Below, piece by piece: positions 1 to 35,823 of a stretch of 35,823 bases of DNA (positions are counted from its first letter, which is position 1; each line of letters begins with the position of its first letter). Where the stretch lies: positions 1-35,823 of the IMG/VR virus record IMGVR_UViG_3300035199_000265; one strand, written 5' to 3'. The position numbers and the translations under genes are program-made. The notes beneath the pieces are model-generated. The model saw nothing but the letters and a program-made list of their open reading frames with translations, was not told where the DNA came from and made no database searches. This stretch comes from a virus.

Positions 1-242
1 ACCTTTACGATTAAATAGCGCCAACCCATCCATTTAGTTTCTGCGAGTGCCTCGCGAATACCGGGATCAAGAGGCTGCGAGGGCTCCTCTACCTCTACAT
101 ATAGCGAGATGATCGACCCGCCATCATCGCTCTCAAAACGCACGGTAAACCGATAGTCGCATGCTGCTGCGGCATGCACTCGGAGAGCTTTTTCTGCCTC
201 ATCTTTAGGTGCTTTCTCTCCTAATATAAACTTTTTACCCAT
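1..242 (-). CDS. Hypothetical protein, 3' end outside the window
   Basis: An open frame starts at the ATG at 242 and runs without a stop off the left edge, giving about 80 residues (MGKKFILGEKAPKDEAEKAL at the start, ending WMGWRYLIVK). The start is supported by GAGGG about 9 bases upstream and by an 8-base overlap with the stop of the preceding gene, the usual arrangement here. The visible part looks like a small alpha/beta domain with an acidic stretch (VEVEEP). I do not recognise the family. Confidence 0.7.
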   Translation of the reverse strand, partial: MGKKFILGEKAPKDEAEKALRVHAAAACDYRFTVRFESDDGGSIISLYVEVEEPSQPLDPGIREALAETKWMGWRYLIVK

Positions 243-483
243 CTCGTATACCCTCGCTCAAAATTTCGAACTGATCGTGAATCATATTAAGCAGCGTCCA
301 TGTTCCATCTTTGTAGCACATGACGACGACCGCGTTGGGGTCTACGTGAGATACCTCCAAGATAACCCCATAATTATATATAGGCTCTTGAGGGGTGACG
401 CCATCACTCCGATCTGATGCCGCATAGAATTTGTAGTCGATTATCCATCGTACCAAACAACCTTTATGTATTTTAGGCGCCAC
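235..483 (-). CDS. Small hypothetical protein, SH3/KOW-like
   Basis: An 82-aa protein starting at GTG. The beginning (KGCLVRWI) and the later run YGVILEVSHVDPNAVVVMCYKDGTWTL resemble small SH3/KOW-like beta-barrel proteins common in marine myophages, which begin with G-D/x-LV-x-W. The end (NMIHDQFEIL) fits the same pattern. No Shine-Dalgarno sequence is obvious before the GTG, so the start is less certain than the frame. It lies in the terminal run of small genes and overlaps the next gene by 8 bases. The function is unknown; the fold is inferred by eye. Confidence 0.65.
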   Translation of the reverse strand: MAPKIHKGCLVRWIIDYKFYAASDRSDGVTPQEPIYNYGVILEVSHVDPNAVVVMCYKDGTWTLLNMIHDQFEILSEGIRDG

Positions 484-508
484 ATTATAATTATTCGGCG
501 GCCGATAA

Positions 509-772
509 TTACTCTTTCAGTTTGGTTTTAAGGATCTTTGCGTTATTCGTGCCGCCGCTGTACTTCACCCACACATCATGGCGACCCTTAAAAGTATTTC
601 TAAGAAGTGTGAGAGAAGGTTTTTGTGGGCCATGTTCGGTTTCCATAAAAACGGCGGCGGTGCCTACGTTCGCCACCTTGAGGGCATCACGATGGGCGGC
701 TTTAAGCGAGGAATATACCCCATAAAAAACGTCCCACCTGTCAAATAAACAATAGATATAGATTTTAGTCAT
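509..772 (-). CDS. Hypothetical protein, 87 aa
   Basis: ATG start preceded by GAAGAGG with a 6-base spacer, overlapping the stop of the upstream gene by 8 bases (ATGACTAA), which suggests translational coupling. The protein begins TKIYIYCLFDRWDVFYGVYSS, a beta-rich start with aromatic residues, and ends in a lysine-rich tail (KILKTKLKE). I recognise no motif. It belongs to a run of five small genes that follows the larger nucleotidyltransferase gene in the same transcript direction. Confidence 0.65.
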   Translation of the reverse strand: MTKIYIYCLFDRWDVFYGVYSSLKAAHRDALKVANVGTAAVFMETEHGPQKPSLTLLRNTFKGRHDVWVKYSGGTNNAKILKTKLKE

Positions 773-1037
773 GCGAAACCTCTTCTAAAGAGGCCGCCAT
801 AGAATGGGCAGTCAAATCAATGACGCTCTCATAGTATTTCAACTCTATCCTTTTGGCCTTCAAAGCCGCCTCATCCATCGAAGATGAAACGGCCACACAA
901 TACTCAGCCTTTAGTTTGGCAAACTCTTCCATAGTTTGGGACAAGGCATAAGACGCATAGAGAGAGTTGCTGAACTCTTCCAACTTCTCGTGTGCTTCAA
1001 AAAACGGGCCTTCTCTAAAGAACCTTTTGTGTTTCAT
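765..1037 (-). CDS. Hypothetical protein, 90 aa, helical
   Basis: ATG start overlapping the stop of the upstream gene as ATGA; GGAGG and AAGAG lie upstream. The sequence is mostly alpha-helical and charged (HEKLEEFSNSLYASYALSQTMEEFAKLKAEY, then DEAALKAKRIELKYYESVIDL), which suggests a helical hairpin or short coiled coil. No known motif is visible. The coupling by overlap on both sides says it is co-expressed with its neighbours. Confidence 0.65.
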   Translation of the reverse strand: MKHKRFFREGPFFEAHEKLEEFSNSLYASYALSQTMEEFAKLKAEYCVAVSSSMDEAALKAKRIELKYYESVIDLTAHSMAASLEEVSHD

Positions 1038-1276
1038 CGACTCTTACAACCTCCACACCCCTTGCGGGTTGTTCGGTCTTTGCGTTCATCCCTATTAAGT
1101 TTTATTTTTTTGAAGTTAGAAATCTTGTCTTCCACAAGTTGGCCATCGACCAGAGCGCGGATCCGCCCTTCGGCGGGTTTGAAAGCACCGCAGACAACTA
1201 CTTTCTGGCGGGGGATATACAGCAGGTATTCACCGGGGAACACTGACTTACCTTCGTTAATTTCTATAAATTCCAT
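1034..1276 (-). CDS. Hypothetical protein, 80 aa, basic Cys-containing tail
   Basis: ATG start with AGAGGA 3 bases upstream, overlapping the upstream stop by one base (TAATG). The first half is beta-rich (KSVFPGEYLLYIPRQKVVVCGAFKP) and could be a small barrel. The C-terminus is strongly basic and ends GCGGCKSR, giving a CxxC pair. There are too few ligands to claim a zinc site. The function is unknown. Confidence 0.65.
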   Translation of the reverse strand: MEFIEINEGKSVFPGEYLLYIPRQKVVVCGAFKPAEGRIRALVDGQLVEDKISNFKKIKLNRDERKDRTTRKGCGGCKSR

Positions 1277-2274
1277 TATTCCTCTTTCATGGTCATAAGT
1301 TGATCATACGCAGTGCGCTTAGCGGCGCTTAGGCGCTCAAGCACACCATCGCGGCGCAGCATTTTGAAAGCGATGTTCTCCGCAGAGAATTCGGCCTCCT
1401 CCGACTCAAGGCCGGCTTGTCGCATGTCTCGAATCTTTTGTTTAACTCTGTCTACGGTGCGAATCGCCTGCTCATAATCCTTGCGCTTGCCAATCATATT
1501 TTTCTCGATGGACTCAGTGCGCTCAGCATAATCCTTTGCCTTCTTCTCGGCAGTATCGAAATCAATCTGTGCATCGCCGGGGGTAGGCTTTACAAGCCAG
1601 TCAGTCCAGTGCTCGCCGGCGTCATCACCAGCACTCCACAAATCCGCACCCAAAGAATAGATGCCGGACGACTTATGTTCCTCGTTCACGTTCTCCACAT
1701 AGATTTCAACCTCAAAGCCGTGAATCTTTATGTCGTGCTTGTCGTTCCAGCGCATCCTCACCTCGTCAAAAAACGCTTTGACTAGTCCAGTATCCTCATT
1801 AATTTTGGAGAAGTCTACAACGATATGTAGGTCCACGTCCGAGTACCTTGACCAGTTATAGTTGGCCAACGAGCCGGTAAGTCGAATGTCCTCAATCGTA
1901 ATTGGCGCGCCTATGTCTTTAGACTCTTCGATTGTGTCAATAAAGTCTCGCGCTATCTCCACCAATCGAGCTTCAACCTCTTGGTTGAGCTTGTCTCCCT
2001 CCCACATGTCAGGCTGTAGCTCATCGTGCAAGGTAAAGCTTTCGCGCTCTACTTCCTCAAGGCCGCCGGGGGCGCCGGGTGGGGCCGAAATGTCGTTAAA
2101 CTTCTTCCGGCGAAAATTAGGCCGGCGGTTCTTTGGATAGCCTCCCTTTTTTTGTGGGCCTTTGTCTAAAAACCACTTCAGCGAACGCTCTATGCCCGGG
2201 CCTGACTTGCGGGCGCGTTTCTTGTGATACTTCTTAGCTTCTTCGATGCTCTGTATGTAATCATCCCAACTCAT
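1276..2274 (-). CDS. Pol-beta-superfamily nucleotidyltransferase-like protein
   Basis: A 332-aa protein. Residues 134-150 read GSLANYNWSRYSDVDLH, the GS...DxD motif of the DNA polymerase beta-type nucleotidyltransferase superfamily, with D146 and D148 as the predicted metal pair. FEVEIYV (186-192) supplies the third acidic residue. The first 60 residues are basic, and 61-75 form an APPGAPGG linker. The last 90 residues look like a coiled-coil region (AEKKAKDYAERTESIEKN onward). Substrate is unknown; members of this superfamily transfer nucleotides to nucleic acids, proteins or antibiotics. The gene overlaps both neighbours, and an ACTATTTAT motif lies 17 bases upstream of the start. The fold is fairly secure, the role is open. 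Confidence 0.75.
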   Translation of the reverse strand: MSWDDYIQSIEEAKKYHKKRARKSGPGIERSLKWFLDKGPQKKGGYPKNRRPNFRRKKFNDISAPPGAPGGLEEVERESFTLHDELQPDMWEGDKLNQEVEARLVEIARDFIDTIEESKDIGAPITIEDIRLTGSLANYNWSRYSDVDLHIVVDFSKINEDTGLVKAFFDEVRMRWNDKHDIKIHGFEVEIYVENVNEEHKSSGIYSLGADLWSAGDDAGEHWTDWLVKPTPGDAQIDFDTAEKKAKDYAERTESIEKNMIGKRKDYEQAIRTVDRVKQKIRDMRQAGLESEEAEFSAENIAFKMLRRDGVLERLSAAKRTAYDQLMTMKEE

Positions 2275-2618
2275 AGCGGCGGCTCTCCATCATAAATAGT
2301 CTGTTCGCCATCTTCAAACGTAATAATGGTGCCATTGCCGGGATGAGACGTTACGTGTATCTTGATGAAATCATCAAAAGCGTCAAAAAACGCAATAGAT
2401 CCTCGGGGGGCCGGAGTCAGCCAGTGAATGACGGTGTGTCCAGTGGCGAACATCGCACCTTCGATCACAACACCCTCTCCTGAAATGCCGGTTTCATCGT
2501 TTTGTCGGCATACCGTAAAGGTTCTAATTCCTTCGGGTGCTCGGTTGCTCGGCTTCTTAGGCTTCAGGTCTTCCGGCTCCGTGGATGGAGCCAGTTGTTC
2601 GGTGTCTTCGTTAGACAT
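2271..2618 (-). CDS. Hypothetical protein, 115 aa
   Basis: ATG start with GGGAG upstream and a one-base TAATG overlap with the preceding gene. The first 30 residues are a polar, proline-rich, probably disordered tail (TEQLAPSTEPEDLKPKKPSNR). The rest is beta-rich and ends DGEQTIYDGEPPL. No motif is recognised. The last four bases overlap the start of the nucleotidyltransferase gene, so the two are probably translated together. Confidence 0.65.
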   Translation of the reverse strand: MSNEDTEQLAPSTEPEDLKPKKPSNRAPEGIRTFTVCRQNDETGISGEGVVIEGAMFATGHTVIHWLTPAPRGSIAFFDAFDDFIKIHVTSHPGNGTIITFEDGEQTIYDGEPPL

Positions 2619-2848
2619 TATGCGTCTCCCTTGGGCTCGACATCAAATAGCGCATCCAAACAAATACTTTCAATAGCTTTTGCTGCTGCTTTGTCTGCTG
2701 CGAGTTCGTCAGGGCACAACTCCTCGGGACCATCATAATCATTCCTTAGCTTTTCAACACACTCCATTAACATGTCGATGTTGTTCTCCATACTCTGAAG
2801 TCTTTCCATTAAATCTCCTAAACAATCTTTGGGTTTCTTATCACTCAT
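2618..2848 (-). CDS. Hypothetical acidic helical protein, 76 aa
   Basis: ATG start with AGGA 8 bases upstream. A short, acidic, helix-forming protein (DLMERLQSMENNIDMLMECVEKLRNDY) with a heptad-like pattern of Leu and Met, compatible with a small coiled coil. It ends DVEPKGDA. No family is recognised. It is the first gene after the protease gene, with a 29-base gap. Confidence 0.6.
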   Translation of the reverse strand: MSDKKPKDCLGDLMERLQSMENNIDMLMECVEKLRNDYDGPEELCPDELAADKAAAKAIESICLDALFDVEPKGDA

Positions 2849-2877
2849 TGCTGATTTCCTTTACATTCTATCATAGT

Positions 2878-3645
2878 TTAATTCATAATTGAAGTCCAAT
2901 CCACCTTGAAAGCTGGCACAACAATGACCACACTCTCTAATGCTTGGATTCCAAGTTCTGTCGCACCTACATCAATTGCCAATAAATATCCTATTAACTT
3001 ACCATCAGCGGTGAATACCCCCGAGCCAGAGGCGCCGCTAAAGGCATATGAATATAAATAGATGTAATCTGCGCTATCATACCCTACGATTATGCCCGGC
3101 ACAGTAAGGGGGCCGGTGCTATTCGGATAGCCCGTATAATAAACCCTCGTTTGAGAGGAAAGGGCGGCTTTCCACTCGGAAGGCCGGGGAAGGCTGCGGC
3201 GGATATTTATAGGAGTGCGTGATGGAATTTCGGTGACCTCCATTATCGCGTAGTCCAGCGCTGGATCATATGCTGACATGCCTATACAATCTACAATGCC
3301 ATCCTCCGGTGTCCACACCTTGGTAACCTCACAGGGGCCGACCAATCCGTGAGCCACAGTAAAAATAAAATACCGATCGGCATGCTTGATATAGGTGCCA
3401 GTCGATGAGGCTATCATGCCATCATAAGATAGTGACAAAACTTGTACTGTGCTCTTCCGAGATTTCTTAACTGTATTCCTCTCGTTGGGGGGCAATGCTG
3501 TGGCCACATTGTCATAATCAGTTATCTCGTCCACGGTCGATAAGTGAGTGAGAGACGTGCGGGACGCATGAAAGACACACCACGCTATGGCGGATCCTAG
3601 ACATAGTGCCAAGAGAGTTCTAGCGATTTTCTTAAGCAGGTTCAT
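2878..3645 (-). CDS. Trypsin-like serine protease with N-terminal membrane anchor
   Basis: A 255-aa protein. Residues 5-25 are a hydrophobic segment after two lysines, a signal peptide or membrane anchor. The body carries the three blocks of chymotrypsin/trypsin-fold proteases: TVAH (His99), DPALDYAIM (Asp131) and SGASGSGVF (Ser206). Cys105 and Cys120 could form a disulfide, which would fit an exported enzyme. The start has AAGGA upstream. It sits 8 bases after the 1348-aa gene, so the two are probably one transcript. The catalytic blocks are seen directly; export to periplasm or inner membrane is inferred. Possible jobs include cleaving a host envelope protein or processing a virion protein, but nothing here decides. 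Confidence 0.85.
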   Translation of the reverse strand: MNLLKKIARTLLALCLGSAIAWCVFHASRTSLTHLSTVDEITDYDNVATALPPNERNTVKKSRKSTVQVLSLSYDGMIASSTGTYIKHADRYFIFTVAHGLVGPCEVTKVWTPEDGIVDCIGMSAYDPALDYAIMEVTEIPSRTPINIRRSLPRPSEWKAALSSQTRVYYTGYPNSTGPLTVPGIIVGYDSADYIYLYSYAFSGASGSGVFTADGKLIGYLLAIDVGATELGIQALESVVIVVPAFKVDWTSIMN

Positions 3646-3653
3646 ATGCGTCC

Positions 3654-6600
3654 TTATACTTGTTTTTGATAGCTAAAGAATACTGGCAGCTCCTCCAAAC
3701 CTGACTTCTTCGCAAACCATATTAAATCCTCTCCACCTGTAATTCTCACTCTCCCATTTTGGCCCAGCGCGACATACACCGGCATTTGGGCGCCGCTTTT
3801 AATAAAGTGTTTATATCTCCCATCAAAATCCGTCTTGTTTCCTCTGTAATATCTAGCGCAATGCGGCCATAATTCACTTACCGGCATCATAACGTGATAC
3901 TGCATCTGGTTGGTGTTCTGCGGGGTATCATAAATTTGGACGCCTCCCTCGGCCCAGTCTTCCACTACGGAATCAAGTGTAACTCTCGGCGTGACCATCT
4001 GGGGCAGGTGTTGTTGGGGAGTACCGGCGGCGTATCCCAGACCGCCCCACTCGCGCAATGGGGCGTCGGCAAGCTCGGGCATGCCGCGCTCCCGCACTGT
4101 GACACCCGTCACCTCCTTTTCAATTGAGGGGACCAATATTGCGTCCCGATAAGTATCGCGGGCCTGCTGGCCAGACAACTCAAATTTGATCTCATACACC
4201 CTATATATCGAATCTCTGCCGACATCACGCTCAAGTTGGACAAGGTTACGAACCGTGGTCACCTCTTTAATCCCGCGGATTTGGTTCTCGATTTGTTGAT
4301 CTCTTCCGGCGCGGCTTGTGTCGACAACACAGCCCAGCGCCACCTTGTAGATACGAAGATCGATCGGGTCGCGCTCGTTTAGCATCCCATCTATTCTCTC
4401 AATCTGTTGTTCTGCGCTCTCTGTCATTGTTTGGCCTCGGGCATTTCTGACGATGGGGCCTCCTGCGGGCTGCGGGTCCCCAAGGGTTCCTCGCTGGTTG
4501 CCCAGCACCTGATCGAGGATCCGCTCGATTTCCTTATTGACGATATCATTAAACCCATCTTTGTCGCCGGCCATGACTGCGGCCCATGCATCAGCTTTAA
4601 CTGCTTCGTCTTTAATCTGGTCGTATTTTCTTAACGCCAAGACGGATTCCTCGGGAGTCATGCTGGCTTTGTTTTGGAAGATGGCGAGACGATTTGGGCC
4701 GGGCCTCCAGTCGCCACCAAACGAATAATTTCCGGCATTTGAGACTTTTGCATGAGCCATCTTTGAACGAATAATGCCGTCCCACGCCGTGGGCGTGTTG
4801 GTGTCGTTAGACCACATGCCATATGGCCGGGCGGAGCCGACACTGAGCGGGACAAGGTAATTCTCAATGGCGCCGTACTTCTCAAACTGGTTGAACTCGC
4901 TCCAATTCTGTTGAATAAACAACCCCACCAGCATCGCCTGTTCAGCAGAAGCATCGCCATTGTCAGCGTTGGCCGCATATTTAGATTTAAGTGCGGCGAC
5001 TTCCTTCTCCATAACAGTGCCATCCATGATCGATTCGTGCTTCTCTTTCTTCTTGTCCATCGCATTGTCCACAAACTCTCCATAAGTACTGACGAGGGCA
5101 CTTCGGATCTGGTTGGGATACTGATCCACAAATCGCATAAATTCTAAGGCGCCGGTAATATCCTCTTCATCAGCGGAGGCCTCAATGACCACTTTCATTT
5201 TGATCTCGACGGTGGCGACGTCTCGGGGGTTTCGAAAGTTGGCCACAAGTCTCACTTGGGCGTGGCCAAAATCAACGCCCTCGTAAGAGGGGCGGGAGTA
5301 TTTGTCCCCAAAGTCAAGCTCTATTTGTGACTCTACATAGCCATTTGCGGCATCTTGCAGGGGCTTAAGCTTTTCACCCATAATATTCATGAATAGGACA
5401 CCCGGATATATTTCCCGGCCGTTGGAGCCGGGGAGTATCGACCCGGGCGTCCCGAATACAAGCCTTACAGCTTCCAAGGTGTTCCCAAGAATTGGCGGCA
5501 AATCACCCAGCGGAATAAGCTGCGCTCCATCGGGTTTAAAGAGATACCAAATCTCACCATCATCGTCCAAGCTCCCGTCTTCCTCGAAGCCCAGAACTTC
5601 CCACGTTTTTAACTTGTTGCCTTGTCTGCGGATGTCGGCGGCCAGACGATCAAAGTCGTTTTCAGGCAGAAAACCCTGCTCAACTAAGGCGCGGCGGATC
5701 TTCTCATATATCGCGTCATATTTCTCATCGATGTCATCGATAACGTACTGAGAAAAATACTCATATTCTCCTACGGTGTTTTCTTCAAAGGGGATCCGGA
5801 AATCGAGATCCAGCGTCGTTGTATAGGTGCGGTCCGGCTGGCGAAGCTGGTGGCCGTAATTATGAGGCGGTCGATCGGGGCGGCTAATCACGCTCCACTC
5901 AAGTTGCTCGGCGCCTTCATCGAAGGCATCATATACCGTGCTCTTGAACAAGCTGTAATTGCTGCTATTGGAATTGATCGAGTTCGGTATCGTGGTATAG
6001 CCGTCCTCTTCATGGGGGAAGTGGTAGCCGTTTCGGTCTTCGGGGTCGAGTGGCCCTGCATAGTCGACGGGAAAACTAAAGGGCACATTTGCACCACCAT
6101 ATACATAATGAGTCTCCCAATCCTCTTCGTTAAGCTCGGCATCAAAAGAGACATGGTTCGCAATGTTATCCGCCGTATTGAGGGTTTCTTCAAGCTCGGC
6201 TTGGGCCTCATTATATGAAGCCTCACGCTCGGACGCCCCTTCGTCATGTTCATGGGTGGTCGAGCCGTGATAGCTCTCGATGACGTGGCCTGACATAGAG
6301 AAAAATCTATTCAGGATTTCACCATCTGGGTTGTCGCTCCATGAGCCCCCATAGCGCACAAGGTATGACTGCCTTGGGAGTTCTAAGTGTTCTGGATCCG
6401 CAGGGTCAATGAACATTTCTTTCTGCTCGAGCCATGACCATTCTCGTACGGCTTGGCGAAAGCGCTCCAGCTGTCGGCCGTAAATGCGACTCTCCGGCAC
6501 AGCAATAAAGTCGCCGCTAGCGGTGTCAAAAAACTTTCTAAGACGCACGCGAGATGTGGCACCGATCCCGCCAATATCGCGTTCGGGATCTCTAAAAATC

Positions 6601-7700
6601 TCCTCTTGATCAAAATCTTCGAGAGGCTTGGGTTGAGGCAAATCGTCAGCTTCGGGCCACACTCTGTTATCTATCTTGGCATGAAGAGCGTCACGGGCCA
6701 TCTCTATTGTAATTAAATCCAATGCCCCTCTCAAATCTTCCTCGCTAGCGGCCAATTTTGAGCCCGGCAGCCGGATCCAAAGCTCAGTTTTAATGAGGTC
6801 GAGCCACATCTCCAATCCATCCGTATCGTTGAGCTTTTGATGCCCCACCTCAAAATATTTCTCGTTCTGGAGCGTATGGACAAGAAGCTGCTGTGCTCTT
6901 TGTAGGGGGGTTCCTTGGCTAGCCGCCAAAAACGTATTAAGCTCTTCAGTCTTTACAAGATAGGCGATAAGGCCATTCCCTTTAGACTCTTCGACCGCAC
7001 ATTTGAAATATTCTGCGCCTTCTGAGTGGCATGACGCAATGTCGCTGACGTCGCTCATACGCAGCACGTCGACAGGGTGGCGAGAGAGAATAATTCTCCA
7101 TTCATCGCCTTCTATGTTCCCGGCAAAAGCCTCTTGGATCCTCTCCCAGCCATCTGGATCTCTAGTGTAAAAGGTTTGTTTCTTCTGCCACCAATCCAGA
7201 AGTTCACGTCGCATACGGCCATGCTTTACTGCTTTGGCAATTGCCCGAGACATTGTGGTTCGATTCGTCTTTGTGATTACGTCGCCCTTGCGTGGGCCGG
7301 CGGGAATTGTAAAGTCAAAGGTTTTCGCCAAATCTAAGGAAGCTACCTCCACTTCCTCTTCATACTCCTCTCCAGTGCCCAAGCGGCGTTTTTTCTGCTT
7401 GACTTGTTTCGTTTGAAACCGTGACCCTTCCAGTGCCGGCAGCCAATCTTCGGCCTTAAGGACATCAACAATTTCAATTAGATTCTTGGTGTCCCCTTCT
7501 ACCAGTGGAATCGCCACTCGGAGATTGCCATCAAACAGATCATCAAACTCGCTCTGGATCCGCTGGCCGTGGTCGGCCATATAATCATAAGCGATCTGAA
7601 CGGTCTCTTTGTACATCTCATCGAGGCGATGGCGAGGCGATGGCGCAGAAGGTTTGTTTGCGCGGAGGTTTTTAAACCAAAGACTAGTGGCAATTTTCAT
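3654..7700 (-). CDS. Giant protein of unknown function, 1348 aa
   Basis: The largest protein in the window. It starts at ATG 7700 with GGAG about 10 bases upstream. A Lys/Glu-rich hinge lies at about 100-120. At 214-235 is a distinctive block, RMSDVSDIASCHSEGAEYFKCA, with Cys224, His225 and Cys234, followed by LIAYLVKTEEL. A second block near 390-430 reads VRLRKFFDTASGDFIAVPESRIYGRQ. The middle and C-terminus are acidic, with several mixed alpha/beta regions. I cannot place it in a known family. It lacks the coiled-coil or Gly-rich repeats of tape-measure or tail-fibre proteins. Size, the ACTATTTAT motif upstream and the non-replicative neighbours make a late or virion protein plausible, but that is inference. 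Confidence 0.8.
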   Translation of the reverse strand: MKIATSLWFKNLRANKPSAPSPRHRLDEMYKETVQIAYDYMADHGQRIQSEFDDLFDGNLRVAIPLVEGDTKNLIEIVDVLKAEDWLPALEGSRFQTKQVKQKKRRLGTGEEYEEEVEVASLDLAKTFDFTIPAGPRKGDVITKTNRTTMSRAIAKAVKHGRMRRELLDWWQKKQTFYTRDPDGWERIQEAFAGNIEGDEWRIILSRHPVDVLRMSDVSDIASCHSEGAEYFKCAVEESKGNGLIAYLVKTEELNTFLAASQGTPLQRAQQLLVHTLQNEKYFEVGHQKLNDTDGLEMWLDLIKTELWIRLPGSKLAASEEDLRGALDLITIEMARDALHAKIDNRVWPEADDLPQPKPLEDFDQEEIFRDPERDIGGIGATSRVRLRKFFDTASGDFIAVPESRIYGRQLERFRQAVREWSWLEQKEMFIDPADPEHLELPRQSYLVRYGGSWSDNPDGEILNRFFSMSGHVIESYHGSTTHEHDEGASEREASYNEAQAELEETLNTADNIANHVSFDAELNEEDWETHYVYGGANVPFSFPVDYAGPLDPEDRNGYHFPHEEDGYTTIPNSINSNSSNYSLFKSTVYDAFDEGAEQLEWSVISRPDRPPHNYGHQLRQPDRTYTTTLDLDFRIPFEENTVGEYEYFSQYVIDDIDEKYDAIYEKIRRALVEQGFLPENDFDRLAADIRRQGNKLKTWEVLGFEEDGSLDDDGEIWYLFKPDGAQLIPLGDLPPILGNTLEAVRLVFGTPGSILPGSNGREIYPGVLFMNIMGEKLKPLQDAANGYVESQIELDFGDKYSRPSYEGVDFGHAQVRLVANFRNPRDVATVEIKMKVVIEASADEEDITGALEFMRFVDQYPNQIRSALVSTYGEFVDNAMDKKKEKHESIMDGTVMEKEVAALKSKYAANADNGDASAEQAMLVGLFIQQNWSEFNQFEKYGAIENYLVPLSVGSARPYGMWSNDTNTPTAWDGIIRSKMAHAKVSNAGNYSFGGDWRPGPNRLAIFQNKASMTPEESVLALRKYDQIKDEAVKADAWAAVMAGDKDGFNDIVNKEIERILDQVLGNQRGTLGDPQPAGGPIVRNARGQTMTESAEQQIERIDGMLNERDPIDLRIYKVALGCVVDTSRAGRDQQIENQIRGIKEVTTVRNLVQLERDVGRDSIYRVYEIKFELSGQQARDTYRDAILVPSIEKEVTGVTVRERGMPELADAPLREWGGLGYAAGTPQQHLPQMVTPRVTLDSVVEDWAEGGVQIYDTPQNTNQMQYHVMMPVSELWPHCARYYRGNKTDFDGRYKHFIKSGAQMPVYVALGQNGRVRITGGEDLIWFAKKSGLEELPVFFSYQKQV

Positions 7701-7719
7701 CTTTATTGTGCTCCATCCT

Positions 7720-7728
7720 ATAAATAGT
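7720..7728 (-). promoter_or_regulatory. Candidate late-promoter-like motif ACTATTTAT
   Basis: Reads ACTATTTATAGGATGGAG on the coding strand, 19 bases before the ATG of the 1348-aa gene. The same core occurs before the genes starting at 2274 and 15130. No TTGACA/TATAAT pair fits this 44-base gap. AT-rich matches also occur inside genes, so this is a weak call. Confidence 0.3.
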
Positions 7729-7736
7729 TAGCTTTT

Positions 7737-7749
7737 GGTGATTATCACC
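7737..7749. repeat. Palindrome GGTGATTATCACC at the cupin stop codon
   Basis: A perfect 6-base inverted repeat around a single central base contains the stop codon of the cupin gene and lies just upstream of the leader of the 1348-aa gene. No U-tract follows on the minus strand, so it is not a typical terminator. It could be an operator or an RNA hairpin. Confidence 0.4.
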
Positions 7750-8101
7750 GGTCGTAATCATCTTCTAATCTAACAACATCATCCAGCTCTGGAGTGCTCA
7801 CTTCAATTAGTTCAACGTTATATTCGCCGGCGCCAAAGCGGTGTACTTGGCCCGGAGTGACGTGAAGTGTATCCCCGCAGTAAAACTTTGTAACATTATC
7901 GTCCTCGTCATAGTTGTGCAAAGTCCCCTTGAGGACAAAGACCGTCTCCTCTTTAACTTCGTGGTACTGCTTGGACAGACGATGGCCGGCCTTAATAAAC
8001 AATAGCTTTCCCACATATTTGTCTGTTTGTGCCCAGTGAAGCTCGTAACCCCACGGCTTTTCCACCTTCGTAGATTTAATATCATCCCAATCTTTACTCA
8101 T
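7745..8101 (-). CDS. Cupin-domain protein, mannose-6-phosphate isomerase C-terminal type
   Basis: A 118-aa single-domain cupin. VEKPWGYELHW (13-23) is the usual start of the type II phosphomannose isomerase cupin. Motif 1 spans 39-59 (GH...QYHEVKEETVFVLKG, His47 and Glu51/52). Motif 2 spans 76-87 (GDTLHVTPGQVH, His87), so a metal site is likely. Full-length enzymes have extra domains, so this stand-alone version may be a sugar-phosphate isomerase-like protein, an epimerase or only a binding protein. It begins one base after the stop of the membrane protein gene, with GGAG close to the start. Confidence 0.8.
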   Translation of the reverse strand: MSKDWDDIKSTKVEKPWGYELHWAQTDKYVGKLLFIKAGHRLSKQYHEVKEETVFVLKGTLHNYDEDDNVTKFYCGDTLHVTPGQVHRFGAGEYNVELIEVSTPELDDVVRLEDDYDR

Positions 8102-8102
8102 T

Positions 8103-8453
8103 TCATCTCCATAGTAACTGTATCAATGCTATAATAAACGCCAAAACAACACAGACCATAGTCTTTGCTGTGAACATACTTTCATTTAAAAAGTGCCATG
8201 TCAAAAACGGGAATGTAAGGTAGGATAACGCGAAGATTAAAAACCGGGGGCCCCACACCTCCCCCATCTCAGCGTACGCCATCTGAATGCCAAGCCAGAA
8301 ACATAGGCCGGCTGGCAGCGAGAACACAATTAACGCAGCGATCGGCTTATTGTTCCACCACTCCCACACAAACTGAGAGTTTAAGTGGAACCAGCCCAGC
8401 GCCTGACCCAATGTAAAGAGCAGGCATGCGTAAAACAATTTAGAAGTTAGCAA
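8103..8453 (-). CDS. Integral membrane protein, four predicted helices
   Basis: A 116-aa protein with hydrophobic segments at about 4-22, 37-56, 70-88 and 93-114, so it probably spans the inner membrane four times. The start is TTG, 5 bases after a full AGGAGGTGA Shine-Dalgarno sequence, overlapping the upstream gene by 14 bases. The pattern resembles small DMT-type transporter-like proteins, but I see no signature that fixes a family. Function unknown. Confidence 0.7.
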   Translation of the reverse strand: MLTSKLFYACLLFTLGQALGWFHLNSQFVWEWWNNKPIAALIVFSLPAGLCFWLGIQMAYAEMGEVWGPRFLIFALSYLTFPFLTWHFLNESMFTAKTMVCVVLAFIIALIQLLWR

Positions 8454-9198
8454 TTATCACCTCCTCGCACTTCTCCATGTCGCCCGTTAAGCGGCCGCGA
8501 GTATCCACCATCTTAATGTTGTGGCGGGCGTAAAGAGTGAATAACGCGGGGTGCTTTTTGTACAAAAGAACAATTTTTTGTTTACTCTCGTGCACAAACT
8601 GCGCCAAATCCCGGTGGTGGACCGGCGTAATGTCTGCGCCTCGACTTTTGCCGTACTCAAAAAGATTAAAATTATACTTCCCTACCGGCAACAGCGTGTA
8701 GTCTGCGGGCTCGGCATGCCTAATGTTCTGCACCAAGTCTTCCTCTCGGTCAAACACCGGGTATAGGTTTTCTACATCGAATCTCTTTAGCAGCGCAAAG
8801 GAGGCAGGATTAAAATTTTCCCGACATAATTCACCGCACGTCACCAAGCCCGTTGACGAAGACCTGTTCATAATAAAAAATAAAGCCGCACGGAGCTTCG
8901 GGTCTTTATAAGTGTTCCAGTCTTCTTGCAAAAAATAAAACTGACTATCATCAATAGTCGGATAGATGTGAGCGGCGGCCCTTGCGAGACTATGGCGGTC
9001 GGTCAACAGGTGCATCCAAAATTCATAGATTGCATAACGATTAGTGTGGGCTGCCACCTTTCGGCCCGTGCTGCATAGTGAGGTCTCCACTTCTCCGCTG
9101 TAAAACAAAAACGAGTTAACGCTGCTTTCTGCAGGAATGATCCTCTTGACTTCGGCTATGCTTCTAAACGATGTGTTATTCTTGAGGGGTGCTTTCAT
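8440..9198 (-). CDS. D12-class DNA adenine methylase-like protein lacking DPPY
   Basis: A 252-aa protein following the order of D12 (T4 Dam-type) N6-adenine methylases: a degenerate SAM loop (SFLFYSGEVETSL, 29-41), the helical block LRAALFFIMNRSSSTGLVT (102-120) and FNPASFALLKRF (129-140), and the C-terminal EEVIIANF (245-252) matching the EvlItNY ending. Where DPPY should follow the strand at 166-170, the sequence reads PVGKYN. The canonical FxGxG SAM motif is also lost. I therefore expect no methyltransferase activity; binding DNA or another partner is possible. It overlaps neighbours at both ends. Family assignment is by pattern, moderately sure. Confidence 0.65.
   Translation of the reverse strand: MKAPLKNNTSFRSIAEVKRIIPAESSVNSFLFYSGEVETSLCSTGRKVAAHTNRYAIYEFWMHLLTDRHSLARAAAHIYPTIDDSQFYFLQEDWNTYKDPKLRAALFFIMNRSSSTGLVTCGELCRENFNPASFALLKRFDVENLYPVFDREEDLVQNIRHAEPADYTLLPVGKYNFNLFEYGKSRGADITPVHHRDLAQFVHESKQKIVLLYKKHPALFTLYARHNIKMVDTRGRLTGDMEKCEEVIIANF
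8457..8465 (-). promoter_or_regulatory. Full-length Shine-Dalgarno for a TTG start
   Basis: AGGAGGTGA on the coding strand, complementary over nine bases to the 16S rRNA 3' end, lies three bases before the TTG at 8453. This justifies the non-ATG start. Confidence 0.7.
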
Positions 9199-9499
9199 CG
9201 ACTACTGTATCCTCATGGGGGCTGTCTGACTCTCCCTCTTGAGACAGCGCGGTGCGATAATTGATATACGCTCCGATAATATTGTTGATATCACGCAAAC
9301 AATAATCCAATTTAGCCAACCTCTGTCGGATGTCGTCAACGTTTTCCAAGGTGTCCAACGAAAGCGCTTCTGATTCGCTATTCGGCTGTGGAACAATCAC
9401 AGTGCTTAGTTGGGTGTGGGCGGCCTCAAGCAGTCGAGATACCTCCGTTCCCAGTTCATCTAGTTCGATTGTATATTGCAAATTCACTCTTTCTCCCAT
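9176..9499 (-). CDS. Hypothetical protein, 107 aa
   Basis: ATG start with GAGGA upstream. A mainly helical acidic protein (NLQYTIELDELGTEVSRLLEAAHTQLSTV, then NVDDIRQRLAKLDYCLRDINNIIGAYINY) with a disordered acidic C-terminus (ESDSPHEDTVVDESTPQE). Two long helices suggest a helical hairpin. It overlaps the D12-like gene by 23 bases. No family recognised. Confidence 0.65.
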   Translation of the reverse strand: MGERVNLQYTIELDELGTEVSRLLEAAHTQLSTVIVPQPNSESEALSLDTLENVDDIRQRLAKLDYCLRDINNIIGAYINYRTALSQEGESDSPHEDTVVDESTPQE

Positions 9500-9504
9500 T
9501 ATCT

Positions 9505-9798
9505 TTATCCTCTTAATAGTTGTTTAGAATTTTGTTGAAGTTTTGTTTCAACGGTATCGGGGGCGCCAATCACCACAATCTCTGTGCCCGTATGGCCGCG
9601 GTTGATTGTTAGTTTTGAAAATCGATGTGTTGTGTCAAGGTCATCATTGAGTAGCCCTTGCTCATTAAGCTCTTGGATTCTCTTCTCTTCTCGTATCATA
9701 ATAACGTGCTCGGGGTTCACAAACACTTCCCGTAAAATATAGTTATTGGGCAACGTCACGGCGGCATTCATGCATACTTCTGTAAGTCTAACCAACAC
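9505..9798 (-). CDS. FlbD-like small protein, GTG start
   Basis: I place the start at the GTG at 9798, giving 97 aa beginning MLVRLTEVCMNAA. GAGGT lies 5 bases upstream, and the LTEV...REVFVNPEHVIMI pattern needs this start: FlbD-type proteins open with a short L-T-x strand followed by xYVNPxxI. The second half (FSKLTINRGHTGTEIVVIGAPDTVETKL) completes the pattern. An ATG at 9771 would drop the LTEV strand. The gene overlaps the preceding stop by 11 bases. FlbD-like proteins in phages have no proven function. Family similarity is by eye. Confidence 0.6.
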   Translation of the reverse strand: MLVRLTEVCMNAAVTLPNNYILREVFVNPEHVIMIREEKRIQELNEQGLLNDDLDTTHRFSKLTINRGHTGTEIVVIGAPDTVETKLQQNSKQLLRG

Positions 9799-10045
9799 GC
9801 GGTACCTCGCGAGGTGCCATCGGGTACACATCTTTCTCGTGCACAGCCCATGCCTGCCCTTTCGTGTAAATCTGAATGAGGCGATCATTAGTCTTTGTGT
9901 TCAATTCTGCTATCCCTCCTAGGCACACACCTGTAATTGGCTTTTCCGTCTTCATATAAGGCGAGGCGCTCTGGGTTGTATCCGACCACAGCATGACTGC
10001 CTGTGGAATATATACCAGATCTCCCTCGTTAAATTTGCGTATCAT
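9788..10045 (-). CDS. Small SH3-like hypothetical protein downstream of groEL
   Basis: Start set at ATG 10045, not at an earlier in-frame codon that would overlap groEL: GGAG lies 7 bases upstream, and the ATG follows the groEL stop by four bases. The 85-aa product (MIRKFNEGDLVYIPQAVML...WAVHEKDVYPM) has the F-x-x-GDLVYIP opening and W-x-V-x-EKDV ending of SH3/KOW-like small phage proteins. Although it follows groEL, it has no GroES features; the co-chaperonin candidate is at 26727-27002. Function unknown. Confidence 0.7.
   Translation of the reverse strand: MIRKFNEGDLVYIPQAVMLWSDTTQSASPYMKTEKPITGVCLGGIAELNTKTNDRLIQIYTKGQAWAVHEKDVYPMAPREVPRVG
9804..9808 (-). promoter_or_regulatory. Shine-Dalgarno deciding the GTG start at 9798
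   Basis: GAGGT on the coding strand, 5 bases before GTG 9798. No comparable site precedes the ATG at 9771, so translation probably starts at the GTG. Confidence 0.5.
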
Positions 10046-10049
10046 TTGT

Positions 10050-11621
10050 TCACTCCGTTTGAATAATACCATAATTAGTAGTTATTAACGTCCCAGCACA
10101 ACTTACTGCATTTTGAAGTGCGTGACGCGTCACCTTAACTGGATCTAAAATTCCTGCGTCGTGTAGGTTTACTATCTGGCCACTGCGAAAGTCCCAGCCA
10201 CTATTGCGATCGGCCGCCAACACATCTTTCACAACAAGGTCGGGAGAGATCCCGGCATTCAAGGCCATCTGTCGGATGGGTTCTTTACACGCCTCTTGAA
10301 TAATTCCTCCGGCCATGGCTTGGTCGCTGCTCTTGACTGACATCACCATGGAAGATGATGCGCGCAGTAACGCCGTGCCACCGCCACCGACGATGCCTTC
10401 TTCTTGGGCAGAACGAACCGCTTCTAGTGCATCTTCAACTCTGTGTTTCTTTTCAATCATTTCAATCTCAGTGGCGCCTCCGACACGAATGATGGCGACT
10501 CCGGCCGAAAGCCTGACGATGCGATCTTGAATCTGTTCGCATATTTGCAACGAGTCGGTTTGTTCGATGAGCGCCTTCAGTTGGGCTATCTGCTCTTCGA
10601 TCTTTTCGAAGGCGCCGTTGCCGCCAACCACAGTCGTCACATACTTGGTGCTCTCCACAAACTTGGCAGATCCCAGATGGCCCATCTTTACTTCTTGGAG
10701 CTTTAGACCACCTTCGCGAGTAACAAAGGTGGCGCCCACAGAAAGCGCCAAGTCCTGCATGGTATTGCGTCGGTCTTCACCATATCTCGGAGCCTTAATA
10801 GCTGCGATCTTCATGGTGCCTCGCATCGCATTCATAATCAGGGCGGCTAATGCTTGGCCTTCAATGTCTTCAGACACCACCACCAATGGGCGGCCTTCCC
10901 TTGCAACCATCTCAAGGATGGGGAGGATTTGGTCAACTGCATTGATCTTATAGTCCGTTACTAAAAACAACGGATCATCATGATACATTGTAGCCCTTCG
11001 TTCATCGGTGACAAATGCGCCGGCGCAGTAGCCGGCATCTAGCCGGAACCCCTCGGTCACATCCAAAGATGTCTCGAGAGAGCGTGACTCTTCAATCGTG
11101 ATGGAGCCGTCTTGGCCCACTTTGTCTACTGCAGATGCGATAAGCTGGCCGATCTTTTCGTCGTTGTTAGCCGAAATAGTTGCAATGTGGCGAATGTCTT
11201 CAATGCTTTTAACTGGGCGGCTGGCGCTCTTTAGGCTCGACACCACCTCGCTTGTGGCGACACTCAAGCCGCGCTGTAATTCGGTGGGGGATATCCCAGC
11301 CAATATGTACCGCTGGGCTTCTCGCAAGATTGCACGGGCTAATACGGTGGCGGTGGTCGTTCCGTCTCCAGCGTCACTATTCGTTTGGACAGCAGCCTGC
11401 TTGATTACTTGGGCGCCGGCGTTCTCGAAGGGGTCGTCAAGCGCCACAAAGTGTGCGACGGTGACACCATCCTTTGTGATAAATGGAGGCTTTCCCTTCT
11501 CTTGTAATAAGACGTTTCTCCCCTTGGGCCCTAACGTCGACGCAACATTGTCCGCTAAGATGTTGGCCCCCTCGATGATCTTTCGCTGAAGCGCCTCTTT
11601 GCTCTCATAATTTCTGCTCAT
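10050..11621 (-). CDS. groEL: GroEL chaperonin (60 kDa)
   Basis: A 523-aa group I chaperonin, nearly the full bacterial length of about 545. Conserved blocks are TLGPKGRNVLL (29-39), TKDGVTVA (49-56), GDGTTTATVLA (85-95), the apical domain, and EKKHRVEDAL with the ATPase Asp matching Asp398 of E. coli. The ATP site looks intact. The usual Gly-Gly-Met tail is absent and the protein ends YGIIQTE. The sequence is divergent throughout, so it is not a recent host copy. It is the first gene after a perfect sigma70 promoter, with GAGGT before the ATG. It probably folds phage proteins with the co-chaperonin encoded at 26727. Confidence 0.97.
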   Translation of the reverse strand: MSRNYESKEALQRKIIEGANILADNVASTLGPKGRNVLLQEKGKPPFITKDGVTVAHFVALDDPFENAGAQVIKQAAVQTNSDAGDGTTTATVLARAILREAQRYILAGISPTELQRGLSVATSEVVSSLKSASRPVKSIEDIRHIATISANNDEKIGQLIASAVDKVGQDGSITIEESRSLETSLDVTEGFRLDAGYCAGAFVTDERRATMYHDDPLFLVTDYKINAVDQILPILEMVAREGRPLVVVSEDIEGQALAALIMNAMRGTMKIAAIKAPRYGEDRRNTMQDLALSVGATFVTREGGLKLQEVKMGHLGSAKFVESTKYVTTVVGGNGAFEKIEEQIAQLKALIEQTDSLQICEQIQDRIVRLSAGVAIIRVGGATEIEMIEKKHRVEDALEAVRSAQEEGIVGGGGTALLRASSSMVMSVKSSDQAMAGGIIQEACKEPIRQMALNAGISPDLVVKDVLAADRNSGWDFRSGQIVNLHDAGILDPVKVTRHALQNAVSCAGTLITTNYGIIQTE

Positions 11622-11650
11622 TAATACCTCTGAGTTTGAGTTATGTATCT

Positions 11651-11679
11651 ATTATAACCGCTCGTCATAATAATGTCAA
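11651..11679 (-). promoter_or_regulatory. Perfect sigma70 promoter for groEL
   Basis: TTGACA (11674-11679), a 17-base spacer and TATAAT (11651-11656) on the minus strand, 30 bases before the groEL ATG. The spacer end CGAGCGGT resembles the promoter at 14478. Confidence 0.85.
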
Positions 11680-11684
11680 GGGAT

Positions 11685-13379
11685 TTATTCATCAACATCT
11701 GCAATTTTTCTTGTGTCGGTGCCAACCTTATCCGCTGCAGTTGCGGCGACCTTTGCTTCGTCTGGCTCGCTGAGGCCATTAGCGAAAAATGCATTAAGGC
11801 TGTCAGACATCGCTGATACCTGATCAAAGATTCCAAATACTTCGTCCATAAGTTCCCCGCGGGCTGTTTCTAGCACCCTCATAACTGCTGCGGCACCAAT
11901 CTCTAATTTAGCGAATGGTGCACCTCCGCCGAGCTTAATTGTCGCACCTCTTGACAATACCCAGTGAGAGTGAGTTAGATATCCTTTAGTATTCTTGATT
12001 GCCATGGCTTTAAGTTCGGGTGTTAAAGAGTTGTACCACTCTACCACCGGTGCACCCGTGACCCATTCGCCTGACTTGTCGAGGAATTGAGCGCGGGCAT
12101 CGCGGGTTCTTATAACTTCTTTCTTAAATTGCATAAAAAGAGGTTTAACAATCTGATTTCTAATGCCTCTAGCCATAGCTTTGTCCTCTTTCGAAGGGTT
12201 GCTATTGAGAGCTAATGCAATCTGCTCTCCTAAAGGACCATCTGCAAGAAGCGTGTTGGCGTTTTGGGTCGCCTCTATGCTGTCTGTATACACTTTAACC
12301 AGTGTGTTAAGAATTGCTTTCTCTTGTTCTTGGTCGACCCCTGCTTTTCTGAGAGAAGACAGGTCTGTTTTAGAGAGGTAGTCGGCCCACAGGCTGGATA
12401 TCTCTGCGGAGTTGCTGGTGTCACTGCGGGCTGGAATGTTCGCTGCCCAATTAAGCGCGTCGGTTTGTTCACCGGTATTCATATATTCAGTTAAAGCTGC
12501 CATGAAAGTCGTGTTCGACAATGTGGCTTTTCGGCCGGCGTCTGTTACCGATAACAATTCAAATAGATTTTTGCGTGTGATATCGAACTGATAAAAATCA
12601 ATATGGCCTTCCTGCTCAACACCATCGCCTGCCAAGATCTTGGTACACGCTATATATCTCATGGCACCACCTTCAAACTCGGGGTTCGCTTTTGTCCATG
12701 CAGCCCACTCGCCATTCGGCTCAAGCATGTCATTACACAGATCGAAGAAGCTACCTCCAACCTCCAGTCCCTTGTCGGTATACAGTTTAAGACTAACTGG
12801 AATTCTTTCCCCGTCAACGTTTGCTGTGATATCCGCAATAGTCTTGGCACCGCCGGCTGGGATTTGCCTTCCTTGCATCAATGCAGCAAGAAATGCCTCA
12901 AAGTTGAAGCCAGCCGCAGATGCGTTAAAATTGGTAATCGCCATTGTCAGAGTTTTATAAAAGACCAAATAGGCCATGGCCTGTTGGATGAACTCTTTGG
13001 GATTGTCTTTCGGAATTGAATTAATGCCATCGGCCATAATACGAGAGACTGCATTAAGTTTGTCCTCAAACCCTGAGCCGGGGATCTTGCTTAGATATTG
13101 TTCAAGGCCTCGACGTTGTGATGGCGGTGCGTTTGGATCATCCGATAGGGCATCGTCATCCGCATTCGCCCATCCGAGTTCTGAGATTGGGATCATTGGG
13201 ATCTCGGAGATGTGGTAAGTTCGAATCTTGGGCTTTTCTTCTGACTCCTCTATGGGCTGTCGGAGTACGCGAGAGAACTCCCCCAGCGCCTCATCGATCA
13301 TTTCAACTAAAGACCGTGCTGTGATTGTGTTCTTTGCTTTCTTGTACTCTGCTTGGAGAATCTCATTTAAATCAGACAT
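11685..13379 (-). CDS. Unknown 564-aa protein, possible PD-(D/E)XK-like core
   Basis: ATG start with GAGGA 6 bases upstream. The N-terminal 90 residues are polar. At 159-199 the sequence reads NFEAFLAALMQG...TIADIT...PVSLKL, and a GSFFDLC block follows. An E-x21-D-x12-SxK arrangement (Glu161, Asp183, Lys198) resembles a PD-(D/E)XK nuclease core, but the last motif is degenerate and no PD is present. The C-terminal half is helical with the end rich in Asp and Ala. I do not recognise the whole protein. It lies between clpP and groEL, and the groEL promoter begins just after its stop. Confidence 0.75.
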   Translation of the reverse strand: MSDLNEILQAEYKKAKNTITARSLVEMIDEALGEFSRVLRQPIEESEEKPKIRTYHISEIPMIPISELGWANADDDALSDDPNAPPSQRRGLEQYLSKIPGSGFEDKLNAVSRIMADGINSIPKDNPKEFIQQAMAYLVFYKTLTMAITNFNASAAGFNFEAFLAALMQGRQIPAGGAKTIADITANVDGERIPVSLKLYTDKGLEVGGSFFDLCNDMLEPNGEWAAWTKANPEFEGGAMRYIACTKILAGDGVEQEGHIDFYQFDITRKNLFELLSVTDAGRKATLSNTTFMAALTEYMNTGEQTDALNWAANIPARSDTSNSAEISSLWADYLSKTDLSSLRKAGVDQEQEKAILNTLVKVYTDSIEATQNANTLLADGPLGEQIALALNSNPSKEDKAMARGIRNQIVKPLFMQFKKEVIRTRDARAQFLDKSGEWVTGAPVVEWYNSLTPELKAMAIKNTKGYLTHSHWVLSRGATIKLGGGAPFAKLEIGAAAVMRVLETARGELMDEVFGIFDQVSAMSDSLNAFFANGLSEPDEAKVAATAADKVGTDTRKIADVDE

Positions 13380-13388
13380 TTGTTTTCC

Positions 13389-14024
13389 TCATATAATTTC
13401 GTCGGCTATGCCATACTCAACTGCTTGCTCTGCTGATAAATAGATGTTTACCTTTTGTTCCAACATTTTTTTGAGTTGCTTTTTGGTCATTTTTGTTTCC
13501 TCTACCAAGCGATCTATATACATTTCTTGCAGGTCTTGAATGGCCTCCATCTCGTTCATGAGGTTGTGGAGCGAACCTTGATTACCTGCGACTACAGAAT
13601 GCAGCATAACCCGGCAGTTGCGCCCGATCTTTCGTTTACCCTGCGTGCCGCCGGCCAAAATAAGAACGCCGGCTGACATAACCTTGCCCATTCCAATGGT
13701 GCTTATATCGGTCGTTTGTTGAATCACCTTCATCATATCATATAACGCGAACATATCGTCAGCGGATCCTCCATAGGTGGAGAGATAAAACTCGATGTCC
13801 CTCTTGTCTGCGGGATCCTCAACCCCCTTGTTGAGTTCGTTCATATACAACATGGCATGAACAATCTCTGCAACTTTCTCGTCAACCACTTCGGTAAAGA
13901 GGCCGACAATTCGCATGTCTGGCTCTCTATCAGAGGCGGCCGAGGCCAAATCAGCTAAACTGATGCCGGGCTCGCCGGCGCTATCAACTATCTCTTCTAA
14001 CAGTTTTTTTATTTTTCTTATCAT
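13389..14024 (-). CDS. clpP: ClpP-family protease with Asn at the catalytic Asp position
   Basis: Start taken at ATG 14024 (GGAGAG 6 bases upstream, stop of the preceding gene overlapping as TGAAATG), giving 211 aa. ClpP blocks are STYGGSADDMFALYD (82-96), GMGKVMSAGV with Ser117, VMLHSVVAG with His142, and the C-terminal YLSAEQAVEYGIAD. The Asp that normally sits four residues before this SA is Asn193 (KVNIYLSAEQ). Ser and His spacing (25) equals that of E. coli ClpP. It may be impaired or need a partner subunit; the phage encodes a second ClpP with a full triad. Possible roles are maturation of virion proteins or of host targets. Confidence 0.9.
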   Translation of the reverse strand: MIRKIKKLLEEIVDSAGEPGISLADLASAASDREPDMRIVGLFTEVVDEKVAEIVHAMLYMNELNKGVEDPADKRDIEFYLSTYGGSADDMFALYDMMKVIQQTTDISTIGMGKVMSAGVLILAGGTQGKRKIGRNCRVMLHSVVAGNQGSLHNLMNEMEAIQDLQEMYIDRLVEETKMTKKQLKKMLEQKVNIYLSAEQAVEYGIADEII

Positions 14025-14025
14025 T

Positions 14026-14430
14026 TCAGTCTCTCCGTAAAAATTTAAATAATTCTTTTTTATTAGAGTCAATATACTTCATTGCACTTTTCCAGTCATC
14101 AAACTGCGTCACGGGCGAGAAGAACTCGCCAGTTACCTCAATAATGCTCTGGATCGAATTAACCTTATAAAGCCTCTCTTCTTCATCATGGTGAAGTTTA
14201 AAAGCTTTTATATCGCGCTCCGGTGCTCCGGCCTCATTCATCAGACCAAGCCGATACTGGCGTGACCACTGAAGGTTCTCGATGCCACGGGCTATAATAA
14301 ATAGTCCGATGGTTTGTGCAAATTGTACTATTTTAACACTATCCCGGGCGGCGCCCAAAAAATAGAAAGTGCGGCATGTAACATAGCCAAAAATAAATAC
14401 TAATATGTGTAAGAGCCACTGCTCATTCAT
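14026..14430 (-). CDS. Membrane-anchored hypothetical protein, 134 aa
   Basis: Start at ATG 14430 with GAGGGG 6 bases upstream; a longer TTG version lacks a ribosome binding site. Residues 4-23 (QWLLHILVFIFGYVTCRTFYF) form one hydrophobic segment. A second apolar stretch (VQFAQTIGLFIIARG) follows and then a soluble, charged C-terminal domain (DEEERLYKVNSIQSIIEV...). It is a single- or double-pass membrane protein of unknown role, first in the transcript from the promoter at 14478-14506, followed directly by clpP. Confidence 0.7.
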   Translation of the reverse strand: MNEQWLLHILVFIFGYVTCRTFYFLGAARDSVKIVQFAQTIGLFIIARGIENLQWSRQYRLGLMNEAGAPERDIKAFKLHHDEEERLYKVNSIQSIIEVTGEFFSPVTQFDDWKSAMKYIDSNKKELFKFLRRD

Positions 14431-14448
14431 TATTTTCCCCTCAAACAA

Positions 14449-14477
14449 ATAACCACCGGGATCGTCCCAGTGGTTAT
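14449..14477 (-). terminator. Strong hairpin at promoter start, possible terminator
   Basis: Arms 14449-14461 and 14465-14477 pair with one mismatch around a 3-base loop. A weak U-rich run (ATTTGTTTG) follows on the minus strand. It directly abuts the -10 at 14478-14483, so it could end transcripts of the acidic gene upstream or form a 5' hairpin. Confidence 0.5.
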
Positions 14478-14506
14478 ATTATAACTGCTCGCAAGACTTA
14501 TGTCAA
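14478..14506 (-). promoter_or_regulatory. Perfect sigma70 promoter upstream of membrane protein and clpP
   Basis: TTGACA (14501-14506), 17 bases, TATAAT (14478-14483) on the minus strand. The spacer ends CGAGCAGT, as in the groEL promoter. It lies in the gap between genes 14510 and 14430. Confidence 0.85.
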
Positions 14507-14509
14507 CAA

Positions 14510-15130
14510 TTATTTGCTTCTCTGCGTTAATCTCTTGAAGATTCTCTCAGTAAGTTCATCGGTCATGGCAACCTTGCGGTTCTCTTTTACAAGGCGCTTT
14601 GCCACGCGGGCAGCTACCTTGTTCACGATTTGCTCCTGCATGGCCAGCTCATCTTCCATTGCGCCGGGATCGACGTCGGGTACAGGCTCTGCCTCTGGGC
14701 CATCTAGTGAAACATCACCTCCCTCTAGGCCCTCGGGATCGGCGTCATCTAGTGCGCCTTCACCTTCGAGATCAATTGTACTGTCGACCTCTTCTCCTGT
14801 AACATCTTTCAAAGCTACCTCAAAGGCAGCCATGAAATCATCAACGGAAACCATCAGGCCATCGCCGGCGCCCATGTCATCCATGGCAGCGTCGTCAACG
14901 GCTAGCTCGTCATCTGCAGCCCCGAGGTCTCCCTCAAGGTCGTCGATCTCGTCGCCTTCGCTGTCAGCCACGGCATCCATGCCGCCAAGCTCATCTTCTG
15001 TAGCCTCAAGCTCATCGTCGCGGGCTCCGGGGTACATCCCCTCCATTTTTTCATTGCCAAGGGGTCCCATGTTGGCCAGTTTCATAAAGCGGCGAATCTC
15101 CGCTTCGTTTAAAAGTGTCTTACGAGCCAT
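14510..15130 (-). CDS. Acidic scaffold-like/structural protein
   Basis: A 206-aa protein with a conserved-looking N-terminus (LLNEAEIRRFMKLANMGPLGNEKM) that recurs in structural proteins of marine T4-like phages. A long Asp/Glu-rich centre follows (about 38-160), then a basic helical end (QEQIVNKVAARVAKRLVKENRK). The extreme acidity and helices fit a prohead core or scaffold-type protein, but low complexity limits the claim. AAAGGAG precedes the ATG and an ACTATTTAC motif lies 30 bases upstream. The complementary strand also has a long open frame, which is a by-product of the repetitive codons. Confidence 0.75.
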   Translation of the reverse strand: MARKTLLNEAEIRRFMKLANMGPLGNEKMEGMYPGARDDELEATEDELGGMDAVADSEGDEIDDLEGDLGAADDELAVDDAAMDDMGAGDGLMVSVDDFMAAFEVALKDVTGEEVDSTIDLEGEGALDDADPEGLEGGDVSLDGPEAEPVPDVDPGAMEDELAMQEQIVNKVAARVAKRLVKENRKVAMTDELTERIFKRLTQRSK

Positions 15131-15160
15131 TATATTTCTCCTTTAAATAAAAACTCATCT

Positions 15161-15169
15161 GTAAATAGT
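15161..15169 (-). promoter_or_regulatory. Candidate late-promoter-like motif ACTATTTAC
   Basis: Coding-strand ACTATTTAC ahead of the acidic scaffold-like gene, matching the motif at 7720 and 2292. No sigma70-type pair is seen in the 59-base gap. The call is tentative. Confidence 0.3.
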
Positions 15170-15189
15170 GTTGCAATTGGGTAAATACC

Positions 15190-15453
15190 TTAAAAAGTTA
15201 TGCCTTTATTGATACAGCGTTTCTTAATTCTAACTAGTGCTTGAGACTCTATCTGTTTAACTCTCGCAAAAGAAATCCCCAAACGCTCCGCTACTTGCCG
15301 TAAGGTCATCTTCCCGTGTTCGTAGATAGCAACCAAAGTGCAGTTGCGATCATCTGGAAAGTCTATCCAATATTTGCAACCTGTTTCGCGGCAGTTGCTT
15401 TCCTTGCGCATGCACTCGCGGGAGCATTCTCTTAGGCCATCATAATTTCTCAT
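15190..15453 (-). CDS. Small sigma factor region 4-like protein with Cys cluster
   Basis: An 87-aa protein. Residues 47-80 (GKMTLRQVAERLGISFARVKQIESQALVRIKKR) match the helix-turn-helix of sigma-70 region 4, which contacts the -35 box and the beta flap. The N-terminal half carries five Cys (9, 14, 21, 26 and 38) that could hold a metal. There is no region 2, so it cannot act as a complete sigma factor; a co-activator role like T4 gp33 is possible. The start overlaps the preceding stop as ATGA, but the ribosome binding site is weak. Confidence 0.8.
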   Translation of the reverse strand: MRNYDGLRECSRECMRKESNCRETGCKYWIDFPDDRNCTLVAIYEHGKMTLRQVAERLGISFARVKQIESQALVRIKKRCINKGITF

Positions 15454-15773
15454 AGGTCGGGGCCCGTTTGTTCAATTAAATCGAAGATGTTGTCCACGTC
15501 ATCTTCCGAAAGCCCAAAATCTCGGATTTTTTGGGCTCCGATTTTTTCGAGTTTTTCGGAGTTGGTGCGCTTAACTTTTGATTTGAAAGAAATGTCATTC
15601 GCATATTCCGTGATGCGGGGGTCATCGTTTATAAGGCCACTTACCACATGTCGGAAAAAGGCCGCCTGCGTTATCCGCAGGTATTTGAGCTTCAGCACAA
15701 ATTGTGCGTGGCGATGATCGTTCTCTGTGAACACTATACGCTTAGTCATCTTTCCATATTCTTCGGCAGACAT
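15450..15773 (-). CDS. Hypothetical protein, 107 aa
   Basis: ATG start one base after the stop of the GMP reductase/IMP dehydrogenase gene, with AGGAAG 7 bases upstream. The N-terminus is KRIVFTENDHRHAQFVLKLKYLRITQAAFFRHVVSGLI, with helices that might form a small DNA-binding fold. The C-terminus is charged (KSKVKRTNSEKLEKIGAQK). It is translationally coupled to the sigma-region-4 gene, which hints at a transcription-related role, but I recognise no domain. Confidence 0.65.
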   Translation of the reverse strand: MSAEEYGKMTKRIVFTENDHRHAQFVLKLKYLRITQAAFFRHVVSGLINDDPRITEYANDISFKSKVKRTNSEKLEKIGAQKIRDFGLSEDDVDNIFDLIEQTGPDL

Positions 15774-15774
15774 A

Positions 15775-16818
15775 TTACCACTTCCTTCCTACAATGTGAG
15801 TATGGCTTTCGGATAGTCCCGACGTAGTCTGCGCCGCAAATTTTGCACGACTGTGAAGACTGTCAAGATCCTTGGCGCCCGAGTAGCTAAAACCAGACCG
15901 GATTCCAGTCTCTAAATCTCGCAGGATATCACCTACCGGACCTCGATAAGGTATGCGCGTTGCTACGCCCTCATGTGAACTATAGCGGCCGCGCCAGTTG
16001 ATCTGGGCTTCTTTGCTGGCCATACCTCGGTAAGACTTCCAACGAGCACCATCGATATCTTGATAGATATCTCCGGGCGCCTCATCGGTGCCAGCGAACA
16101 GAGAGCCGCACATCACCGCGTCTGCACCGGCGGCTAAAGCCTTGACAATGTCTCCGCTGGTGCGGATGCCTCCGTCGGCAACGATTTTTATGTCCCTGTC
16201 GGTCAACGCACAATCTATAACTGTCTGCAGGCCGGGTAGTCCGTGGCCGGTTTGAATCCGTGTTGAACATATCGATCCTCCGCCGATGTTGCAACGAGCA
16301 GAGTTGGCGCCCCAGTCGGCTAAGTCATTGATACCGTCAAGGGTGGCCACATTTCCAGCCATGATGTGAAAATGCTCACCGAGCACCTTGCGCAGCGCAT
16401 ACAGGGCCCTTTTCATTAATACATGGTGGCCATGGGCCACATCTACGCAAATGAAACTCACATGTTGAGCCCTCAAGGCTTGAGCACGCTCCAGATAATC
16501 GCCGGAGATGCCGATGGCAGCGCCAATATTCACCCGATATCCATACTTATCGTTACACATTGTCTTGGTTATCTTAACTTGTCTTGTCTGCTCCTCAATA
16601 GAATTGTATCGGTGAATCACCGCTGAGCCGCCGGCTTCTTGCATGGCAATGGCCATAGACGATTCGGATACAGTATCCATAGGAGAGGCCAGAAGGGGGA
16701 AGCTTAAATCAAGACCCTTCCCCATGTCGGTGCTAATATCGATGTCAGAGCGAGATTCAATCTCGGAATACTGAGGTATTAGTAACACATCATCATATGA
16801 CAGCCCTTTCTTAATCAT
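15775..16818 (-). CDS. IMP dehydrogenase/GMP reductase family protein, CBS-less
   Basis: Start set at ATG 16818 (AGGAG 8 bases upstream, 8-base overlap with the preceding gene). A longer in-frame reading adds a 63-residue Arg/Pro-rich tail that is an antisense artefact of the neighbour. The 347-aa product has the TIM-barrel blocks SYDDVLLIPQYSEI (7-20), NIGGGSICSTR with catalytic Cys184, IVADGGIRTSGDIVKALAAGA (212-231) and RYSSHEG with Glu283. No CBS insertion is present. Length, the Y-x3-EG loop and YSGAKDLDSL suggest GMP reductase; the ESHTH ending suggests IMP dehydrogenase. It interconverts IMP and guanine nucleotides. Direction is unresolved. Confidence 0.9.
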   Translation of the reverse strand: MIKKGLSYDDVLLIPQYSEIESRSDIDISTDMGKGLDLSFPLLASPMDTVSESSMAIAMQEAGGSAVIHRYNSIEEQTRQVKITKTMCNDKYGYRVNIGAAIGISGDYLERAQALRAQHVSFICVDVAHGHHVLMKRALYALRKVLGEHFHIMAGNVATLDGINDLADWGANSARCNIGGGSICSTRIQTGHGLPGLQTVIDCALTDRDIKIVADGGIRTSGDIVKALAAGADAVMCGSLFAGTDEAPGDIYQDIDGARWKSYRGMASKEAQINWRGRYSSHEGVATRIPYRGPVGDILRDLETGIRSGFSYSGAKDLDSLHSRAKFAAQTTSGLSESHTHIVGRKW

Positions 16819-17200
16819 TCTTCTTCGTGCTCCTCTTCTTGGCTGTTGATGCGGCCTTCTTTTTGCCCGGTGGCGAGTTTCTATACGCTGTTGAGCGGGC
16901 CGATAGCTGCTCTTCGGTGACGGAAGGCCCTTCCCCGGAAGGCGTTGTGGGGGCCGGTGTCGGTGGGGCCGCAGGTGCCTTGGGCTTGGGCGCTGGTTTC
17001 TTGCCAAAGTATTGCTCCAATGTGATCATGGCGCCCTCGTATTCAGCTAGCAGTCTGGCGTGCTTTGTTATCTCATCAACCAAGCTTGAATGGTCGGGGA
17101 CCATCGTAGGGTTGTTGAGCAGCACATCTATAAGGGCCAAAGATTCGACAGCCTTTGCCTGCAGTGCGGCGCGTGCGGCCGTATAAAGTTTAATATTCAT
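16811..17200 (-). CDS. Hypothetical protein with Ala/Pro linker and basic tail
   Basis: A 129-aa protein. Residues 1-66 form a helical domain (AARAALQAKAVESLALIDVLLNNPTMVPDHSSLVDEI...YEGAMITLEQYFG). Then comes a proline/alanine linker (about 68-90) and a Lys/Ser-rich C-terminus (PPGKKKAASTAKKRSTKKN) that might bind nucleic acid. ATG with AGGAG 9 bases upstream, overlapping the thioredoxin stop by four bases. Function unknown. Confidence 0.65.
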   Translation of the reverse strand: MNIKLYTAARAALQAKAVESLALIDVLLNNPTMVPDHSSLVDEITKHARLLAEYEGAMITLEQYFGKKPAPKPKAPAAPPTPAPTTPSGEGPSVTEEQLSARSTAYRNSPPGKKKAASTAKKRSTKKND

Positions 17201-17565
17201 TTTGATTTTCTCCTTTGATCTTCGATGAATTTTCTAATGTCTGAGACCTCATACCATGTGTCATCATTCGGTTCCTCTGGCTCAGACATCAGACGAATGC
17301 GGGGGTTGTTGCCCACCTTCATAAAACAAATCGCCGGGACTCCTCTGAAGTTTAGAATATTCTCAATCTCGGGATAATCCTCAACGTTAAAGGCGTAAAA
17401 GAACACATCCTCTTCAAACTCTTCCGATAGTTCTTCGTATTTGTCCTTTAGAGAGTGGCAATAATGGCAGCCATTGCTATAAAATTTAACCGCCAAGGTG
17501 GCTTCTTCTTTTACTCTTCCTGAGAGGAGCAATTGCAGGGCCTTCCTGCTCAATCTTTCAGCCAT
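17197..17565 (-). CDS. Thioredoxin-like protein, CHYC active site
   Basis: Start at ATG 17565 (AGGAGAG 5 bases upstream), giving 122 aa; an upstream extension is not supported. The thioredoxin fold is shown by LAVKFYSNGCHYCHSLKDKY with Cys33 and Cys36, and by GVPAICF with the cis-Pro at 77. The middle residues HY differ from WCGPC thioredoxin. It is a plausible electron donor for the class II ribonucleotide reductase encoded at 27235, or a reductant for other phage or host proteins. The overlap with the upstream gene (8 bases) suggests coupling. Confidence 0.85.
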   Translation of the reverse strand: MAERLSRKALQLLLSGRVKEEATLAVKFYSNGCHYCHSLKDKYEELSEEFEEDVFFYAFNVEDYPEIENILNFRGVPAICFMKVGNNPRIRLMSEPEEPNDDTWYEVSDIRKFIEDQRRKSK

Positions 17566-17752
17566 CTTTACTCTCCTGTTTTTCGGAACCAGTGTAGGCG
17601 CGCTCGACCTCTTCTGTGTCGAGGCCAAACGTCTTGAGGATGCTCGCCACCTCTTCGGTAATATCTTCGGACTCTGGTACCTCCCAGACATCGTGGGTCT
17701 GGGAAGGGGTCAAGGGCCTATTGATCGGCGTCTTTTGAAATTTCTTGCTCAT
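17558..17752 (-). CDS. Small hypothetical protein, 64 aa
   Basis: ATG start inside the end of the zinc-finger-like gene, AAGGAGG 12 bases upstream. A short polar protein (KKFQKTPINRPLTPSQTHDVWEVPESEDITEEVASILKTFGLDTEEVERAY), basic at the start and acidic later, with no recognised motif. Its overlaps with both neighbours make expression likely. Confidence 0.6.
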   Translation of the reverse strand: MSKKFQKTPINRPLTPSQTHDVWEVPESEDITEEVASILKTFGLDTEEVERAYTGSEKQESKDG

Positions 17753-17993
17753 AGTTTTTTATAACCTCCTTCGTTTTATCAATGCAACCGGGGCAGAAAA
17801 GACGTACGGTCTTTTGTTTTACTACCACGTTCCATGAGGATACCATATCTCGGTCCTTCTTGTCAAATGGTTTCTGACATGCGCTACATTGCTCGGGCAG
17901 ACTGCCAAACAGCTGGACTTGATCGGCCATAGCTTGTTGGGTGTCCCCTTTGCGGCGCTTCCGCTCTACGTCTCTCTTTTGTTTTCTGTTCAC
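17718..17993 (-). CDS. Small zinc-finger-like protein
   Basis: A 91-aa protein from GTG, sharing the stop of dam as GTGA. MNRKQKRDVERKRRKGD is a basic helix. CSACQKPFDKK (36-46) and FCPGC (66-70) form two CxxC pairs about 30 residues apart, a classic four-Cys zinc site. Similar small proteins occur in marine phages. A nucleic acid or protein-binding role is likely but unproven. Confidence 0.7.
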   Translation of the reverse strand: MNRKQKRDVERKRRKGDTQQAMADQVQLFGSLPEQCSACQKPFDKKDRDMVSSWNVVVKQKTVRLFCPGCIDKTKEVIKNYEQEISKDADQ

Positions 17994-18475
17994 TTGACCG
18001 TCATCACTCCCAATTGTGGCATTTCCCTCTCGATCTTCTCCTTCTTGAATACTATCACCGCTGATGGAAATGGCGCGCTGTTCTCCCCGTTGCCAAACTT
18101 AAGTCGGCCCTTCACAAAGTAGATCGCATGGGCTTTCATAACATAATCATGCCAATATCTTGTGTCTGTGCGCGCTGGGATGAGCGCAACAACTGTTGTC
18201 TCCTCTTTCTGGCCCTCTTCGTAGGCTTTCTTGATCCAGTGCTTAATCACACGGCCATAGGGCGGGTTCATAAACACGTTGTTTCCGGACCAATCTTGCT
18301 TAAGTCCATCGTCTACTTCTGTAAACCTGTTCTTAACCTTGTAGTTTGAGTCATTGGTGCAGGGGTCTAATGTAAATTCCCCGAATGCCTCTTCTAACTG
18401 GTCAAAGAAATGTTGGGGCGTCGCCCACTCTAGTGATTTTGAGCTAAACATTGTGCCTTGTGTTGATTTATCCAT
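17990..18475 (-). CDS. dam: Phage DNA N6-adenine methyltransferase (Dam family)
   Basis: A 161-aa enzyme of the phage Dam family. EWATPQHFFDQLEEAFGEFTLDPCTN (16-41) is the family opening, and NPPYG (70-74) is the catalytic motif IV. The NG..AP.PSAVIVF stretch near 130-147 is also typical. The full motif set suggests activity on host-type adenine sites; specificity is not visible. GGGGAG precedes the ATG and the start overlaps the dUTPase stop. It could protect the phage from restriction or mark its genome. Confidence 0.9.
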   Translation of the reverse strand: MDKSTQGTMFSSKSLEWATPQHFFDQLEEAFGEFTLDPCTNDSNYKVKNRFTEVDDGLKQDWSGNNVFMNPPYGRVIKHWIKKAYEEGQKEETTVVALIPARTDTRYWHDYVMKAHAIYFVKGRLKFGNGENSAPFPSAVIVFKKEKIEREMPQLGVMTVK

Positions 18476-18929
18476 CAGTGCTCCCCAAGGATCCAGCGCC
18501 TCTGTTGCTAATAGTCATAGGGTAATCGTATAGGCTCCCTATCGTCTCAGACGGTCTAAAATGCACAACCGGGATAAGTACCACCTGTGCAATTTTATCT
18601 CCCGGGTGGACATACTGGGGCTTTCTGCCGACGTTGTGCAAGTTGATGAATACCTCTCCTTCATAGCCTGAATCAATCACGCAGGCGCCTACAAGCAAGC
18701 TCTTCTTAGCTGCGTTGCCAGAGCGATTCTTGACCTCTAGCATATAGCCATGAGGAACACCAAACTTGAGGCCCGTGGGCAGAATAACTGATTCGCTGGG
18801 TGCAACGTATACCCCGGGCAACGATTTGGTGCCGAGTGGGGAATAAAACACATCGAGGCCGGCGTCCGATGGATTAGCTCGCTCGGGGGTTCGGGCGGCA
18901 TCATGTGTTTTCTGAAACTCTAAAATCAT
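18468..18929 (-). CDS. dut: dUTPase (deoxyuridine triphosphatase)
   Basis: A 153-aa trimeric-type dUTPase with all five motifs: DAGLDVF (22-28), NRSG (68-71), GACVIDSGYEGEV (81-93, catalytic Asp86), PGDKIAQVV (109-117) and RGAGSLGST (143-151). The usual Phe in the GFGST tail is replaced by Leu148, which may alter uracil stacking. It converts dUTP to dUMP and PPi, keeping uracil out of phage DNA and feeding dTMP synthesis. GGGAGAG precedes the ATG; the start overlaps the previous stop as ATGA. Confidence 0.96.
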   Translation of the reverse strand: MILEFQKTHDAARTPERANPSDAGLDVFYSPLGTKSLPGVYVAPSESVILPTGLKFGVPHGYMLEVKNRSGNAAKKSLLVGACVIDSGYEGEVFINLHNVGRKPQYVHPGDKIAQVVLIPVVHFRPSETIGSLYDYPMTISNRGAGSLGSTDG

Positions 18930-19189
18930 TTACTCTCTCCCTTGGCATCAGTACCAGAGAGGGTGTTGAAATAATCTACAACCTCATCAATATTGTATTT
19001 ACCTTGAAACAGGCGGTATGCTTTGACAGCTGCCCGGATCTCGTCTGTATTAAGCCATGAATTCTCCTTGAACTCCTTGCGTAAATCACGCTTTTGTTCT
19101 CGGTATGGTTCCATAGCATCCTCAATAGCTTTAAGTGAACGAATATACTCCTTCACGTAACGCCTCTTCTCTTCATGTGTGTTGGCCAT
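18926..19189 (-). CDS. Hypothetical charged helical protein, 87 aa
   Basis: First gene after the promoter at 19214-19242, with GGAGGG before the ATG. The sequence (THEEKRRYVKEYIRSLKAIEDAMEPYREQKRDLRKEFKENSWLNTDEIRAAVKAYRLFQGKYNIDEVVDYFNTL) is helical and very charged, resembling GapR-like (DUF2312) nucleoid proteins in pattern. That similarity is by eye only. It heads the dut-dam-thioredoxin operon. Confidence 0.65.
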   Translation of the reverse strand: MANTHEEKRRYVKEYIRSLKAIEDAMEPYREQKRDLRKEFKENSWLNTDEIRAAVKAYRLFQGKYNIDEVVDYFNTLSGTDAKGESK

Positions 19190-19213
19190 TAAGCCCTCCT
19201 TTTATTCTCTATT

Positions 19214-19242
19214 ATATTAACAAACTTTCAGTCGGATGTCAA
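19214..19242 (-). promoter_or_regulatory. Sigma70-type promoter upstream of the dut operon
   Basis: TTGACA (19237-19242), 17 bases and TAATAT (19214-19219, four of six matches). A better TATAAT lies three bases further but with a 20-base spacer. It sits in the 60-base gap before the gene starting at 19189. Confidence 0.65.
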
Positions 19243-19249
19243 TGATTTT

Positions 19250-19978
19250 CTATAAAATTCTTTCGCCAAACAGTTGAAAAATAAACTGTTTGATCAAATT
19301 GTCTTTGCTCACGACGTCCTCGCGGTCTGCAAACATATAATTGTAGCTTTGCATCTGAGTTGCGATTAGGTTTTGGAGCACATCTGCCTCTCTTTTCATC
19401 CACTTCACCTGCTGGCGATAGTTTTTGGGCAGTGGTATCCGAAGCTTTTCAGCATAATCTATTAACAGAAAGTATTGAGCTTCTTCGAGTGCGGTCTTTG
19501 CCTTGGTGAACATAGCTTCGTATTCTCTCTTCTCTTCCTCGGTTAAATCTGCAGTCTCCACTTTATCGGGGTGAAGTTTTTGTGCTAACCTTTTAAACAA
19601 CTTGGTAAAAACCTCATGCATCTCCTTCTCGTCAGCACTGGTGGTGGGAGAATCAATTATCTTTACTTCCGGCTGCTCTGAATTGGCATTTCCTTCATAC
19701 AAGATCATTTCCGCTGAGCCAGAGTAGTCGGAAGTCTTTCTTTTGCCCGTCTTGTGAAGGTGTTCTGCGTGTTCTGCGAAGGCTCTATCGCGATGTTGGG
19801 CGCTGCTTCTGTTAAGCTCCTCGATGTCCACCCGGTGACGTCTACAAAAATCTTCATAGTGCTCTTGGAATGCTGGGCCCATCTCTTCGCTAATTTGTTG
19901 CACGATTTTCAATTCTTCGTGCATGTATCGTAGTTGGTTGACAATCTTACGCCATCTGAGTTTTTGTGAAGCAGACAC
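19250..19978 (-). CDS. J-domain (DnaJ-like) protein
   Basis: A 242-aa protein from GTG, with GAGGT 8 bases upstream. Residues 120-139 (MHEVFTKLFKRLAQKLHPDK) carry the HPD tripeptide (136-138) of helix II-III of J-domains, followed by a helix with TKAKTALEEAQYFLLIDYA. Long coiled-coil helices occupy 1-75 and 185-235. J-domains stimulate Hsp70 (DnaK) ATPase, so this may recruit the host DnaK. It follows clpP and precedes the dut operon promoter. No Gly/Phe or zinc region is present. Confidence 0.75.
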   Translation of the reverse strand: MSASQKLRWRKIVNQLRYMHEELKIVQQISEEMGPAFQEHYEDFCRRHRVDIEELNRSSAQHRDRAFAEHAEHLHKTGKRKTSDYSGSAEMILYEGNANSEQPEVKIIDSPTTSADEKEMHEVFTKLFKRLAQKLHPDKVETADLTEEEKREYEAMFTKAKTALEEAQYFLLIDYAEKLRIPLPKNYRQQVKWMKREADVLQNLIATQMQSYNYMFADREDVVSKDNLIKQFIFQLFGERIL

Positions 19979-20006
19979 ATTATTACCTCGCTGCAGTAAC
20001 TATGTC

Positions 20007-20612
20007 TTACTTGAAGTCAAACTTAACACTGGCTGTAATTTTTAATGTTGGTATGTGTGCGTGGTTAACAAGGTTGTGGCGGCGCGCATCATCGATATCT
20101 AGGAACCAGTCAGAGTGCCCCTTATCGTGCACGATATCCAAAAAATATTCCTTATGCTTTCCGCAATTTTCCGCCATCATAGAATAAATCTTCTGGTTCA
20201 GCCGATCGGTTTCTTCAGCGGATGCTTTAATCTCTTCTACCTTTCCCCACCCCATCGAACTGACGTCGTGAATCATGAGCGTAGCATCGGGGTCCATGTA
20301 GCGATGCCCCTCGGTGCCAAAGCTGAATAAGATCGCACCGCATGACATGGCTTTTCCTTGCACGATGGTGGCGACTGGTATGTTGGAATGGTTAATATCA
20401 GATATCATGGACATCAGGCTGTATACTTGACCTCCGTAGCTGTCGATAACAACCGGAACAATTGGTTGGCCCGTGTTTTGGGCTTTGTTCATCTTGGTAC
20501 AAAATTCATTCGCGGCGCTTTCGTCAAACTTTCTAACTCTAATGACTACCGGAAGGTCGTCGATTAACTCTTTCTCTTTCAAGAGCGGACTAAAGAACTT
20601 CATTATTCTCAT
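20007..20612 (-). CDS. clpP: ClpP-family serine protease, intact triad
   Basis: A 201-aa ClpP. IDSYGGQVYSLMSMI (56-70), GKAMSCGAILFSFGTEG (86-102) with Ser90, TLMIHDVSS (111-119) with His115 (spacing 25, as in E. coli), and SDWFLDIDDARRHNLVNH with Asp168 give a complete triad. This differs from the second ClpP at 13389-14024, where the Asp is Asn. A ClpP needs a ClpX/A-type unfoldase, not seen in this window, so the host enzyme is a likely partner. The gene begins 5 bases after the polymerase stop. Confidence 0.93.
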   Translation of the reverse strand: MRIMKFFSPLLKEKELIDDLPVVIRVRKFDESAANEFCTKMNKAQNTGQPIVPVVIDSYGGQVYSLMSMISDINHSNIPVATIVQGKAMSCGAILFSFGTEGHRYMDPDATLMIHDVSSMGWGKVEEIKASAEETDRLNQKIYSMMAENCGKHKEYFLDIVHDKGHSDWFLDIDDARRHNLVNHAHIPTLKITASVKFDFK

Positions 20613-20617
20613 GCTAC

Positions 20618-23600
20618 TTACCCCAATTGTTTAAACGTCTTCCCCACAGCATAAGTGGAGAATCCCCACTGTTCATCATATTTCAGCCGCGCCATGTAAG
20701 GTCGGTTTAAGTAAATACGATCTTTATCAGGTTTAATCCCCCAACACCTAATCTTTGTTGACTGATTATTTGAATCAATGACCTCTACGATCCAGTAAAG
20801 CTTACCGTTCTTCGTCTTCTTTGGCACGATCTTGCGAGGAATAAACCAGCACAAGAAAAGATCCGGATCGAACTCAGAGATAGGTGGGACGCCCTTTTCT
20901 TTGAGGCGCTCAACTGTGGCTTGTTTGATCACCAAGTTAAGTGGGAAGACACCAGTTAGGTCTGACTTAAACTGTATGATCTCCTCCTCACTGAAGTCTC
21001 CCTCTGGTCTGAAGGTTTCTATATTCTCGCCCAGTCGCTTAAGGTTTTTTGGCCTATCCACAACGCACGCAGACCAAAAATGTTTACGGCCGGTGAATCG
21101 ATCATCTACAATATGGTCCAGCGCGCCGGCGCGACACATCGCATCCAGCGCCTTCTTGTTCAGCTTGCTATAGACCACCTCTTCTCGAAACAAAAGATCC
21201 TCGGCGTTGGTGAACGGTCGATTGCACAGAATCTGCTCAATGGCTGACATGCCCAAACCCTTAATGGAGGTGAGAGGTTGGATGAGGGTTTTCCCATCGT
21301 CACTAATCTCCCATACGGTACCCGACTTATTGATGTCCAGTGCTGCGATCTTGAATCCAAACTGCTTGGCAATGTTAATAGCCTTCTCTTTGCGAGTCTC
21401 TGGCTCCTTGTCTAAGAACGCAGCCATCCACTCAGCCGGGTAATAAGTCCAGAGCCACGCACATTGATAAGAAATCATACTGTATGAAACTGCATGTGAC
21501 TTGTTGAAGCCGTAGCCAGAGAAGAATTCGAACTTGTTCCACAGACCAATCGCCGCGTCCTTATCGATTCCCTTCTCTACACAACCTTCCACAAACTTAA
21601 TGCGAAGTTTTGTTTTAATGCCGCCCTTGCCAGTGCCCTTCTTGGTCAGCACCTTCCGAAGCTTGTTTCCTTCGTCAAGCGTAAGGCCGCCTAGTTTGTG
21701 AGCGAGCAGTGCGATCTGCTCTTGAAAGATTAGGAATCCGAATGTCTCTTCGGTAATCTCTCTGGCATCCTCTGAAAGGTATTGGATGCGGTGGGGGTGT
21801 CCCATCGCCTCAATGTATTCCTCGTGCACATCCGCTGACAATGGGCCGGGACGATAGATGGATGTGATGGCTGAGATATCAATGATATTATTCGGCTTCA
21901 CTCTCTTGCAGAAGTTCTGTGCGCCTGTCTCAGTAAACTGGAAGATTCCAGCCCACTTTCCTCGATGGAATGTGTTCTTGTAAACCTTTTTGTCTTCAAG
22001 ATCGACTACATCGGGGTGGATGGTTTCGTCATAATACCTCTTTACGTCGTTGAATGTTGGGTTCTCGACACCGTGATGGCGGCGCAGGATGTGCTCAATG
22101 CAACCCTCCATCATCTTAAGTGTTGAGAGTCCAAGCAAGTCGAACTTAATGAAGCCCATTGGCTCAAGGTGTCGAACGTTCTGACCCTCGGACCATGGCG
22201 TCTGTCGCACGCCGCCGGAGTTAATCAGTGGCATGTAGTTGTCAAGGTTCTCAGCAACCACCACGCCGCCAGCGTGACGCGAGCAGCTACGCACCTGACC
22301 CACCAGACCCTCTACGTGAGACTTGACGGCAGGATACTTAGCAAGGTATAGCTGCAGCGAAGAGGAGTATTCCATAACCTCCTCCCACGTTGGCGCATAT
22401 ACGCCGGCCTTGATACCATGCTTCTGCTTGGCAAGCGGTGTGGCCTCGCGCATCATGACGCTTGTTACCGTGTTGGCCTCCGTAAATGGGACCCCGTAAA
22501 GCTTAGAGATATCCTTGATCAAGGAACGAAGCTGCAAAGTATTCCAGTTAGAGATCGGAGCTACTGTATCTTCGCCCCACATCTCAACTAGCTTCTCCTT
22601 CAACACCATGCTATCTGACACATCATAATCGATATCAGGATAGTCGGTGGCGTCGGAACGCAAGAACCGAGAGAACAGCAAGTTGTACTTGATCGGATCT
22701 ATCTGTGTAATGCCAAGAGCGTACGCCACTAGCGAGCCGGCGGCCGAGCCGCGGCCCGGGCCTGCGAGCATCATGCTGTTCGCCACATCGGAGATTGCTT
22801 TCATTGTCAGGAAGTATTTGCTGAATCCTCGGTCATCGATGACGTGCAACTCATGGTTGAGGCGATCCATATACTCTTGATTTTCGTGTAATCCCGCTTC
22901 TCTCAAGCCTTCTAACGAAAGGTTAATCAAAGCTTCGGTGTCTGTGAATCCGGCTGGCACCACAAACGATGGCAAGCGCACAGTATTGTCAGGTAAGAAC
23001 CTGTCGATGCGCTCATGGGCAATCGTATGTGTCTGCTGGATTGAATCGAGGACCAGTTGATCGTCGTAATCATATCCCTCGGAATACTTCTTATAGCTCT
23101 CCCACATCTGATCGCCGTTCTTGGGATACAATTCGTACCCAATCTCGTCTACATCGACTGGAAGGTCATTGTCTTTGGCCCACTCTGGGGCGCCTTTGCC
23201 AAGCCAGCCAAGACGCTTGTAAAGCTCCCGGTCCTTCCACGCGTCAGGGTTGGGGTAATGGCTGTCAGCTGTAGAAATCAGGCCAACGCCAAACTCTTTG
23301 GCAACTGTGATGATGTGTTGATTGAGGGCGTGTTGTTCAGGGATGTTGTTCCACTGAAGCTCTGCATACCAGCGGTCCCCGAAGATACTCACCATCTTTT
23401 CAGTCGTCTCACGCATTGCATCGAGCACCGCAGGGTCACCAGCGTCGCGGTTCTCCCAGTAGTTGCCAGCATACACGCCGCCGAGACAAGCAGACGCGGC
23501 GATGATGCCTTCGTTGTACTTCTCAAGTAGCGCATAATCAATGCGTGGATATCGGTAATAGTTCTCCGGCTGGTAAGACTCGGAAATAAGCTTGAACAGG

Positions 23601-24040
23601 TTGTTGAGGCCTGTCTGGTTTTGAACTAGAAGAATCAGATGGCGTCGCCGGCGAAGCAGATCTTGCACCCGCTTGCTATCACCTTCGTTCTCAACGGTGG
23701 CTCCGGACTGCTCGTCTTTCTTAGCGCTGCGGGCGCGCTTCTTGTCTTCCATGACGGTGGTATACTCGTCGCGCCAGTCATCCAGAGACGGTAGAAAGTA
23801 TGCCTCGCACCCAAAGATGGGCTTAAAGTCCTTCCCCTCCTCCTGCATCTTGCGTGCATGCAAGACTTGATACGCTAGCCCATTCATGTTCCCATGATCG
23901 GTCAGCGCCAGTGCATCACCCCCATTCTCATAAGCATAGTCCATGTGTGCTTGGGGATACCCCAGTGCGTCGAAAATAGAACCCGCCACACTATGCGCGT
24001 GCAGGCCTACAAATTTAATCTTGGATGTGGTTCTATCCAA
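20618..24040 (-). CDS. dnaE: DNA polymerase III alpha subunit (C-family DnaE-like)
   Basis: A 1140-aa replicative polymerase of the bacterial C family, near the 1160 aa of E. coli DnaE. An N-terminal PHP domain keeps all metal ligands I can check: His14, His16, Asp24, His49, Glu79, His134, Cys185, Asp259, His261, so it may proofread. GPGRGSAAGSLVAY (427-440) and PDIDYD (468-473) mark the palm, with Asp469/Asp471 catalytic; the fingers and a C-terminal OB fold (VPKKTKNGKLYWIVEVID) follow. The start is TTG with AGGAGG 5 bases upstream. A T4-type phage would have a B-family enzyme; here C-family replaces it. Confidence 0.96.
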   Translation of the reverse strand: MDRTTSKIKFVGLHAHSVAGSIFDALGYPQAHMDYAYENGGDALALTDHGNMNGLAYQVLHARKMQEEGKDFKPIFGCEAYFLPSLDDWRDEYTTVMEDKKRARSAKKDEQSGATVENEGDSKRVQDLLRRRRHLILLVQNQTGLNNLFKLISESYQPENYYRYPRIDYALLEKYNEGIIAASACLGGVYAGNYWENRDAGDPAVLDAMRETTEKMVSIFGDRWYAELQWNNIPEQHALNQHIITVAKEFGVGLISTADSHYPNPDAWKDRELYKRLGWLGKGAPEWAKDNDLPVDVDEIGYELYPKNGDQMWESYKKYSEGYDYDDQLVLDSIQQTHTIAHERIDRFLPDNTVRLPSFVVPAGFTDTEALINLSLEGLREAGLHENQEYMDRLNHELHVIDDRGFSKYFLTMKAISDVANSMMLAGPGRGSAAGSLVAYALGITQIDPIKYNLLFSRFLRSDATDYPDIDYDVSDSMVLKEKLVEMWGEDTVAPISNWNTLQLRSLIKDISKLYGVPFTEANTVTSVMMREATPLAKQKHGIKAGVYAPTWEEVMEYSSSLQLYLAKYPAVKSHVEGLVGQVRSCSRHAGGVVVAENLDNYMPLINSGGVRQTPWSEGQNVRHLEPMGFIKFDLLGLSTLKMMEGCIEHILRRHHGVENPTFNDVKRYYDETIHPDVVDLEDKKVYKNTFHRGKWAGIFQFTETGAQNFCKRVKPNNIIDISAITSIYRPGPLSADVHEEYIEAMGHPHRIQYLSEDAREITEETFGFLIFQEQIALLAHKLGGLTLDEGNKLRKVLTKKGTGKGGIKTKLRIKFVEGCVEKGIDKDAAIGLWNKFEFFSGYGFNKSHAVSYSMISYQCAWLWTYYPAEWMAAFLDKEPETRKEKAINIAKQFGFKIAALDINKSGTVWEISDDGKTLIQPLTSIKGLGMSAIEQILCNRPFTNAEDLLFREEVVYSKLNKKALDAMCRAGALDHIVDDRFTGRKHFWSACVVDRPKNLKRLGENIETFRPEGDFSEEEIIQFKSDLTGVFPLNLVIKQATVERLKEKGVPPISEFDPDLFLCWFIPRKIVPKKTKNGKLYWIVEVIDSNNQSTKIRCWGIKPDKDRIYLNRPYMARLKYDEQWGFSTYAVGKTFKQLG

Positions 24041-24045
24041 AACAC

Positions 24046-24051
24046 CCTCCT
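24046..24051 (-). promoter_or_regulatory. Shine-Dalgarno deciding the TTG start of the polymerase gene
   Basis: AGGAGG, 5 bases before TTG 24040. No Met codon occurs before residue 33, by which point the PHP motif is already complete, so TTG is the only fitting start. Confidence 0.7.
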
Positions 24052-24058
24052 GTTTTAT

Positions 24059-24931
24059 TTACTCTACTAATGTAGCATGTTTGTGGGGCCCTGTCAACCC
24101 CTTATATGGTTTTTCTATAACTTTCTCGGAACCGAGGAAGGCCCTATAACCTTCCCAAGTAGACATGTCATATGCCCACTCCAACTCAACAGAGTGAGAA
24201 TCTATTTCGTTTACTTCACTAAAAACCTGATTGAAATTGAAGTTTTTTGCGGACCACCTCTCTGCTAGAGGGAGGCGTTTTGATGGGTACTTTTCTCCCG
24301 GGGACGGTGGTAAAAACTCCCGCGTTGTTAGTTGGTTTATTTTTCTTCGACATTGTATAAAATCTTCTCCTGTCATTGTGAAGGACAAAGGTAGCTGCCC
24401 TTTCACGTTCTTGTCGTTATAAGTTAAAAAGAAATTAACCTTTGGGTTGGCAATCTCTCTTCTGTATTCTCTCAGTGAATAAATGTCATGCGCGCTCATG
24501 GGGAACGAAACAAAATACTTCTCTGGGACGAGCCATTTGGAAATCTTGTTTGCCACCCACCATGCTGAGTTTACTCCATGTAGAACTGACCACCCGTAAG
24601 AATCACGGCGGTCGTGGTCACGATAATTAATCGGTACGTAATAAATAGGTATCTCTCGGCGTACTTCTTTGTAGAATTTAACTTTTGTTCGATTATAGTA
24701 AACGGGATCATGTACCCAGTCGCCCACACACTTGCGTATAATGGGAGCCAGATCTTGGTTGGCTACAATCCATATGGTCTTGCAGCCGGCGATGGCACAT
24801 TCAAAAACAGACTTTTGAATAGCCGTAAACCCCTCGTCAACTGGCAGCATGCAGGACGGCAAGTCTAAATTGTGCCCTGTGGGCATGTTAGCCAAGGGGA
24901 TAATGCCGGCGACGTGCGTTCTCTGCCTCAC
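24059..24931 (-). CDS. Nucleotidyltransferase-like protein (NTP_transferase fold)
   Basis: A 290-aa protein from GTG with GAGG 5 bases upstream, overlapping the preceding stop as GTGA. AGIIPLANMPTGHNLDLPSCMLPVDEG (8-34) resembles the nucleotide-binding opening of GT-A nucleotidyltransferases (GIIPLAG..N..PK.LLPV), and FECAIAGCKTIWIVANQD follows as usual. The signature G and K residues are not exact. The rest is unusual. It may make an NDP-sugar or act on nucleic acid; it lies between the polymerase and a companion unknown gene. Moderate certainty on fold only. Confidence 0.55.
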   Translation of the reverse strand: MRQRTHVAGIIPLANMPTGHNLDLPSCMLPVDEGFTAIQKSVFECAIAGCKTIWIVANQDLAPIIRKCVGDWVHDPVYYNRTKVKFYKEVRREIPIYYVPINYRDHDRRDSYGWSVLHGVNSAWWVANKISKWLVPEKYFVSFPMSAHDIYSLREYRREIANPKVNFFLTYNDKNVKGQLPLSFTMTGEDFIQCRRKINQLTTREFLPPSPGEKYPSKRLPLAERWSAKNFNFNQVFSEVNEIDSHSVELEWAYDMSTWEGYRAFLGSEKVIEKPYKGLTGPHKHATLVE

Positions 24932-25785
24932 AAAAACCTCAGAAGTCTATCGTAGTCCACACTAGCCGATGATAAACCTTTGTACAAATTGTATTCAGTG
25001 CAGCTTGGAATCTCGATATAACTCTGTGACGATTCAATCTTCTCTTCCTCTCTTTCCGTCCCTCGGATGATGTGGTTTGTTCTAAATTTATAGTGTTTGG
25101 GTTTTCCGTTTGGTCCGCAGCCATTAAACTTTCCTTTCATTCCTCGACTTTCCATTTCGTGGATCATCTTGAATCGTGCCATTGTTTCTGAATATTCAAA
25201 ATCTACTAATTGCTCAGCCGTCAGGCATGATACAACACAAGCATCTTTAACAGGGCTATTGCCATCAATTCTATCAGAAGAGTAGAACCATATGGCCCCC
25301 ACGAAATCATCCTTAGTTTTAATGAAGTCAACATCGTGTTTTCCTCCTCGATTGAATGCTATCCAATCATAACATATATAGGCGCGTGTGTCAATAGGCT
25401 TTTGATTTAAAAGCTTGTGACAGTTTTTGTCACCAAAGTAATAGCAATGATTGAAGTTAATTTCTGCGATTTTTGAATATTCATCTGAACAGACAATGGT
25501 GGTTCCCGTGTAGCGCATCGACTTACACATGCTGGCAACGGGTGCTTGCCCAAAATATGAAAGAATGAACATGAGCCGTTCCCAGAGTATTTCTTTTGGG
25601 ATTCCAACTTTCATCTCACCACCAATTGTCTTTAAAGTTCTCTCGGTGTTCTCCAAATTTAGAGCAGACAGGTCCAGCGACGGATCGACAAAGTCAAACC
25701 GAAAGGGTCGATTGACCTCAGAAAAGAAAACTGGCAATTGATTATTGAAAGCAAACATTAAAGCTTCAAGCGAACTGCCAATCAC
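24928..25785 (-). CDS. Hypothetical protein, 285 aa, Rossmann-like N-terminus
   Basis: The frame opens at a stop at 25831-25833 and has one ordinary start, GTG 25785, without a convincing ribosome binding site. The upstream codons (YDKIVIGSSLEAL) suggest that the natural N-terminus may extend to an unusual start. VIGSSLEALMFAFNNQLPVFF resembles a nucleotide-binding beta-alpha-beta segment. Several Cys and aromatic residues follow. It is coupled to the NTP-transferase-like gene by a GTGA overlap. No function is assigned. Confidence 0.65.
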   Translation of the reverse strand: MIGSSLEALMFAFNNQLPVFFSEVNRPFRFDFVDPSLDLSALNLENTERTLKTIGGEMKVGIPKEILWERLMFILSYFGQAPVASMCKSMRYTGTTIVCSDEYSKIAEINFNHCYYFGDKNCHKLLNQKPIDTRAYICYDWIAFNRGGKHDVDFIKTKDDFVGAIWFYSSDRIDGNSPVKDACVVSCLTAEQLVDFEYSETMARFKMIHEMESRGMKGKFNGCGPNGKPKHYKFRTNHIIRGTEREEEKIESSQSYIEIPSCTEYNLYKGLSSASVDYDRLLRFL

Positions 25786-25798
25786 TATCTTGTCGTAG

Positions 25799-26710
25799 CT
25801 AAGTATTATCTTCGTTCTCGATGTCTTGAATTAGCTCGTGGATATCTAAGCCGGCGCAGTCTATCTTTCGTTTACTACAGTGATAGTGACTGACTATTCC
25901 TTGGTACTTCCCGTATACTACGTCTTGGACATATTTTGTAGAAGTCTTACCAAACTGGCCCAGTGGCGTCTGCATCTCTACATTCGTGACTGATTCAATG
26001 GCTTTCCACAGTGCCTTTGCCGCTTCAATCTGGACTGGATAAAAGTCCATGAACGGATCTAGCTTGGTCCCGTGTACCCACACATCTTTGATCAGGGGCC
26101 TTTCTCCATGGCCGTTTCTGGCGTACCAATCTTGGTACTTGGGGTAATAGGCGTTTGAAATTTCTACACCCACTGACGATCGGTTCACGCGACTGGTGCC
26201 GGCATGCCATGCACCATGTTGCATGTCCATGGTCTGATAAATCGTTCCATCGTTATCAATTAAGAAGTGTACGGAGATGCCGCGGCGATTAAGAACACTA
26301 TTGCATGCATGTGAGCTAAGACACACATCCCAGTGATTCACAAACAGCCTAATTCCTCGTTTTGGCCGGCCTGAATAGTCATAGTAGTTGCCAGCTTTAG
26401 CTGCTAAGCCTCCCTTCTCTGACCATAACACAACCTTGTCCCATTCAATAGGAACAAAGCTGCTGTTATAAACCAGATAGTTAGAGTATTGGCAGTCGTG
26501 CGGCTTGTGCTCGTCGATCTCTGACTGTCTTTCCGTCCAGATACGACGGAACGTGGCCGGGCCACAAAGGCCATCGCCGGTTAAGCCATGTGCCTTCTGC
26601 CATTTCTTGACTGCACGTACTAATTTGTCATCAAAGTGTCTTTCACCAAACCACGATGGATTCCACCCCAGTTGTGTTGCAGATGACTGATTGTAAAAGT
26701 CTTTATCCAT
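25799..26710 (-). CDS. Endolysin: PG-binding domain plus Amidase_2
   Basis: A 303-aa N-acetylmuramoyl-L-alanine amidase. Residues 22-58 (FDDKLVRAVKKWQKAHGLTGDGLCGPATFRRIW) are a peptidoglycan_binding_1 domain. Then Amidase_2 blocks: FVNHWDVC (His126), ISVHFLIDNDGTIYQTMD (145-162), HGAWHAGTS (165-173), SSVGVEISN and VSHYHCSKRKIDCAG (273-287; His275 and Cys285 as zinc ligands by analogy with T7 lysozyme). No signal peptide is seen, so a holin from another locus should release it. It cleaves the stem-peptide amide in murein during lysis. Confidence 0.92.
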   Translation of the reverse strand: MDKDFYNQSSATQLGWNPSWFGERHFDDKLVRAVKKWQKAHGLTGDGLCGPATFRRIWTERQSEIDEHKPHDCQYSNYLVYNSSFVPIEWDKVVLWSEKGGLAAKAGNYYDYSGRPKRGIRLFVNHWDVCLSSHACNSVLNRRGISVHFLIDNDGTIYQTMDMQHGAWHAGTSRVNRSSVGVEISNAYYPKYQDWYARNGHGERPLIKDVWVHGTKLDPFMDFYPVQIEAAKALWKAIESVTNVEMQTPLGQFGKTSTKYVQDVVYGKYQGIVSHYHCSKRKIDCAGLDIHELIQDIENEDNT

Positions 26711-26726
26711 TTGTTTTTGGTTCCTT

Positions 26727-27002
26727 CTAAATGATTCCCACTACGTAATTATCTAGAATCACAGTAATCTTCTCATTATTTATCTGAATTTCTTCTGTCA
26801 TGCTTTGATCAATAACCAATTTAGTATCAACCCTCAGCGAACTATCGAACCTAACATCGGGTGCCCAGCTAACCACACGGGCTGAGGCATATTTCTCTTT
26901 TGCTGGGGCATAATCTTCCGGGAGCACTATTCCCGAGGTGGCTCCTGTGGCCTCTGTGGCCTCTACTTCTATCTGTATATATCTGTTAACTGGCCTAAAC
27001 AT
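26727..27002 (-). CDS. groES: GroES/gp31-like co-chaperonin
   Basis: A 91-aa protein. FRPVNRYIQIEVE (2-14), SGIVLPEDYAPAKEKYASARVVSWAPDVRF (23-52), LVIDQSMTEEI (62-72) and VILDNYVVGII (81-91) match the beta-barrel of GroES-type co-chaperonins as seen in T4-like phages (gp31). It lacks the classic GroES N-terminal LHDRV box. ATG with AAAAGGAG; the start overlaps the preceding stop by 8 bases. It is the most likely partner of the GroEL encoded at 10050-11621 and could also cap host GroEL. Confidence 0.8.
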   Translation of the reverse strand: MFRPVNRYIQIEVEATEATGATSGIVLPEDYAPAKEKYASARVVSWAPDVRFDSSLRVDTKLVIDQSMTEEIQINNEKITVILDNYVVGII

Positions 27003-27222
27003 TTCCTATCTCCTTTTCGATTAATTTGCGATGCATCCCGTATTCATCCTCAGTCAGAAAAACAGATTCGCGTGCTTCACACTTTTTACAATACATCGTG
27101 ACGCTGATGTTTCTGCCAGCGGTGGCTGTACCATCGCCAACTGGAAGCCAGTAGCATTCCTTACTATTTCCACGACAACGTGTTCTCTGCCGGCGTTCAT
27201 CCAGCAGGTGATTAAAATTCAT
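26995..27222 (-). CDS. Small zinc-ribbon-like protein
   Basis: A 75-aa protein. Cys16 and Cys23 (CRGNSKEC) and Cys45-Cys48 (CKKC) provide four possible zinc ligands in a beta-rich context (WLPVGDGTATAGRNISVTMYCKKCEA). This fits a zinc ribbon, though the first pair is spaced unusually. GAGAGG precedes the ATG. It is coupled to the GroES-like gene. Role unknown. Confidence 0.65.
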   Translation of the reverse strand: MNFNHLLDERRQRTRCRGNSKECYWLPVGDGTATAGRNISVTMYCKKCEARESVFLTEDEYGMHRKLIEKEIGNV

Positions 27223-27234
27223 TTTTACCTCTCG

Positions 27235-29202
27235 TTAAATGGTACATGTGTCATTTGTACAAAATTTGCTGCCAACGCCACCTTCATCAAAATCGAAACG
27301 ATGAATGGGGGACACCAGCTTAATTCTTTTTTCATATTCTTCCTTCGTGATGGGTTCATATGGCGCTTGGTCGTAGCCAGTCTCCTCATACTTCAAGAAG
27401 GAAACCGCCTTCAGTCGAGTCTCGTACATCTCCAGCGCACTCTTGAGTTGTGATGCCTCATCAGCATTAAATGTAACTGTGACAGAGACAGAATTGTCTG
27501 CCCAGTAGTGTTGGTATTGGGCGGCGATCTCTAGCTGCTCCCATATAGACACGGCCTTTTTCCCCTTCTGGTAATACGGCTCTTGTACTGGGAACTCCAC
27601 ACAAAGAGTGTTGGGAGAGTATTTGTCTTCTTCGATGGTATAGCCTGCATCACGCAAAGTGGGTATTAACTTAGAGTCCTTGCCGAATCTAATCCTGCGG
27701 ATATAATACTCGTTCTCTGGGAAATGGATCCCCGGCGTTGAGCCATTTAAAAGGGATACGGTGCCCGAGGGCTTGATCGAGGTGGTCCGGACTGATTTGG
27801 GGATGCACAGCCAATTGGAGTACTCTTCGTCCAACGATTGCACATAGTCGTAAGCCCGATCACACCACTGGTACATTTCTCGGCGGCCAAACTTATTGAA
27901 CGCCTGAACAACCCCAGATTGAGACAGCCCAATGCGTCGGTTCTTGAGCATCTTGGCGTTCGTCTCTGGCCAGTGAGTATTGGAGAGTGTAATGGTTTTG
28001 CCATAGAGATAGGCGATCTTTAACGTACGCTGGTAGTCTTCATAGCTATCGTGTTTTGCAGGGAATGTCTCGACCAAGCAGCAAAGCTCAGCGTCCTCTA
28101 ATTGCTGTTCCACACACGGGTTGAACCCGGCTACATTGAGGTCATCAAACCTTTCGCCATCTTTGAAGCGGCCGCGGGTTCGCGCATTTTCCAGCCAAAT
28201 ATAGCCGGGTTCGCCATTGTTCTTGCTCTGTTCGGCATGCCATGTGTAATCCATGCCCACCTTGGCGTTAAAAGAGTTGTTAGAGCCCCAGCGGTGGTGA
28301 TATAGCTTCTCCTGATCGTTCTTCATTTCAAGATACAGGCGGTCTTCGTAGTGGCCCATGGCCAGCGCAGCAGAACGACGTACGTTTCCAGCCACAACGC
28401 AGCGGCCAATCAAGTTTTCTGTATCTACAATATCCACCGAGGTGATCGGCTCGCCGAGCTTATCAGAATACATGTCGGTGAGGTTTTTATGCAACTCTTT
28501 AAGGGGGCCGGCGCCGCTTGACGTGCCTCCGAAACCGTGGATGAGGGCCCCTTCGGGGCGAATCGCAGAATAGTCAAATCTGGGAATTTTTTGGCCGAAA
28601 AAAAATCCGTCCAGCAACATATGGACCGAATTTACCCACCCCTCACGGGAGTCATCGATCACGTGGATGTCCTTAGTGTACTCTGGCTCGCGGATAGTAA
28701 TACTCCCGGCGCCTTCGGTGTCGAAGCCAACTCCAATGCCCACCATTAGTGCGTCCATCATCCATGCAAACAAGTAGCCTCCCTTGGTGGAGAGATCTCG
28801 CGTTGAACGAAAGGCACAGTTAAAGAGGCCAGCGGCAGTACGCTCCTCAACAAACTTGGTCCCCATCATCCAGAGGCCGCGGCCGGGCGGTGTCCACTTC
28901 AAGTTAAACAAGCGCTCATAAGCCTCCTTCGCGGTGTCCTGTGCCTTCCCGTCGATCCACTCTAAACCCAGCATGAATACATGCTGCTTTTGCATATTAA
29001 ACATGCCCTCGATGACGCGGCGACATGTTTGCCACCACTCCTCCGAGCCTGTGGCGTCTGGATCAAACTCGCTTAGACGGCGTGAGTAAGTGCGCTTAAA
29101 TGTCACGTATCCGAGTGGGCCCCAAGGCACCTCTTGACTCTTATACGGCTCAATGAATGTGTCTGATAATCTGAATCTGCGAATGTTTTCTAATGTTCTC
29201 AT
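27235..29202 (-). CDS. nrdJ: Adenosylcobalamin-dependent ribonucleotide reductase (class II, monomeric)
   Basis: A 655-aa reductase of the RTPR type. NCAF (Cys129), NPCVE (Asn361, radical Cys363, Glu365) and LCCLVE (Cys374) keep the spacing of the Lactobacillus leichmannii enzyme (C119, C408, C419). The C-terminus ends CTNDTCTI, the CxxxxC swinging redox pair. Vitamin B12 from the host would be required; no radical subunit is needed. It makes deoxynucleotides from ribonucleoside triphosphates for replication. It is shorter than the 739-aa type enzyme. It follows the helicase gene by 8 bases, so it belongs to the replication transcript. Confidence 0.93.
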   Translation of the reverse strand: MRTLENIRRFRLSDTFIEPYKSQEVPWGPLGYVTFKRTYSRRLSEFDPDATGSEEWWQTCRRVIEGMFNMQKQHVFMLGLEWIDGKAQDTAKEAYERLFNLKWTPPGRGLWMMGTKFVEERTAAGLFNCAFRSTRDLSTKGGYLFAWMMDALMVGIGVGFDTEGAGSITIREPEYTKDIHVIDDSREGWVNSVHMLLDGFFFGQKIPRFDYSAIRPEGALIHGFGGTSSGAGPLKELHKNLTDMYSDKLGEPITSVDIVDTENLIGRCVVAGNVRRSAALAMGHYEDRLYLEMKNDQEKLYHHRWGSNNSFNAKVGMDYTWHAEQSKNNGEPGYIWLENARTRGRFKDGERFDDLNVAGFNPCVEQQLEDAELCCLVETFPAKHDSYEDYQRTLKIAYLYGKTITLSNTHWPETNAKMLKNRRIGLSQSGVVQAFNKFGRREMYQWCDRAYDYVQSLDEEYSNWLCIPKSVRTTSIKPSGTVSLLNGSTPGIHFPENEYYIRRIRFGKDSKLIPTLRDAGYTIEEDKYSPNTLCVEFPVQEPYYQKGKKAVSIWEQLEIAAQYQHYWADNSVSVTVTFNADEASQLKSALEMYETRLKAVSFLKYEETGYDQAPYEPITKEEYEKRIKLVSPIHRFDFDEGGVGSKFCTNDTCTI

Positions 29203-29210
29203 AAAACTCT

Positions 29211-30599
29211 CTATTTCCCCTTCTTTCTAAGCTTGTCGTATTTTTCCTTCAGCAAGTCTCGCTGCATTGACGAGTCCAAGGTTACTGGATTAAGTGGCAC
29301 CTTCCCATTCTGTATGTGGGGATTGTTCGGTGGCAGCATCTTAATTCCGACATTGGATGTGTCCATGTGGATAGGATAAATTATTCCGTCAGGGCCGTTT
29401 CGATTCTTGGCTATGAAGATTTTCCCTATATTCTTTTGTTTGTCTTCGATGGTGCGAGAGACTGAGAAAATGAAATCGGCAACGAAACACTTGTTAAAGG
29501 CTTCCGAGATTTGTTCCATCGTAATTACTTCGGCATTTAAACCAGAACGATTCGTTTGCGATGCCGTCCAGATGGGGCATTGAAACTCTGTTGAAATTGC
29601 GCGCAGTTCCTCATAGATCGATTCTAATTCGTTCCTCTTCTCTTTTCTAACGGTGACGGGGCGCAACAGATCTCCATAGTCTACAATAATCATACCCGGC
29701 TTGATCCCTCTCTTAACGAGGCGGGATAGGTGCGCACGAATCGTATTCGTCGACGCAGACTTGGTAGGGTATTCTTTAATAATTAGCGAGCCATCGAGGT
29801 TCTTGACTTCCTCATATATTTCTTCCTTAAAGTTAATAATATCAGATAAGGGGTAGCCCGTCAGGCAACTATCATACCTATTGGCGATCACTGTGTCTTG
29901 TAACTCTAGGGTATAGTGCACCACTACCTTCCCTTCACGCATCGCCTCGGTGCCAAGGTGTACAAGAACCATAGATTTTCCGGCGCCGGTTGGTGCGATA
30001 ACCACGCCAAGCTCACTCTTGCCCAATCCGCCGCCCGTGATCGTGTCTATATCCGCCCACCCAGTGCCTACGGGACGACGATGTTTTGGTACAAATCGCT
30101 TTTCAAAATCAGCGAGGTAGTCATAGCCAAAATTATTTTCGGAACCCAGCTTCAACGCGTCGTTGATAACACTAGAAATCTCATCAAAAGAACAGTTCTG
30201 AAGAAGGCCTACCGACTTTAGCATTGCTTCCTTGAGCTTCTGCTTCCGGCAAAAGTCTAAAGACTGCTCTTTGATATACTCAATATCGCTCAACTCGCGG
30301 TTGTGAATACGATGGAAGTACTCTCGTAGTTGCTTCTGCACTACCTCGTCTTCATGCCCAATGTCCGTTTGGACAATTGTTATCATGGCCTCAACGGACG
30401 GGTGCTTGTTGTATTTAGCACGGTAGGTTACTATCTTGTGCACAAATACGCGTAGGTACTGCAGGTCTAAAAAGTTTATATCTAGAACTTCTGTAATTTG
30501 ATCGGCAAAGGGCCTATCTTCGAAGATTAGTTGTACTAGTCCCTCTTGGAATGCTTTGCCATATCTACTAAAGTTAACGTTTTCCGCCGTTGCTATCAT
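29211..30599 (-). CDS. 41: DnaB-like replicative helicase (T4 gp41 type)
   Basis: A 462-aa RecA-fold hexameric helicase. APTGAGKS (202-209) is Walker A, and GMIIVDYGDLL (302-312) with Asp307 is Walker B. VGTGWADIDTITGGGLGKSELGVV (177-200) and the SQTNRSG motif further on are typical of DnaB-type enzymes. The N-terminal 150 residues are helical and probably bind primase. It should unwind the fork ahead of the DnaE-type polymerase. GAGGGG precedes the ATG, and the promoter at 30620-30649 lies directly upstream. Confidence 0.93.
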   Translation of the reverse strand: MIATAENVNFSRYGKAFQEGLVQLIFEDRPFADQITEVLDINFLDLQYLRVFVHKIVTYRAKYNKHPSVEAMITIVQTDIGHEDEVVQKQLREYFHRIHNRELSDIEYIKEQSLDFCRKQKLKEAMLKSVGLLQNCSFDEISSVINDALKLGSENNFGYDYLADFEKRFVPKHRRPVGTGWADIDTITGGGLGKSELGVVIAPTGAGKSMVLVHLGTEAMREGKVVVHYTLELQDTVIANRYDSCLTGYPLSDIINFKEEIYEEVKNLDGSLIIKEYPTKSASTNTIRAHLSRLVKRGIKPGMIIVDYGDLLRPVTVRKEKRNELESIYEELRAISTEFQCPIWTASQTNRSGLNAEVITMEQISEAFNKCFVADFIFSVSRTIEDKQKNIGKIFIAKNRNGPDGIIYPIHMDTSNVGIKMLPPNNPHIQNGKVPLNPVTLDSSMQRDLLKEKYDKLRKKGK

Positions 30600-30619
30600 C
30601 TTGCCCCTCTTAATAATTT

Positions 30620-30649
30620 ATTATACAACACTGGTGAGTGGTGTATCAA
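30620..30649 (-). promoter_or_regulatory. Sigma70-type promoter of the helicase gene with dyad spacer
   Basis: TTGATA (30644-30649, overlapping the flap-nuclease TGA stop), 18 bases, TATAAT (30620-30625). The spacer contains an inverted repeat, arms 30625-30632 and 30637-30644 with one mismatch, a possible operator. Confidence 0.7.
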
Positions 30650-31614
30650 CCTTCTTGTGTACAATTATACATGATCCTATTCAAATTGGTGCGTAAATCT
30701 TCCCAATTTAATTCGCCGAAGCCGTCTTCTCTCATCATCCCAATGATCTCAGTCTTGTTGAAGGTGCATTCGAAGTTCTGTATAGCGTTTTTAACCACCA
30801 TTTTTGACTGGATTGACATCTGGGGTGCGTATAGCTGCATCATTTTATAATTATGCTCAATGATTTCCTTTCCCTCTACAATATTAGAAAAGAACTTTAT
30901 TTTACTGTTAGTTTTTTTACAAAAATCGATAACCTCTTGGATTGTATAGGTTTTCTCAGCAGATAAAAAATTAAGCCTTTTTGCTACCGTCGCAAACCCG
31001 GCGCCGCGGATGCCCGGCAAGTTATCAGAGGCGTCGCCAATGATTGCGCGGGCCAACGCCATGTTGGTGGGATGGACTCCCGTTTGGTCCACGATCCTCT
31101 GCTTGTTGAGAACCTCTTTTTGAGTAGGGCGATATAAGACCGTCTCATCATCGCAAAGCTGCATAAAATCCTTATCGTTGGATACGATAATCTTTTGCCA
31201 GCCTTTATAATGTTCCATCTGCGTCAGGTATGCAATAACATCATCCGCTTCAATCTCTGGGATAATAGTCTGAACGATAGGCATCTGATTAAGGTATTCC
31301 ATTGCTCGCACTTGCTGCCAAGTTTTGTTTTCTTGTACTTCGCTCTCGGTAAGGTTGTTGAATGCTCTGTTCAAGCGCAGCGGCTTTCGGCCGGCCTTAT
31401 AATTCTTGTCCATAATCTTGCGTTTCGCAGATCCGTTAGGACCGTCCCAGCACACAATAATATTATCGGGGTTGGCCTCGCGAACGTGCTTCTGAAGAAT
31501 CTTTATAAACCCCTTGATGCCGCCAATTGGTTGCCCGTTAGATGACAGCGACGGGTCTACGATGTATGCCCTCAAGTATGCGTTTAGCGCATCAAAAATT
31601 AGTACTCTTTTCAT
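30646..31614 (-). CDS. rnh: 5'-3' exonuclease/flap endonuclease (T4 RNase H type)
   Basis: A 322-aa PIN/FEN-fold nuclease. Asp8 (LIFDALN), Asp57 (CWDGPN), Glu122/Asp124/Asp125 (EIEADD), Asp147/Asp149 (SNDKDF) and Asp194/Asp197 (GDASDNLPG) are the acidic metal ligands of the family, and IRGAGFATV is the H3TH-like DNA-binding part. T4 RNase H removes RNA primers from lagging-strand fragments; the same job is likely here. It has its own promoter and terminator-embedded leader upstream. The stop overlaps the -35 box of the helicase promoter. Confidence 0.93.
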   Translation of the reverse strand: MKRVLIFDALNAYLRAYIVDPSLSSNGQPIGGIKGFIKILQKHVREANPDNIIVCWDGPNGSAKRKIMDKNYKAGRKPLRLNRAFNNLTESEVQENKTWQQVRAMEYLNQMPIVQTIIPEIEADDVIAYLTQMEHYKGWQKIIVSNDKDFMQLCDDETVLYRPTQKEVLNKQRIVDQTGVHPTNMALARAIIGDASDNLPGIRGAGFATVAKRLNFLSAEKTYTIQEVIDFCKKTNSKIKFFSNIVEGKEIIEHNYKMMQLYAPQMSIQSKMVVKNAIQNFECTFNKTEIIGMMREDGFGELNWEDLRTNLNRIMYNCTQEG

Positions 31615-31627
31615 TATTTATATCCTC

Positions 31628-31663
31628 CACCAAGTTGGTGTTTCTGTTTTCGCATGTTGCGAA
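31628..31663 (-). promoter_or_regulatory. Structured leader of the flap-nuclease gene
   Basis: Two inverted repeats lie in the leader: TTCGCA/TGCGAA (31649-31654 and 31658-31663) and the palindrome CACCAAGTTGGTG (31628-31640), which on the transcript abuts the GGAGG ribosome binding site. Together they could modulate translation of the nuclease. This is inference. Confidence 0.4.
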
Positions 31664-31676
31664 GTGAGCTTTTTCA

Positions 31677-31722
31677 TCAAAAAACCCCCTGATCGATTAT
31701 TAGTATAGCCGATCAGGGGGTT
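31677..31722 (-). terminator. Intrinsic terminator downstream of uvsX
   Basis: A perfect 13-bp stem (AACCCCCTGATCG at 31683-31695 with its complement at 31710-31722) and a six-U run (31679-31684) on the minus strand. It terminates the uvsX transcript. The -10 of the next promoter lies in its loop. Confidence 0.85.
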
Positions 31723-31730
31723 AAAGTCAA
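31702..31730 (-). promoter_or_regulatory. Promoter nested in the uvsX terminator
   Basis: TTGACT (31725-31730), 17 bases and TATACT (31702-31707). The -10 is in the terminator loop and the spacer contains one arm of the stem. Transcripts starting about 7 bases later lack that arm, so they would escape the terminator. Confidence 0.7.
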
Positions 31731-31766
31731 CAACTATTTTCAGATTCTGCAGCCGGGTACCCAACG

Positions 31767-32918
31767 TTATTCGTTTAGGGGGACCGTTAAGTCTTCAGGG
31801 TCAGCATAGAAAGCATCAGCGCTTCCTTCCCGACGATGAAACTTCTGTACAATCTCCTCATCCATTAGACGCACGACGTGCTCTTTAAATTCATTATCAG
31901 ATGTAATTATTTGTGTCCATTTAGACGGCTGAAATTTCTTGGTGTATCCATCTGGCATTGTCAGGGTATACCATGCGCCGGCAGAGGTTAAACATTCTGA
32001 ACCCTTGATAGCATCGAACCAGCTTTCCTCGTCTCGGATACCAATCTCGTCAGTACCCCACAAAATCCTGAAGGCGCACGATCTTCCTTGTGTTCCAAAG
32101 CGTGACTTCTCAAGTCTACATTTCACCTCGGAACCAATCCGAAACCCCTTTTCATCCTCGATGAATGCCGACTTAGCCTTACGGCCGGTTAGCCAGATGC
32201 GTAGGGAATATGAATAATGCATAGCCTTGCCGCCGGGTGTGGTGTAGGGGGTTGTCATTGCTATAATCCGCGCATTGGGGCCTTGGGGAATGTTTGTCTT
32301 AAGCTGGTTGAGCACCAACAGCGTGGCCTTCTTGTCTGCAATCGGGATAACAAGCTTGGACATTCCTTTAGCCAGAATGCGAGCTTTCACAGCCATCGAT
32401 GATTGCGGATTGAAGTCACCCTCAACGTCCGAAACAGACGGCGTGAACGCAAGGGAATCCCACACAAACAGAAACTGTTCGTCTGTCGCACCCAGCAATT
32501 CTTCAATCGTCTCCAAGACAAACTCGACAGAGGATGCTTGGATGTACATTAATCGTGTAAGGTCGCACCCAGAGCGCTCCAAAAATGCCGGGTCAATGGC
32601 AGACTCCGAATCAAAATATACAACCATCTTGCCCTGTTTCTGGGCGTTTGCCGCTACTTGCGCTGCCATATAAGATTTCCCTGTAGATTCCAACCCGGCG
32701 ATTTCCGTCACCTTCCCAACGGGTATTCCACTAACCTGACCTTTACTGATAATAGAGTCAAGCCAGCGCGAGCCGGTTGGGATCCACTCCTTAACTTCAG
32801 TAGGGTTATCGCCAGTCAAATCATGTGCGACATTTCTGCCGGCCTTCTTATTGACTAACTTCAATAGGTCTTGCATGTTTACTCGACCTGCTTTGGGTTC
32901 TTTGGTTTTTCTAGCCAT
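31767..32918 (-). CDS. uvsX: UvsX/RecA-like recombinase
   Basis: A 383-aa strand-exchange protein, close to the 390 aa of T4 UvsX. GLESTGKS (75-82) is Walker A, FLFVWDSLAF with Asp154 is Walker B, and NQLKTNIPQGPNARIIAMTTPYTTPGG marks the L2/ssDNA loop area. The preceding YFDSESAIDPAF is a RecA-type block. AGGAGG precedes the ATG. It should drive recombination-dependent replication with the SSB encoded at 34566. A strong terminator follows. Confidence 0.95.
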   Translation of the reverse strand: MARKTKEPKAGRVNMQDLLKLVNKKAGRNVAHDLTGDNPTEVKEWIPTGSRWLDSIISKGQVSGIPVGKVTEIAGLESTGKSYMAAQVAANAQKQGKMVVYFDSESAIDPAFLERSGCDLTRLMYIQASSVEFVLETIEELLGATDEQFLFVWDSLAFTPSVSDVEGDFNPQSSMAVKARILAKGMSKLVIPIADKKATLLVLNQLKTNIPQGPNARIIAMTTPYTTPGGKAMHYSYSLRIWLTGRKAKSAFIEDEKGFRIGSEVKCRLEKSRFGTQGRSCAFRILWGTDEIGIRDEESWFDAIKGSECLTSAGAWYTLTMPDGYTKKFQPSKWTQIITSDNEFKEHVVRLMDEEIVQKFHRREGSADAFYADPEDLTVPLNE

Positions 32919-32929
32919 GTATCCTCCTT

Positions 32930-34168
32930 TTAAACCTTATCGAATTGCTTGGTTTGAACGTTCCATTCATATCCGCAGCTGTGGTCTTCCTCGGTGATTA
33001 ATCCCTGCAGGAAGACCACCTTGGTGTGCAGCGGGAGACCCCATTTGGACCGCTTTGCATGTAGGTTTAGCGCGGTCAACTTTTTAATATGGGTCTCGAT
33101 CTTCTTTTCTCTGGTTGACGGTAGCATTACCTTTGGATTTCCAAAGATCATAACCTCAACGCTGTAAGAATCTACTACTTTGCGTGACCATTCAAGGTCT
33201 TCAATAATGCGTCGATAGTTGCGATCATGGGTTGCAAAACCAACCTCAAATTGATGGACAGGAGACACAGCATCTTCTTTGATAGACCAAGTATCGGGAT
33301 CCCATTCGCTCTTGGGCCAGCAGCTTTCATAAACCTCTGCCTTCTCATCACTAGTCCACTGATCTTCTTTGAGTGGCATATACAACCCCTCTTCAAACGC
33401 TAGCTTATAAATCTTGGTGCGCTCGGTTGAACGCAGAAAAGAGTATTTAAATTCTTTTTCCATCCAGCTTGTGTGCCACTGTTCGCGATATTCTTCTTTC
33501 TCTTCCTCGGTATCTAGCGCGTCATACCCAGAGCGCAAACCTAAATGTGTCTGCAGAGCGATTTCAGATGCATCTACCTGTGGATTCAGATCCATTACAA
33601 TGTTCCAATATGCCCTCGCTTGCCCAGATGCATCTTCCATGGAATCTACGTTCTTGTCGTCCTTTGTTTCTTTATTGCCATACGTAGCTGTTTGAAGAAT
33701 AATAGCCCGCTGGGCTATTGAAGACATATGCTCAACATCAACAAAGATACTGGGACCAGCTGGGTTCTTAGATTTTTGCTTTGCATCGGTGCGAGTGTGC
33801 CCAATGGCCGTGATTGTGTATTCGCCGGTCCAAAAGTGAATGGGGGGATTTTTGATCGTTTCGCCCTTGTCAAAGCGGGTTTTATATTCCTTGCTTTTGT
33901 CGACCTTAAGTCCGCCGGCCCGAGACTGAGCTTCTATCAACAAGGGAGTATTTTTAGGTGCCCAATTGTCATACGCGGCGTAATCAAAGTCCGCAACATA
34001 GACCGGCTCAAGTCCCATGTCCTCAACAAGATATGCACTAGCTTTAGCATACTCTTCAGCGGCTGATGACGCGTCGCGTAAACAATGATCAATAATGTTA
34101 TTACTTACGGTACCGATGCCCCAGCGGGTATCCACCCCTTTCGGGTTAATGTGTGCTACCTTATTCAT
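32930..34168 (-). CDS. Unknown 412-aa protein between SSB and uvsX
   Basis: ATG with AGGA upstream, 11 bases before uvsX. Begins NKVAHINPKGVDTRWGIGTVSNNIIDHCLRDASSAAEEY. Later blocks: YVADFDYAAYDNWAPKNTPLLIEAQ, PIHFWTGEYTITAIGHTRTDAKQ and a helical acidic region (DALDTEEEKEEYREQWHTSWMEKEF). The last 80 residues (VEVMIFGNPKVMLPSTREKKIETHIKKLTALN) are alpha/beta. I recognise no family. Its place between the ssDNA-binding and recombinase genes suggests a role in recombination or replication, where T4 places proteins such as UvsY; sequence does not show that. Confidence 0.75.
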   Translation of the reverse strand: MNKVAHINPKGVDTRWGIGTVSNNIIDHCLRDASSAAEEYAKASAYLVEDMGLEPVYVADFDYAAYDNWAPKNTPLLIEAQSRAGGLKVDKSKEYKTRFDKGETIKNPPIHFWTGEYTITAIGHTRTDAKQKSKNPAGPSIFVDVEHMSSIAQRAIILQTATYGNKETKDDKNVDSMEDASGQARAYWNIVMDLNPQVDASEIALQTHLGLRSGYDALDTEEEKEEYREQWHTSWMEKEFKYSFLRSTERTKIYKLAFEEGLYMPLKEDQWTSDEKAEVYESCWPKSEWDPDTWSIKEDAVSPVHQFEVGFATHDRNYRRIIEDLEWSRKVVDSYSVEVMIFGNPKVMLPSTREKKIETHIKKLTALNLHAKRSKWGLPLHTKVVFLQGLITEEDHSCGYEWNVQTKQFDKV

Positions 34169-34200
34169 ATATTTTCCTGTGTAAATTATTGTAAAATGAT

Positions 34201-34222
34201 GGCAGACTTTAACCGGTCTGCC
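34201..34222 (-). terminator. Hairpin, putative terminator after the 59-aa gene
   Basis: GGCAGAC (34201-34207) pairs with GTCTGCC (34216-34222), followed on the minus strand by a weak U-run (ATCATTTTA). The same stem recurs at 34512-34539. Confidence 0.55.
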
Positions 34223-34234
34223 AGCGGCTATTCA

Positions 34235-34414
34235 CTATTTCTTTTGAACAAACGCATAAAGCTTTTCAGCCTCTACGATTACTTGTTCAGTGGTGACCTT
34301 TGGCCACCTCTTCGTTTGCTCAAATTCCATGTGAGCATTCTGTTCTAGGATTGATTGTGCTTGTCCTAGCAAGCCTTGGCGGATCTCATATCCGTTGCGG
34401 TTATTATCACTCAT
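34235..34414 (-). CDS. Small conserved phage protein, 59 aa
   Basis: Start at ATG 34414 (AGGAG 5 bases upstream); an upstream in-frame reading adds a 10-residue tail with no ribosome binding site. The product (MSDNNRNGYEIRQGLLGQAQSILEQNAHMEFEQTKRWPKVTTEQVIVEAEKLYAFVQKK) matches the pattern of a small helical protein common in T4-like and marine myophages, with GYEIRxGLLGxA followed by a late EAEKLYxFV. Function unknown. It is flanked by two copies of the same hairpin. Confidence 0.7.
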   Translation of the reverse strand: MSDNNRNGYEIRQGLLGQAQSILEQNAHMEFEQTKRWPKVTTEQVIVEAEKLYAFVQKK

Positions 34415-34502
34415 GTTTTCTCCTGTGTGTGTGTGATGTGGCACCCTAGTTTTGTGGCCCGGGTATCAACGGCCTTGCGCAATCTATTGATCGCGACAGT
34501 TT

Positions 34503-34539
34503 AAAAAATGGGGCAGACTATTTTTTACACCGGTCTGCC
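34503..34539 (-). terminator. Intrinsic terminator downstream of the SSB gene
   Basis: GGCAGAC (34512-34518) pairs with GTCTGCC (34533-34539); a six-U run follows on the minus strand (34503-34508). The stem copies the one at 34201-34222. The 88 bases between this hairpin and the gene starting at 34414 show no convincing promoter. Confidence 0.75.
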
Positions 34540-34565
34540 ATCGGCCCCCATGGGGTCTACTTATA

Positions 34566-35339
34566 TTAGCCGCTCATTAGTTCATCGAACGCACGGTCAA
34601 CATCGCTCTTACCGTTGGCGGGACCGTACTTGGCGGTCTCAGATGAACGACTTTCGGCGGAACCATCGTTGGAAAGCTGTTCATCGAGAATAGCATCAAC
34701 CTGAGCAGGACTAAGACGATCCCAAAGGGAATCAAAATCCGGCATGCGATCAAGTAGGGCAGGGATCGCTTCAGGGTCGCCTAACAGAGTAGACGTATTG
34801 CGACGCATCTTTAGACTCGTCTGGGGATAGGCACCCGGTTTAGTGGGCTTTGTGTATGTCAGAGTAATGTCGGTGCCTTCATCAGCATCTGTGATGTCGC
34901 CATACTCCGGATCGAGGATGTAACCAAGAAGCAATTCGTATGCGGTCTTACCGTAGCCGTATACTTTAATCCCTTCATCTTCGCGGCCACGTACTACAAC
35001 TGGTGAGAAGTAGCGGGTGCGAACGAAAAGGGACTTGGCGAGCTTCTTGCTCTCCTCGTCGTTGTTGTCAACTCCCTCTCGCCATAGTGAGGAAGCAAAT
35101 TCACAAATCGGGCAGTTCTCTCCAAAGTTGCGCTTTGGACAAAGCACGCCTCCCTTGTGATTTCCTACGTTGTAGTGGAAAAACATTTCCTTCAACGGAT
35201 CGCCGTCGTTGCTCGGCACGATCCGAATATCAGTGTCGCCCTCATCGGGCCTAAACCAGACAGAGTTTGCTCCGTCCTTATTTCCTTCTCCGCGAAGGGA
35301 TGCGAGCTTGCGCCGCATGAGTTCCATATCAATTGTCAT
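34566..35339 (-). CDS. 32: Single-stranded DNA-binding protein (T4 gp32-like)
   Basis: A 257-aa SSB. The core carries a zinc site like gp32: His55 or His61, then Cys67, Cys76 and Cys79 (HYNVGNHKGGVLCPKRNFGENCPIC). N-terminal basic and aromatic residues (LRGEGNKDGANSVWF) and an acidic C-terminus (SDVDRAFDELMSG) fit cooperative binding and protein contacts. T4 gp32 is 301 aa, so this is a shorter version. It coats ssDNA for replication and recombination with UvsX. GGAG precedes the ATG and a promoter with a hairpin lies upstream. Confidence 0.93.
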   Translation of the reverse strand: MTIDMELMRRKLASLRGEGNKDGANSVWFRPDEGDTDIRIVPSNDGDPLKEMFFHYNVGNHKGGVLCPKRNFGENCPICEFASSLWREGVDNNDEESKKLAKSLFVRTRYFSPVVVRGREDEGIKVYGYGKTAYELLLGYILDPEYGDITDADEGTDITLTYTKPTKPGAYPQTSLKMRRNTSTLLGDPEAIPALLDRMPDFDSLWDRLSPAQVDAILDEQLSNDGSAESRSSETAKYGPANGKSDVDRAFDELMSG

Positions 35340-35378
35340 TATCTATTTCTCCTTTTTGTTTTTAGATAAAATATAGTA

Positions 35379-35397
35379 TACTAAGCGTTCCTTAGTA
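35379..35397 (-). promoter_or_regulatory. Dyad in the SSB leader, candidate operator or translational control hairpin
   Basis: TACTAAG (35379-35385) and CTTAGTA (35391-35397) form a perfect 7-bp inverted repeat around a 5-base loop, 3 bases after the -10. An AU-rich stretch leads to the ribosome binding site. T4 gp32 autoregulates via a folded leader element followed by an AU-rich run; this layout is reminiscent but unproven. Confidence 0.4.
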
Positions 35398-35400
35398 CCT

Positions 35401-35429
35401 AATGTAACACACTCGACTTAGCCTGTCAA
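35401..35429 (-). promoter_or_regulatory. Sigma70-type promoter of the SSB gene
   Basis: TTGACA (35424-35429, overlapping the upstream TGA stop), 17 bases and TACATT (35401-35406, four of six). The spacer has CGAG seven to ten bases before the -10, as in the groEL promoter. Confidence 0.7.
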
Positions 35430-35823
35430 GCGTTTTCTTGTATTGCGTTCGTTCTGGCCACGCAAAAGCCAAAGTCTCTGCCCGAGGGCGTCTCATAAAT
35501 AGCATATGATACATTTCTGAAAGCGTTTCTCGGCTTTTCTTTAAGAATGTCAACGTATCGCTTGTGTAGTGAGCCATCTTTAGCAAGTTTTTCCTCATTT
35601 ATACATAAATAATAACACACCTCGCGGGCAATGTCAAGCTCAAAAAACCATTTTTCTTGAAGTTTCTGCATATCCACCATACCCAAAGTTCTAATGCGGC
35701 AAACTTCAGACGGCGTCGTTGTGATTCCGATTTCAGGCTCGTTATGATCAAAGTAGTTTATATAATGTACGCTGGATTGAATCAGAGTATTGAGGGCTCC
35801 ATAATACTGCTTGACTGGGACGC
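35426..35823 (-). CDS. Hypothetical protein, 5' end outside the window
   Basis: A minus-strand frame enters from the right edge and runs to the TGA at 35426, giving at least 132 residues; a start inside the window is not needed. The visible part includes VPVKQYYGALNTLIQ, then NEPEIGITTTPSEVCRIRTLG and ELDIAREVCYYLCINEEKLAKDGS, ending RDFGFCVARTNAIQENA. I do not recognise the family. In T4 the gene before gp32 is 59 (helicase loader), but I see no motif that would support that identity here. Confidence 0.7.
   Translation of the reverse strand, partial: VPVKQYYGALNTLIQSSVHYINYFDHNEPEIGITTTPSEVCRIRTLGMVDMQKLQEKWFFELDIAREVCYYLCINEEKLAKDGSLHKRYVDILKEKPRNAFRNVSYAIYETPSGRDFGFCVARTNAIQENA

Follow-up and report, generated by a model that had tools for sequence, protein, structure and literature searches.

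The window analyzed here is an entire IMG/VR fragment of 35,823 bases in which nearly all genes, including those given coordinates in this paragraph, are encoded on the minus strand. In the direction of transcription it contains a gp32-family single-strand DNA-binding protein (34566-35339; PF08804, phrog_1192), a 412-aa open reading frame (ORF), a UvsX-like recombinase (31767-32918; phrog_97), a 5'-3' exonuclease of the FEN/T4 RNase H family (30646-31614; phrog_107), a DnaB-like replicative helicase of the T4 gp41 type (29211-30599; phrog_19), a class II (B12-type) ribonucleotide reductase (RNR) that is a conserved neighbor of the helicase (27235-29202) and, further on, a C-family DNA polymerase (20618-24040). 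Two synteny markers follow, a dUTPase-like gene (18468-18929) and an IMP dehydrogenase (IMPDH)/GuaB-like gene (15775-17007), the latter in common with Microcystis phage Mel-JY01. An earlier note on this DNA had described T4-like UvsX, gp32, gp41 and RNase H proteins around a DnaE-type polymerase, and both parts of that description are borne out. T4's own UvsX, gp41 and RNase H fall in the same PHROGs as their window counterparts; the gp32-family protein of the window matches phrog_1192 first, T4 gp32 matches it more weakly, and phrog_224 is also common to both.

The C-family polymerase

The polymerase ORF starts with TTG, has AGGAGG upstream and encodes 1140 aa. Pfam detects PHP (2e-28), DNA_pol3_alpha (1.5e-51), DNA_pol3_finger (8e-34) and HHH_6 (1e-12) in the order characteristic of DnaE, PHROGs assigns the protein to phrog_405, DNA polymerase (3e-230), and the top relative of solved structure is Thermus DnaE (2hpi, E 3e-105). 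The PHP domain spans approximately residues 13-260 (23260-24001); the polymerase core (21568-22930) comprises palm and thumb at residues 371-637, with D471, D473 and D634, and fingers at 663-824; and the helix-hairpin-helix (HhH) segment (895-981) and C-terminal part (982-1140) occupy 20621-21358. The palm aspartates D471 and D473 are retained in 81/81 sequences, namely the window protein and 80 viral relatives, and D634 in all 12 sequences of a further alignment. Judged from these features, the ORF is a full DnaE-type C-family polymerase. The best 80 relatives share 77-97% identity with it, polymerases of isolate phages are at most ∼32% identical and the bacterial-type homologues recovered are at 28-32%. 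To deepen the alignment, DnaE proteins from a Saccharibacteria member and from a Bacillus phage were also used as queries and gave one locus each, and an AlphaFold model from the shallow alignment reached a pLDDT of 40.8, from which no structural reading was drawn.

Compared with bacterial DnaE1 of Thermus and Mycobacterium, the phage enzyme has the same domain order (PHP, Pol3, fingers, HhH and C-terminal region) and the same active PHP motif, but identity is low (∼28-32%) and the QxxLF clamp motif is missing. This clamp-binding motif (QxxLF/QADMF), located between HhH and OB, is present in all seven bacterial DnaE proteins tested and absent from that position in the window clade and in all sampled phage C-family enzymes. 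The sequence QIALL at residue 775 was considered as a clamp motif and rejected, as it appears to be part of a conserved FQEQIALLA finger motif. The enzyme may stay on DNA through a clamp that escaped recognition, a non-canonical contact with the host beta clamp, help from the helicase or single-strand DNA-binding protein, or intrinsic processivity.

The PHP site

The PHP metal ligands of the window polymerase are H14, H16, D24, H49, E79, H134, C185, D259 and H261, which fits the pattern of an active PHP domain, HHDHEH[C/H]DH (PMC12926913). All nine that the earlier note had expected are thus in place, and in alignment HHDHEHCDH is invariant in 81/81 sequences, none having lost a ligand. Such a site is not unusual, because the nine ligands are whole in 9 of the 12 isolate phage C-family lineages sampled, the exceptions being Cyrano, RHph_N1_10 and Pseudomonas SN. 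Most bacterial DnaE1 proteins outside the alpha-, beta- and gamma-proteobacteria likewise keep an intact PHP (PMC3919608), so that phage and bacterial DnaE commonly have an intact domain. All three of the degenerate-PHP phage lineages carry an RNase_T gene, versus four of the nine with intact PHP, a pattern that fits PHP and DnaQ as alternatives in a small sample, too few lineages for a statistical claim that a degenerate PHP implies an exonuclease of the phage's own.

No RNase_T/DnaQ-like exonuclease is detected by the Pfam RNase_T profile in the window, as the earlier note had observed of epsilon-like proteins, or in relatives of 194-203 kb. The same profile also missed T4's own record, so a divergent exonuclease could escape the search. 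Taken together, the PHP domain most likely acts as a 3'-5' proofreading exonuclease in cis, as judged from ligand conservation and gene content, and conservation of the ligands is also plausibly compatible with a purely structural role.

Larger relatives lack a detectable B-family replicase, clamp and loader

Given that the window is a fragment, we turned to larger relatives for a genome-wide test, and the absences reported below are read from these and not from the window itself. Three relatives, G001 (195,459 bases), G002 (194,231 bases) and G003 (203,368 bases), are each colinear with the window. G001 looks complete, since its ends form an exact 127-base terminal direct repeat. The marine C-family clade is large, with contig matches numbering in the hundreds. 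Outside the region covered by the window, the gp17 terminase, gp18 sheath, gp20 portal, gp21 protease and gp23-type capsid genes of G001 match the same PHROGs as those of T4, and the tail tube belongs to the gp19 family in common with T4. The window is part of an uncultivated marine myovirus of the T4 superfamily with a genome of ∼195 kb, and its virion genes together with UvsX, gp41, RNase H and gp32 make the lineage a T4-type phage in the superfamily sense.

Single-sequence searches of the relatives with T4 gp43, gp44, gp45, gp62 and gp59 returned no match, and profile searches were therefore used instead. By profile, no B-family polymerase (PolB) was detected in the C-clade records tested, including the apparently complete G001. 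Neither a gp45 clamp (for which the T4 control was positive) nor DnaN was found in the larger relatives, and the search for a gp44 loader gave a sole match to a MoxR-like AAA protein, which was rejected as a clamp loader on the basis of its far better match to phrog_1297 (4e-47) than to phrog_168 (0.007). Iterated profiles built from the PolB, putative clamp and large loader subunit of sister lineages found nothing at E < 0.02 in the C clade, and the same sister profiles recover the T4 polymerase and loader. With the profile of the sister small loader subunit, a G002 homologue of window ORF 15450-15773 scored an E value of 0.0012; in profile-profile comparison this family is borderline (probability 23%, E 9e-4), and loss of the loader may therefore not be total. 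ORFs 24059-24931 and 24928-25785, directly upstream of the polymerase, were considered as a hidden clamp or loader and received no profile-profile support.

Sister lineages with a B-family replicase

Mel-JY01 (PP395634) is the top isolate match for both gp32 and the helicase and gives the best bit score among isolates for UvsX, and ∼38 G001 proteins have a homologue in it. Mel-JY01 and freshwater-type IMG/VR relatives show the same gp32-uvsX-FEN-gp41-RNR order as the window clade. Terminase, portal, capsid, sheath, tube, primase and SbcCD are common to Mel-JY01 and G001, with IMPDH and dUTPase nearby. Instead of the C-family enzyme of the window clade, however, Mel-JY01 has PolB (phrog_262, 1e-180), a loader composed of a gp44-type subunit (phrog_168, 1.5e-75) and a gp62-like protein (phrog_225, 3e-7), and a 250-aa protein between polymerase and loader that, by position, is probably the clamp. 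The Mel-JY01 PolB and loader genes lie between the dUTPase and IMPDH genes, and the C-family gene of G001 and of the window lies between RNR and dUTPase. Several freshwater-type contigs likewise have PolB with an RFC-type loader and a putative clamp at a nearby position. PolB is also present in nine sister-group contigs and in record LR756508; PF07733 was found in none of these contigs, and LR756508 has a separate C-family match.

A second polymerase of the A family

Just past the end of the window, a gene for an A-family polymerase of ∼395 aa adjoins gp32. It is present at 68 of 80 gp32 loci, and a contig (L002/L353) that is colinear to the last bases of the window, and whose C-family polymerase is 97% identical to the window's, has it. 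Among 66 full-length copies, motif A, DYN(G/A)AExR, is found in all, motif C, [VI]HDE, in 65 and motif B, Rx3KxxFFAW, in 58 under a strict pattern. An alignment of 52 sequences shows no variation at the residues that correspond to Pol I motifs 1, A, B and C, and the family profile matches Taq Pol I at 2e-18. Modeled with AlphaFold (pLDDT 88.7), the protein resembles Pol I large fragments, with E ∼1e-11 and TM up to 0.67, normalized to query length. The protein has no exonuclease domain, and its sequence together with the separate FEN gene suggests that the two may constitute a split Pol I. Divergent homologues occur in the PolB-bearing sisters, with motif C reading YDA or YDS (YDA in Mel-JY01, versus HDE in the window clade), and the A-family gene is consequently not the mark of the C-family clade.

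Helicase and polymerase trees

In the helicase tree, C-family genomes form one group (100/99), and on this tree the C-family state shows a single apparent origin. The group joins the PolB lineages and the A-family immuto phages with support of 95/86. In immuto phages, an A-family polymerase-like gene precedes the same ssb-recombinase-FEN-helicase block, and a full-length A-family polymerase lies elsewhere in the genome. Seen across the immuto, sister and window arrangements, the block is paired with replicases of the A, B and C families. The outgroups were SPO1-like (A-family) and T4-like (B-family) phages; as these differ in polymerase family and long branches meet, the root leaves some doubt about which way the exchange went, and B to C would be the simplest reading. 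In the polymerase tree, which left out PolC and DnaE3, the marine clade (100/100) forms a long branch of length 1.9 that falls outside the bacterial DnaE proteins sampled (100/98) and weakly (83/92) near the enzymes of Bacillus phages PS1 and vB_BpsS-36. These nearest polymerases have an intact PHP like that of the window, but PS1 and vB_BpsS-36, with genomes of ∼50 kb, also encode an RNase_T exonuclease, unlike the window clade.

Discussion

The earlier note had proposed that the polymerase module was replaced during evolution, and had named a B-family polymerase elsewhere in the genome, or a PHP ligand lost in alignment, as findings that would speak against its reading. Neither was encountered. 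The replacement it proposed is supported and is larger than suggested, in that PolB, the RFC-type loader and the putative clamp are all undetectable in the C clade. Displacement of the polymerase module is well supported by these comparisons, because both lineages have the gp32-uvsX-FEN-gp41-RNR block and the virion genes, whereas the sisters' replicase genes are undetectable in the C clade. In the ancestor of the clade, a B-family polymerase, its clamp loader and probably its clamp would have been displaced by a single C-family DnaE-type polymerase, with helicase, primase, single-strand DNA-binding protein, UvsX, RNase H/FEN and virion genes kept through the swap. The C-family enzyme would now be the main replicase, its PHP domain would most likely proofread in cis, and the short A-family polymerase with the separate FEN would probably serve in gap filling or primer replacement, in the manner of a split Pol I. 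We place the probability of this explanation as a whole, from displacement of the T4-type replicase module to the accessory role of the A-family enzyme and FEN, at roughly 0.7. More tentatively, and as a conjecture we hold to be possible at best, the lineage might have discarded a replicase dependent on clamp and loader for a clampless fork, made up of a PHP-proofreading C-family enzyme, a minimal A-family polymerase and a separate FEN.

Several other readings deserve consideration. One is that the phage is of the usual T4 type and has gained a C-family gene in addition. Jumbo group 2.2, where PolB is accompanied by a split minimal Pol III (PMC7824862), offers a precedent, and LR756508 matches both families; yet the C-clade records tested, an apparently complete genome included, are without PolB. 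They already contradict this reading, short of a PolB too divergent for profiles to detect, and make it extremely improbable. Somewhat less remote, but still improbable, is that the C-family enzyme is an accessory polymerase for repair or translesion synthesis, like DnaE2, with another phage or host polymerase, such as the A-family protein, as the replicase. A clade-wide A-family enzyme with intact Pol I motifs, and a C-family enzyme devoid of a clamp-binding motif, would both suit such an arrangement. Against it, every member keeps an intact PHP domain, in contrast to almost all DnaE2 proteins (PMC3919608, PMC12926913), the C-family gene sits in the core replication block with its best 80 relatives at 77-97% identity, and the A-family protein is short, lacks an exonuclease domain and has a divergent homologue in the PolB-bearing sisters too.

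With the C-family enzyme as the likely main replicase, its source and its proofreading can also be read differently. The C family is that of the bacterial replicases, and for jumbo group 3.2 a host enzyme has been proposed to have taken over by non-orthologous displacement (PMC7824862); direct capture from a bacterial host is nevertheless unlikely here, given the long branch outside the sampled bacterial DnaE, the weak grouping with Bacillus phage polymerases and the low identity to isolate-phage and bacterial-type homologues alike, and a recent capture is not supported by these sequences. A stronger competitor, though one we consider doubtful, is that the PHP domain is structural and that the host epsilon or an unrecognized phage exonuclease proofreads. 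An intact PHP site is compatible with epsilon binding (PMC3919608), and four of the intact-PHP phage lineages encode RNase_T exonucleases as well, but the 194-203-kb relatives have no RNase_T match at all, and the presence of such a gene in every degenerate-PHP lineage forms a complementary pattern, even if among 12 lineages.

C-family polymerases in large phages, marine ones included, have already been described, and a 2011 survey of viral replicases may hold an earlier mention of such a lineage. PF07733 (Pol III alpha) is found in ∼52% of the members of the marine jumbo phage cluster PGC_A, and the portions of that account drawn on here place C-family enzymes in large marine phages without analyzing the replisome or PHP domain of any such lineage (PMC9123017). 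Jumbo group 3.2, which includes Bacillus phage G and Clostridium phage c-st, is defined by a Pol III alpha-type replicase with an N-terminal PHP domain, like the window enzyme, whereas group 2 follows the T4 paradigm of a gp23-type capsid with PolB (PMC7824862). The group 3.2 polymerase closely resembles that of the host, in contrast to the window polymerase, which branches deeply and apart from the bacterial enzymes sampled, and the virion and recombination core of the window clade (gp23-type capsid, gp32 family and UvsX) is like that of T4 and group 2. The lineage crosses these categories, in that its virion and recombination core are those of group 2 and its polymerase is of the group 3.2 type.

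In the T4 replisome, a textbook example, polymerase, clamp and loader are regarded as one unit, and the T4 clamp also drives late transcription. The C-family clade and its PolB sisters form natural before-and-after pairs for the exchange of a replicase without breaking the fork. The clade also raises the question of late transcription without gp45, and bears on whether PHP domains proofread where DnaQ is absent.

Genes accompanying the C-family polymerase

An A-family polymerase-like gene, conserved at approximately 395 aa, is placed directly past the end of the window at position 35823. In the colinear marine relative G001 it adjoins gp32 (G001:C1:162890-164068, minus strand), and a protein of the same family is encoded at 7900-9072 of L353, a contig with a polymerase 97% identical to that of the window. 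The protein has no exonuclease domain, and its catalytic motifs are intact across the C-family clade. Divergent homologues in the PolB-bearing sister phages have YDA or YDS as motif C.

The other features of this section lie in the window, all on the minus strand. When profiles are compared with hhalign, a conserved 107-aa ORF (15450-15773) has borderline similarity to the small subunit of the clamp loader found in the sister phages, at a probability of 23% and E 9e-4; it could be a remnant. An 87-aa ORF at 15190-15453 resembles sigma factor region 4; three larger relatives (G001-G003) give weak matches to phrog_351. This ORF is relevant because T4 late transcription requires the gp45 clamp, none of which was found in this phage group when the larger relatives were searched.

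Two ClpP-like serine proteases are encoded in this single phage genome, at 13389-14072 and, directly downstream of the polymerase gene, at 20007-20612. Directly upstream of the polymerase are two conserved proteins with overlapping reading frames (24059-24931 and 24928-25785), neither of which gave any match in library searches. By eye, the former appears nucleotidyltransferase-like and the start of the latter resembles a Rossmann-type fold. Also encoded are a phage GroEL (10050-11621; phrog_5725, 1e-140) and a GroES/Cpn10-like co-chaperonin (26727-27002; Pfam Cpn10, 3e-6).

C-family polymerases in other genomes

The C-family polymerase of Rhizobium phage RHph_N1_10 (L329) has a degenerate PHP domain and a C-terminal uracil-DNA glycosylase-like fusion (residues 982-1117; Pfam UDG, 5.5e-10). 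In LR756508, an uncultured huge phage of 484 kb, the B-family polymerase is split, and a C-family ORF of 575 aa stands apart from it (polymerase regions 260623-266900 and 47415-48068). Window-type phage polymerases (62-78% identity) are also present in contigs L333-L336, binned into marine bacterial MAGs assigned to Neomarinimicrobiota, Acidiferrobacteraceae, Dehalococcoidia and others; these are probably phage contigs wrongly binned as host.
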